Shown piece after piece: positions 1-64,000 of a DNA stretch of 64,000 nucleotides (the first letter of the stretch is position 1; every line of letters begins with the position of its first letter). The stretch lies in NCBI RefSeq assembly GCF_003086295.3, contig NC_092052.1, positions 79,714,834-79,778,833 of the forward strand, given 5' to 3'. The translations under genes and the position numbers were made by a program. The notes beneath the pieces are model-generated. The model was not told the origin of the DNA, searched no databases, and worked only from the letters and a program-made list of their open reading frames with translations. The DNA is from Arachis hypogaea (taxonomy: Eukaryota > Streptophyta > Magnoliopsida > Fabales > Fabaceae).

Positions 1-246
1 TCTCTATCTTCTCTACTTATCTGTGTTTTCTAATTACTGCTTCCTTGTATTCTGCTAATAGTCTGCTAAACAACATAGAATTAATGAACGTAACTAATAA
101 CCCCGACCCTACTAAGAACTCCCCAGTTCTTACCCCTTCTCTCTCCCTTCCCCCTTCAGATGGAAGTAAGAGTACCTTACCATAGTTCGCTGATGACCGT
201 TTGCAAGAAGAAGTTTCTGCTCTAGATAGTCTTCTGAGTCTAGGGT
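1..246 (-). repeat. Flank of tandem LTR-like repeats, probably LTR interior
   Basis: No credible ORF. Read on the minus strand, the sequence runs on without a break from the repeat unit at 247-929, so it is probably the rest of the same LTR or its adjoining interior. The family is not identified. Confidence 0.4.
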
Positions 247-929
247 GAATATCGTTCTCTGATTATATGTAAATACTGTGAGACCAGCCAACGTCTGCAC
301 CCCGTTCGTATGCGCACTTTAGCCTAAATCATGTGTACGAGACTCCTGTTGTGTGGCTACCTGATAAGGTACCAGAGAGACGTCATATGGCAACGTCTGA
401 TCGTGCAGAGGAATAGTAGATGATGTTCCATCTTTTGGTGACGTTCCACCTGACTTGAGTTTTGAAGACTTAGAACGCACTTTCCCTTGCTTTAGTAGTT
501 TAGAGGGACTAGGTGAGTATAGAGTCTAGGCTAGCCTAGGTGCCAGCTTAGGGACCTCTTGAACAGGTCAGGACCTGGGATGTTGTATGTATGTATATGT
601 ATATAGTTATTATCTAGCTATACCTAGGGGTGTTCTAACTAAAGGTCTATACTCTAATAAAGGCTGGATAACTGAATGTTGCTAGCTACTTGTGATGTAT
701 TTATGTGTGGTTGCTTATAACTGTTTTATCTGTTGTCAGCTGTGAGTTGATTATAAATGATTCCGTCTATTGATCCAAATGTTTTAAAAAAAAAAGTACC
801 TTGCTAACTAACTACGCTTTTAACAACGAATTAGGCTCATATTTTAAATAATAGATAATAATTAGGATGACAAATTGGTAGCACTCAGTTTCTGGTATGT
901 CCTAGGCGTACTGAAAATTGGGTCGTTAC
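247..929 (-). repeat. TGTAACGACCC-type LTR fragment, tandem copy 1
   Basis: On the minus strand this unit begins TGTAACGACCCAATTTTC at 929 and runs to about 247. It is nearly identical over its whole length to 930-1615. A TGTAACGACCC start is common for Ty3/gypsy LTRs of plants, which is general knowledge and not tested here. It contains alternating TA-rich TATA-like sequence near 585-615. No coding sequence is seen. Confidence 0.7.
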
Positions 930-1615
930 AAATATCGTTCTCTGTTTATATGTATATACTGTGAGACCAGCCAATGTCTGCACCCCGTTCGTATGCGTAC
1001 TTTACCCTAAATCCTGTGTACGAGATTCTTGTTGTGTGGCTACTTCATGAGGTACCAGAGAGACGTCCTGTGGAAAAGTCTGATCGTGCAGAGGAGTAGC
1101 AGATGATGTTCTATCTTTTGATGACGTTCCACCTGACTTGAGTTGTGAAGACTTAGAATGTACTTTCCCTCGCTTTAGTAGTTTAGAGGGACTAGGTGAG
1201 TATAGAGTCTAGGCTAGCCTAGGTGCCAGCTTAGGGACCTCTTGAACAGGTCAGGACCTGGGATGTTGTATGTATATACATGTATATAGATATTATTTAG
1301 CTATATCTAGGGGTGTTCTAACTAACAGTCTATATTCTAATAAAGGCTGAATCACCGAATGTTGTCAACTACTTGTGATGTATGTATGTGTGGTTGTTTA
1401 TAATTGTTTTATCTGTTATTATTTGTGAATTAATTATAAATGATTCTGTCTATTAATCCAAACGTTTTCAAAAAAAAAATACACCTCGCAAATTAACTAC
1501 GCTTTTAACAACGAATCAGGCTCATATGATAAATAATAGATAATAATTAGGAACACAAATTGGTAGCGCTCAGTTTCCGGTATGATCTAGACATATTGAA
1601 AATTGGGTCGTTACA
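930..1615 (-). repeat. TGTAACGACCC-type LTR fragment, tandem copy 2
   Basis: This is the second copy of the about 685-bp unit, directly abutting copy 1 head to tail. It starts TGTAACGACCC at 1615 (minus). At the junction (about 929/930) the sequence goes from mid-LTR straight into a fresh LTR start, with no CA end. That indicates unequal exchange or tandem duplication and not two separate insertions. Small indels and scattered substitutions separate the copies. Confidence 0.75.
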
Positions 1616-1845
1616 CTCATGGTTCAGAGAGAAAAATAGGATTCTGTAAAACTGTAAAGTGCGGAATGAGGTAAGAGATAAGAGATGACCTCAAAGGGCT
1701 GATTCCTTTTCCTTTTATATCTAATTCTAATTAATATAAAATATATTTTTTAAAATTAAATAATATCTTTTCCTATTTGTAAATAAAATAAAGTTTAATC
1801 AGAAATAAATAAATCATCTCGAGCTGCTGACCACCAACTTCATTA
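1616..1845. other. AT-rich spacer, nothing recognised
   Basis: AT-rich stretch between the tandem LTR fragments and the palindrome-rich part of LTR g. No ORF, PBS or LTR end is visible. It may be the decayed 3' end of LTR g; the expected minus-strand end (…GCATCA, seen at the paired LTR at 32770) is not found here. Confidence 0.4.
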
Positions 1846-2351
1846 AGGTTGGCGCCAAACTTGGCAAATCCCAAGTTTGGTGCCACTTCAACCGTATGCA
1901 ATACCATTTTTTCTTCATCTTGGTGCCAAACTTGGGACCAAGGCAGTGTGTTTGGTGAGTTTGCATTGATCATGGGGCCAAACTTGGAGAATCCCAAGTT
2001 TGGAGGCAAGAATGCCATGTGTTTTGGAAGAAAAGTGTATACTATTATATATCGTTGGAAAGCTCTAGAAGTTAGCTTTCCAATGCCGCTGGAGTTACAT
2101 CAATTAAATCTCTGTAGCTCAAGTTATTCCTATTAGAGGGCAGAGAGGTTAGGATTGATAGCATCATTCACTTTCTTCTTTTTTTCTACATAAACTCCAT
2201 CAAATCCATCCGAATGCCACCTGAAATAAACAGAATTTCACACGACACAAAGTAGCATCCATAGTGGCTAAGAGATAATTAATTTTTGATTAAACTCAAC
2301 CATTTGAATACAAATTTACTAGGAAAAGTTAGAAAAGATGCTCACGCATCA
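1800..2351 (-). repeat. E0 3' LTR (LTR g), left end unresolved
   Basis: On the minus strand it starts TGATGCGTGAGC at 2351 and matches LTR f (32770-33172) through the region containing the 'tgtagctcaagttattcctatt' type sequence. LTR f appears to carry an internal deletion relative to this copy. To its right lie the hairpin and AAGTTTAGTGTTG that mark the 3' interior end of the element. Confidence 0.65.
1846..2008. repeat. Cluster of GCCAAACTTGG / CCAAGTTTGG inverted motifs in LTR g
   Basis: At least five occurrences of GCCAAACTTGG or its complement CCAAGTTTGG(T/A)GCC in about 160 bp, arranged as inverted pairs (for example around 1852-1882 and 1977-2005). It occupies the same relative place as the GGCGTTTAACGCC clusters in other LTRs of this window. 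The small ORFs across it on both strands exist because of the repeats and are not considered genes. Confidence 0.7.
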
Positions 2352-3370
2352 CAACACTAAACTTGAATTGTTGCTTATCCTCAAGCAACCAAAACGAATA
2401 CATGCTTAGGATGTGAATTCCCATGAGAAGTGAAAGTTCAATTAAGCTCATGTCTCTTCTTAAAGTGGGGTTTACACACTGTAATCCTGAATAGTTTTAG
2501 GATCTCACTCTCTTTTAAATCAGAGCAATGTCATGTCATTCAGAATTAGAATCCGGATAATATTATGAATTATCTAATCTTTTATACTTCAGTTTAATCC
2601 TTGAACACAGCGAATTTCCTTTATTTCTCTTTTCTTTGGTGCTTCGCACCCTGAGCCTAGCAGTGACTTTAAATGCTTTGTCTCAAGCTTCACCAGACAC
2701 AAAAACACTACAAGCACTTAACTGGGAAACTCTCTTTAAGTTCTGATTTTTCTTTCAGTTACTCCCAGATAGTGGTGCTTAAAGCCTTTGGCATACTCTG
2801 TTAAGTGAACTTGATCTTGACTCTTAGTGCTCTGTCTCAAGGATTACTTGACACATTTACACCACAAGCATATGACTAGGGAAACAACTCTTTGAGCTTT
2901 TAATCATGTTTGACCTCCCTAGTCATTGATGCTCAGAGCCTTGGACCTTGCTTTTATTCTTCTTTTGCTGTTTCTTTTGCTTCAAGGATTAAGCTTTTGT
3001 TTAATTCAGAGAATTTATAATAGTTCTCTAAATTCCTATTCCTTATGCATCGATATTCTTTGATTCAAATTCAACTATGCATTGTTGATATCATGCATTC
3101 AGAATCACAAATCATACCACCACATTTAAGTAAATAAGACTACTCTTAAATATAAACTTAATTTCTCATGCAATACATCACTTCTTTTCTTTTCTTTTTA
3201 GATTCAAGCTCAGTGAGTGGTACATGAGACAAAATTTTTTTTAAACTAAAAGCAAATAACAGAATGAAACTAAATCTAAGAACTGAAAGTACTAAAGATC
3301 ATGCAAGCAATCAAAGCAACAGAAAACAGAAGACAACAAAATAAGAACGGAAGGAGAAATGGAATGAAAG
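2352..3370 (-). other. E0 3' interior, non-coding
   Basis: No ORF of note. It holds the RGGA-loop hairpin at 2371-2388 beside the LTR. The remainder resembles the 3' interiors of E1 (7925-9080), E4 (53000-53770, other strand) and E7, with phrases such as 'gctctgtctcaaggattacttgaca'. It ends at the E2 target duplication, 3371-3375. Confidence 0.6.
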
Positions 3371-3375
3371 GAACT

Positions 3376-4887
3376 TGATAAAAAGAATTCCTTGACGGTC
3401 TAGAATTTCTCTTATAGGAAAGAATTTCTTCGTTGTTGAGTATAGCTCTAAACCAACAAACAATCCTCCCAATAAAAAATATTGGTTGTCACAAGTACAA
3501 ACCCCAATAAGAATTTTTACCCGAAGTATTTAAACCTCGGGTTATCTCACAAGGAATTGTAATGAAGTGCTCAATTATTGGCTATGAAGATGCAAGGGAG
3601 TTTGATTTTTGGAAAAGGGGCAAGAAAAGTAAAGGAACAACTAAAGAAAGCAATTAAGAAAAGAGAGACATCTTTGGCAAGAATTGAGAATCTATGCTTT
3701 CTATCTCAGTCACTAATAACAATAATTAACAAGAATTTATCTTATTACGTCATCCCCGATGACGGAAGAAGGTATCATGTTATCTTCACACTTTAAGAAA
3801 ATTTAATAAGACTAGCTAATCTCAATCCAAATATCCTAATCAACTCACTAAGTGAATTAGCAATAGATTAGAGTTAATGAAAATCATACTAGCTAACAAT
3901 TCTAGATCACCAACATAATTGGGTCTTAATGACTCAAGATCACTTAGTTTCTCTTTTCAAGCCAAGAATGCTCAAAGATCTACTCAAAATCCAAACCAAG
4001 TATTTTGCCAAACACTTGGTGGGTATGAAAGGAAAACATAATAAATTGCAAAGGAAATAAGATCACCAACTCAAATCATCAATAGAACATCAAACATCAA
4101 ATTTGCATTAAAAGAAATCCAAATCCAACAATAGTTCATCATCACAAAAGAAAGCATTAGGTGAAATTAACAAGAACACTAAGAGAAACAAAGGTGTAGA
4201 AACAAGAAATCACAATGGAAGTAAAATGAAGACAAGAATTGAACATGGATCTATGATGCAAATAACCCTAAAACCCTAATTCTAGAGAGAAGAGGGAGCT
4301 TCTCTCTCTAGGAACTAAACTACATAATGCTATTCTTCAAACAATTGCTCCCCCTTTGCTCAATCTTCAATTCTGCATGAAATACTCTCAGAAACGAGTT
4401 GGACTTGGGCTTGGGCAGCTCAGAAATTACCCCCAGCATTTTCACTTTAAGTGGGTCACGTGCGAGCACCGACGCGTACGCATGGGTCATGCGTATGCGT
4501 CGCTTGGCAATTTAAAATCCACGTGTACGCTTCATGTACACGTATGCGTCGCCATGCGACCTCATTTTCACGTGTGCGCGTCGCTTTAAGCACTCCAAAT
4601 CCTTGTTTCTTAATGGATTCTTCACTATGCATGCTTTTCTCTACACTTCTTCCATCCAATACTTGTCTTATGAACCTGAGATCACTCAACAAACACATCA
4701 AGGTATCGAATGGAATTAAAGTGAATTAAAATTAGCAATTTAAAGGCCTAAAAAGCATGTTTTCACTCTTAAGCACAAAATCAAGGAGAATTATAAAACC
4801 ATGCTATTTCGTTGAATAAATATGGGAAAAGGGTAATAAAATCCCCTAAATTAAGCACAAGATAAACCACAAAATTGGGGTTTATCA
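3376..4887 (-). repeat. E2 3' LTR
   Basis: 1,512 bp, starting TGATAAACCCC at 4887 and ending …TTTTTATCA at 3376 on the minus strand. Its first 26 nt inside the TG hold an inverted repeat (GATAAACC…GGTTTATC, 4861-4886). A purine-rich GTGTGGGAAGG lies immediately upstream on the minus strand and is a good polypurine tract. A cluster of ACGCGTACGC-type motifs lies at 4455-4590. Confidence 0.9.
4455..4590. repeat. ACGCGTACGC palindrome cluster in E2 3' LTR
   Basis: Repeated CG-rich near-palindromes (acgcgtacgc, atgcgtatgcgt, acgtgtacgc and mutated forms) in an otherwise AT-rich LTR. The 5' LTR has the same cluster at 20990-21145 in better-preserved form. Many C-to-T/G-to-A differences between the copies are at CG dinucleotides, as expected from methylated-cytosine decay. 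Confidence 0.75.
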
Positions 4888-6254
4888 AACCTTCCCACAC
4901 TTAAATTAAGCATGTCCTCATCCTTAAATCAAGAAAGAGACAAAGGGTATCAACATTTATTCAATGTAAACTATCTAAATGCAACTACCTACATGCAATC
5001 TATATGAATGCAATCACTTAGTCAAAATAAATCAAACTCCAAGAATACATACATAAGTGCAAGGGCTAAAGGTATTAACAACCAAGTCAGACCCACAGTT
5101 GAATTGAATTATTGAGAAGAATTTACAAACTTGCAAGAAAATATGATCATGGGTGGAAACATGTAATTGAGCGATCGAACCCTCCCCGGATGTGTATCCG
5201 CTCTATCTGCTCAAGTGTATGGTGTTGATTTACTTAATTCTCCCTTAATCATGCTTTCCAATATTTGTTTTTCATCTAACAATCAACAATTATTTCATGC
5301 ATGCATACAAATATCATGAGGGATTTTCCAAAGGTTGTAATGGGGTCAAGGTCAAGGTAAGATTGTATTTGGTCAAGTGAGCTTGAAATTTGAATCTTTG
5401 ATCAACATAAGCTTCCCACCTAACCTATATAACAACCTATACAAATTTGAAACTAACCTAACTACCCATTCTTCACTTTTCCACACACTCATGCATTTTC
5501 TTTTCACTTCACAATACATATGCATTGATTTTTATTGAACCTTACTTTGGGACATTTTGTCCCCTTTTTATTGCTTTTCCTTTCCTATATTTTTTTATTT
5601 ATTTTATATATATATATATTCTTTTTTTTTTGCAATAAACTATATACAAAAGTATCAATGCATATGGTTTTACATTTAGTTAATACATGAGCATGTTCCC
5701 AATTCCCAAATATAGAAATACAAAACACCTTTTTATCCCAGCCAATGTTCCCAAATCTCTCCAAAATCAAATGATAAGCACTCTCACTAGCCTAAGCTAA
5801 CCAAAGATCCAAACAAGGGAAATTTATTGTTTTTCACTTAAGGCTTATAATGTGCTAAAATTAAGAACAAATGGGTTAATCATAGGCTCAAATTGGCTAA
5901 CAATGGGAGATAAAAAGTAAGGCTATTTGGGTAAGTGAGCTATTTAAATAATGGCTTCAATCATATAAATGCATGTATACACAAGATAATGGACATATAG
6001 AATCAAATAAATCAAAGATTACAATCATAGAGAGAGAACAATGCCCACAAGAAGGAAAATAAGTGGTTATATGATGTAACCACGCAATTAGGCTCAAAAC
6101 TCACTTGCTTGTGTTCTTAGCTCAAAACATGTTCCACAATATACGTACTTCAAGCAAGTTCTCAAAATTATTTTTTTTCGAATCAATTGGGGTGCCCTAT
6201 AGATAAAATTCTTGAAAAATATCATGATTTTGACTCAGCTTACTATATACATAT
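4888..6254 (-). other. E2 3' interior, non-coding
   Basis: No credible ORF. It carries the imperfect hairpin at 4908-4925 and the polypurine tract by the LTR, then about 1.3 kb homologous to E3 44298-45800, E5 57823-59320 and, on the other strand, D 28710-30400. Ends at E1's target duplication gcaac (6255-6259). Confidence 0.7.
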
Positions 6255-7315
6255 GCAACTGGTGCATGAAATTGCGATCATCAACAATGGCGCCAAAGAC
6301 TTGGTGCTCTCAAATGTGAATCACACTTTGTCACAACTTCGCACAACTAACTAGTAAGTGCACTGGGTTGTCCAAGTAATAAACCTTACGTGAGTAAGGG
6401 TCGATCCCATGGAGACTGTCGGCTTGAAGCAACCTGTGGTCACCTTGTAAATCTCAGTCAAGCGGATCCAAATGGTTATGGTGAAGTGATAATAAATATA
6501 AATAAAATATAAACTAGGATAGAGATAGTTATGTAATTCATTGGTGAGAATTTCAGATAAGCGTATAGAGATGCTTTCGTTCCTCCTGAACCTCTGCTTT
6601 CCTACTGTCTTCATCCAATCATTCCCACTCCTTTCCATGGCAAGCTGTATGTTGGGCATCACCGTTGTCAATGGCTACATCCCGTCCTCTCTGTGAAAAT
6701 GGTCCAATGCGCTGTCATTGCATGGCTAATCATCTGTTGGTTCTCGATCATACTGGAATAGGATTTACTATCCTTTTGTGTCTGTCACTACGCCCAGCAC
6801 TCGCGAGTTTGAAGCTCGTCACAGCCATCCCTTCCCAGATCCTACTCAGAATACCACAGACAAGGTTTAGACTTTTCGGATCTCAGGAATGGCCATCCAT
6901 GGGTTCTAACTTATACCACGAAGACTCTAATATCTCGGACTTGGTCCTCTGTATTAGATATCTAAGAGATATTCATTCTAGCTTGTTTGCATGCAGAACG
7001 GAAGTGTTTGTCAGGCACGCGTTCGTAAGTGAGAATGATGATGAGCATCACATAATCATCACATTCATCATGTTCTTGGGTGCGAATGAACATCTTAGAA
7101 TAGGAATAAGCTTGAATTGAATAGAAAAACAATAGTACTTTGCATTAATTCATGAGGAACAGCAGAGCTCCACACCTTAATCTATGGTGTGTAGAAACTC
7201 TACCGTTGAAAATACATAAGAACAAGGTCCAGGCATGGCCAAATGGCCAGCCTCCATAAAGGTCTAAGATAGCATAAAACTGATCAAAGATGTCTAATAC
7301 AATAGTAAAGGGTCC

Positions 7316-7323
7316 TATTTATA
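7316..7323 (-). promoter_or_regulatory. TATA box of E1 3' LTR
   Basis: TATAAATA on the minus strand; the same octamer is at 15964-15971 in the 5' LTR, where it would drive the genomic transcript. The position is inferred from sequence only. Confidence 0.55.
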
Positions 7324-7444
7324 TCAGACTAGTTACTAGGGTTTACAGAAATGAGTAAATAATGCAGAAATCCACTTCCGGGGCCCACTTGGTGTGTGCT
7401 TGGGCTGAGCATTGAGCTTTACACGTGTAGAGGCTTCTCTTGGA

Positions 7445-7560
7445 GTTGAACGCCAGTTTGTAACCTGTTTCTGGCGTTTAACTCCACTTTGCAACCTGTT
7501 TCTGGCGTTTAACTCCAGAATAGGGCAGGAAGCTGGCGTGGAACGCCAGTTTGCATCATT
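7445..7560. repeat. GGCGTTTAACGCC-type palindrome cluster, E1 3' LTR
   Basis: Five to six half- or full copies of the palindrome GGCGTTNAACGCC (gaacgccagtt, ctggcgtttaac, ggcgtggaacgccag) in about 115 bp upstream of the TATA box on the transcribed strand. The cluster is repeated at 16093-16206 in the 5' LTR and is shared by E4's LTRs. Confidence 0.75.
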
Positions 7561-7924
7561 TAAACTCGGCCAAAGAATAAACTATTATATATTTCTAGAA
7601 AGCCCTGGATGTCTAATTTCCAACGCAATTGATAGCGCGCCATTTTGAGTTCTGTATCTCCAAAAAATCTACTTTGAGTGCAGGGAGGTCAGAATCCAAC
7701 AGCATCTGCAGTCCTTCTTCAACCTCTGAATCTGATTTTTGCTCAAGTCCTTCAATTTCAGCCATAAATTACCTGAAATCACAGAAAAACACACAAACTC
7801 ATATTAAAGTCCAGAAATGTGATTTTTATTTAAAAACTAATAAAAATATACTAAAAACTAACTAAATCATACTGGAAACTATGTAAAAACAATGCCAAAA
7901 AGCGTATAAATTATCCGCTCATCA

Positions 7925-9082
7925 CAACACCAAACTTAAATTGTTGCTTGTCCCCAAGCAACTGAAAATCAAATAGGATAAAAAGAAGAGAATATACTAT
8001 AAATTCCAAAATATCAATGAAACTTAGCTCCAATCAGATGAGCGAGACTTGTAGCTTTCTGCCTCTTGAATAGTTATGGCATCTCACTTTATCCTTTGAT
8101 GTTCAAAATGATTGGCATCTATAGGAATTTAGAATTCAGATAGTGTTATTGATTTTCCTAGTTCAGTATGTTGATTCTTGAACACAGCTACTTTATGAGT
8201 CTTGGCCGTGGCCCTAAGCACTCTGTCTTCCAGTATTACCACCGGATACATACATGCCACAGACACATAACTGGGTGAACCTTTTCAGATTGTGACTCAG
8301 CTTTGATAAAGTCCCCAATTAGAGGTGTCCAGGATTCTTAAGCACACTCTTTTTTTGCTTTGGACCTTGACTTTAACCGCTCTGTCTCAAGTTTTCACTT
8401 GACACCTTCACGCCACAAGCACATAGTTAGGGACAGCTTGGTTTAGCCGCTTAGGCTAGGATTTTATTCCTTTAGGCCCTCCTATCCACTGATGCTCAAA
8501 GCCTTGGATCCTTTTTATTACCCTTGCCTTTTGGTTTTAAGGGCTATTAGCTTTTTACTCTTGCCTTTTGGTTTAAAGAGCTTTTGTCTTTTTCTGCTTG
8601 CTTTTTCTTTTTCTCTCTTTTTTTTCGCCATTTTTTTTCTTTTTTCGCAAGCTCTTCTCTATTCACTGCTTTTTCTTGCTTCAAGAATCAATTTTATGAT
8701 TTTTCAGATTATCAATAACATTTCTCCTTTTCATCATTCTTTCAAGAGCCAACATATTTAAAATTCATAAACTACAATATCAAAAGACATATGCATTGTT
8801 CAAGCATTCATTCAGAAAACAAAAAGTATTGTCACCACATCAAAATAATTAAACTAGTTTCAAGGATGAATTCGAAACCATGTACTTCTTGTTCTTTTTT
8901 AATTAAAACATTTTTCATTTAAGAAAGGTGATGGGTTCATAGGACATTCACAACTTTAAGGCATAGACACTTAGACACTAGTGATCATATAGTAAAGACA
9001 CAAACATCAATAAAACCTAAAGCTCAAAAAAATCGAAAAATAGTAAAATAAATAGACAAGGAGATTAAGGAATGAGTCCACC
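7925..9082 (-). other. E1 3' interior, non-coding
   Basis: Begins at the LTR with AAGTTTGGTGTTG and a hairpin TTGCTTG-GGGA-CAAGCAA (7944-7961). The rest is homologous to E4 53000-53760 and to E7. It has T-rich runs and no convincing ORF. Confidence 0.7.
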
Positions 9083-10234
9083 TTAGTGAAGGTGGCGTCT
9101 TCCTCTTCTTGAAGAACCAATGGTGCTTTTGAGCTCCTCTATGTCTCTTCCTTATCTTTGTTGCTCCTCCCTCAGAGCTCTTTGATCTTCTCTAATCTCA
9201 TGGAGGATGATGGAGTGCTCTTGGTGCTCCATCCTTAGTTGTCCCATGTTGGAACTTAATTCTCCTAGGGAGGTGTTGATTTACTCCCAATAATTTTGTG
9301 GAGGAAGGTGCATCTCCTGAGGCATCTCAGGGATTTCATGGTGAGGAATTTCCTCATGCTCTTGTTGAGGTCCATGATCTCTTGTTTGCTCCATCCTTTT
9401 CTTAGTGATGGGCTTGTCCTCTTCAATGAGGATGTCTCCCTCTATGTCAATTCCAGCCGAATTGCAGAGGTGGCAGATGAGGTGATGAAAGGCTAACCTT
9501 GCCAAAGTAGAGGACTTGTCAGCCACCTTGTAGATTTCCTGAGGTATAATCTCATGACCTTCCACTTCCTCCCCAATCATGATACTATGGATCATGATGG
9601 CCCGATCTATAGTAACTTTAGACCGGTTGCTAGTAGGAATGATTGAGCGTTGAATAAACTCCAACCATCCTCTAGCTACAGGTTTAAGGTCCAGTCTTCT
9701 CAATTGAACCGGCTTGCCTCTTGAGTCAATTTTCCATTGAGCTCCTTCCACACATATGTCCATGCGGACTTGGTCCAACCTTTGATCAAAGTTGACCCTT
9801 CTAGTGTAGGGGCGTGCGTTTTCTTCCATCATTGGCAAGTTGAATGCCAGCCTTACATTTTCCGGACTGAAATCTTAGTATTTCCCCTGAACCATGGTGA
9901 GCCAATGCTTTGGATTCGGGTTCACACTTTGATCATGGTTCCTAGTGATCCATGCGTTTGCATAGAACTCTTGAACCATTAAGATCTCGACTTGTTGAAT
10001 GGGGTTGGTGAGAACTTCCCAACCTCTTCTTTGGATCTCAAGTCGGATCTCCGGATACTCATTCTTTTTGAGCTTGAAAGTAACCTCAGGGATCACTTTC
10101 TTTTTGGCCACAACTTTATAGAAGTGGTCTTGATGGACCTTTGAGATGAATCTCTCCATCTTCTATGACTCAGAGGTGGAAGCAATTGCCTTCCCTTTCC
10201 TCTTTCTTAAGGATTCTCTGGCCTTAGGTGCCAT
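9083..10234 (-). pseudogene. ORF2 of E1: resembles the putative plant transposon protein family; four in-frame stops
   Basis: One continuous minus reading frame from an ATG at 10234-10232 to TAA at 9083-9085, interrupted by stops at 10163-10165, 9875-9877, 9281-9283 and 9152-9154; no frameshift is needed. The N-terminus is basic (RESLRKRKGKA). The middle has the pattern RRGWEVL…VQEFYANA and a later segment with SIIPTSNRSKVTIDRA…IMIGEE. The C-terminus is Glu/Gln-rich and likely coiled coil. The layout matches the D copy (27249-28664) and what I recall of the 'putative plant transposon protein' domain. The function of this family is unknown to me. It takes the place pol would have. Preceded by a TATA-type promoter (10424-10438). 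Confidence 0.75.
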
Positions 10235-10289
10235 TGATGGTTATGGAAAAACAAAAAGCAATGCTTTTTACCACACTAAACTTAAAATG

Positions 10290-10309
10290 TTTGCTCGTCC
10301 CCGAGCAAA
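10290..10309 (-). other. Internal RGGA hairpin (HP-B) upstream of ORF2 in E1
   Basis: Minus strand: TTTGCTCG-GGGA-CGAGCAAA, an 8-bp stem with a GGGA loop, followed by TTTTAAGTTTAGTGTGG (10271-10287). Same layout as at the 3' LTR (7944-7961), but the stem has an extra paired change (CTCG/CGAG against CTTG/CAAG). It lies 56 nt upstream of the ORF2 ATG. Confidence 0.7.
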
Positions 10310-10423
10310 AGAAGAAAGAAAGAAGGAGAAGAAGAGAAAGAATGGAGGAAAGGGAGAGAGGTGTGTAGTCGGCTAAGGGTAAGAAGAAAGGGTTGTGTTG
10401 TGTGAAAATGAAGAAGGAATGAG

Positions 10424-10438
10424 GGGTTTATATAGGGG
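10424..10438 (-). promoter_or_regulatory. Probable internal promoter of ORF2 in E1
   Basis: Minus strand reads CCCCTATATAAACCC, a textbook plant TATA box. About 30 nt downstream is TTTTCACACAACACAACC (near 10390-10409), a plausible transcription start. A C/T-rich leader of roughly 165 nt then precedes the ORF2 ATG at 10234. Upstream on the same strand are AAACCCTA, AACCCTAAT and CCCTAAACC, similar to telo-box elements of plant promoters. This is an inference from sequence; no transcript evidence. Confidence 0.5.
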
Positions 10439-10587
10439 TGGGAGAAGGTTTAGGGTGCGGCTATTAGGGTTGGGTTTGGGAGGGAAAAGAGTTTGAATTT
10501 TGGAGGTAGGTAGGGTTTATGGGGAAGAGGGGATGGATGTGAATGGTGAAGATGTGATGGGGAAGAGTGATTGAGGTGATTGGTGAA

Positions 10588-10634
10588 GGGTATTTGCCTC
10601 CCAACAAGCGCTTCTTTAATGTCAATAGCTTGAC
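10588..10634 (-). other. Decayed post-ORF two-stem module (HP-A) in E1
   Basis: Minus strand: GTCAA-GCTA-TTGAC (10621-10634), then ATTAAAGAAGCGCTTG, then GTTGGG-AGGCAA-ATACCC (10588-10605). The first stem is intact. The second has lost its 3' arm; CCCAAC would be expected. Intact versions are in E0, E2, E3, E4 and D. Confidence 0.6.
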
Positions 10635-10675
10635 AGTGAGCTCTCATGGAGCCTCATAAATGTGCAGAGCATTGT

Positions 10676-10790
10676 TGGGACCTCCCAACACCAAACTTAG
10701 AGTTTGAATGTGGGGGTTCAACACCAAACTTAAAGTTTGGTTGTGGCCTCCAAACACCAAACTTAAAGTTTGACTGTGGGGGCTTTGGTT
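10676..10790. repeat. Triple CAAACTTAAAGTTTG repeat in E1 interior
   Basis: Three copies of a near-palindrome (acaccaaacttaaagtttg and variants) about 35-40 bp apart, each after a G-rich or C-rich spacer. They lie at the 3' end of the gag-protease region. The half-motif is the same AAGTTTGGTGT that borders the 3' LTR and recurs in the leader. Confidence 0.7.
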
Positions 10791-10843
10791 GACTCTGCAG
10801 TGAGAGAAGCTTTTCATGCTTCCTCTCCATGGTTACAGAAGGA

Positions 10844-12983
10844 GATCCTCGAGTTTTAAACACAAGGTTGTCCTCATTCAGTTGAAGGACTAACTATCCT
10901 CTGTCCATATCAATTACAGCTCTTGCTATGACTAGGAAGGGTCTTCCAAGGATGATGGATTCATCCTCATCCTTCCAGTGTCTAGGATTATGAAATCAGT
11001 AGGGATGTAAAGGCCTTCAACCTTTACTAACACGTCCTCTACTTATCCATAAGCCTATTTTCTTGAGTTGTCTGCCATCTCTAATGAGATTCTGGCAGCT
11101 TGCACCTCAAAGATCCCAAGTTTCTCCATTACAGAGAGTGGCATTAAGTTTATTCCTGACCCCAGGTCACACAGAGCCTTCTCAAAGGTCATGGTGCCTA
11201 TGGTACAGGGTATTAAGAATTTGCCAGGATCCTGTTTCTTTTGAGGTAATTTCTGCCTATCCAATGCATTCAGTTCATTGGTGAGCAAGGGAGGTTCATC
11301 TTCCCAAGTCTCATTACCAAATAATTCGGCATTCAGCTTCATGATTGCACCAAGGTACTTAGCAACTTGCTCTTCAGTAACATCTTCATTCTCTTCAGAA
11401 GAAGAATACTCATCAGAGCTCATGAAGGGCAGAATGAGGTTCAATGGAATCTCTATGGTCTCTAGATGAGCCTCAGATTCCTTTGGTTCCTCAAAGGGAA
11501 ACTCCTTATTGGTCACTGAATGTCCTAGGAGGTCTTCCTCACTAGGATTCACGTCCTCCTCCTCCTCCCTTGTAGGTTCGGCCACGATGGTCAAGTCAAT
11601 GGCCTTGCACTCTCTCTTTGGATTTTCTTCTGTATTGCTTGGGAGAGTACTCGGAGGAGTTTCAATGACCCTTTTACTCAGCTGGCCCACTTGTGCCTCC
11701 AAATTTCTAATGGAGGACCTTGTTTCATTCATGAAACTCACAGTGGCCTTAGATAGATCAGAGACTATATTTGCTAAGCTAGATGGGTTCTGCTCTGAAT
11801 TCTCTGTCTGTTGCTGAGTGGATGATAGAAAAGGTTTGCTATTGCTAAACCTGTTTCTTCCACCATTATTAAACCCTTGTTGAGGCTTTTGCTGATCCTT
11901 CCATGAGAAATTTGGATGATTTCTCCATGAGGGATTATAGGTATTTCCATAGGGTTCACCCATGTAATTCACCTCTGCTATTGCAGGGTTCTCAGGATCA
12001 TAAGCTTCTTCTTCAGAAGATGCCTCTTTAGTACTGTTGGATGATTCCTTCAATCCATTCAGACTCTGAGAGATCATATTGACTTACTGAGTCAATATTT
12101 TGTTCTGAGCCAATATGGCATTCAGAGTATCAATTTCAAGAAGTCCCTTCCTCTGAGGCGTCCCATTACTCACAGGATTCCTTTCAGAAGTGTACATGAA
12201 CTGGTTATTTGCAACCATGTCAATGAGTTCTTGAGCTTCTGCAGGCGTTTTCTTTAGGTGAATGGATCCACCTGCAGAATGGTCCAGTGACATCTTTGAT
12301 AGCTCAGACAGACCATCATAGAATATATCCAAGATGGTCCATTCGGAAAGCATGTTAGAAGGACACTTTTTGGTCAGTTCCTTGTATTTCTCCCAAGCTT
12401 CATAGAGGGATTCACCTTCCTTCTGTTTGAAAGTTTGAACATCCACTCTAAGCTTTCTAAGCTTTTGAGGAGGAAAGAACTTGGCTAAGAAAGTCGTGAC
12501 CAGCTTATCCCAAGAGTTCAGGTTATCTTTAGGTTGAGAATCCAACCATATTCTAGCTCTGTCTCGTACAGCAAACGGGAAAAGCATAAGCCTGTAGACC
12601 TCGGGATCAACCCCATTGGTCTTAACAGTATCACAGATTTGCAAGAATTCAGTTAAGAACTGAAAAGGATCTTCTGATGGAAGTCCATGAAACTCGCAGT
12701 TCTGTTGCATCAGAGAAACTAATTGAGGTTTCAGCTTAAAATTGTTTGCTCCAATGGTAGGGATTGAGATGCTTCTTCCATGTAAATTGGAATTTTGTGC
12801 AGTAAAGTCACCATGCATCTTCCTTGCTTGTTTATTTTTGGCCATGTCTCCTTCTTTTTCGAAAATTTCTGTCAGATTTTCTCCAGAGAGTTGTGCTTTA
12901 GCTTCCCTTAGCTTCCTCTTCAGAGTCCTTTCAAGTTCAGGATCAGCTTCAACAAGAATGTTCTTATCCTTGTTCCTATTCAT
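10844..12983 (-). pseudogene. gag: gag-protease of E1, degraded
   Basis: The minus frame opens at ATG 12983. The first 299 codons include the retrotransposon gag core (residues near 100-250: segments such as FLTEFLQICDTV, WDKLVTTFLAKFFPP, ESLYEAWEKYKEL). One in-frame TAA at 12084-12086 is followed, in the same frame, by 340 more codons with a Pro/Asn/Gln-rich linker, an acidic stretch and the start of an aspartic protease (ALCDLGSGINLMP, the DLGAS-type active site in altered form). A TAG at 11055-11057 and several later stops and shifts destroy the rest of the protease down to about 10844. No zinc knuckle is evident. There is no RT downstream. Confidence 0.85.
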
Positions 12984-14883
12984 ATGAAAAAGAAGAAAAC
13001 AGAAAAGAAAATATGGAATCCTCTATGTCACAGTATAGAGATTCCTTTATGCGAGTAGAAGAAGAAAAGAATAGAAGAAGGAAAAGATAAAAATCCAACA
13101 CAGGGGAGAGGAGTGGGTTCGAATTCTTGGGTGAAAGAGGGGTGTTAGTAGATAAGTAAATAATTAGAAGGAGATGAGAGAGGGAAGAATTTTCGAAAAT
13201 AATTGAAAAGAAAAGAAAAATATTTTTGTTTTTAATTTAAATTTAAATTTGAAATTCGAAAATAAAATAAAAAAAGAAAAATTAAATTAAATTAAATTAA
13301 AATTCAAAACAATTAGTTAATTAAAAAGAAATTTTTGAAAAAGAGGAAGGTGATTTTCGAAAATTAGAGAAAGAGAATTAGTTAAGTAGTTTTAAAAAAG
13401 ATAAGAATCAAACAAAAAGATAGGATTAATTTGAAAAAGATTTGAAAATCAATTTGAAAAGATAAGAGGTTAGAAAAGATTTTGAAATTGATTTTGAAAA
13501 AGATGTTATTGAGACTTATTTTGAAAAAGATTTGAAAAAGAAATATTAAGATATTTGATTTTGAAAATTAAAGTTGATTACTTGACTAACAAGAAACAAA
13601 AAGATATGAATTTAAAGTTTAAAGATTGAATCTTTCTTAATAGGCAAGTAACAACTTGAAATTGTTGAATCAATCACATTAATTGTTAGTAAAGGTTTTG
13701 AAATTATGAAATAAAATAAGAAAAAGATTTTTGAAAATTAATTTGAAATTTTTGAAAATCATAAAAGAAAAATGAAAAAGATTTGATTTTTGAAAAAGAT
13801 TTGAAAAAGATAGAATTTTTAAATTGAAAATTTGATTTGACTGATAAGAAACAACTAGATTTTAAAAATTTTTTAAAAAGTCAACTCAAATTTTTGAATT
13901 TTATGAGAAGAAAAAGGGAAAGATATTTTTTTGATCTTTTGAATTTTAATGATGAGAGAGAAAAACATCAAAAAGACTCAATGCATGAAAATTTTGGATC
14001 AAAACACATAATGCATGCAAGAACACTATGAATGTCAAGATAAACACCAAGAACACTTTGAATGTCAAGATAAACACCAAGAACTTATTTTTGAAAAATT
14101 TTTAAGAAAAGAAAAACATGCAAGACACCAAACTTTGAAATTTTCAATGTTGAGACATTAATAATTCAAAAATGCATATGAGAAACAAGAAAAGATATAA
14201 AACAAGAAATTTTAAAGATCAAACAAGAAGACTTACCAAGAACAACTTGAAGATCATGAAGAATGCAATGCATGAATTTTTGAAAAATGCAAGAAAGAGA
14301 TAAACATGTAATTGACACCAAACTTAAAAACTGACGCAAGACTTAAACAAGAAACATCAAATTTTTGGTTTTTATGATTTTATTAAATTTTTTTGTATAT
14401 TTTTCAAAAATTATTTTGAAAAAGAAAATAAGGATTTCAAAATTTTTAATAGGAATTCCAGGAATCTTGCACTGTTAGTCTAAAGCTCCAGTCCAGGAAT
14501 TAGACATGGCTTACTAGCCAGCCAAGCTTTCAGTGAAAGCTCCGGTCTAAAACACTAGACATGGCCAATGGCCAGCCAAGCTTTAGCAGATACAAATCAG
14601 ACATACAACAGCTGATATTTCATCCAACTTCATTCTATGCTGATAAGTGGAAGCCCCAGTCCAAATGAATTAGACATGGCTTTACAGCCAGCCAGGCTTC
14701 AACATGCTTCATGAAACCCTAGAATTCATTCTTAAAAATTCTGAAGAAAAATATATTTTTGAAAATATTTATTATTATTTTTTTTTTGAAATTAATAATA
14801 ATAAAAACAAAAAGCTCAAAATTAAAATAAAATTACCTAATCTGAGCAACAAGATGAACCGTCAGTTTTCCAAACTCGAACAA
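12984..14883 (-). other. E1 AT-rich untranslated leader
   Basis: About 1.9 kb between primer binding site and gag ATG, very A/T-rich on the minus strand, with no ORF. It holds two AAGTTTGGTGTC motifs on the minus strand (14124-14135 and 14314-14325) and a threefold repeat near the LTR (14477-14702). Confidence 0.75.
14477..14702. repeat. Three direct repeats (gccagccaagctt units) in E1 leader
   Basis: Three imperfect copies of a unit of about 45-65 bp containing 'agctcc(a/g)gtc', 'ttagacatggc' and 'agccagcca(a/g)gctt', around 14477-14530, 14538-14585 and 14650-14702. Just downstream of the primer binding site on the transcribed strand, a region where packaging or dimerisation signals would be expected. 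Confidence 0.7.
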
Positions 14884-14901
14884 TCCCCGGCAACGGCGCT
14901 A
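14884..14901 (-). other. E1 primer binding site (tRNA-Asp type)
   Basis: Minus strand TAGCGCCGTTGCCGGGGA starts 6 nt after the LTR end. It is complementary to the 3' end of plant tRNA-Asp except for one position in the CCA pairing (TAG for TGG). Use of tRNA-Asp is characteristic of Athila/Tat elements. Confidence 0.85.
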
Positions 14902-14907
14902 AAAACT

Positions 14908-16572
14908 TGGTGCACGAAATTGGGATCATCAACAACGGCGCCAAAGACTTGGTGCTCTCAAACGTGAATCACACTTTGTCACAACTTCGCACAACAAACC
15001 AGCAAGTGCACTGGGTCGTCCAAGTAATAAACCTTACGTGAGTAAGGGTCGATCCCACGGAGATTGTCGGCTTGAAGCAAGCTGTGGTCACCTTGTAAAT
15101 CTCAGTCAGGCGGATCCAAATGGTTATGGTGAAGTGATAATAAATATAAATAAAATATAAACTAGGATAGAGATACTTATGTAATTCATTGGTGAGAATT
15201 TCAGATAAGCGTATAGAGATGCTTTCGTTCCTCCTGAACCTCTGCTTTCCTATTGTCTTCATCCAATCATTCCCACTCCTTTCCATGGCAAGCTGTATGT
15301 TGGGCATCACCCTTGTCAATGGCTACATCCCGTCCTCTCTGTGAAAATGGTCCAATGCGCTGTCACTGCATGGCTAATCATCTGTCGGTTCTCGATCATA
15401 CTGGAATAGGATTTACTATCCTTTTGCGTCTGTCACTATGCCCAGCACTCGCGAGTTTGAAGCTCATCATAGCCATCCCTTCCCAGATCCTACTCGGAAT
15501 ACCACAGACAAGGTTTAGACTTTCCGGATCTCAGGAATGGCTATCCATGGGTTCTAACTTATACCACGAAGACTCTAATATCTCAGACTCGGTCCTCTGT
15601 AATAGATATCTAAGAGATATTCATTCTAGCTTGTTTGCATGTAGAACGGAAGTGTTTGTCAGGCATGCGTTCGTAAGTGAGAATGATGATGAGTGTCACA
15701 TAATCATCACATTCATCATGTTCTTGGGTGCGAATGAACATCTTAGAATAGGAATAAGCTTGAATTGAATAGAAAAACAATAGTACTTTGCATTAATTCA
15801 TGAGGAACAGCAGAGCTCCACACCTTAATCTATGGTATGTAGAAACTCTACCGTTGAAAATACATAAGAACAAGGTCCAGGCATGGCCAAATGGCCAGCC
15901 TCCATAAAGGTCTAAGATAGCATAAGACTGATCAAATATGTCTAATACAATAGTAAAGGGTCCTATTTATATCAGACTAGTTACTAGGGTTTACAGAAAT
16001 GAGTAAATGATGCAGAAATCCACTTCCGGGGCCCATTTGGTGTGTGCTTGGGCTGAGCATTGAGCTTTACACGTGTAGAGGCTTCTCTTGGAGTTGAACG
16101 CCAGTTTGTAACCTGTTTCTGGCGTTTAACTCCACTTTGCAACCTGTTTCTGGCATTTAACTCTAGAATAGAGCAGAAAGCTGGCGTTGAACGCCAGTTT
16201 GCGTCATCTAAACTCGGAAAAAGTATGGAATATTATATATTGCTGGAAAGCCCTGGATGTCTACTTTCCAACATAATTGAGAGCGTGCCATTTGGAGTTC
16301 TGTAGCTCCAGAAAATCTACTTTGAGTGCAGGGAGGTCAGAATCCAACAGCATCTGCAGTCCTTCTTCAACCTCTGAATCTGATTTTTGCTCAAGTCCTT
16401 CAATTTCAGCCAAAAAATACCTGAAATCACAGAAAAATACACAAACTCATATTAAAGTCTAGAAATGTGATTTTTATTTAAAAACTAATAAAAATATACT
16501 AAAAACTAACTAAATCATACTGGAAACTATGTAAAAACAATGCCAAAAAGCGTATAAATTATCCGCTCATCA
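14908..16572 (-). repeat. E1 5' LTR
   Basis: 1,665 bp, TGATGAGCGG at 16572 to GCACCA at 14908 on the minus strand. TATA box at 15964-15971. Palindrome cluster 16093-16206. Adjacent to target duplication gcaac on its right and primer binding site on its left. Confidence 0.92.
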
Positions 16573-16687
16573 GCAACACAAGAAAATGTAACAAAAATTC
16601 CTAAAATGAAATGCAAAAGTGTTGGGATTAGAAATTGTCACCCAAAAATGCCAATCGGTCGGACGTCCTCCCCACACTTAAAAGTTT

Positions 16688-16703
16688 GCACCGTCCTCGG
16701 TGC
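16688..16703 (-). other. Internal RGGA hairpin (HP-B) in E2
   Basis: Minus strand GCACCG-AGGA-CGGTGC, a perfect 6-bp stem, followed by AAACTTTTAAGTGTGGGGAGG (about 16667-16687). That tail is the same as the polypurine-tract sequence beside D's 3' LTR. Identical stem in E3 (45852-45867). Confidence 0.75.
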
Positions 16704-17087
16704 ATCCAATGATGAGCAAGGGGTATGGCGACTCTCCGAGTTGCTACCTTCAGCTGGTAGGTCACCCGGTATTGCATGTTCTTCTCCCGCTTCCATTTTT
16801 GCTTATGATAACTCATCCATGAAAAATAGCAAATAGTACAAGAGATGAGAAAACGCAAGAGCAAGGAAGAGTAAGTCAATAATAGGCAGCAATGAATAGT
16901 ATATCACTAATGATCCAACACTTGTAATGAGAAACAAAAATTAAATCCAAAATTAAACTAGCTAAATAACTAACTAGGGGTTAATGCATGGCGTTTGGCA
17001 GTGTTGGATGATGGGTGGGAGAAACGAAGAAGAGAGAAGAAGGAAAAAAATGGAAAGAAGACAAGAAAAGAAGGCGGATGGAAGGAT

Positions 17088-17310
17088 TGTCCACGCATAC
17101 GCATCATGCCACGCGCACGCATGGGTGAGGTGGAAGGGGTCCGACGTATACGCGTGTGGCACGCGTACGTGTGGGTGGAACCAGAGAGAGGCGACGTGTA
17201 CGTGTGGGTGGTTTTGTGCTAGAGGCACAACTCTAGCCCAAAACTCGCACAACTCTCGGGCTTTAGTATGGAATGTGAGGATGTTGGATCCACGTGTACG
17301 TGTGGGTTGG
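17088..17310. repeat. CG-rich palindrome cluster in E2 interior
   Basis: Repeated acgcatacgc / acgcgtacgtgtggg / acgtgtacgtgtggg motifs between ORF1 and the internal hairpin, of the same type as in E2's LTRs (4455-4590, 20990-21145). Confidence 0.7.
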
Positions 17311-17505
17311 TGCCCTATTTTTCAAAATTTTTCCAAGTTCTTGCACCAAACCAAGCATTTCAAACCTTAAAACAACTACCAAAACACCATAAAACCTTAT
17401 TTAACCTAATAGACTCCCAAATAAACACAACAAACTAAACAAAACATGAAATTAAACCTATTTTACCAATATGTACAAAAAGGAAAAAGGGAAAGATGTT
17501 ACGAT

Positions 17506-17555
17506 GGTGGGGTGTCTCCCACCTAGCACTTTTGTTCAATGTCCTTAAGTTGGAC
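17506..17555 (-). other. Post-ORF two-stem module (HP-A) of E2
   Basis: Minus strand: stem 1 GTCC-AACTTAA-GGAC (17541-17555), a linker ending AAAAGTGCTA, then stem 2 GGTGGG-AGACAC-CCCACC (17506-17523). Begins 17 nt after the ORF1 stop codon. Confidence 0.75.
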
Positions 17556-17572
17556 TTATGGGGAGCTCTTCA

Positions 17573-19745
17573 TCAAGGTGGCTTGTGCTTGAATTCATCC
17601 TTGAACATCGACCAATGCTTTGACTTCCAATAGGCTCCATCATTTAAGATTAATATCTCCAAGCTTTGATGGAGTTCTTTGTAAGCTATGAGCTCCCAAA
17701 GTTGATTCTCTTTGTGCAATCCGGGATCCCACACTTTGTTTTCACACCCATCTTCAAATTGGTCATCATGATTCCATACGGGCGGCAAGCAGTCCGAATT
17801 CTCATATAAGCGCCAAAGCATCCTCTTAGACCCCCTTAAGTGAGAACTATACCAACCATTGTGCTTAGACTTTGAGCTTCCAACAATAATGAACCGTGAG
17901 TTAAGGTGTCTACCACTAACCATTTTTTTCCTACTCTTAACTCCACAAAGAGCTCTAAGTTGTCCATCATTTTCAATCAAGCCATATTCAAGTAGAAAAA
18001 TAAAGCTTAGGGATAAGAATTTTATCCACTTGAATGTTGTGTTAGATGGTGACTTAGGAAGGGGGACCTCTCCATACTTAGACAATGCGAGGTCCACTCT
18101 CTTATGCTCTTCCTTTTCAACTTCCACCTCCTTGCATGCTTTTTCAAATTCAACCTCTTCCTCTTGGTAGCTTTCTTCCAATTCAAGCTCTTCATCATTG
18201 CTTACCAAGGGTATGGGAGGTAAGGTGGCTTCTTCTTTGATCTTTATGTCAAGTCCAATGGGGGAGGATTCAAATGTAGATAGGGATTCATCAATAATTG
18301 AATCCATTTGTTGATCAACCTCTTCAAAGTCTTCCACCATGATATGTTTTGGAGATTGTACACCCTCCTCAACATCAATATCAAGCTTGTTGGAAGAGGA
18401 CTCTTTACTCATACATCCCCAAGGACTTCCAACATCTCTTAAATCTTTGACCGTCCCCTCCGACTCAAGTGTCTCTACTTCCTCCCTTTGTTGTAGTTCT
18501 TGCTTCAACTCCTCTTCTACACCATGAAGCTCTAAACTCACTCCCTCACTATACTCTTTGATTTCTCCACATCCATCAACGGGAGTGCCTTGATCGCCTA
18601 GGCTTAGGCGGGAGGATACTATGTTACTGACGACTTCCACCAAGGTAGCAAGCACGTCTTCTAGCTTCTTGAATTCTTCCTGCGTCTCCTCTCCATGCCT
18701 CGTGAAGCGAGAAGTGATGTCTCGTTGTCGTAGCACGAGGGAATGGCGACCTTCATCCATTGGAGGTGGTGTAGGAAGAGAAGTTTCATTGTTTGGGAAA
18801 AAGGGCTCATAATTGGAAAGTGGTTCAACAACTTCCACAAAATCATTAACAATGTCACTTAGTGTGGAAGTGTTCTCAAACTTGGAATTCACCTCTTGCT
18901 CAACTTCGCCTAGCTCTTCAACCACTTCTTCTTCATTAACAATCTTTTCCTCTTTAACTTGTTGCATGACACACTCCATGCTCCGCTCTCTGGTTGATTC
19001 TCCACATTCACCCATGGAAATGCTTTGTCTACTGTATGAATCCTATGCGTCCACATTGGTTTTAAATTTGGCAAGGTTAGCCTCGATAATTTCTTTCACT
19101 CTTTGGGCTTCCTCTTGTTCTCTTTGGCAGATGATTGCTTGAAGCCGATCCACTGCTTCCTTGTAGTGATCCTTTGGCTCTTGTTCCACTTGACTAGCAT
19201 AAGTAGGATCATCTTGCTCTTGGACCAATGGATGTGAATATTTTTCCATGGAGGGTTGTGGTGAAAAAGGGAGTTCATTTTGCGGTTGAAAGTCATCATA
19301 CATTGGAGGTAGTTCCTCTTGGTATAGCATGGAGGTGGTAATTCTTGAGAGTATTGGTAATTGAATTGTGGTGGTTCTTCATATGGTTCATATGGTTCAC
19401 AAGGTGGTTGGTATGGTGGATAAGGATGATGGTCATATGGGGGTGTTTGGTGGTGAGGGGCTTGTGAGTATGATGGTTCAAAACTAGGTTGAGGGGTGGT
19501 TCATAGGCATATGTTGATTGTGATTGACAATCACAATGAAGGTCACCACATCCACTAGATTGATATGCATTAGGATCAGAATTATACCTATGAGAAATCG
19601 GAGGTGGTTGCCATGAAGAGTGATCAACCTCTTGAGGCCCCTCCCATCTTTGATTGTTCCATCCTTGATGCACATCGTCATTGTAACCTCCATTCCATAC
19701 AACATAGTTGTAACCAAACTCATAGCCAAAGGGGTGAGAATTCAT
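17573..19745 (-). pseudogene. ORF1 of E2: unrecognised element protein ending FKHKPP
   Basis: Starts MNSHPFGYEFG at 19745. The N-terminal part is rich in Tyr, Pro, Gln and Asn. The frame then shifts at a run of C (plus 19492-19495) and continues to 17573 with one TAG at 19043-19045. The middle is strongly acidic (many Glu) and probably helical. The last about 155 residues form a conserved block from FKWIKFLSL at 18034 through EYGLIENDGQLRALCG, KVWDPG and HW to DEFKHKPP. E3 and D have the same block. No similarity known to me; position (first ORF after the primer site) suggests a gag substitute, but no gag core is seen. Confidence 0.75.
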
Positions 19746-19877
19746 AGTAGCAAATAAAAAACCAAAAACTAACAAAAATGAGAAACAAAGTCTTAACCCT
19801 ACAAAAAACCAACAAACACACAAAAGACAAACATATTTACATATTCACAATAGCCAATAACATAACATCATTGCAAT

Positions 19878-19895
19878 TTCCCGGCAACAGCGCCA
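19878..19895 (-). other. E2 primer binding site (tRNA-Asp type)
   Basis: Minus strand TGGCGCTGTTGCCGGGAA, two changes from the perfect tRNA-Asp complement, 4 nt inside the 5' LTR end. Confidence 0.85.
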
Positions 19896-19899
19896 TTTT

Positions 19900-21394
19900 T
19901 GATAGAAAGAATTCCTTCATGGTCTAGAATTTCTCTTATAGGAAAGAATTTCTTCGTTGTGAGTATAGCTCTAAACCAACAAACAATCCTCCCAATCAAA
20001 AATATTGGTTGTCACAAGTACAAACCCCAATAAGAATTTTTAACCGAAGTATTTAAATCTCCGGTTGTCTCACAAGGAATTGCAATGAAGTGCTCAATTA
20101 TTGGCTATGAAGATGCAAGGGGATTTGATTTTCGAAAAAGGGGCAAGAAAAGTAAAGGAACAACTAAAGAAAGCAATTAATAAAAGAGAGACATCCTTGG
20201 CAAGAATTGAGAATCTAAGCTTTCTATCCCAGTCACTAATAACAATAATTAACAAGAATTTATCTTATTATGTCATCCCCGACGATGGAAGAAGGTATCA
20301 TGTTATCTTCACACTCGAAGAAAATTTAATAAGACTAGCTAATCTCAATCCAAAGGTCCTAATCAACTCACTAAGTGAAATAGCAAGAGATTAGAGTTAA
20401 TGGAGATCATACTAGCTAACAATTCTATATCACCAACATAATTTGGGTCTTAATGACTCAAGATCACTTAGTTTCTCTTTCCAAGTCAAGAATGCTCAAA
20501 GATCTACTCTAAATCCCAGCCAAGCATTTTGTCAAACACTTGGTGGGAATAAAAGGAAAACATAATAAATTGCAAAGAAAACAAGATCACCAACTCAAAT
20601 CATCAATAGAACATCAAACATCAAATTTGTATTAAAAGAGATCCAAATCCAACAACAGTTCATCATCACAAAAGAAAGCATTAGGTGACATTAACAAGAA
20701 AAATAAGAGAAACAAAGGTGTAGAAACAAGAAATCACAATGGAAGTAAAATGAAGACAAGAATTGAACATGGATCTATGATGCAAATAACTCTAGAACCC
20801 TAATTCTAGAGAGAGGAGGGAGCTTATCTCTCTAGAAACTAAACTACATGATGCTATTCTTCAAACAATTGCTCCCCCTTTGCTCAATCTTCAATTCTGG
20901 ATGAAATACTCTTAGAAACGAGTTGGACTTGGGCCTGGGCAGCTCAGAAATCACCCCCAGCGTTTTCACGTTAAGTAGGTCATGTGCAAGCACCGACGCG
21001 TACGCATGGGTCACGCGTACGCATGGGTCACGCGTACGCACCGCTTGCCAACTTGAAATCCACGCGTACGCGTCATGTAGGCGTACGCGTCGCCATGTGA
21101 CCTCATCTTCACGCGTGCGCATCTGCTGCGCGTGCGCGTCGCTTTAAGCACTCCAAATCCTTCCAATACTTGCCTTATGAACCTAAGGTCACTCAACAAA
21201 CACGTCAATTTATCGAATGGAAATAAAGTGAATCAAAATTAGCAATTTAAAGGCCTAAAAAGCATGTTTTCGCTATTAAGCACAAAATCAAGGAGAATTA
21301 TAAAACCATGATATTTCATTGAATAAATGTGGGAAAAGAGTGATAAAATCCCCTAAATTAAGCACAAGATAAACCACAAAATTGGGGTTTATCA
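19900..21394 (-). repeat. E2 5' LTR
   Basis: 1,495 bp, TGATAAACCCC at 21394 to TTCTATCA at 19900 on the minus strand. Palindrome cluster at 20990-21145 (repeated acgcgtacgcatgggtc). Pairs with 3376-4887. Confidence 0.9.
20990..21145. repeat. ACGCGTACGC palindrome cluster in E2 5' LTR
   Basis: Three near-exact consecutive copies of acgcgtacgcatgggtc around 20996-21045, then acgcgtacgcgt, gcgtacgcgtcgcc and acgcgtgcgc. The ORFs that cross it on both strands consist of repeated HAYA/TRTRG-like peptides and are by-products. Confidence 0.8.
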
Positions 21395-21532
21395 GAACTC
21401 AACCACTTCAGTTATGCTGGTGTCCGTCTCATTCCTCCGGCTGTGCTCCTCCATGAAGAACATTCATCTCCCCATGGTGCAACTGATGATAAGGTAAATA
21501 GAGAACGCACTCTACAACACCAAACTTAAAAG

Positions 21533-21552
21533 TTTGCTTGTCCCCAAGCAAA
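21533..21552 (-). other. Internal RGGA hairpin (HP-B) in E0
   Basis: Minus strand TTTGCTTG-GGGA-CAAGCAAA, perfect 8-bp stem, followed by CTTTTAAGTTTGGTGTTG. Confidence 0.75.
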
Positions 21553-21762
21553 GAAAAACTCCAGGATGTCAAAAATTCCTTTTAATTTCTCCTGTTCCTA
21601 TTCTAATCATTCTGCATGACCAAAACACATGTAAAACAAGAAAAATTCTAACAAAATTAAGATAAAGTAATTTAAAACTAGAACTAAAATAACTATAATG
21701 CTAAAATCAAAATAACTATAAAATTAAAACCAAAGTAACTGAAAAACCAAGGGTACTAATAG

Positions 21763-21809
21763 TTGGGTTGCCTCCCAATAAGCGTTTTGTTTAATGTCAC
21801 TAGCTTGAC
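21763..21809 (-). other. Post-ORF two-stem module (HP-A) of E0
   Basis: Minus strand: stem 1 GTCAAGCTAGTGAC (21796-21809, pairing GTCA/TGAC), ATTAAACAAAACGCTTA, stem 2 TTGGG-AGGCAA-CCCAA (21763-21778). Confidence 0.75.
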
Positions 21810-22318
21810 GGTTGATTGTTACTTTTTCTTCCTCTTCTTCCAGTTTGTGACTTTAGTGGACATGAGGAGAAAAATGATAGCTATCAAAAAACAACTCCCA
21901 TACAACTCTCTGATTCATTAGGACCAAGAAAAGCATATTCAAGTGTTGGGGGAGATAACTTCTATTCAAATGTGGGCAGTGCATTCAATTTTTTCTTCTC
22001 AGGAGCTTGCATACATAAAATTAAAGGGACTTGTATGGCTTTCTTTGGCATTATTGGAATGTGCAAGCATGGAGTGTGCATGGCTCCCTCCTTTGTTTAT
22101 GTATCTTCCTCCTTTGTTTGTGCATCTTCCTCTTTTGTTTTTGCATTTTCCTCATTTATTTGTGCATCTTCCTCTTCTTCCATGTGTGAGGGTGAAGAGT
22201 TCTCTAATTCACTGGAGTATAAACTCTTTTGATTGATTTCCTCACTTTCTTCCATAAGATCTTGCATTATATCTCTTGGGAAGGAGTTTGCTTATTCCTC
22301 TTCCTGGGGCTTGATAAT

Positions 22319-23784
22319 TGATAAACCCATATTTTATGATATATTTTGTGCTTAATTTGACTGATTTATTCAATCCTTCACCCACTTATTCATATTAATT
22401 GCATGGTTTTACTTTCCCTTCCTTATTATGTGATGTATGTGAAAAACATGTTTTCTATGCTTTAAAAATAATTATTTTAATTACCTTTATTTCCATTCGA
22501 TGCCATGATTAGTGTGTTGAGTAGTTTCAGATCTTCTAAGTCTGGAATGACTTAAAGGATGAAAAAGGAAACATACAAAAATGGAAGGAAAGCACAAAAC
22601 GGAGTTTCTAAAGAAACTGGCATCCACGCGATCGCATGGGTGACGCGGACGCATGCCAAGCGCGAATCAACAGCAACGCAGCCGCATGACTGACGCGACC
22701 GCGTGATAAGAAAAGCTCCGAATGACGCGACCGCATGGACCACGCGGACGCGTGACAGAGGCCACGCACCAGAAATTGCAGAAAACGCTCCCAGCAATTT
22801 CTGAAGCCCTTTTTGGCCCAAATCCAAGTCCAGAAGGCATAGACCAGAGATTATGAAGTGAGGGAATGCATCCATTCAGGAGAGCTCGCCAATTTAGTTA
22901 CTTCTCATGATTTAGATTTAGTTTTGAGAGAGGTTCTCTCCTCTCTCTCTTAGGATTTAGGATTTCTCTTAATTTTAGGAGTGACTCTCAATTCCAGGTT
23001 TAACGTTCCTTTACTTTAAGCTTCCCTTTCACTTTTATTCATTCCTTTACTTTAGTTGATTATTTACTTTTACCATTTAATTTATGAATTCTTCTATGTT
23101 CCAGATTATTTGAATTAATGCTATTTGAGGTATTTCAGTTTATTGTTGCTCTCTTTTATTTATGTCATCATTACTTCCAATCTGAAGACATTTTTATTCC
23201 AACAAATTTACTTTTTTCCCTTTTGGTCTTGGTTAAGAAAGCAGTAACTCAGGAGTTATCTTATCTCAACATAATTGATAACTGTTATCTTTGCTAATTG
23301 AACTGAACTTCAATAATCCCAATCTTTTCTTAGGAAATAAATAGGATTTGAAGATCAAACTAATTAGTCCCTTGACTTTCCTTTGCTTTAGTAAAGGTCA
23401 ACTAAGTGGAATAAAGATTCAACTTTCATTATTATTGATAAGGATAACTAAGTCTGGACTTCCAATTTCTCATACCTTGCCAAAAGTTTATTTTACAGTT
23501 ATTTATTTATTTTTAATTACCATTTAAATTATTTGTCATACTTGTTCCTCATTCTTGAAACCCCAAATTTACAATCTCCATACCCAATAATAAGAACATA
23601 CTTTCCTGCAGTTCCTTGAGAAGACGACCTGAGGTTTGAATACTTCGGTTATCAATTTTTAAGGGGTTTGTTACTTGTGACAACCAAAACGTTTGTACGA
23701 TGGGATTTTTGAAGGTTTAGAAACTATACTTGCAACGAGGATTTATCCGCAAATTTCTAGACCACGCAAAAGTTCCTCTCGTCA
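22319..23784 (+). repeat. D 5' LTR
   Basis: 1,466 bp, TGATAAACCC…CTCTCGTCA. Cluster of ACGCGATCGC/ACGCGACCGCG motifs at 22621-22765. Compared with the 3' LTR it lacks about 52 bp, an extra palindrome-bearing unit. Confidence 0.92.
22621..22765. repeat. ACGCGATCGC / GACCGCGTGA cluster, D 5' LTR
   Basis: Six or more CG-rich near-palindromic units (cacgcgatcgcatgg, gacgcgaccgcgtga, cacgcggacgcgtga), each about 12-18 bp. The 3' LTR has the same cluster with one extra unit (30742-30940) and the interior a third cluster (25674-26085). Confidence 0.8.
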
Positions 23785-23787
23785 AAA

Positions 23788-23805
23788 TGGCGCCGTTATC
23801 GGGGA
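23788..23805 (+). other. D primer binding site (tRNA-Asp type)
   Basis: TGGCGCCGTTATCGGGGA, two mismatches to the tRNA-Asp complement (AT for GC), 3 nt after the LTR end. Confidence 0.85.
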
Positions 23806-23900
23806 ACTGCTAACGTGTGCCTTATTATTGGTTATTGTAAATATTTTTCTTTTACTTGTTTATTTATTTCTGTTTTTCCTTTTTAATTTTATTTGCTACT

Positions 23901-25466
23901 ATGAACTCTCACCCTTCTCGCTTTGAGTTTGGTTCTAACTTTGTTGAAGGAAATAGAAGCCACAACAGGAATATGCATCAAGGTCAGACCAATCAAGGAT
24001 GGATGGAGCCAAGAGGATCTAATCAACCCTTTAGGCAACAACACCCTCCAAGATATCATGGAAAATGACCATTCCACAATGCATACCCAGCTGATAGATA
24101 TGGTGGACAACCTTGTAACTACCAACAAGCCCCACCCCGTGCCTATAGACCATCCTCTTAACAAAACCTCGAACCACCACACTCACAAGCTTCTCTTCAC
24201 CATTCGCCACCACATGATCCCTATTTACCCCAGTTCCAATCCAATCACTCCCAAGCACCACCACTTTCCTATGTATCATGTCCAAATCCATCACCCCGAG
24301 AATCAGAGGTTCGCCTCAAAGAAACAGTAAATAAACTTCAAACAACCATTCGACAACTGGAGCAAGCAGTAATTCAATTAGCTTCTAGACGTTCGAACAT
24401 CCAAGGACCAACCACAGCCCCATGTGGACAATCTAACGAAGAGCGTACCATGAAGGAAATACTAGAAACTCCAGTGGACAAGACAGAGAATGAATTCGTA
24501 CTAGAACACGTAGAAGAAGCTGTCTTTATGCAAGAAGAAGAGTTGGTTGAAGATCTAGGAGACGCTGAACCTCCTTGGGAATTCAGAGCTGAGGAGAACT
24601 CCATCAAGGACGTTACAGTTGATGCTAAGGAGGACAATGCATAATCCCCAAGGCAAGTCGTTTATGAAGAACTAGACGGAATAACCCAGGACATAAATTT
24701 CCTTGATGATGATAGTCACAAATCAAGTTCTCTTAGTAATGAACTTGCATCTGCAAGTGAATTCTCTGAGATAGAAGAATCTTCCCCAAATGAATACGAA
24801 GATGATGTAGAGGTAGATTTCTCTCAACCTCCAATCTATGACTCGAGTGATGAGGAAGACACAGAAGACTTTGACCAGGACACAGATGCATTTGAAGAAC
24901 CTTGCAAAGAAGTGGAGGAATTCACAGAAGAGCACAAGGGAGTAGAACTTACAGAAACACCAGAAACACTTACCCCAAGGCCATTACCACCCAATACAAG
25001 CTTTAAGTGGGTACAATCCTTAACCTTTAACTTTACTTTTTCACTTGAATACGGTTTGCTTGAAACAGATGGCCAGCTTAGAGCTCTCTGCGGCTTTAGG
25101 GGTAAAAGGGAAATGGCTCGTGCTCAGAGCTGGTGCACAAGGTTCAATAAGGTTCCACGCTTCAACTTGAAGTGCACGGATTGGTATCATGTTCAATTGA
25201 ATGGATCTCGGAAAACGTTTGGTCACCATGGTGAGAATCTACTTTCTAAACCGCCTGGATGGAAAAATATAGATCAAGACGGAGGCAGATTTAAAAGCAA
25301 AGTTTGGGATCCTGGAATCTATTTCGACATTCGTCATTCCGGGAGCCTAAAAATTTGTTTGAAGCTGCTCAGGAGCTTTACATGCCTAGTTTGGGACCCT
25401 GGAGGCTATTGGCATTCCAAGCATTGGTGGAGATTTTTGGATGAATTTAAACATAAGCCGCCATAA
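23901..25466 (+). pseudogene. ORF1 of D: unrecognised element protein ending FKHKPP, three in-frame stops
   Basis: One plus frame from ATG 23901 (MNSHPSRFEFG) to TAA at 25464-25466, 521 codons, broken only by stops at 24066-24068, 24159-24161 and 24642-24644. N-terminus rich in Asn, Gln, Pro, Tyr; then a leucine-spaced helix (LKETVNKLQTTIRQLEQAV, about residues 141-159); a Glu/Asp-rich centre; and the conserved C-terminal block from FKWVQSLTF at 25002 with EYGLLETDGQLRALCG, two WDPG motifs and HWWRFLDEFKHKPP. Unlike the E2/E3 copies, no frameshift is needed. Family unknown to me. Confidence 0.8.
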
Positions 25467-25483
25467 CAAGAAGCCCCTCTAAT

Positions 25484-25533
25484 GTCCAACTTAAGGACTT
25501 TAACTAAAAGTGCTAGGTGGGAGACAACCCACC
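25484..25533 (+). other. Post-ORF two-stem module (HP-A) of D
   Basis: Stem 1 GTCC-AACTTAA-GGAC (25484-25498), then TTTAACTAAAAGTGCTA, then stem 2 GGTGGG-AGACAA-CCCACC (25516-25533). Starts 18 nt after the ORF1 stop. Intact pairing in both stems. Confidence 0.8.
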
Positions 25534-25673
25534 ATGGTATGATTGTTCATTTTTCAATTTTTATTTCATTTTGTTTGTTTTCAAGTTTTATTTTATTTTA
25601 TAATATTGAACCTAGAATTTTGCATCGCATTCATATTAATCATTGCATTCTGCATACTACATAAAAAAAAGGG

Positions 25674-26085
25674 GTGCGCGACGCGACTGCATCATTCATG
25701 CGATCGCGTCAAATGGCGAAAATACACTTCCCACGCGATCGCGTCATCCACGCGGCTGCGTCACCTGGAGATTGGCGTAAAGATCCAACGTCCAGAAAGT
25801 TAGGCTAGAATCGTGCGGCCATTGTGCGTTTCGCACAAATGACCCACGCGATCGCGTCACTTGCACACAACCAATCCCACGTGACTGCGTGAGCGACGCG
25901 ACCGCGTCGCATGGATTGCACGAACACCCCAAAGGAGACAGAGAGTTGCGCTGAAACGACGCTGGATTCGTGCGTTTAGCACAAATCCCAGCGACGCGAT
26001 CGCATGCGCCAGGCGATCGCGTCATTTAATCTTTTTTGCCCTCCATGCGATCGCGTCACCCACGCGATCGCATCACCCCCATCCG
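25674..26085. repeat. ACGCGATCGCGT palindrome array in D interior
   Basis: More than ten units of (c)acgcgatcgcgtca and gacgcgaccgcgtc in about 400 bp, several being the perfect 12-bp palindrome ACGCGATCGCGT. CG-dinucleotide density is far above the surrounding AT-rich DNA. Lies between ORF1 and ORF2. Confidence 0.8.
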
Positions 26086-27248
26086 CCACACACACACCTA
26101 CCCCTCCCTTCCCCTCTTACCCCCCCTACCCCATTACCCTACCCTTCTTTCCCCCCTGCCCCGAACAGCCGTGCCCACCACTGCCAGCCGCTGCGCCAGA
26201 CTCCGTCACCACCACCCCTAGCCACCTTTCTGCCCACTCTCCTTATTCGGCCAACCAGGTTCCGACGAACGCCACCCTTCTATCCTTAGTCGTTATTTCA
26301 TTATTTTCTGTTTATGTTCATGTTTAGGCTAGTTAGATATGCATGTTGTAGTGGATTTTAGGTTGTTAGGTAGCCTAGGATGTGGTTAGTGGATTTAGGT
26401 CTGTTTAATTGCGCTGTTTATGTTTCTTGTTTCATTATTTTCGCAATTCTGCTGTTGTTGTGATGATTATAATGTTCATATGCTGTCCTTTCTTGTTTCT
26501 TGCTGCTCTTTGCACTGAATTTTCATGTTTATGTTCCTTCTATGTAATTGCAGCCTTATTTTTGATTCATATGAACTATTTGACTGCTGTTTATTTTCCG
26601 GGACAATCCAATTTTAGCCGGAATACTGCCCAAATTTCTGTAAAATGTTTTCATTCATGCTTTGGTTTTGGCATTTTGAAATTTGCTTTCCTCTGCTTTA
26701 CCCAAACCCATTCATGAATGCCAAGCACGCATTCTTATTCTTTTTGATTTCCTGGTTCATATATTGCATTCCTGATGTTTGATTCCAATTTTTGCTATTT
26801 CTATATCTATTTGAATCATCATCAACCTGTTTTCCTTGTTTGGTTATGAGTTACCTATCGCTTCTAATTATGAATGCTTGTTACTTAGAAACTTATCGTT
26901 ATGCCACTTACCTTAACCCATTTTTCATTAACTCACTAATTCTAATTTCCTGAACTCTTTTTTAATTCTAACCAAACTAACCTTTTATAATCCTTTTTCT
27001 GGTTTTTCACTTTCTTTTAACCCTCTAACCATGGCATACTGATAATTTTTCCTACTTAACATGCCTTCTATTACATTTTGGATTGTGAATTTTTCCTGTC
27101 AAACTTTTAACTCCTATACAATCCTTAATGGACATTTACTTAACTCATTTACCTCATTCTAATTCTCCTTTGCCACTTTGTGTTTCTTTTGACTATTTGC
27201 CTATTAGTTTTCCTATTTTTATTATATCCTGGTTTTCTATTTTTCAGG
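26086..27248 (+). other. D: C-rich tract then T-rich leader of ORF2
   Basis: 26086-26280 is strongly pyrimidine-rich (cccctccc, taccccccctacccc), then T-rich sequence reaches 27247 with no significant ORF, ending in a pyrimidine run and TTTTTCAG directly before GATG. It looks like a 5' UTR plus an intron with a 3' splice site at 27247, or a long leader for ORF2. No clear TATA box. The small ORF 26004-26327 is Pro/Ser-rich by composition and not defended. Confidence 0.45.
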
Positions 27249-28664
27249 ATGTTAGATTCCCAGAGAAAGGGAAAAGGAAAGGCTACCACTGGCAAACGTA
27301 AAAGAGGAGAATCATCTATGTCTATCATAGATCTCATGCATGATGCCTCCTGGCGGGAGAAAAACTTCACCCCGCAGGAGAAAGCTGACCAGCTGCTCCT
27401 TGCTAATGACCCAATGAAGTTTGCAAACCGATACTGTGAGCTGAAGTATCCGGTGTTTGCAAACTCCAGGAACCTATACCTGGAGAGGACTCTGAAGATC
27501 CCAGAAGAACTCCAGCAATACACCTATGATCAGATCAAACAAAGAGGCTGGTTCTTTCTGGAGCGAAACCTGTATGAGGTCAATGCATCTTGGGTAAGGG
27601 AATTCTACTGCAATTACTTCAAGACTTCCCTAGATGCAGTGAACCTTAGGGGGAAGCAGATTCTGGTCATTGAAGAGGCAATTGAAGATGATCTGAAGCT
27701 TCTGCCTAAATCTGATCAGCCAGATGGTTATCAGAAAGCTGAGGAAGACATGCGCTTTCTGAAGTTTGATTGGGATGCAGTCAAGGCCCGGATAGCCCTT
27801 GACCTGACCGTTCCTTGGATTATGGGTCAGAACACCACCATGCCCAAGGGAATCAAGCGGGCATACATGAATGATGAGGCTCGGCTGTGGCATCAGATAC
27901 TTAGCAACTTCATTATGCCGAGTACTCACGAGATAGATATACCTGCCGCTATGATCACCCTCCTATGGTGTGTGATGGAGGGTAAGGACCTGTACCTGCC
28001 ATGCTTTATCCGGTTCTACATGGCCAGGGTCCACGTCCGAGGCACTCTTCCCTTTCCATATTTGATCACATAGCTAGGCCGTCGAGCTGATGTGCCTTGG
28101 GAGGATGCTGATGAGAGGCCACCTGCTGCAGAATGCAAGAAGATTATCCCGCACAGCAAAAACTTTCTGGCCTTGGGCTACAGACCTCTATTCCTCAATG
28201 CTCCTGGTGACACTGCCACACCATCTGCCGGCCCCTCCTCCTCCACAGCTACACCTGCCACCACCACTGCACCTCCACCTGCCCCAGAGCCCATCTATCA
28301 TCTAGTGCACCGCCTGTTTCGACGGCTTGACCAGATGGAGCGTCGCAACAAGCGACGCTATGAGCACCTGAAGCTGATGATACGATCTGGCGACATTCCC
28401 TCCGAGCCTGACATACCATCCGAGGCATCTGAGGAGGAGGCGGATGCACCCAAGGCTGCGACTCATCCACAGCAGGAGGCAGCGCAGGCAGGCACCCAGC
28501 AGGCAGCACACCAGCAGGAGATCCCACATCAGATCTAGGCTGCAGACCCTGAGATCCCTATTCAGACAGCCCCTCCTCTACAGCAGCCGGATGCTCAGAC
28601 CGCCACCACCGAGACCCCTGCCACACATCCTTCTGGTGATGACACCCCTTCACACCCTGCTTGA
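27249..28664 (+). pseudogene. ORF2 of D: resembles putative plant transposon protein family; two in-frame stops
   Basis: ATG at 27249 (MLDSQRKGKGKATTGKRKRGE) chosen because it follows a splice-acceptor-like TTTTTCAG and starts the basic nuclear-localisation-like segment. Same frame runs to TGA 28662-28664 with stops at 28071-28073 and 28536-28538. About 472 codons. Features: basic N-terminus; Tyr/Trp-rich fold with RGWFFLERNLYEVNASWVREFYCNY near residues 98-122; WIMGQNTTMPKGIKRA; MPSTHEIDIPAAM; then a Pro/Thr/Ala-rich linker and a basic helix (RRLDQMERRNKRRYEHLKLM); acidic, Gln/Ala-rich end. Homologous in layout to E1's ORF2. Biochemical function unknown. Confidence 0.8.
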
Positions 28665-28666
28665 GT

Positions 28667-28706
28667 GAGCATCAGGGACGATGCTTCATTTTAAGTGTGG
28701 GGAGGT
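28667..28706 (+). other. Internal HP-B hairpin and polypurine-like tract in D
   Basis: AGCATC-AGGGAC-GATGCT (28668-28685) followed by TTTTAAGTGTGGGGAGGT (28689-28706). It begins 2-3 nt after the ORF2 stop. The purine tract repeats the sequence that borders the 3' LTR (30423-30439). Confidence 0.75.
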
Positions 28707-30401
28707 CGCCATTTCTGGCATTCTTTTTTGGTGAACCACTACATACTCTTTTTATTTATTTTGCTATTTTTCTGTATTTTTCTTTTTATTTCTATTTTGC
28801 AGTACTTATACATTGCTATTTTCATGTATGTATACTCTATTTCTGCATTTTGCATTTTTAGTTCATATTTTAGCCACTTAGTTTAGTTGCAATTCTAACT
28901 TATTAGTTATAGAAATTGTGGATTGATTAGTATAGTTTACCCTTTTTAGCATAAGATAACTTGGAATAGATTGAAAAGAAAAAAGGAAGTAAACTAGAGA
29001 CTTTAACAGAATCAAAACATCCCACACCTTGTATATATGGCATTACATGTTAGTTAATTAAACAACATTTCATCAAGGAGAAACACTAGAACTTTAAAGC
29101 CACCTTAAGTTTTACATTGAGAATAATGGGAATTTTTAACTAAACCTGCATAACATACATAAGTGATAAATGATTTTTGAGCTAGAGAACACATAGCCTG
29201 TGAGTTTTGAGCTTAATTGTATGGTTACATTCAAACCATAATTTTTATTCCTGTGTTCCGCCCTTCTTGTTTATTCTGGTGTTCTTTACTTTGTTTTAAT
29301 CTATATGTTCGATTATAGAATGTAGATACATACCAAGAGAGTGATTGAGGCCATTATTTGATTTTAGCTCACTTATCCCAAAATATCCTACCTTTTACAT
29401 CACCCTTGTTAATCCCCTTGAGCCTTTAAATCCCCTCCTGTTTTATAACCACATTACTAGCCTTAAGCGGGAAAACAAATAAAGAAGTCCCAAGTTGAAT
29501 CCTTGGTTAGCTTAAGATAGAAATTGTGTAATTGCTTAAATGTGGGGAAACCATTGGGAACATGGATGATAGAAACAAAGGGTAGAAGGTTGAAAAAGAA
29601 TAAAGATGTTTCAAAATAAGAATTTTTGGGAAACATGCTCATGTGAAGTTAAAGAAATTAAATTACCATGTGCATTAAAAAAATTTATTAATTTTCAATA
29701 TTTGAATAAAGGGGACACCAAAGGATTCCCCAAATGCAAATAAAGCAATGCACATGGGATAAAAATAAACATTAAGGCATGAACATGTAACATCAAAAGT
29801 GGAAAAATATGGGAAAATAGGTAAAGCAGCTTTGCTTTAGAAAGTATGTATGTTAGGTGAGATCTTAGACTAACTAAGGATTCACTTATTAGCTCACTTA
29901 GCCTTATACATATACCCTTACCTTTACCTTGGCCCCATTACAACCTTAATTAAAGACCTCATGATTTTTGGTATGTCTATATTCTATAATTGTTGATTGG
30001 TTAGATGAAGAACAAAGTTATAGAAAGAAAGAATAAAAAGAAGAATAGAGTGATTAACCCAATAAACACTGAGTGATTAGAGAGTAAACACAAAATCCAG
30101 TGAGGGTTCAATAGCTCATTAACATGTATCTCTGCTTAAATTATTAATTGTCTTGCAAGTTTTTAAAATGTTTTTCTCTCCCATCTCAATTGTAAAGGCA
30201 CTTTATCACTATCTAAGGCTTGGCTATATATATATACATGACTCCTTGAGAATGTGAATTAATTTAACTACATGCAAGCTTTATATTCAAGTGAATAAAA
30301 ATTAGAATTGCATGATGCATCATTCATCTAGGTAGTTGCATTTAGATTAGATTGCATTGCATGACATTCCACCACTTTAACCTTACTTTTTACCTTGGAT
30401 T
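28707..30401 (+). other. D 3' interior, non-coding
   Basis: About 1.7 kb AT-rich with no credible ORF, homologous (opposite strand) to E2 4926-6254, E3 44340-45800 and E5. Ends at the 3' hairpin. Confidence 0.7.
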
Positions 30402-30439
30402 TAGCATGAGGACATGCTATTGTTTAAGTGTGGGGAGGT
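30402..30439 (+). other. D 3' hairpin (HP-B) and polypurine tract
   Basis: TAGCATG-AGGA-CATGCTA (30402-30419), perfect 7-bp stem, then TTGTTTAAGTGTGGGGAGGT abutting the 3' LTR at 30440. The GTGTGGGGAGG part is the plus-strand primer candidate. Confidence 0.8.
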
Positions 30440-31957
30440 TGATAAACCCATATTTTATGATATATTTTGTGCTTAATTTAAGTGATTTATTCAATCCTTC
30501 ACCCACTTATTCATATTAATTGCATGGTTTTACTTTCCCTTCCTTATTATGTGATGTATGTGAAAAACATGTTTCCTATGCTTTAAAATTAAATATTTTA
30601 ATTACCTTTATTTCCATTCGATGTCGTGATTAGTGTGTTGAGTAGTTTCAGATCTTCTAAGGCAGGAATGACTTAAAGGATGAAAAAATAAACATACAAA
30701 GATGGAAGGAAAGCACAAAATGGAGTTTCTAAAGAAACTGGCATCCACGCGATCGCATGGGCGACGCGGACGCATGCCAAGCGCGAATCAACAGCGACGT
30801 GGCCGCATGACTGACGCGACCGCGCGCCTTAAGCAAAACACATATGACGCGGCCGCATGACTGACGCGACCGCGTGACAAGAAAAGCTCCGAATGACCCG
30901 ACCGCGTGACCCACGCGGACGCGTGACATAGGCCGCGCACCAGAAATTACAGAAAATGCTCCCAGCAATTTCCGAAGCCCTTTTTGGCCCAAATCCAAGT
31001 CCAGAAGGCATAGACCAGAGGTTATGAAGTGAGGGAATGCATCCATTCAGGAGAGCTCGCCAATTTAGTTACTTCTCATGATTTAGATTTAGTTTTGAGA
31101 TAGGTTCTATCCTCTCTCTCTCTTAAGATTTAGGATTTCTCTTAATTTTAGGAGTGACTCTCAATCCCAGGTTTAATGTTCCTTTACTTTAAGCTTCCCT
31201 TTCACTTTTATTCATTCCATTACTTTAGTTGATTATTTACTTTTACCATTTAATTTATGAATTCTTCTATGTTCTAGATTATTTGAATTAATGCTATTTG
31301 AGGTATTTCAGTTTATTATTGCGATCTTTTATTTATGTCATCATTGCTTCCAATCTGAAGACATTTTTATTCCAGCAAATTTACTTTTTCCCCTTTTGGT
31401 CTTGGTTAAGAAAGCAGTAACTCAGGAGTTATCTTATCTCAACATAATTGATAACGGTTATCTTTGCTAATTGAACTGAACTTCAATAATCCAAATCTTT
31501 TCTTAGGAAATAAATAGGATTCGAAGATCAAACTAATTAGTCCCTTGACTTTCCTTTGCTTTAGTAAAGGTCAACTAAGTGGAATTAATATTCAACTTTC
31601 ATTATTATTGATAAGGATAACTAAGTCTGGACTTCCAATTTCTCATACCTTGCCAAAAGTTTATTTTACAGTTATTTATTTATTTTTAATTGCCATTTAA
31701 ATTATTTGTCATACTTGTTCCTCATTCTTGAAACCCCAAATTTACAATCTCCATAACCAATAATAAGAACATACTTCCGTGCAGTTCCTTGAGAAGACGA
31801 CCCGAGGTTTGAATACTTCGGTTATCAATTTTTAAGGGGTTTGTTACTTGTTACAACCAAAACGTTTGTACGAAGGGATTTTTGAAGGTTTAGAAACTAT
31901 ACTTGCAACGAGGATTTATCCGCAAATTTCTAGACCACGCAAAAGTTCCTCTCGTCA
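30440..31957 (+). repeat. D 3' LTR
   Basis: 1,518 bp, matches 22319-23784 with scattered differences and one extra unit of about 52 bp within the palindrome cluster (near 30828-30880), apparently a duplication of a gacgcgrccgc unit. Confidence 0.92.
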
Positions 31958-31962
31958 ATAAT

Positions 31963-32769
31963 CAACTCCACATATTTCTCTATATTTTTGACACTCATCC
32001 TCATATCATGTATGCATTCTTTCATGAGAAGTTCAAGAGCTGATGGTTCTTGATATAAATAAGGAGATGGTGGCTTTTGATATGAATAAGAAAGAGATGA
32101 TGGTTCTTCATAAGAGTAAAAAGAGGATGGTTCTTGGTATGAATAGGGAGATGGTGGCTCTTGATATGAGTAGAAAGATGATGGTTCTTAATATGGATAG
32201 AGAGGTGGTGGTTCTTGGTATGAATATGGAGATGGTGATTCTTGATAGTTGGAACATAAAGCACTGAAGTTTCTTTGATTTTGACTTTTCCAACCAAAAT
32301 TTGGGTAGTTTCTCTATCCACAATAATGAGAATCACTCCTTAGGTGTGAGTAGTAACCCACGTAATCTCTCTCCATTATTTTTCCTTAGCACAAAGCACC
32401 AAACAGAATTAAACGCACCATGTGGACATAAAGGAAAATAAAATAAAATATAAAATAAAGTGAAAATAAAAGAAAAATAAAATAAAGAAAATAAACTGAA
32501 TAATTAAGAAAATAAAATAACTAATAAGCAAAAATGAGTATAAGATTTAAACTCAATAAATAAAATAACTAGGAAGAATAAAACAACGAAGGGGATACCA
32601 AACTTAATTTCAGAAATTAAGAGAAAAAATTTAAATAAAATAAATCAATTTTTTTTGAAAATTTAAATAAATAAGTTAAATTAAATTAAAGCAAAAACGC
32701 CTAATCTAAGAAATCAAACAACCAGTAGTTGTCAATCACAGTGAATCCCCGGCAACGGCACCAAAAATT
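31963..32769 (-). pseudogene. E0 5' interior: YQEPPS-repeat ORF remnant, leader and primer site
   Basis: Minus strand 32335 to 32040 encodes at least six imperfect repeats of Y-S-Y-Q-E-P-P/S-S after a segment containing NYPNFGWKSQNQRNF, with two in-frame stops near its start. The repeat resembles the Tyr/Pro/Gln-rich N-terminal parts of ORF1 in D, E2 and E3. 32340-32745 is an AT-rich leader. Primer binding site at 32746-32763 (minus TGGTGCCGTTGCCGGGGA, one mismatch to tRNA-Asp complement). Confidence 0.6.
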
Positions 32770-33172
32770 TGATGCGGAATTTATAACCCACAAACTAACT
32801 GGCAAGTGCACCTGGTCTTACCAAGTAATACCTCAGCTGAGTGAGGGTCGATCACACGAGGATTGATGGATTAAGCAAAAATAATTGAGTGATTGGCTTT
32901 TCAATGCTGTTAGAATCATGTCAATTGGACCTCTGTAGCTCGAGTTATTCCTGTTGGAGTGCAGGGAGGTCAAGGTTGACAGCATCATTCACTTTCTTCT
33001 CTTTTTCTATAGAAGCTCCATCAAATCCATCCGAATGCTACCTGAAATAAACAGAATTGCATACAACTCAAAGTAGCATCCATAGTGGCTAAAAGATATT
33101 TAAATCTTGATTAAACTCAACAATTTGAATGCAAATTTACTAGGAAAAGATAGAAAAGATGCTCACGCATCA
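32770..33172 (-). repeat. E0 5' LTR (LTR f), internally deleted
   Basis: 403 bp, TGATGCGTGAGC at 33172 to CCGCATCA at 32770 on the minus strand; the ends form a perfect 6-bp inverted repeat TGATGC/GCATCA. Much shorter than other LTRs here because the palindrome cluster and surrounding part seen in LTR g are missing. Confidence 0.75.
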
Positions 33173-34258
33173 CTGGCGTCCAACACCTAAAAAGGAGTCC
33201 AAAGTTGGCGTTCAACGCCCAAGAAGGGTACTAGCTCGCGAAGTCAACCTTAGCTCAGCATAAATACTCACAAAGTGGGCCACAGAAGTGGATTTTCGCA
33301 CTATCAACCCAGTTTATCCTATTTCTATAATCCTTAGTTATTAGATTAGTATATATAGGAGAAGATCACCCATGTTTAGGATCTTCTACCTCATCTTTAC
33401 CTATTCGAACATTTCATTACTTTTATGTAACCTATGAGTCACTAACCTCCTAGGTTAAGGTTAGGAGCTCTGTTGACTTTTATGGATTGATAATATCATT
33501 GTTCTATTTCAATCTATGATTGATTTTATTCTAAGATGAATCTTCGTTCTTCATCCTAATGAATTAGGAGTGTAACTTGACCGTCATCCCTATTCTACAT
33601 GGGTTCTTAGAGAGTAACTTGATGGGATAGTATTGAACCACAAGCTTGATTATACATCTCTTAAACGGCTAATCCATGACTTTGTTGGGGACTTGGAGAC
33701 ATCAGTTCAGCCAAGGTACGGGGCGATTAGGGCCATTGTAGTATAGGCTAGAATTGTGGAGCAACGTTCTCTGATCCGGAAGATCCGATCTTGTCTGTAG
33801 TGCTTTGAGTAGGATCACCAAGCGAATGGACTGCTAGAGCTTCATCCCTGTTCAGATTAGATGACCAATGACCTGGCGTTTGATCTAAGGCAGAGGAGAT
33901 TAATGACCACTAACCTAGTGTTAGTCACTTACAGCCTGCCATGGAATGAATCATCAGAAGCTGAAGTAGACAGTGAGAAAAGTTGATCCAGAAGGAAGAA
34001 ACATCTCCGAAGCCTCAACCATTCTCTTATCATTGATTTCACACCAATTAAGTAATTCTATCTTTATTCTGTTTTATGCGTTTTTCACAACAACTATATT
34101 TTTTATCCACCTGACTAAGACCTACAAGGTATCCATTGCTTGATCAATCCAACAATGTCCATGGGATCGACCCTCACTCACCTGAGGTATTACTTGGACG
34201 ACCTGGTGCACTTGCCAGTATATCTGTGCGAATATTGCGGAGTCAATTTCATGCACCA
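33173..34258 (+). repeat. E6 5' LTR, 5'-truncated
   Basis: Matches 59970-61019. Begins abruptly at the E0 LTR end inside the GGCGTTCAACGCC-type cluster (33173-33230). TATA-like TATATATA at 33350-33357. Ends ATGCACCA. Confidence 0.8.
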
Positions 34259-35690
34259 AGTTTTTGGCGTCATTGCCGAGGAATGTTCGAGTTTGACAAA
34301 CTACCGAACTATTTTGTTGGTTAGATTAGGTACTTTTATGGTTTACTTGCTCTTTTAATTCTGTTTCTTGCTTTATTTTCCAAAAATTTTTTCAAAACCT
34401 TTATCTGTTTTTGACCATCTATTTCCTTTTGAGTTTTCTATTTTGAGTCTTACCTATTTCTTATTTCCTTTTTCAAACATTTTTGAAAATATTTTCTTTT
34501 CTTTGGTAATCTTTGTTTTTTGTTTGAGTATTGTGTCAGTCCTTAAGTTTGGTGTCTCTTTTTATCTTTGGTCCCTTTGGTACTATTGGTTTGTCTTTTC
34601 TTGAGTTTTTAGAAAATTGTTCTTGTTTTTCTTCTTGGTATTCGAACTGTTCTTGTTACTTTCTTTTATTTGATGTCAAATTCTTTAAGTTTGATGTCTT
34701 TTGGTGTTTATCTTGCAAATTTTGAAAAATTAGTGTCTTAGATTTTAAAATTTTAAGTTTGGTGTCTTTTTGTGTTTTTCTTTTCTTAAATTTTTGAAAA
34801 CGTGTTCTTGAGTGTTCTTCATTGTGTTCAAATTGTTCTTGGTGTTTTTCTTTCTTTGATCTTAAAATTTTTGTGTTTTTCCTTCAAAAATTTCGAAAAT
34901 CATAACCGTTGATTTCAAAAATTTTTAAGTTTGGTGTTTCCTTGTTAAGTACAGTTTAATTTTTAAATTTTAAATCCTATCTTTTCAAATCTTTTTCAAA
35001 ATCTTTTCAAATCTTTATCTTATCTTTTTATCTTTCTTTGAATTTTAAAAAGATCCTATCTTATATTATTTTAAATATAATTTTAAAATTCGAATTTCAA
35101 AATCTTTATCTTATCTTAAATCAATTTCAAATTTCAAAATCAAATCTTTTTCAAAATTCAAATTCACAAATTTTCAAAATCAGATCCTTTCAAATGTTGT
35201 CTTTCTAGATTATTGATCTTTAAAATTTCAAATTTGAATTTTAAATCTTTAAATTTAAAATTTCAAAATCTCAAATTTAAATTTCAAATCTTTTAAATTT
35301 TTCAATCTTATCTTATCTAGTTTGACTCTTTCTTTTAAATTTTAAATTTCAAATCTTTTCTTTCTTTTCAAATTCAAAATTCAAATCTTTTTGTTTGACG
35401 TTCTCTTTTTGAATTTTAAAATTTTCAAAATCAAATATGTTATCTTTCTTTTCAAATCTTGTTAGTTAATTGTTTGTCTTTCTTTTTTAATTTCAAAAAA
35501 TTTTAAATCCCTTTCTTTCTAATTTTTTATTTTATTCTCGAATTTTTTAATTAAATTTTCTATTTTTATTTATTATTTTTTATTTTAAAAAAAATTAAAT
35601 TTTTAAATTCTTTTTCCCTCTTTAATCTTCGAATTCTCCCTCTTTATTCTCGTCTATTTCTTTTGGATATATTACTGGGAGCTCCCTATA
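34259..35690 (+). other. E6 primer site and AT-rich leader
   Basis: Primer site TGGCGTCATTGCCGAGGA at 34265-34282 (three changes from the tRNA-Asp complement). Then 1.4 kb of T-rich leader with four AAGTTTGGTGTC-type motifs at 34545, 34687, 34755 and 34927, and long runs of 'tttcaaatctttt' simple sequence at 34980-35640. No ORF. Confidence 0.75.
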
Positions 35691-35699
35691 CTATAAGGT

Positions 35700-36289
35700 C
35701 AACATATTTCTTTAAGGTCAACATAGACCAGGTCCTGCTATTACGGAAAAAGTTCCAGTTTCATAGACACCCACAGGAAGACCCAAGTAAGTTCATCTCC
35801 GACTTCCTATAGTTCTGTGACACTGTAGAGGCCAATGGAGTGGAACCTGAAGTCCCCAGGCTAAAACTCTTACCATTTGCTCTGAATGATCAAGCAAGTT
35901 CATGGTGGCATATTGAAGTTAGAGGAAGTGTGAACACTTGGGATAAGGTTGTTAAGAAATTCCTGAATAGGTTTTCTCCCTCACAGAGATTAACTAAGCT
36001 AGTGACAGATGTTCAGACCTTCAGGCAGAAGGAGAGCGAGTCCCTCCATGTTTCTTGGGAGAGGTACAAGCTAATGTTCAGGAATAGCCCTCCCCATATG
36101 TTCTCAGGATGGGGCAAGACGATCTTCTTCTATGAAGCCATCTCTGAGATAGCCAGGAAGACAGTAGATCACTTTGTAAGCGATTCTCTTTACTTTATAG
36201 AGACACACGTAGAGGCAGATGAGCTCATTGAGATAGCTGTCAACAACTAGCACTTATACTAGGATAGAAGTTCTAAACATGGAGACTGT
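35700..36289 (+). pseudogene. gag: gag fragment of E6
   Basis: Plus frame with gag core similarity: DPSKFISDFL, then after a TAG a stretch FCDTVEANGVEPEV, WDKVVKKFLNRFSP, ESLHVSWERYKLMF, up to a stop at 36248-36250. Several stops break the frame. It is cut by the insertion of E4 at 36290-36294 and continues at 55359. Confidence 0.75.
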
Positions 36290-36664
36290 AGCCGTGATGA
36301 GCGGATATTTTATACGCTTTTTGGGGGTATTTTCATATAGTTTTTAGTAGGATTTAGCTACTTTTTAGTATATTTTTCTTAGTTTTTATGCAGAAATCAC
36401 ATTTCTGGACTTTACTATGAATTTGTGTATTTTTCTTTGATTTCAGGTATTTTCTGGCTGAAATTGAGGGACCTGAGCAAAAATTTGATTCAGAGGCTGA
36501 AAAAGGACTGCAGATGCTGTTGGATTCTGACCTCCCTGTACTCGAACTAGGTTTTCTGGAGCTACAGAAACCCAATTGGCACGCTCTCAAATGCGTTGGA
36601 AAGTAGACATTCAGGGCTTTCCAGAAATATATAATAGTCCATATTTTTCCCGAGTTTTGATGAG

Positions 36665-36790
36665 GTAAACTGGCGTTTAAACGCCAACTTCCTGCCTTAT
36701 TCTAAAGTTAAACGCCAGAAACAGATTCCAAACCAGAGTTAAACGCCACAAACAGGCTGTGACCTGGCGTTTAACTCCAAGAGAAGCCTC
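36665..36790. repeat. GGCGTTTAACGCC palindrome cluster, E4 5' LTR
   Basis: Five units in about 125 bp, including ctggcgtttaaacgccaac, taaacgccagaaac, taaacgccac and ctggcgtttaac. Repeated at 54143-54262 in the 3' LTR. Confidence 0.8.
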
Positions 36791-36906
36791 TACACGTGTA
36801 AAGCTCAATGCTCAGCTCAAGCACACATCAAGTGGGCCTTGAAAGTGAATTTCTGCACTATCTGCACTTAGTTACTTATTTTCTATAACCCTAGCTACTA
36901 GTTTAG

Positions 36907-36913
36907 TATAAAA
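36907..36913 (+). promoter_or_regulatory. TATA box of E4 5' LTR
   Basis: TATAAAA in the LTR about 115 nt downstream of the palindrome cluster; the same box is in the 3' LTR near 54383. Expected to drive the genomic RNA. Confidence 0.55.
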
Positions 36914-37880
36914 ACTACTTTTAGAGATTTATTTTGTACCTCATGACATTTCACATCTGAATTTTGTATCCTCTACGGCATGAGTCTCTAAACTCCATGG
37001 TTGGGGGTGAGGAGCTCTGCTGTGTCTCGATGGATTAATGCAATTACTTCTGTTTTCTATTCAATCACGCTTGTTTCTGTTCTAAGATACTCGCTCGTAC
37101 TTAACCATGATGAATGTGATGATCCATGACACTCATCACAATTCTCAACCTATGAATGTGTGCCTGACAACCATTTCCGTTCTACCTTAGATTGAGTGTG
37201 TATCTCTTTGATTCCTGGTTCACGTGTTTGATTGCATCTCCTGACAACAGAGCATTCGAATCCGTGAGATCAGAGTCTTCGTGGTATAGGCTAGAATTAT
37301 TGGCGGCCATTCCTGAGATCCCGAAAGTCTAAACCTTGTCTGTGGTATTCCGAGTAGGATCCGGGAAGGGATGACTGTGACGAACTTCAAACTCATGAAT
37401 GCTGGGCGCAGTGACAGTGTGCAAAAGGATCAATGGATCCTATTCCAACATTAGTGAGAACCGACAGATGATTATCCATGTACGTGGACCCTTTTCACTG
37501 AGAGGACGGCTAGTAGCCATTGACAACGGTGATCCACCAACATACAGCTTGCCATGGAAGGAGCCTTTCGTGCGTGAAGAAGACAGTAGGAAAGCAGAGA
37601 TTTAGAAGACAGAGCATCTCTGGAAACTCAGTCTGTTTCTCATTACTGAATCATGAGTAACCTTTATTTCATGTTATTTAGTTTTCATAAACAAAAGTAA
37701 TTTTTATCATTAATCTCCTGACAAATATTTACAAGATAACCATAGATTGCTTCAAGCCAACAATCTCTGTGGGATCGACCCTTACTCACGTAAGGTATTA
37801 ATTGGACGACCCACTGCACTTGCTGGTTAGTTGTGCGGAGTTGTGAAAAGTGTGAATCACAATTTCGTGCACCAAGTTTT

Positions 37881-38679
37881 TGGCGCCGTTGCCAGGGATT
37901 GTTCGAGTTTGGACAACTGACAGTTTATTTTGTTGCTTAGATTAGGAAAAATTTACTTTTTTAGTTCAGAGTCACTAAAATTGTGTCTTCTATTGTTGTT
38001 TTTGGTTGAAACTTTTTTTTTAAATCCTTATTTTTTTTTTCAAATTTTTTCGAAAATTTTTATAAACTAATAATTGAGTTTTTCTGTTTGAGTTTAGTTT
38101 CATATTTTAAGTTTGGTGTCAATTGCATGATTTTATTTTTCTTTTAATTTTTTTCGAATTATTAGTGCTCAGAATATAAAAATTTTTAAGTTTGGTGTCC
38201 TTTGTGTCTCTGTTTTCTAAAAAAATTTTTCAAAAGTTGTTCTTAGCGTTCATCGTGATATTCAAAGTTTTCCTGTTTGTTTCCCTTGTTTTGATCTAAA
38301 AATTTAAGTTTGGTGTCATTTTTACTATTTTTCTCTTTCTTCAATAAACTCAAAAATATCTTTTCTTTTTATTTCAATTAATTTTACGAATTTTCCTTTA
38401 AAAGTTCAGATTTTTATTTTAAAACTTTTTATTCTATCTTATCTTCATTTTGAAATTTCAAAATTCAAAATCTTTTTCAAAAATCATATCCAAAGTTTTT
38501 CAAATCTTCTTAATTAAGTAATTATCTTACTTTTCGATATTTATATTTTAATTTCTAATTATTTTATTTTACCTTATTATTTTTATTTATTTTTAATTAT
38601 TCGGTTTGTTTCTACTTAAATAAAATAAAAACAAAAATATATTTTATTTGCAATTCATATCAACTTTCGTTTATCCATC
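37881..38679 (+). other. E4 primer binding site and leader
   Basis: Primer site TGGCGCCGTTGCCAGGGA at 37881-37898, one change from the tRNA-Asp complement. Then 780 nt of T-rich leader with AAGTTTGGTGTC at 38109-38120, 38188-38199 and 38306-38317. No ORF. Confidence 0.85.
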
Positions 38680-39580
38680 ATGGACCTAAATGGAAATGAA
38701 CAGTCCAGAAGGACTCTGGGGTCATATGCTAACCCCATTACTGCTGCATATGGGAGTAGCATCTGTATACCTCCCATCAAAGCAAGCAGTTTTGAGTTAA
38801 ATCCTCAGCTCATTGTCATGGTGCAGCAAAATTGCCAGTGTTCCAGTCTTCCACAGGAAGAACCTACTGAGTTTCTAGCACAGTTCTTGCAAATTGCTGA
38901 CACAGTACATGACAAGGAAGTAGATCAGGATGTCTACAGATTATTACTGTTTCCATTTGCTGTAAAAAGATCAAGCTAAGAGGTGGTTAAATAATCAACC
39001 TACAGCAAGCATAAGAACATGGAAACAGTTATCAGACAAATTCCTGAATCAATATTTCCCTCCAAAAAGGATGACACAGCTAAGGCTGGACATCCAAGGC
39101 TTTAAACAAGAGGATGATGAATCCCTTTATAACACCTGGGAGAGGTACAGAGGGATGCTAAGGAAATGCCCCTCTGAAATGTTTTCAGAGTGGGTGCAAT
39201 TAGACATCTTCTTCTACGGGCTTACAGAAAAAACTCAGGTATCTCTAGACCACTCAGCTGGTGGAACTATACACATGAGAAAGACTATTGAAGAGGCTCA
39301 AGAGCTTATCGATATAGTTACTAGAAATTAGCATCTATACATAAGTAATGAGTCCTCCATAAAAGAAGAAGCTAAGGCAGTATCAACTGACTTTAGTCCT
39401 CAGGAACAAGTTGCTGAACTCAATCAGCAACTATCTTCTATAACAAGGCAGTTAGCAGAATTTAAGGAGATGCTACAAGAAACCAAAAACGCTAACAAGG
39501 AAATGGAATCATAATTGAATCAAACAAAATAGCAGTTATCAAAACAAATAACAGAGGAGTGCCAAGCAGTTCAATTAAGA
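38680..39580 (+). pseudogene. gag: gag of E4
   Basis: ATG at 38680 (MDLNGNEQSRR). The first 100 codons contain the gag core start (FLAQFLQIADTV, DVYRLLLFPFAV); a frameshift near 38970 moves to another frame with WERYRGMLRKCPSEMF and LDHSAGGTIHMRKTIEEAQELIDIV; a TAG at 39329-39331 follows, then a Gln/Glu-rich coiled-coil-like tail (about 39400-39520). Homologous to E1's gag. Confidence 0.85.
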
Positions 39581-40546
39581 AGTGGAAAAATATTAAATAC
39601 CTCAACTCAAAGCAGCAGAAAGCCAAGAAAAGAATAGCTGACAGAGGATGAGCAACCTATACCCAAAATCCCTCTGAGGACAGTAAGACCCCAGAGAGGT
39701 ATAAGTCTGGCGTTCAAACACCAAAAAGGGTTAAAAACTGGCGTTAAACGCCCAATCCATGTCTAGTTCTGGCGTTCAAACGCCAGAAAAGGGTAGGAAT
39801 CTAGCGTTAAATGCCCAATCCATGTCCAGTTCTGGCGATCAAATGCCAGTGAGGGATCTGACACCTGCAAGTGCTGATAATAACTCCCTTAAGAAGGCTT
39901 CTCAACCTGCCTCTGTTGGAAATAAACCTGCAGCAACTAAGGTTGAAGAATATAAAGCCAAAATGCCTTATCCTTAGAAGCTCTGCCAAGCGGAACAGGA
40001 TAAACAATGTGCCCGCTTTGCAGACTATCTCAAGACTCTTGAAATAAAGATTCCATTTGCAGAGGCACTTGAGCAAATACCCTCTTATGCTAAGTTCATG
40101 AAAGAGATCTTAAGTTATAAGAAGGATTGGAGAGAAACAGAAAAAGTTTTTCTCACTGAAGAATGCAGTGCAGTCATTCTAACAAGCTTTCCAGAAAAGC
40201 TTAAGGATCCCGGAAGCTTTATGATACCATGCACATTAGAGGGTACTTGTACCAAGAGAGCTCTATATGACCTTGGGGCAAGTATAATCTGATCCCTGCA
40301 TCCACTATTAGAAAGCTTGGCTTGACTGAAGAGGTCAAACCAACCCGGATATGTCTTCAACTTGCTGATGGCTGCATTAAATATCCATCAGGCATAATTG
40401 AGGACATGATTATCAAGGTTGGGCCATTTGCCTTTCCCACTGACTTTGTAGTGCTGGAAATAGAGGAGCACAAAAGTGCAACTCTCATTCTAGGAAGACC
40501 TTTCCTAGCAACTGGACAAACCCTCATTGATGTCCAAAAAGGGTAA
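39581..40546 (+). pseudogene. pol: Linker and aspartic protease of E4, frameshifted
   Basis: 39581-39980: linker containing a GGCGTT(C)AAACGCC cluster (39708-39850) within the reading frame. 39980-40290: protease N-terminal flank ending ALYDLGASI at the catalytic Asp. A one-base loss near 40285-40290 shifts the frame, and the rest of the protease (RKLGLTEEV … LGRPFLATGQTLIDV) continues to a TAA at 40544-40546. The active-site motif DLGAS is intact apart from the shift. Confidence 0.85.
39708..39850. repeat. GGCGTTCAAACGCC cluster inside E4 gag-protease linker
   Basis: Five units (ctggcgttcaaacacc, ctggcgttaaacgccc, ctggcgttcaaacgccag, ctagcgttaaatgccc, ctggcgatcaaatgcc) about 30 bp apart, in coding DNA. 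Same palindrome as in the LTRs. Confidence 0.75.
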
Positions 40547-41905
40547 GTGACCTTAAGAGTCAATGAGGATGAGTTCAGGCTGAATGTTGTTGAGGCAATG
40601 AAGCATCCAGACACATCAAAAGACTGCATGAGTGTTGATATTATTGACTCCCTGGTAGAAGAGATCAACATGGCTGAGAGTCTCGAATCAGAGCTAGAAG
40701 ACATCTTTAAAGATGTTCAGCCTAATTTGGAGGAATCAGACGAAATAAAAGAGCCTCTGAAAATTCCTCAAGAAGAGGAGAAACCTCCTAAACCCGAGCT
40801 CAAACCACTACCACCATCCCTGAAATATGCATTTCTGGGAGAAGGTGATACTTTTCCGGTGATCATAAGCTCTGCTTTAAATCCACAGGAAGAGAAAGCA
40901 CTACTTCAAGTGCTAAGGACACACAAGACAGGTCTTGGATGGTCCATAAGTGATCTTAACGGGATCAGCCCAGCAAGATGCATGCACAAGATCCTATTGG
41001 AGGACAATGCTAAGCCAGTGGTTCAACCACAGAGGCGGCTAAATCCAGCCATGAAGGAGGTGGTGCAGAAAGAGGTCACCAAGTTACTGGAGGCTAGGAT
41101 TATTTATCCTATTTTTGATAGCCCCCGGGTGAGCCCTGTCCAAGTTGTCCCCAAGAAGGGAGGCATGATAGTGGTTCATAATGAAAAGAATGAACTGGTT
41201 CCCACAAGAACAGTTACAGGGTGGCGTATGTGTATCGATTATATAAGGCTCAATACAGCCACCAGGAAGGATCACTTTCCTTTACCATTCATAGACCAAA
41301 TGCTAGAGAGACTAGCAGGTCATGAATATTATTGCTTTTTGGATGGCTATTTAGGTTACAACCAAATTGCAGTAGATCCTCAGGACCAAGACAAAACAGC
41401 ATTCACATGTCCTTCTGGAGTGTTTGCCTACAGAAGGATGCCTTTTGGTCTGTGCAATGCACCTGCAACCTTTCAGAGGTGCATGCTCTCTATCTTCTCT
41501 GATATGGTAGAGAAATTTCTGGAAGTCTTCATGGATGACTTTTCAGTATTTGGAGACACATTCAGCTCCTGCCTTGACCATTTAGCACTTGTTCTGAAAA
41601 GATGCCAAGAGACTAACCTAATTTTAAAATGGGAAAAATGTCACTTTATGGTGACTGAAGGAATTGTCCTTGGGCATAAAATTTCAAACAAGGGAATAGA
41701 GGTGGATCAAGCTAAAGTGGAAGTAATTGAAAAATTACCACCACCTGCCAATGTTAAGGCAGTCAGAAGCTTTCTGGGGCATGCAGGATTCTATAGGAGG
41801 TTTATAAAGAATTTTTCAAAAATTGCAAAACCTCTGAGCAATCTGCTAGCTACTGACACGCCATTTGTGTTTGACACAGAGTGTCTGCAAGGTTTGAAAC
41901 TCTGA
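40547..41905 (+). pseudogene. pol: Reverse transcriptase of E4
   Basis: In frame with the end of the protease after the TAA at 40544-40546. 452 codons: acidic linker, then RT with WRMCIDYIRLNTATRKDHFPLP, CFLDGYLGYNQI (first catalytic Asp), RMPFGLCNAPATFQ and FMDD at 41528-41539 (the catalytic pair; F for the usual Y or V is common in plant Ty3 elements). The connection RSFLGHAGFYRRFIKNFS leads toward RNase H; the frame ends at 41905 through a one-base shift near 41885. The RT core itself is uninterrupted. Confidence 0.92.
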
Positions 41906-42577
41906 AAGCTAAGCTGGTCACAGCACCAGTTATTTCTGCACCAGACTGGACATTACCATTCGAACTAATGTGTGATGCCAGTGACCATGCCATTGGTGCA
42001 GTACTGGGACAGAGGCATAACAAGCTTCTGCATATCATTTATTATGCTAGCCATGTTTTAAATGATGCACAGAAAAATTACACAACCACAGAAAAAGACC
42101 TGCTTGCAGTGGTTTATGCCATTGACAAGTTTAGATCATACTTAGTAGGATCAAAAGTGACTGTGTACACTGACCATGCTGCTCTTAAATATCTACTTAC
42201 AAAGCAGGATTCAAAACCCAGGCTCATAAGATGGGTGTTGCTTCTGCAAGAGTTTGATATAGAAATAAGAGACAGAAAAGGGACAGAGAACCAAGTGGCC
42301 GATCATCTGTCCCGGATAGAACCAGTAGAAGGGGCGTCCTCCCCCTCTATTGAGATCTCTGAAACCTTTCCGGATGAGCAATTATTTGCCATTCAGGAAA
42401 CACCATGGTTTGCAGACATTGCAAACTATAAAGCTGTAAGATTCATACCCAAAGAGTACAACAGGCAGCAAATAAAGAAATTGATTTCTGATGCAAAGTA
42501 CTACTTATGGGATGAACCATATCTCTTTAAGAGATGTGCAGATGGAATAATCCGTAGATGTGTGCCCAATGAAGAGG
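41881..42577 (+). pseudogene. pol: RNase H and start of integrase of E4, cut by E3
   Basis: New frame after the shift. RNase H acidic residues are present: [30 protein letters not shown] and NQVADHLSR. Then the linker to integrase ([21 protein letters not shown] … IRRCVPNEE). Broken at 42573-42577 by the E3 target duplication agagg and resumed at 50921. Confidence 0.92.
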
Positions 42578-44297
42578 TGATAATGGATAATTGCTCGATG
42601 GTTTAGATTTTCTTCTTATAGAAAGAATTACTTTGTTGTAAGCATAGCTCCAAACCAACAAACAATTCCCACATCAAAAATATTGGTTGTCACAAATAAC
42701 AAACCCCAAATAAGAATTAACCGAAGTATTTAGACTCCAGGTCATCTCACAAGGAATTGCAATGAAGTGATCAATTATTGGCTATGAAGAGCAAGGGGGA
42801 TTGGTTGATAATTGGGCAAGAAAATAAATGGCAAGAAAAGTAAATCAAACAAGTAACTAAAGAAAGCAAGTAATAAAGAGAGACATTCATGGCAAGTGTT
42901 GAGATCATAGGCTTTCTATCCTAGTCATGCAATGATTAATTCATCTTATTTAGTCAACTCCAACAAATAGGGAGAAAGTCAAACAAGACTAATCAATCAT
43001 ACCACAATAATAACAAGAATTTATCTTATTACATCATCTCCAACATTGGAAGAAGGTATCATATTATCTTCCATGAGAGAAAGTCTAATAAGACTAGCTA
43101 ATCTCAATCCAAAAGTCCTAATCAACTTACTAATTAAATTAGCAAAAGATTAGCGTCAATGGAAACAATATTAGCTAACAACTCTAGATCACCAACATAA
43201 GTTGAGTTTTCATGACTCAAGATTGCCTAATTACTCTTTCCAAGCCAAGAATGCTCAAAATCTACTCTAAAGCCCAACCAAGTATTTTGTCAAACACTTG
43301 GTGGGTAATAAAGGAAAGCATAATAAAAGTGTAAGAATAATAAATCTACCAACTACCAATTGCAAGAATTAAAGAAACCCATAACTAACATAAGCAAGAG
43401 ATCAATAATAACAACTAAGATAAGCAATAAAAGAACATGTAAACATAAAATTGCATTAAAGAAAATTAAGATCCAACAATTGTTCATAAACATAAAAATG
43501 GCAAAATAAAGGAAATGACAAGTAAAACTAGAAGAGTAGAGATGTAATAACAAGAAATTAAAACGAAGAACTAAATCAAGACAAGAATTATAACTTGGAT
43601 TTAAGAAATTAAACCTAAACTACCCTAAATTCTAGAGAGGAGAGAGAGCTTCTCTCTCTAGAATTCTACCCTAAAACATGATGAAAACTAAACTATGACT
43701 ACTTTTTTTTCATTCCCTCCTCAATCATTGGGTTCAATAGAATCAGAAATGAGTTGGATTGGGCCCAAAATGCTTCAGAAATCGCTGGGGGGCGATTTCA
43801 CTAAAGTGGACCCACGTGCTCCATCGGCGTGCGTGCGTACATGGCACGTGCGCGCCCCTATGCGTCAGGCAACATATGGCAAATTTTATATCATTTTGAA
43901 GTCCCGGATGTTAGCTTTCCAACGCAACTAAAACCGCCTCATTTGGACCTCTGTAGCTCAAGTTATGGTCGATTGAGTGCCAGAAGGTCGGGCTTGACAA
44001 CTTTATGGTTCCTTCATTTCTTCATGAGTTCTCCCACTTTGCATGCTTTTTCTTCATTCTTTCCATCCAATACTTGCCTTATAAACCTGAAATCACTCAA
44101 CAAACACATCAAGGCATCGACTGGAATTAAAGTGGATTAAATTTAGCTATTTTAAGGCCTAAAAAGCATGTTTTCACATTTACGCACAAATCAAGGGAGA
44201 ATTGCAAAACCATGCTATTTCATTGAATAAATGTGAGAAAAGGTGATAAAATCCCCAAAATTAAGCACAAGATAAACCAAAAAATTGGGGTTTATCA
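42578..44297 (-). repeat. E3 3' LTR
   Basis: 1,720 bp, TGATAAACCCC at 44297 to CATTATCA at 42578 on the minus strand; terminal inverted GATAAACC…GGTTT as in E2 (one arm mutated). A short gcgtgcgtgcgtac/cacgtgcgcgcc cluster at 43810-43868. Very similar to the 5' LTR. Confidence 0.92.
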
Positions 44298-45851
44298 AAT
44301 CTTCCCACACTTAAACCAAGCATGTCCTCATGCTAAGAATAAAGAAGGACAAGAAAAGGGTATGAACATTTATTCAATGCAAATAAACTATATGCACCTA
44401 TCTATATGCATGCAACTAAATGCAATATGACTCTATCTACTTGGTTAAATGTAAATCAATCCCCAAGAGCATGTATGAACAAGTAGGGCTAAGATCATAT
44501 GATGATTCATGAATCCTACCAATTCAAATATCAAAATGAAGTACAAGTAGACTTGCAAGAAGAAAAGCTCATGAAAGCCGGGAACAAGGAATTGAGCATC
44601 GAACCCTCACCGGAAGTGTATCCGCTCTAGTCGCTCAAGTGTATAGGGTGATCCACTCAATTCTCTTCTAATCATGCTTTCCATGATTTGTTTTTCATCT
44701 AACAATCAACAATTATTCAATGCATGCATACATTCATCATGAGGACTTATTCATAGGTTGTAATGGGGCTAGGGTCAAGGTAGGATGCATATGGTCAAGT
44801 GAGCTTGGAATTTGAATCTTTGATTAACCTAAGCTCTCACCAAACACATATAACAACCTATACAATTCTAGTACAATGCCTAGCTACCCATGATTCCCAC
44901 TTTTTCACACACTCATGCATTCTCTTTAATTCACATTCCATATGCATTGATTTTTATTGAACTTTACTTTGGGGCATTTTTGTCCCCTTTTTATTTCTTT
45001 TTCTATTTTATTTTTATTTTTTTCTTTTTATATATATATTTTTTTCTTTATTTTGTAATTAATTTTTTTTGTAATAAATCATATACAAGAGTATCAATGC
45101 ATATGGTTTAAACATAATTAATACATGAGTATGTACCCTATTCCCAAATTTTTCAATAAAAATAAAAATTACACTTTTATCTCAACCAATGTCCCAAGTT
45201 TCCCATACCCAAATGATATACACCCTCACTAGCCTAAGCTAATCAAAGATCTAAATTAAGGACATTTATTGTTTTTCACTTAGGGGTGGTGATGTGCTAC
45301 AATTAAGAACAAAAGGGATTCAATAGGCTCAAATTTGGCTAACAATAGTTGATGAAAGGTAGGCTATTTGGGTAAGTGAGCTAAATGAAATGATGGCCTC
45401 AATCATATAAATGCATGTATACATGGAATAATGGACATAAAGAATTAAACAAATCAAAGATTACAATCATAGAAAGAGAACAATGCACACAAGAATGGAA
45501 ATAATTGGTTATAAGATGTAACCACACAATAAGCCTCAAAACTCACATGCTTGTGTTCTTAGCTCAAAAACCATGTTCCAAAATAAATTCTTCAAGCAAG
45601 TTTATCACAAAAAAAAATTTCAAATTGGTAGGGTGCCCTAAAAATAATTTTTCTTGGAAAAGAATCATCACCCTAACCAAGTAGTCCTAACGTGAAAAGA
45701 AGTGGTAAAATATGTACAAATTCTAACTAACATGCAACCTATCATGCAATGCAACAACTAACTAACAAAGGGAAAAATTAAAAATTGGTGTTGAAAAGGA
45801 AGTTGTTACCCATGGAGGTCGGTCGGACGACCTCCCCACACTTAGAAATTT
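44298..45851 (-). other. E3 3' interior, non-coding
   Basis: AT-rich, no credible ORF. Hairpin AGCATG-AGGA-CATGCT (minus, 44319-44334) and TTTAAGTGTGGGAAG lie beside the LTR. Homologous to E2 4888-6254 and E5 57823-59330. Confidence 0.75.
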
Positions 45852-45867
45852 GCACCGTCCTCGGTGC
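45852..45867 (-). other. Internal RGGA hairpin (HP-B) of E3
   Basis: Minus GCACCG-AGGA-CGGTGC, then CAAATTTCTAAGTGTGGGGAGG. Identical stem to E2's internal hairpin. Confidence 0.75.
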
Positions 45868-46704
45868 GTGCAAAGAAGAGTAAAGTGGACGGGTTGCTAC
45901 AATTGATGAGTTTCTTCAAAGGGTTGTGCGGGTGAACTTGTTTGTTGCCCCGTTTAGAAGCCCTTCCATTCCTTTCCTTCTTGGTGGCCAACCTCGAAGG
46001 AGAGAAAAAGAAAGAAAATTAAGCCTACAACAAAGATATGAAAGAAATTAGAACATAGGCGGGGGCTAATACCAAATACAAGTATGGTTCTCAAAGACAT
46101 GGTAGCTACAACATATAAGTGAGAAAACAATATAAGCTAAGGGCATATCAACTAATACTTGATGCAAGAGTAAAGTCAAAGCATAGGCAAATGACATGAA
46201 GAGCATGTTGCATCAAGCTTAATCAATAATTGAGACAAACAAGATTAATGATAAGCATGAGAGCATTTGGTCCCATCCTAACTCAATGATGATGAGGTAC
46301 AAAAACAAGGGATCATGAGTCAGGAAGAACTAAAGAACTAATCTTGTGTGTAGAGCAAGTATTACGATTAATGCCAAACAAGTCACAAAGCACCAAGATT
46401 AACCAAGAAATTCTCAACAATTGAATATAAGAATCCAACACCATTATTAAAACAAGAAACTTAGAAAATAAAAGGGAAAACAAGTTACAAAAATAAAATT
46501 AAAATGCAATGAATGAAAACAAGGAAATGCAATAAAAGAAAATGGAAGAAAAAAGAAAAAATATTTTTTTTATTATTATTTTTTAAATTTTTAAATTTTT
46601 TTTATAATTTTTATATTTTTAAAAGAAAGAAAAAAATAGAAAGAAAGAAGAAGGAAAGAAAAAAAAAGAAGGAGAAAGGAGAAAGGAGAAAAACAGGGTG
46701 CAAA

Positions 46705-46990
46705 TCCGCGCATATGCGCCATGCGTGCTTAGGCACGGATGCAGCAGGAACAATCCGCGCGCGCGCCATGCGTGCTTGGGCGCGGATGCAACAAAAATAA
46801 TCCGCGCGTGCGCGCCTTGCATGCTTGGGTGCGGATGCAACAGGGACAATCGGCGCGCGCGCGCCATGCGTGCTTAGGCGCGGATCGCCTGGCACAAAGT
46901 AGGCATCAAGTGGGCACAACTCTCGGGTTTTAGTACTAGGAGTTGTGAAACCACACCGGCACGCGCGCACACTGCGCGCTTGGGCGCCGA
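46705..46990. repeat. Tandem GC-rich array in E3 interior
   Basis: Five tandem units of about 56-58 bp: 'atccgcgc-n-gcgcgccatgcgtgcttgggcgcggatgcaacag'. Each unit is itself an inverted repeat (atccgcgc … gcgcggat), so single strands could fold into long hairpins. ORFs on both strands are by-products. Confidence 0.8.
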
Positions 46991-47296
46991 TGCCCTTTTT
47001 TGTTTTTTGAAAAACAGGGCATTCTCCTAATCTCTAAGCATTCTAAAACAATCAAAAATCAAATTTAACAACAAATCTTTTTGGTTTTTGAAAAATTTTC
47101 AAATACACTAGAAACAAAACTTATACTACAAGCAAAATGCAACTCAATAACACTAAACTAATAAAAACAAACTAAGAAACAACCAATCAATCAAAGCAAA
47201 ATGTATAAGAGTATAGAAAATAACAAAAACTACCTATAATGGCAACTCAAATCACTTATTAACCAAATCTAAAAGAGAATGGAAAGAATTTACCAT

Positions 47297-47346
47297 GGTG
47301 GGGTGTCTCCCACCTAGCACTTTTGTTTATTGTCCTTAAGTTGGAC
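47297..47346 (-). other. Post-ORF two-stem module (HP-A) of E3
   Basis: Minus: stem 1 GTCC-AACTTAA-GGAC (47332-47346), then AATAAACAAAAGTGCTA, then stem 2 GGTGGG-AGACAC-CCCACC (47297-47314). 16 nt after the ORF1 stop. Confidence 0.8.
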
Positions 47347-47362
47347 TTATGGGGAGCTCCTC

Positions 47363-49047
47363 TTAAGGTGGCTTGTGCTTGAAGCTATCCTTGAACATCC
47401 ACCAATGCTTGAATCTCCAATAAGCTCCATTCTTCAATATTAATATCTTCAAGCTTTGATGGAGTTCTTCACAAACCATGAGCTCCCAAAGTTGATTTTT
47501 CTTGTGCGATCCGGGATCCCACACTTTGTTTTGACACCCATCTTCAAATTGATCTTTATGATTCCAATTGGGTGGCATGACCTTAGAATTCTCAATTAAG
47601 CACCCAAACATTCTCCTAGACCCATGCAATTTGGTTCTACACCAACCATTGCTATTCAACTTCGAGCATGCAACCATCATGAACTTGGAATGATGTTTCC
47701 AACTACTACACAACTCTCTCTTACTCTTAACTCCACAAAGAGCTCTAAGTTGACCATCATTTTCAATCAAACCATATTCAAGTGAGAAAGCAAAGCTTAG
47801 GGATAAGAAATTTACCCTCTTGAATGTTGTGTTGGATGATGACTTAGGAAGGGATGGTCCCAATGATCTTGCAAGCTCCACTCCCTTGTGCTATTCCTTG
47901 ACTTTCTCCACTTCTTTACAACTTTCCTCAACTTCAACCTCTTCCTCTTGGTGGCTTGCTTCCAATTCAATTTCTTCTTCATTGCTCACCAAAGCCATGA
48001 GAGGCTGTGCATCTTCTTCTTTGATCTCAATTTTAATCCCAATGGGAGAGGATTCAATTGTAAATAGAAACTCTTCAATGATTGAATCCATTTCTTGATC
48101 AACCTCTTCAAAGTCTTCAGTCATGATATGCCTTGGAGGTTGTACACCCTCCTCAACATCAATATCAAGCATCTTGGAAGAGGACTCTCTAATTCTACAT
48201 TCCCATGGACTTCCAACAACTCCTAGATCTTCAACCACTTCTTCCGGCTCATTCATCTCAACTTCTTCCCCTTGTGGCAATCCTTGTTTCACCCCTTCTT
48301 CTACACCTTGAAGCTCTAGACTCACTCCCTCGCTATGCTCCTTAATTTCCTCTCCACATTTGTCAATGGGAGTGTCTTGGTTGCTTAGGCTTAGTCGGGA
48401 GGAGGCCATATTGCTAACAGCTTTCACTAGGATAGCCATCTTGGCTCCTAGCTCTTTAAACTTCTTTTCATCCTCCTCTTGTCGCCTTAAGATATGAGAT
48501 TCAAGATCTCTCAATTCATGCGTGGGGGCTTCATCGGGAGGTGATGGTGGAAGAGAAGGTTCATTGTTTGGGAGGAAGGTATCATGTTTGGAAGTTGGTT
48601 CATCTTGGTAAGGGTATGGAGTTGGTGTATATGGAGGTGGTTCTTGAGAGTAGTTGTGTTGGTATTGTGGTGGTTCTATGTATGGTTCATATGGTTCATA
48701 AGGTGGTTGATATGGTGGATAAGGATTAGGGTCATATGGGAGTGTTTGGTGGTATGGGGCTTGTGAGTAAGGTAGTTCAAAGTCATGTTGAGGGGTGGTT
48801 CATAGGCATATGGTGGTGGTTGTTGACAATCACAATAAGGGTCACCACATCCATTAGATTGATATGCATTAGGATGAGAGTTATACCCATAAGAATCCGG
48901 AGGGGGTTGTTGCCAAGAAGGGTGATCAATCCTTTGAGGCTCCTCCCACCTTTGATTGTTCCATCCTTGATGCATATCCTCATTGTAGCTCCCATTTCCT
49001 ACAACATAATTTGAACCAAACTCGTAGCCAAAGTGATGAGAATTCAT
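47363..49047 (-). pseudogene. ORF1 of E3: unrecognised element protein ending FKHKPP
   Basis: Starts MNSHHFGYEFGSNY at 49047 with a Tyr/Pro/Gln/Asn-rich N-terminus. The frame shifts at a run of four C (plus 48791-48794), at the same aligned place as in E2. After the shift it is open to a stop at 47891-47893, then to 47363 in the same frame. Acidic Glu-rich middle; conserved C-terminal block (from about 47825) with EYGLIENDGQLRALCG, KVWDPG, HWWMFKDSFKHKPP. Function unknown. Confidence 0.78.
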
Positions 49048-49177
49048 AATATCAAATAAAAACAAAAGCTACAAAAATAAGCAACAAAGTCCTAAAGCTA
49101 ACAAAAACTAACAAATAAGCAAAAGGCAAACATATTCACAATATTCACAATAGCCAACAATATAACACCATTACAAC

Positions 49178-49195
49178 TCCCCGACAACGGCGCCA
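49178..49195 (-). other. E3 primer binding site (tRNA-Asp type)
   Basis: Minus TGGCGCCGTTGTCGGGGA, one mismatch to the tRNA-Asp complement, 3 nt inside the LTR. Confidence 0.87.
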
Positions 49196-49198
49196 TTT

Positions 49199-50915
49199 TG
49201 ATAATGGATAATTGCTCGATGGTTTAGATTTTCTTCTTATAGAAAGAATTACTTCGTTGTAAGCATAGCTCCAAACCAACAAATAATTCCCACATAAAAA
49301 ATATTGGTTGTCACAAATAACAAACCCCAAATAAGAATTAACCGAAGTATTTAGACTCTAGGTCGTCTCACAAGGAATTGCAATGAAGTGATCAATTATT
49401 GGCTAAGAAGAGCAAGGGGGGTTTGGTTGATAATTGGGCAAGAAAATAAATGGCAAGAAAAGTAAATCAAATAAGTAACTAAAGAAAGCAAGTAATAAAG
49501 AGAGACATTCATGGCAAGTTTTGAGATCATAGGCTTTCTATCCTAGTCATGCAATGATTAATTCATCTTATTTAGTCAACTCCAACAAATAGGGAGAAAG
49601 TCAAACAAGACTAATCAATCATACCACAATAATAAAAAGAATTTATCTTATTACATCATCTCCAACATTGGAAGAAGGTATCATATAATCTTCCATGAGA
49701 GAAAGTCTAATAAGACTAGCTAATCTCAATCCAAAAGTCCTAATCAACTTACTAATTAAATTAGCAAAAGATTAGCGTCAATGAAAATAATATTAGCTAA
49801 CAACTCTAGATCACCAACATAAGTTGGGTTTTCATGACTCAAGATTGCCTAATTACTCTTTCCAAGCCAAGAATGCTCAAAATCTACTCTAAAGCCCAAC
49901 CAAGTATTTTGTCAAACACTTGATGGGTAATAAAGGAAAGCATAATAAAAGTGTAAGAATAATAAATCTACCAACTACCAATTGCAAGAATTAAAGAAAC
50001 CCATAACTAACATAAGCAAGAGATCAATAATAACAACTAAGATAAGTAATAAAAGAACATGTAAACATAAAATTGTATTAAAGAAAATTAAGATCCAACA
50101 ATTGTTCATAAACATAAAAATGGCAAAATAAAGGAAATGACAAGTAAAACTAGAAGAGTAGAGATGTAATAACAAGAAATTAAAAGGAAGAACTAAATCA
50201 AGACAAGAATTATAACTTGGATTTACGAAAATTAAACATAAACTACCCTAAATTCTAGAGAGAAGAGAGAGCTTCTCTCTCTAGAATTCTAGCCTAAAAC
50301 ATGATGAAAACTAAACTATGACTACTTTTTTTCATTCCCCCTCAATCCTTGGGTTCAATAGCATCAGAAATGAGTTGGTTTGGGCCCAAAATGCTTCAGA
50401 AATCGCTGGGGGCGATTTCACTAAAGTGGACCCACGTGCTCCATCGGCGCGCGCGTACATGGCACGTGCGCGCCCCTATGCCTCAGGCAACATATGGCAA
50501 ATTTTATATCATTTTGAAGCCCCAGATGTTAGCTTTCCAAGACAACTGGAACCGCCTCATTTGGACCTCTGTAGCTCAAGTTATGGCCGATTGAGTGCCA
50601 AGAGGTCGGGCTTGACAGCTTTACGGTTCCTTCATTTCTTCATGAGTTCTCCCACTTTGCATGCTTTTTCTTCATTCCTTCCATCCAATACTTGCCTTAT
50701 AAACCTGAAATCACTCAACAAACACATCAAGGCATCGACTGGAATTAAAGTGGATTAAATTTAGCTATTTTAAGGCCTAAAAAGCATGTTTTCACATTTA
50801 AGCACAAATCAAGGGAGAATTGCAAAACCATGCTATTTCATTGAATAAATGTGAGAAAAGGTGATAAAATCTCCAAAATTAAGCACAAGATAAACCACAA
50901 AATCGGGGTTTATCA
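49199..50915 (-). repeat. E3 5' LTR
   Basis: 1,717 bp, pairs with 42578-44297. Short GC-rich palindrome cluster at 50430-50482 (cggcgcgcgcgtacatggcacgtgcgcg). Confidence 0.92.
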
Positions 50916-50920
50916 AGAGG

Positions 50921-52024
50921 CGCAGAAGATCTTATGGCATTGCCATGGATCACAATATGGAGGCCATTTCGGAGGTGAGCGAACAGCCACCAAGGTTCTC
51001 CAATATGGCTTCTACCGGCCTACTCTCTATAGAGACTCCTGAGAGTTTGTACGTAACTGTGACAGTTGCCAGAGAGCTGGTAATCTGCCTCATGGTTACG
51101 CCATGCCTCAACAAGGGATCTTGGAGATTGAGTTGTTTGATGTATGGGGTATTGACTTCATGGGTCCTTTCCCACCATCGTACTTAAACACATATATTTT
51201 GGTGGCAGTAGACTATGTATCTAAATGGGTAGAGGCAATTGCAACACCCACTAATGATACTAAGATAGTGCTGAAGTTCCTCCAAAAACATATCTTCAGC
51301 AGGTTTGGTGTCCCTAGAGTACTAATCAGTGATGGAGGCACTCATTTCTGTAATAAACAGCTTTACTCTGCTATGGTCCGATATGGAATTAGCCACAAAG
51401 TAGCAACTCCATATCATCCACAGACAAATGGATAAGCTGAAGTCTCTAATAAGAACTAAAAGAATCCTAGAACGGACTGTAATTACCCGTAGAAGGGATT
51501 GGGCAAAAAGCTTGGATGATGCTCTATGGGCATACAGAACAGCATTCAAGACTCCTATAGGAACCTCTCCATACCAGCTTGTGTATGGCAATGCCTGTCA
51601 TCTGCCCGTGGAACTGGAGCATAAGGCCTACTGGGAAACCAGATTCCTAAACCTGGATGCTAAGTTAGCTGGAGAGAAGAGATTACTCCAGTTAAGTGAG
51701 CTAGAGGAATTCAGAATCAATGCTTTCGAAAATGCTAAGATTTACAAAAAGAAAGCAAAAAGGTGGCATGATAAGAAACTGTCATCCAGAGTCTTTGAAC
51801 CAGGACAAAAGGTTCTGTTGTTTAACTCTAGGCTCAGATTATTCCCCAGGAAACTGAAATCCCGGTGGAAAGGACCATATGTGATTACAAGTGTGTCACC
51901 ATATGGCTCTGTGGAGCTTCAAGACATTGATTCTAATAAGAAGTTCATTGTTAATGGACAGAGAGTCAAGCATTATCTTGAAGGCAATATTGAGCAAGAA
52001 TGCTCAAGGCTGAGACTAGATTAA
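50921..52024 (+). pseudogene. pol: Integrase of E4 (continuation after E3)
   Basis: Continues the pol frame from 42577. Zinc-finger HHCC: WHCHGSQYGGHFGG … CDSCQ; a one- to two-base change near 51040 interrupts it. Catalytic core [23 protein letters not shown], then YHPQTNG followed by a stop/shift near 51433-51460 and the Glu-bearing helix. The C-terminal part is open from 51461 to TAA 52022-52024 ([26 protein letters not shown]); no chromodomain follows. Confidence 0.92.
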
Positions 52025-52036
52025 AAGCTCAGTAAG

Positions 52037-52082
52037 GTCAGCTAAAGACAATAAAGAAGCGCTTGCTGGGAGGCAACCCAGC
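52037..52082 (+). other. Post-ORF two-stem module (HP-A) of E4
   Basis: Stem 1 GTC-AGCTAAA-GAC (52037-52049), AATAAAGAAGCGCTT, stem 2 GCTGGG-AGGCAA-CCCAGC (52065-52082), perfect 6-bp pairing. Begins 13 nt after the pol stop codon. Confidence 0.8.
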
Positions 52083-52134
52083 GATTAGCAAGAGTTATAG
52101 AAGGATACAGAGGATTCACAGAGAAAAGGAGCTC

Positions 52135-52412
52135 ACTGGCACGAAAACGCCAGTAAGAGGTGTTTTTGGGCATTAAACGCCCAAAAGAAGCATCAATTGT
52201 ACATTTAACGCAAGTAAAGATACCTTTCTGGGTGTTAAACGCCAGAATGGGTACCATTCTTGGTGTTTAACGCAAGTATTGCAGCATCCTGGGCATTTAG
52301 AAAAATGCCCAGTGAAAAAGGATTTTTGGCGTTTAACGCCAGCCAGAAGCAATAGCTGGGCGTTAAACGCCCAAAACAAGCAACAAATGGGTGTTTAACG
52401 CCAGAAATGTGA
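52135..52412. repeat. GGCGTTTAACGCC array in E4 post-pol region
   Basis: About ten units in 280 bp, including perfect tggcgtttaacgcca and gggcgttaaacgccc, at 25-30-bp spacing. Densest occurrence of the motif in the window. Non-coding, between pol and a short coiled-coil ORF. Confidence 0.85.
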
Positions 52413-52600
52413 TTGACTACTGGACCTGCCTAGAAGCCTCTGTCACCAAGCTACAAGAAGCTATGGATCAACTGAAAGAAGAACAGCAAGTTCAAAATAG
52501 CATGCTCTGCAAATTGCTGAAGGAACGTGAGAAGCAAGCGCATGAGCTACAGGAGCTGAAGTGCCAGAAGCTGTCTCTTGAAGGGCCAGACACCCCATAG
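52391..52600 (+). CDS. Short coiled-coil ORF remnant in E4
   Basis: Plus frame of up to 69 codons, the part from about 52424 being charged and helical with heptad-like leucines (LEASVTKLQEAMDQLKEEQQVQ…LCKLLKEREKQAHELQEL). It may be the C-terminal end of a lost ORF2/env-like gene, as coiled coils also end ORF2 of E1 and D. Too short to name. Confidence 0.4.
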   Translation: MFNARNVIDYWTCLEASVTKLQEAMDQLKEEQQVQNSMLCKLLKEREKQAHELQELKCQKLSLEGPDTP

Positions 52601-53770
52601 ATTAAAAGAGCATCCATCTCCCAAAATAAAGGTTGTTGAGTCCTAATCTTAACTCTGTGATAACTTTTGCTATTAGAGATCTACCTTAGGAGTCACATGA
52701 ATAATAGTAATTAGTATCTTTATTTTTATTTTTAGTTTTTATTTTATTATCTCCAAGTAAGCTATAATTTATTTTTCTCATCATCATTAAACATGAATAA
52801 AATAGCAGATTTTTAGAATAAGGAGGCAGTTTTATTTTGGAGTTCTTAATAAGAAAAATTCGCATTATTTATATGAGGTGGCAATACTTTTTGTCTTCTG
52901 AATGAATGATTGAACAGTGCATATGTTTGAATTTGTTGTTTATGAATGTTAAAATTGTTGGCTCTTGAAAAAATGATGAAAAAGGAGAAATGTTATTGAT
53001 AATCTAAAAAAATCATAAAATTATTCTTGAAGCAAGAAAAAGCAGTGAAGAACAAGGCTTGCGAAAAAAAAAGAGAGAAAGAAAAAAGAAAAGCAAGCAG
53101 AAAAAGCCAAGAGCTCTTTAAACCAAAAGGCAAGAGCAAAAAGCCAGTAACCCTTTAAACTAAAAGGCAAGGGTAAAGAGAATCCAAGGCTTTGAGCATC
53201 AGTGGATAGGAGGGCCCAAAGGAATAAAATCCTGGCCTAAGCGGCTAAACCAAGCTGTCACTAACCATGTGCTTGTGGCGTGAAGGTGTCAAGTGAAAAG
53301 CTTGAGACTGAGCAGTTAAAGTCGTGATCCAAAGCAAAAAAAGAGTGTGCTTAAGAACTTTGGACACCTCTAACTGGGGACTTTAGCAAAGCTAAGTCAC
53401 AATCTGAAAAGGTTCACCCAGTTATGTGTTTGTGGCATTTATGTCTCCGGTGGTAATACTGGAAAACAAAGTGCTTAGGGCCATGGCCAAGACTCATAAA
53501 GTAGCTGTGTTCAAGAATCAACATACTAAACTAGGAGAATCAATAACACTATTTGAATTCTGAGTTCCTATAGATGTCAATCATTCTGAACTTCAAAGGA
53601 TAAATTGAGGTGCCAAAACTGTTCAGAAGCAAAAAGCTACTAGTCCCGCTCATCTAATGAGAATTTGAGCTTCATATAAAACTCTGAGATGTTATTGCCT
53701 CTTGATTTTCTTTCTATCATTTTTATTTGTCTAGTTGCTTGAGGACAAGCAACAGTTTAAGTTTGTGTTA
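52601..53770 (+). other. E4 3' interior and 3' hairpin
   Basis: No further ORF. Homologous to the E1 and E7 3' interiors. Ends with GTTGCTTG-AGGA-CAAGCAAC (53734-53753), then AGTTTAAGTTTGTGTTA adjoining the 3' LTR. The tract beside the LTR is only weakly purine-rich. Confidence 0.75.
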
Positions 53771-55353
53771 TGATGAGTGGATATTTTATACGCTTTTTGG
53801 GGTTATTTTCATATAGTTTTTAGTAGGATTTAGCTACTTTTTAGTATATTTTTATTAGTTTTTATGCAAAAATCACATTTCTGGACTTTACTATGAGTTT
53901 GTGTGTTTTTCTATGATTTTAGGTATTTTCTGGCTGAAATTGAGGGACCTGAGCAAAAATTTGATTCAGAGGCTGAAAAAGGACTGTAGATGCTGTTGGA
54001 TTCTGACCTCCCTGCACTCGAAATGGATTTTCTGGAGCTACAGAAACCCAAATGGCGCGCTCTCAATTGATTTTGAAAGTAGACATTTAGGGCGTTCTAG
54101 CATTATATAGTAGTCCATACTTTGCCCGATTTTTGATGACGTAAACTGGCGTTTAAATGCCAACTTCCTACCCTATTCTGAAGTTAAACGCCAGAAACAG
54201 GTTAAAAACCAGAGTTAAATGCCACAAACAGACTGCGACCTGGCGTTTAACTCCAAGAGAAGCCTCTACACGTGTAAAGCTCAATGCTCAGCCCAAGCAC
54301 ACACCAAGTGGGCCCCGAAAGTGGATTTCTGCACTATCTGCACTTAGTTACTTATTTTCTGTAACCCTAGCTACTAGTTTAGTATAAAAACTACTTTTAG
54401 AGATTTATTTTGTACCTCATCACATTTCACATCTAAATTTTGTATCCTCTATGGCATGAGTCTCTAAACTCCATGGTTGGGGGTGAGGAGCTCTGCTATC
54501 TCTCGATGGATTAATGCAATTACTTCTCTTTTCTATTCAATCACGCTTGTTTCTGTTCTAAGATACACGCTCGTACTTAACCATGATGAATGTGATGATC
54601 CATGACACTCATCACCATTCTCAACCTATGAATGCGTGCCTGACAACCATTTCCGTTCTACCTTAGATTGAGTGTGTATCTCTTTGATTCCTGGTTCACG
54701 TGTTTGATTGCATCTCCTAACAACAGAGCATTCGAATCCGTGAGATCAGAGTCTTCGTGGTATAGGCTAGAATTATTGGCGGCCTTTCTTGAGATCCGAA
54801 AAGTCTAAACCTTGTTTGTGGTATTCCGAGTAGGATCTGGGAAGGGATGACTGTGACGAACTTCAAACTCATGAATGCTGGGCACAGTGACAGTGTGCAA
54901 AAGGATCAATGGATCCTATTCCAACATCAGTGAGAACTGACAGATGATTAGCCATGTACATGGACCCTTTTCACTGAGAGGACGGCTGATAGCCATTGAC
55001 AACGGTGATCCACCAACATACAGCTTGCCATGGAAGGAGCCTTGCGTGCGTGAAGAAGAAGACAGTAGGAAAGCAGAGAATCAGAAGACAGAGCATCTCC
55101 GGAACCTCAGCCTGTTTCTCATTACTGAATCACGAGTAACCTTTATTTCATGTTATTTAGTTTTCATAAACAACAGTAATTTTTATCATTAATCTCCTGA
55201 CTAAGATTTACAAGATAACTATAGATTGCTTCAAGCCAACAATCTCTGTGAGATCGACCCTTACTCACGTAAGGTATTACTTGGACGACCCAGTGCACTT
55301 GCTGGTTAGTTGTGCGGAGTTGTGAAAAGTGTGAATCACAATTTCGTGCACCA
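53771..55353 (+). repeat. E4 3' LTR
   Basis: 1,583 bp, pairs with 36295-37874. Palindrome cluster 54143-54262; TATAAAA near 54383. Followed by the duplication agccg. Confidence 0.92.
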
Positions 55354-55358
55354 AGCCG

Positions 55359-56132
55359 CACCCCTTGCTGAGATTTATAATACTCCTAGTGATATGAGTG
55401 GTAACTACCCTCAAGGAGACAGTCACACGCATGACCAGTGGATACCTGAGCAGGTCAAAATTCTTCTTACTGAGTTGTTTTAGGAGGTGCATCCCTATAG
55501 CGCCATCACAGAAAGCCTGATGCTTTTGGGAAGGAGACATTAAAAGAAGGTGGAACAGTAGTCTTCACCAAGAAGGCCGAACCTCAGGAGCCTGCTACTG
55601 AGGGACTGAAGGCAATCAAGGACCAGGAGGATCCTGAGAATGCTACTGAGCACACCCCTACAGAGGAGAAGGAACCTCAAGTTGAATCTTCTCTAGGCGT
55701 GCAAGAGGTGCCTGTGATTACCACAGGGCACGCCCTTACAGAGGTGAAAGAGCCTCAAGAGCTACTTTCCTTGGCATGCAAAAAGAACTAGAAGATGAGA
55801 AACTGGCTCATTCCCTAGTAACACTCAAGAAGCTGTAAGTCAATATCTCTTTTGCAGAGGTATTGGAAAAGAAGACCCCCTATACAGCCTGTCTAAAAGG
55901 CATTCCTTTGAAAATAAGGACCTACGGGGAGATGAGACTATGGTACTGACCAAAGAGTGCATTGCTTTAGTCCAAAATGAACTACCAAGGAAGATGTTAG
56001 ATCCAGGGAGCTTTCAGATTCTATGCACTACTGGAAAGATCACTCTTGACAACGCCCTGTATGATCTTGGCTTAAGTTTGAATCTGATACCTTCATCTGT
56101 GATGAAGAAGTTGGGAATCTAAGAGGCGCGAG
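55359..56132 (+). pseudogene. pol: gag-protease linker and protease of E6 (continuation)
   Basis: Degraded coding sequence: a Glu/Pro-rich linker with repeats of ATE(H/G)..T.EEKEPQ type (55590-55790), then protease flank and active-site region (TMVLTKECIALVQ, DPGSFQILCT, ALYDLGLSLNLIPSSVMKKLGI with Leu-Ser for the usual Ala-Ser). Interrupted at 56133 by the E5 LTR. Confidence 0.75.
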
Positions 56133-57822
56133 TGATTTAAGAAAATTGTCGTGGTATAGAATTTCCTCAATTGAATGAAGTCTCGTTGTAAAGTATAGTT
56201 CTACACCAACAAACAATTCTCCTAATCAAAAATTTGGTTGTCACAAGTACAAACCCCAATGAATTTTTAACCGGAGTATTTAGACTCCGGGTCGTCTCAC
56301 AAGGAATTGCAAAAAGTGCTCAATTATTGGCTATGAAGATGCAATGGGTTTTTGGTTGATAAGAGGGGCAAGAAAATAAATGACAAGAAAAGTAAATCAA
56401 TCAAGCAACTAAAGAAAGCAATTAATAAAGAGAGACATTCATGGCAAGTGTTGAGATCATAGGCTTTCTATCCTAGTCATGCAATGACTAATTCATCTTA
56501 TTTAGTCAAATCCAACAAATAGGGAGAAAGTCAAACAAGACTAATCAATCATAATACAATAATGACAAGAATTTATCTTATTACGTCATCTCCAACATTG
56601 GAAGAAGGTATCGTGTTATCTTCCATGAGAGAAAGTCTAATAAGACTAGCTAATCTCAATCCAAAAATCCTAATCAATTACTAATTAAATTAGCAAAAGA
56701 TTAGCGTCAATGGAAACAATAGTAGCTAAAAACTCTAGATCACCAACATAAGTTGGGTTTTCATGACTCAAGATTGCCAAATTACTCTTTCCAAGCCAAG
56801 AATGCTCAAAATCTACTCTAAAGCCCAACCAAGCATTTTGTCAAACACTTGGTGGGTACAAAGGGAAAGCATGGTAAATGAGCAAGAATAGTGAAATCTA
56901 CCAACTACAAATTGCAAGGAAACAAGAAATCAACAATAGCAATCAAGATCAACATAAAAGAAGCATAGAAACATAAAATTGCATTAAAGAAAATTAGATC
57001 CAACAATGGTTCATCAACATAAAAGTAACAAAATAAAGGAAATGACAAGTAAAACTAGAAGAGTAGAGATGTAACAACAATAAATTAAAAGGGGAAACTA
57101 AATTAAAACAAGAATTAAAAGTTGGATTTAAGAAAATTAAACCTAAACTACCCAAAATTCTAGAAAGAAGAGAGAGCTTCTCTCTCTAGAATTCTACCCT
57201 AAAACATGATGAAAACTAAACTATGACTACTTTGTTCATTCCCCCTTCAATCCTTGGGTTCAATAGCATAAAAAATGAGTTGGATTGGGCCCAAAATGCT
57301 TCAGAAATCGCTGGGGGCGATTTCACTAAAGTGGACCCACGTGCTCCATCGGCGTGCGCACGTACATGGCGCGTGCGCGCCCCTATGCGTCAGGCAACAT
57401 ATGGAAAATTTTCTATCATTTCGAAGCCCCGGATGTTAGCTTTCCAATGCAACTTGAAACGCTTCATTTGGACCTATGTAGCTCAAGTTATGGTCGATTG
57501 AGTGCCAGGAGGTCGGGCTTGACAGCTTTACGGTTCCTTCATTTCTTCATGAGTTCTCCCACTTTGCATGCTTTTTCTTCATTCCTTCCATCCAATACTT
57601 GCCTTATAAACCTGAAATCACTCAACAAACATATCAAAGCATCGAATGGAATTAAAGTGAGTTAAATTTAGCTATTTTAAGGCCTAAAAAGCATGTTTTC
57701 ACATTTAAGCACAAATCAAGGGAGAATTGCAAAACCATGCTATTTCATTGAATAAATGTGGGAAAAGGTGATAAAATCTCCCAAAATAAGCACAAGATAA
57801 ACCACAAAATTGGGGTTTATCA
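56133..57822 (-). repeat. E5 3' LTR
   Basis: 1,690 bp, similar along its length to E3's LTRs, with a different start at its left end (tgatttaagaaaattgtc). GC-rich cluster 57336-57392 (cggcgtgcgcacgtacatggcgcgtgcgcg). Confidence 0.88.
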
Positions 57823-59330
57823 AATCTCCCCACACTTAAACCAAGCATGTCCTCATGCTAAGAATAAAGAAGGACAAGAGAAGGGGTATGAACATTTATT
57901 CAATGCAAATAAACTATATAAACCTATCTACATGCATGCAACTAAATGTAAAATGATTCTACCTACTTGGTTAAAAGTAAATCAGTCTCCAAGAACATGT
58001 ATGAACAAGTAGGGCTAAGATCATACGATGATTCATGAATCCTACCAATTCAAATATTAAAATGAAGTTCAAATAGACTTGCAAGAAGAATGCTCATGAA
58101 AGACGGGAACAAGGAATTGAGCATCGAACCCTCACCGGAAGTGTATCCGCTCTAGTCGCTCAAGTGTATAGGGTCGATTCACTCAATTCTCCTCTAATCA
58201 TGCTTTCCAAGATTTGTTTTTCTTCTAACAATCAACAATTATTCAATGCATGCATACATTCATCATGAGGACTTATTCATAGGTTGTAATGGGGCTAGGG
58301 TAAAGGTAAGGATGCATATGGTCAAGTGAGCTTGAAATTTGAATCTTTGATTAGCCTAAGCTCTCGCCTAACCTATATAACAACCTATACAATTCTAATA
58401 CAATGCCTAGCTACCCATGATTCCCACTTTTTTTTCACATACTCATGCATTCTTTTTAATTCACCACACATATGCATTGATTTTCTTATTGAACTTTACT
58501 TTGGGACATTTTTGTCCCCTTTTTATTTCTTTTTCTCTTTTCTTTTTTTTTCTTTTTTTTTTATCATTTTTTTTAGTACATACAAACGTATCAATGCATA
58601 TAGTTTTACATATTTAATGCATAAGCATGTACCCAATTCCCAAAAATCTTTAACAAAAATACAAACACACACTTTCCTTTCAACCAATGTCCCAAGTTTC
58701 CCATACTCAAATGATACACACCCTCACTAGCCTAAGCTAATCAAAGATCCAAATTAAGGACATTTATTGTTTTTCACTTATGGGTAGTGATGTGCTAAAA
58801 TTAAGAACAAAAGGGATTAAATAGGCTCAAATTTGGCTAACAATGGTTGATGAAAGGTAGGTTTTTGGGTAAGTGAGCTAAATGAAATGATGGCCTCAAT
58901 CATATAAATGCATGTATACATGGAATAATGGACATAAAGAATCAAACAAATCAAAGATTACAATCATAGAAAGAGAACAATGCACACAAGAATGAAAATA
59001 AGTGGTTATATGATGTAACCACACAATTAGGCTCAAAACTCACATGCTTGTGTTCTTAGCTCAAAAATCATGTTCCAAAATAAATTCTTCAAGCAAGTTC
59101 ATCAAGAGAAATTTTTTTTGAATTGGTAGGGTGCTCTAAAAATAGTTTCTTGAAAAAGAAATCATCACCCTAACCAAGTAGTCCTAACATAAAAAGAAAT
59201 GGTAAAATATGTACAAATTCTAACTATCATGCAATGCAACAACTAACTAGCAAAGGAAATCAAGAATTGGTGTTGAAAGAAAGAAATTGTTCCCATGGAG
59301 GTCGGTCGGACGACCTCCCCACACTTAGAA
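57823..59330 (-). other. E5 3' interior, non-coding
   Basis: AT-rich, homologous to E3 44298-45850; no credible ORF. Polypurine-type GTTTAAGTGTGGGGAGATTTG lies next to the LTR on the minus strand. Confidence 0.75.
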
Positions 59331-59537
59331 ATTGTTCCTAAAGATGTCAATACTTCTGAGCTTCAAAGGAAAGTGAGATGCCAAAACTATTCAGAAGTAA
59401 ATAGTTACTAGCCCCGCTCATCTAATTGAAACTGAGCTTCATAGAAAACTATGAGATTTATCGTATCTTTCTATTTCTTTTTAATCCTACTTGTTTTTGG
59501 TTGCTTAGGGATAAGCAACAGTTTAAGTTTGGTGTTC
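59331..59537 (+). other. E6 3' interior remnant with 3' hairpin
   Basis: Matches E4 about 53570-53770. Hairpin GTTGCTTA-GGGA-TAAGCAAC (59500-59519), in which the loop-closing pair is A:T in place of G:C, then AGTTTAAGTTTGGTGTTC before the LTR. Confidence 0.75.
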
Positions 59538-61019
59538 GGATGAGCGGATATTTTATACGCTTTTTGGCATCATTTTCATATAGTTTTTATTACGTTTTGT
59601 TTAAGTTTTATTATATTTTCATAGGTTTTAGTGAAAAATTTACATTTTTGGATTCTACTTTGAGTTGTTGCATTTTATGATTATTTCAGGTATTTTTTGG
59701 CTGAAATTGAGGAGCTTTGGAAAAGCCTAATTCAGAGACAGAGAAAGGACTGCAGATGTTGTCGGATTCTGACCTCCGTGCAAAGGAGCATTTTTTGAGC
59801 TACAGAAGTCCATATGGTGCACTCTCAAAAGCATTGGAAAGCTAACATCCAGGGCTTTCCAGCAATATATAATAGTCCATACTTTGCTCTGGAAATGAAG
59901 GTCCAAAACTGGCATTCAACGCCAGCACTTTACCCTCTTCCTGGCGTTGGACGCCAAAAAGGGAGCAGCTGGCATCCAACACCCAAAAAGGAGTCCAAAG
60001 CTGGCGTTCAACACCCAAGAAGGGTACTAGCTCGCGGAGTCACCCTTAACTCAGCCCAAACACTCACCAAGTGGGCCCCAGAAGTGGATTTTCGCACTAT
60101 CAACCTAGTTTATCCTATTTCTGTAATCATTAGTTATTAGATTAGTATATATAGGAGAATATCACCTATGTTTAGGATCTTCTACCTCATCTTTGCCCAT
60201 TCAAACCTTTCATTACTTTTCTGTAAGCTATGAGTCACTAACCTCCTAGGTTAAGGTTAGGAGCTCTGCTGACTTTTATGGATTAATAATATCATTGTTC
60301 TATTTCAATCTATGCTTGATTCTATTCTAAGATGTATCTTCGTTCTTCATCCTTATGAATTAGGAGTGTAACTTGACCATCATCCCTATTCTACATGGGT
60401 TCTTGCGAGTCCTTGATGGGATAGTATTGAACCAAAAGCTTGATTATACATCTCTTAGACGGCTAATCCACGATTTCGTTGGGGACTTGGAGAGATCAGT
60501 TCAGCCAAGATACGGGGGCGATTAGGGCCTTTATGGTATAGGCTAAAATCAAGGAGTAGCTTTTTCTGATCCGGAAGATTCGACCTTCTCTGTGGCGCTT
60601 TGAGTAGGATCACCAAGGGAATGGACTGCTAGAGCTTCACCCCTGTTTAGATTGGATGACCACTGACCTGGCATTTGATCTGAAGCAGAGGAGATTAATG
60701 ACCACTGACCTGGCATTAGTCACATACAGCCTTCCATGGAATGAATCATCAGAAGTTAAAGTAGATAGTGAGAAAAGTTGATCTAGAAGGAGGAAGTATC
60801 TCCGAAGCCTCAACCGTTCTCTTATCATTGATTTCACACCAATTTTCACGACAACTATATTTTCTATCCGCCTGACTAAGACCTACAAGGTAGCCATTGC
60901 TTGTTCAATCCAACAATCTCCATGGGATCGACCGTCACTCACCTGAGGTATTACTTGGACGACCCGGCGCACTTGCCGGTCTATCTGTGTGAATATTGCA
61001 GAGTCAATTTTGTGCATCA
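59538..61019 (+). repeat. E6 3' LTR
   Basis: About 1.48 kb, begins (G)GATGAGCGG (first base altered) and ends GTGCATCA. Cluster of ctggcgttcaac/ggcgttggacgcc motifs at 59908-60030; TATATATA at 60146-60153. No primer site follows, which confirms it as the 3' copy. Confidence 0.85.
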
Positions 61020-61260
61020 ATGAACCACGTTCTTTTGGATGACCTTAATGGCAACAACCTTCGCCGGTCTACTATGATCACAATCCACCCCATAAAGTAT
61101 ACCAATCCAATGGATATGGTAGGCATCCTTATGGTTTTAAACCCCAACCACCATACACCTACCAACTACCTCCTCAATATTGTCCTCAACCACCATACCC
61201 ACAAGCCCCCATCTTACCACCAAATACCTCTATATGATCCTAATCCATATCAACCACTAG
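61020..61260 (+). pseudogene. Fragment of a Tyr/Pro/Gln-rich element ORF
   Basis: In one frame it reads YGYGR/HPYGF-type then PQPPYTYQLPPQY and PQPPYPQAP, resembling the N-terminal part of ORF1 in D, E2 and E3, but without the start or the conserved end. It is the target into which E6 (left) and E7 (right) inserted. Confidence 0.45.
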
Positions 61261-62819
61261 TGCATGTGTACACAAAATCCACACTATTTCGTACAACAGT
61301 AGCATTACTAGCAAGTGCACTGGGTCGTCCAAGTAATACCTGAGCGAGCCAAGGTCGATCCCACGAGGATTGTGGCTTGAAGCAAGCTATGGTTGTCTTG
61401 TAGGTCTTAGTCAGGCAGACTCAGAAGGTTGTTGGATAGAGGAAACTATTTATAATTTGTATTTGTAAAACAAGAGTTTCAGGGATAGGAATAGAGTTAA
61501 GAGTTGGAGTTGCTTTGTCTTTCTGAAGTAACTCTGGTACTACTGTCTTCTTTGCTTGTGAATGATCTTCTTCTGTGGTAGGCTGTAAGTGATCAAAGCC
61601 ATTGCCCATGGTCATTGATCTCCTCTGCTACAGATTGAACACGGCCGTGGCCTTTGGCCGTGGTTACTCAATCTGACGAAGGGTGAAGCGTGTAGCAGTC
61701 CATTCTCTTGGCGATCCTACTCAAAACACCACAGACAAGGTCGAATCTCCCGAATCAGAGAACACTGCTTCTTTGGATTCTAGCCTGTACCACGGAGACC
61801 CTAATCTCCCTAGAGATCGGCTGAATTGGTGTCTCGAGAAGTCCCCAACGAAATCGTAGATTAACCATCTGAAAGATGTATAACCATAGCTGTTGGCTCG
61901 TGCTTTTCTCCTATGTACTCACACGAAACCAAGTAGACGTGGGTGTTTGTCAGGCACGTTCATCTTAATCTGATGAATAGAGCCAACTTATCAGATCACC
62001 CTATTCATCATGATGAAGATCGGGATATACATATTAAAGATAGATCAAGCACGGATTGAAGAAGAAACAGTAATACTTTTATTAATTCATAGGACTCAAC
62101 AGGGCTCCTCCACTCAACCTAAGAGTTTTAGAAACTCATACTGATGTAAAAACATGAAGAGTGTGAAAAAAGGTCCAAACTTCGAATTACATAAAGTTAA
62201 TCCCTTAAATACTAAACAGATTTCTAGTAAGGGTAAAACAATCTATTTAGTGCTAAAATCTACCTCTGGGGCCCACTTGGTGAGTGTTTGGGCTGAGCTT
62301 TGATGAGATCCATGTGCATTGAGGTCTCTTGGGCGTGGAATGCCTGCTAGAGGGTCCTCTCTGGGCCTTTGGATGCTGGGCTCTGCTCTTTGGGCGCTGG
62401 ACGCCTGGAAGGAGGCAAGAAGCTGGAGTTGGATGCCAGTTTTGGGTCTTCTAATCCGAAGCAACGTATAGACTATTATATATTTCTGGAAAGCTCTAAA
62501 AGTCAGCTTTCCATATCCGTTGAGAGCGCTCAATTTGGACTTCTGTAGCTTCAAAAAGGCTCTTCCGAATGTAGATAGGTCAGATTTGGACAGCATCTGC
62601 AATACTTTCTCTGTCCTTGAATCAGACTTCTACTCCAGCTCCTCAATTTCAGCATGAAATTACCTAAAATTTCCCAAAAACACAAAAACTCATAGTAGAA
62701 TCCAAAAATATGATTTTAAGACTAAAACCTATAAAAACTTAAAAAAAAAAAAATAAACAAAAACTACTAAAAACTATATGAAAATGATGTCAAAAAGCGT
62801 ATAAAATATCTGCTCATCA
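61261..62819 (-). repeat. E7 3' LTR
   Basis: 1,559 bp, TGATGAGCAG at 62819 on the minus strand to about ACATGCA at 61261. Related to E1/E4/E6 LTRs but distinct at its 3' end. Motif cluster gggcgtggaatgcc, gggcgctggacgcc, ggagttggatgcc at 62330-62440. The primer-proximal phrase 'caagtgcactgggtcgtccaagtaatacc' is shared with E1. Confidence 0.8.
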
Positions 62820-64000
62820 CAACACCAAACTTAAATCGTTGCTTGTCCCCAAGAAACTAAAAACACAGTAGGAAAAAAAATTAAGATAAAATAAATTTCT
62901 AAGTTTTAAATGAAGCTTAGTTAAAATCAGATGAGAGGGACTTAGTAGCTTTTTGCTTCTGAACAGTTTTAGAATCTCACGATCCATTGAAACTCAGAGA
63001 TATTGGTATCCTTAGGAGCTTAGAATCTAGATGATATTATTTACTTTCCTAGTTAAGCTTATTTTTATTCTTGAACATAGCTTTTTAAGTCTTGGCCGTG
63101 ACCCTAAGCACTCTGTTTTCCAGGATTACCACCAGATACATTCATGCCACAGACATTTTACCTGGGTGAACCTTTTCAGATTGTGACTCAACTTTGCTAG
63201 AGTCCCCAGATAGAGGTGTCCAGAGTTCTTAAGCACACTATTTTTTCTTTGGACAGCGACTTTAACCGCTCAGTCTCAAACTTTTCACTTGACACTTTCA
63301 TGCCACAAGCACATGGTTAGGGACAGCTTAGATTGAGCCGCTTAGGCCAGGATTTTATTCCTTTGGACCCTCCTAACCACTGATGCTCAAAGCCTTGGTC
63401 CCTTTTACCCTTGCCTTTTGGTTTAAAGGGTTATTGGCTTTTTCTACTTGTTTTTTTTCTTTTATTTTTTGCAACTATTTTTTTTCATGCAAGCTTTTTC
63501 TTTTTCTTTTTGCTACTTTTTCTTGCTTCAAGAATCAATTTTTATATTTTTCAGATCATCAATAATATTTCACTTTCATCATCATTCTTTCAAGAGCCAA
63601 CATTCATAAATCACAACTTCAAATATGCACTGTTTATTTCATACATTCAGAAAATAAAAGCAAATGACACCAGATCAAACTAATTAAACTAATCTTATTT
63701 TAAACTTGAAATTCATCTATCTCTCAGTTCTTTCTAAATAAAAATTTTCTTTTAAGCAAGATGAGAGATATATGGAATATTTTACAACTTTAAGACATCA
63801 AATACAAATGATCATGCAACTTAGAACAAGAAAACAAATAAACAGACAGACAGAAAATAGAAAAATAACAGGAAAGGAGTAAAAGAGAATGAATCCACCT
63901 GAATGATGGAGGCTAGTGCTCCTCCTTGAGGATCCAATGTAGTGCTTGATCTCTTTGATGTCACTCTTTTGTCATTGTTGAGGCATCTCCACATGTTCAT
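62820..64000 (-). mobile_element. Element E7 3' interior, runs off the window
   Basis: Begins with AAGTTTGGTGTTG and hairpin GTTTCTTG-GGGA-CAAGCAAC (62838-62857, one mismatch). Homologous to E1 7925-9240, including near its end 'ctcctccttgaggatccaatg', which aligns near E1 9110, the C-terminal end of ORF2. ORF2 may therefore follow outside the window. No ORF is defended inside it. Confidence 0.75.

Follow-up and report, generated by a model that had tools for sequence, protein, structure and literature searches.

What does a short hairpin with a constant loop and freely varying arms do beside the 3' LTRs of peanut retrotransposons? We took up this question in a 64,000-nt stretch of the Arachis hypogaea genome, referred to here as the window, in which an earlier note had reported such hairpins next to nine LTRs.

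The hairpin–tract module and the elements that carry it

Self-comparison shows the window to be a nest of LTR elements, with LTR pairs for E1, E2, D, E3 and E4; TG...CA ends and 5-bp target duplications are readable for the same five. Three LTR types are present, TGATGAGCGG (E1, E4, E6 and E7), TGATGCG (E0) and TGATAAACC (D, E2, E3 and E5). The ORFs of E4 match PF00078, PF17917 and PF17919, which are RT and RNase H matches of Ty3 type, and the named relatives of its RT are mostly plant RT proteins, with up to 89% identity to those of Arachis hypogaea. Another E4 ORF, without a Pfam match, was read by eye as an integrase C-terminus, and the 3' hairpin follows it after ~1.7 kb. No RT was found by tblastn in the other elements of the window. 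In E1, E2, D, E3 and E4 the 5' LTR gives way to a TGGCGCCGTTGCCGGGGA-like sequence, a putative PBS complementary to tRNA-Asp. Calypso and Diaspora are described in a passage of PMC1142308 as having a PBS complementary to tRNA-Asp. The peanut elements are probably Athila/Tat-type Ty3/gypsy retrotransposons.

Other reading frames vary between elements. Related ORFs with no Pfam match lie at 17573-19042 (minus strand), 24645-25466 (plus) and 47891-48799 (minus) in E2, D and E3, respectively; those of D and E2 have the ending FKHKPP in common, and RT was found in none of the three elements. PF20167 ORFs are present in E1 and D, and tblastn with both ORFs found no other in the window.

All nine LTR-side hairpins of the earlier note are present where it had placed them. 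The D hairpin, TAGCATG-AGGA-CATGCTA, occupies 30401..30420 on the plus strand (paired part 30402-30419), 20 nt from the LTR start. The D primer tract TTTAAGTGTGGGGAGGT follows at 30423..30439 on the same strand and abuts the 3' LTR TGATAAACCC, which runs from 30440. The other terminal hairpins lie on the minus strand at 2370..2389 (E0, with LTR TGATGCG...), 7943..7962 (E1, with LTR TGATGAGCGG), 4907..4926 (E2), 44317..44336 (E3), 57842..57861 (E5) and 62838..62857 (E7), and on the plus strand at 53734..53753 (the pol-bearing E4) and 59500..59519 (E6, with an A-T closing pair and a GGGA loop). Their flaws are also as described: E2 is imperfect, with one internal mismatch, and E7 has one mismatch. 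Two features had been overlooked, namely five internal copies of the module and its near-fixed spacing. Across the resulting 14 window sites, the module consists of a 6–8 bp stem, an AGGA or GGGA (RGGA) loop and a TTTAAGTKTGG tract, in that order. The distance from loop end to AAGT is 12–14 nt at all 14 sites. At the nine terminal sites, the LTR starts 17–20 nt from the stem base and 25–27 nt from the loop end, counting E6, whose TG is mutated and whose LTR start was therefore located by homology. The terminal hairpins are related by descent, and their shared spacing is therefore partly inheritance.

The association of loop and tract far exceeds chance. The window contains 13 RGGA hairpins with at least six contiguous pairs (mean 3.8 in 200 dinucleotide shuffles), and 11 of them are followed by the AAGTKTGGKG motif when up to two substitutions are permitted (shuffle mean 0.065, maximum 2). 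Among the 540 tetraloop hairpins in the window with such stems, the motif follows 17, and the loop is RGGA in 11 of these. A loop-plus-tract pattern with no stem has seven matches in the window against 0 expected; it covers the internal copies of E2, E3, D and E0, and that of E1 was found by the hairpin search only. None of 120 chance sites with GGAC..TTTAAGTKTGGKG among the IMG/VR matches listed has a stem of at least five pairs.

Paired changes in the stems

The earlier note had also described paired stem changes, and an ungapped 20-column alignment of the 14 window sites (13 distinct) bears this out. Paired cells make up 92.3% of it, compared with 61.9% on shuffling, and 0 of 500 shuffles reach the observed level. 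Two-sided changes occur at all eight stem pairs, in 28 cells against 9.7 when shuffled (0 of 500 shuffles reach 28), and pairing falls to 23-49% when partner columns are slid by 1-3 positions. Two other statistics are less distinctive: the number of pairs with a two-sided change (8) is reached in 16 of 500 shuffles, and the number of further pair types (13) in 100. A covariance model of all 14 sites scores its members at 20.6–30 bits and the best other site at 12.3. A model built from the nine terminal hairpins recovered two of the five internal copies (E0_i and E1_i) and missed E2_i, E3_i and D_i.

Folding predictions qualify this picture. When the 38–40 nt unit is folded by itself, the MFE structure is the hairpin at every site but E2 (13 of 14), yet z is below -2 at only seven of the 14. 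Within 320 nt of context nine of the 14 hairpins form, with a mean probability of at least 0.8, and E2_3, E3_3, E5_3, E7_3 and E0_i do not. At gathering thresholds no Rfam family matches the hairpin. The sole Rfam match in the window lies elsewhere, at 12348-12455 on the plus strand, where snoR71 (49.4 bits, gathering score 40) falls antisense in the E1 gag ORF; it is perhaps fortuitous.

A coding explanation was considered and rejected. The open stretches that run through the hairpins measure 9–91 aa in the sense direction and up to 92 aa in antisense, in frames that vary from site to site, and at eight of the 14 sites a stop falls inside the hairpin in at least one of the six frames. A protein search with the ORF that crosses the D hairpin gave one match, covering LTR sequence only.

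The arms vary while the RGGA loop is retained at all nine LTR-defined sites. This is the behaviour expected of a protein-bound loop, and it could reflect a packaging or Gag-binding signal in which nucleocapsid binds the G-rich loop, two copies mark the genomic RNA and nearness to the tract is secondary. Retention of the loop in elements where tblastn finds neither RT nor IN fits such a signal as well. Packaging needs no tract, yet the tract is duplicated along with the hairpin at near-constant spacing, and the leaders of E1 and E4 contain no listed RGGA stem of at least five contiguous pairs. We regard a packaging role as unlikely.

We extended the comparison to a sample of the same genome, taken as forty stretches at round-number positions (260 kb). 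Sites were chosen by RGGA and a tract 11–15 nt apart with no stem rule, which gave 27 sites in which loop conservation is built in and stem pairing is not selected. Stems pair at 7–8 of 8 positions in 24 of the 27 and at six in one; the two that pair poorly, L138:7870 (shifted by one column in the alignment) and L146:1661, are kept in the count. The sample adds the LTR types TGATGACA (with an outer C-G pair) and TGATGCAC, together with new inner stems such as TGTTCG/CGAACA and GCATCG/CGATGC. When window and sample are combined (41 sequences, 27 distinct), the paired share of cells is 88.4%, compared with 60.2% on shuffling, and two-sided cells number 57, compared with 20.4; 0 of 500 shuffles reach either value. 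These cells are not independent events, since many stem changes are inherited by whole families. The numbers of pairs with a two-sided change (reached in 90 of 500 shuffles) and of further pair types (130 of 500) are not distinctive in this set. The earlier note had named two grounds for dropping the idea, namely that more sites would fail to show compensatory changes or that a coding frame would account for the conservation; within this genome compensatory change is present and no such frame was found.

A second sample was chosen by the tract alone, as 48 exact TTTAAGTTTGGTGTT sites (48 of 100 places listed, all on contig 1). Among the matches listed, the hairpin is present at 34 of the 36 sites that an LTR start follows; one exception has a three-base loop and the other is interrupted by a solo LTR. 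The remaining 12 sites include five with the hairpin, one of which (L179) is classed here although it resembles a terminal site whose LTR start has changed, and seven without it, which by eye are leader or tandem-repeat sites. Genome-wide, the 15-base motif occurs 91,787 times in 2.56 Gb, against 93 occurrences of the reversed control. In IMG/VR, scans with the hairpin pattern, an IN query and an RT alignment returned three chance matches or no relatives, and GTDB contigs gave no RT relatives and three pattern matches in bacterial records.

One sampled site, L200, was considered as a primer relic, in which an LTR end is joined to the loop and 3' arm; it is instead a solo LTR that has interrupted the hairpin and is flanked by a 5-bp target duplication. 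The solo LTR within the hairpin of a related element, with the target duplication ACAAG, lies in L215:1-5001 (G000:C1:12702300-12707300).

The internal second copy

The five internal copies belong to E0, E1, E2, E3 and D. Each has its own TTTAAGT-type tract and lies on the same strand as the terminal copy, 1.1–2.4 kb upstream of it. The D copy (28667..28686, plus strand) is 1.7 kb upstream; it has an A.C mismatch at the loop closure and is followed by TTTAAGTGTGGGGAGG at 28690. On the minus strand are those of E1 (10290..10309, 2.35 kb upstream), E2 (TGCACCG-AGGA-CGGTGCA, 16686..16705, ~1.45 kb upstream after nested insertions are subtracted) and E3 (GCACCG-AGGA-CGGTGC, 45850..45869, 1.5 kb upstream). 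The hairpin at 21533..21552, also on the minus strand, is assigned to E0 by its probable nesting, which places it ~1.1 kb from the terminal copy once the E2 insertion is subtracted. An internal tract is present in five of the six window elements with enough sequence; the exception is E4, where no internal copy was found. E6 is cut off, and E7 has just 1.1 kb of interior in the window. None of the five internal window sites is followed by an LTR start, so these copies cannot make an LTR end and would instead be upstream plus-strand starts.

The second copy recurs elsewhere in the genome samples. Among terminal modules with at least 2.6 kb upstream, an internal partner was scored in eight of nine, or seven of nine after an internal L146 call that looks spurious by eye is dropped. 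This count includes a decayed L143 copy with a changed loop (AGGG); a terminal call, L158, that also looks spurious by eye is set aside, and L152:9965, whose LTR is cut off, is left unscored. A partner is also present in L154 and L159, which have less upstream sequence, and was not found in the L140 and L146 samples. The module is real, conserved in structure and unexplained by coding, and it is two-fold in most elements that can be checked.

Comparison of the two copies separates the parts of the module. Within the TGATAAA group, identity between terminal and internal sites is 12% over the 5' arm, 92% over the loop and 94% over the TTTAAGTKTGGKG stretch. For D alone the values are 0% (arms), 75% (loop) and 100% (TTTAAGTKTGGKG stretch), and across D, E2 and E3 they are 0-12% for the 5' arms, 75-100% for the loop and 85-100% for the tract. 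Flanks stand at a background identity of 20–33%. The two copies have stayed more similar in E0 and E1, whose arms are 88% and 75% alike. Such likeness of arms, and of the two tracts within any one element, would be expected if the internal unit were a functionless relic of an ancestral 3' end, left by descent or recombination once a stretch separating pol from the LTR had been acquired; passages of PMC1142308 describe relatives (Diaspora) in which pol is followed directly by PPT and LTR. A relic should decay, as some copies (L143) have, but the internal stems of several families pair with unrelated arms. We consider this origin without function quite improbable.

Several further features accompany individual internal tracts. 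A second inverted repeat, of 8 bp (GGAGGTCG..CGACCTCC), takes in the 3' end of the internal tract in E3 and E5 (45814-45835 and 59297-59318, minus strand); the sequences of E2 and D are different at this place. E1 has three 33-nt tandem repeats at 10685-10782 (minus strand); they include a palindrome, which reads CCAAACTTTAAGTTTGG in the middle copy and has the tract sequence TTTAAGTTTGGTG within it. Shortly downstream of these repeats, at 10594-10630, is a 37-nt box common to E4 (52040-52076, just after the integrase-like ORF). The sequence TTTAAGTTTGGTG(TC) and near matches also occur, with no RGGA hairpin, in apparent leaders after 5' LTRs at 14316-14328 (minus), 38106-38315 (plus) and 34542-34936 (plus). 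A TATA-like box, CCCCTATATAAACCCC, at 10423-10438 (minus strand) lies ~110 nt before the E1 internal hairpin and upstream of the PF20167 ORF, and is a possible internal promoter.

With this box ~110 nt before it and the PF20167 ORF ~0.4 kb after it, the E1 internal hairpin could be taken for an RNA-level element that serves the translation, splicing or export of a downstream ORF. D has its PF20167 ORF upstream of the internal hairpin, however, the window holds no further ORF of this type by tblastn with either one, and the terminal copy precedes an LTR. RNA 3' processing, the second of the two roles suggested in the earlier note, belongs with this explanation. The RNA of such elements ends inside the 3' LTR, beyond the hairpin, and a processing signal at an internal copy 1.1–2.4 kb upstream of the 3' LTR would truncate the transcript; processing is disfavoured on both counts. 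We judge a role in ORF expression or 3' processing very unlikely.

In E5, the residual internal tract occupies 59317..59333 on the minus strand. E5 is homologous to E3 as far as 59333, a single base away from the 3' base of the hairpin, which has therefore been lost. At 59333/59334 the truncated E5 passes into another element's 3' end region, with no target duplication. This break was considered as the end of a cDNA started at the internal tract and set aside: it is a single post hoc case with no target duplication, and ordinary deletion suffices.

Breakage one base from the hairpin base, near-palindromic arms and the sampled solo LTR within a hairpin (target duplication ACAAG) would all suit a feature of the DNA itself, either a palindromic protein-binding site or a cruciform used in integration or recombination. 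The arm sequences are nevertheless free to change, and at all 14 sites the RGGA loop, which is not palindromic, reads in the sense direction of the element and has the tract 3' to it, which favours action as RNA. A DNA-level feature is, in our estimation, highly improbable.

Proposed plus-strand priming and known primer tracts

The terminal tract adjoins the LTR start at all nine sites and therefore occupies the PPT position. Purines make up 8-9 of its last 12 bases in the TGATAAA group and only 5-6 in the TGATGAG/TGATGCG group, where sequence alone would therefore be a weak primer signal. Plus-strand priming, the other role suggested in the earlier note, gains support from the fixed spacing of hairpin to tract, their position 17-20 nt before the LTR and the recurrence of the whole unit inside the elements. 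From the predicted structure, covariation, fixed geometry and duplication, we infer that reverse transcriptase stalls at the module, that RNase H cuts there and that priming follows. We lean towards a reading in which hairpin and following tract act together in cis, as a single RNA module present in two copies, to start plus-strand DNA synthesis by stalling reverse transcriptase.

During minus-strand synthesis, reverse transcriptase would copy U3 and then the tract before stalling at the hairpin base. Between this base and the LTR are 17-20 nt, roughly the distance that separates polymerase from RNase H, and the RNase H of the stalled enzyme would sit over the tract/U3 junction, and a cut there would free the 3' end of the primer. 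The terminal copy, abutting the 3' LTR, would give LTR-ended plus-strand DNA, and the internal copy, 1.1-2.4 kb upstream, would give an upstream start of central type. HIV-1 RNase H cleaves 17–18 nt behind the polymerase site (PMC5766924) and pausing increases RNase H cleavage (PMC3187697), so an enzyme stalled at the stem base would be expected to cut at the edge between tract and U3. The active sites of Ty3 reverse transcriptase are ~13 bp apart, not 18 (PMC5371799), which counts against the numerical match, and so does, for the module as a whole, the lack of an internal copy in E4, the only window element with RT. Stalling alone gives no account of the constant GGA of the loop, which suggests an additional contact, perhaps with Gag-NC or reverse transcriptase. 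More tentatively, priming may be directed by structure, with a hairpin of variable sequence acting as a ruler that parks reverse transcriptase so that RNase H cuts at the LTR edge. If so, the primer would not depend on a purine tract, and the internal copy would be a genuine origin upstream.

Parts of this arrangement have precedents. The U-box or T-box is likewise a cis element immediately upstream of the PPT that aids plus-strand priming, but passages of PMC10085805 describe it as T-rich sequence rather than a covarying hairpin; in the peanut elements, the 60 nt that precede the hairpin are 58-70% pyrimidine at the nine terminal sites and 38-92% at internal sites. Sireviruses have several strictly conserved PPT copies near the 3' LTR, but they belong to the Copia superfamily, and their palindromic motifs, as described in part of PMC2829016, lie in the LTR and 5' of env, not before each PPT. 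Athila4 and Calypso, which are Ty3/gypsy elements of plants and have an env-like ORF, carry an additional PPT in their linker (Wright and Voytas 2002, as cited in PMC2829016). A second tract therefore fits an arrangement already on record. The section on these elements in PMC2829016 does not mention a hairpin, and in the peanut elements the internal module and the PF20167 ORF come in one order in E1 and in the other in D. The second tract copy also resembles the central PPT of HIV-1 and Ty1, although a second start in vivo is here a prediction.

Among the open-access literature matches listed, none describes a covarying hairpin before both tracts with near-fixed distances and a constant loop, which is weak evidence of absence. 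The module is a short landmark that could help to place the 3' LTR edge, including in elements without pol. Its variable arms, constant loop and near-fixed distance, repeated across the genome, amount to a natural mutagenesis set for how reverse transcriptase spares and trims a primer; passages of PMC4439019 state that how PPTs work mechanistically is unknown.

A further parallel is in HIV-1 and SIV, where there are also two primer tracts per genome, each linked to a conserved RNA structure (PMC4439019). For these viruses, passages of the same paper describe a conserved helix common to cPPT and PPT and propose pausing-directed primer processing, with the stated caveat that the helix would not explain the exact cut. 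The arrangement differs in that the 3' end of the lentiviral G-run lies within the helix, whereas in the peanut elements a separate hairpin precedes the tract, has a constant loop and keeps a near-fixed spacing to the LTR.
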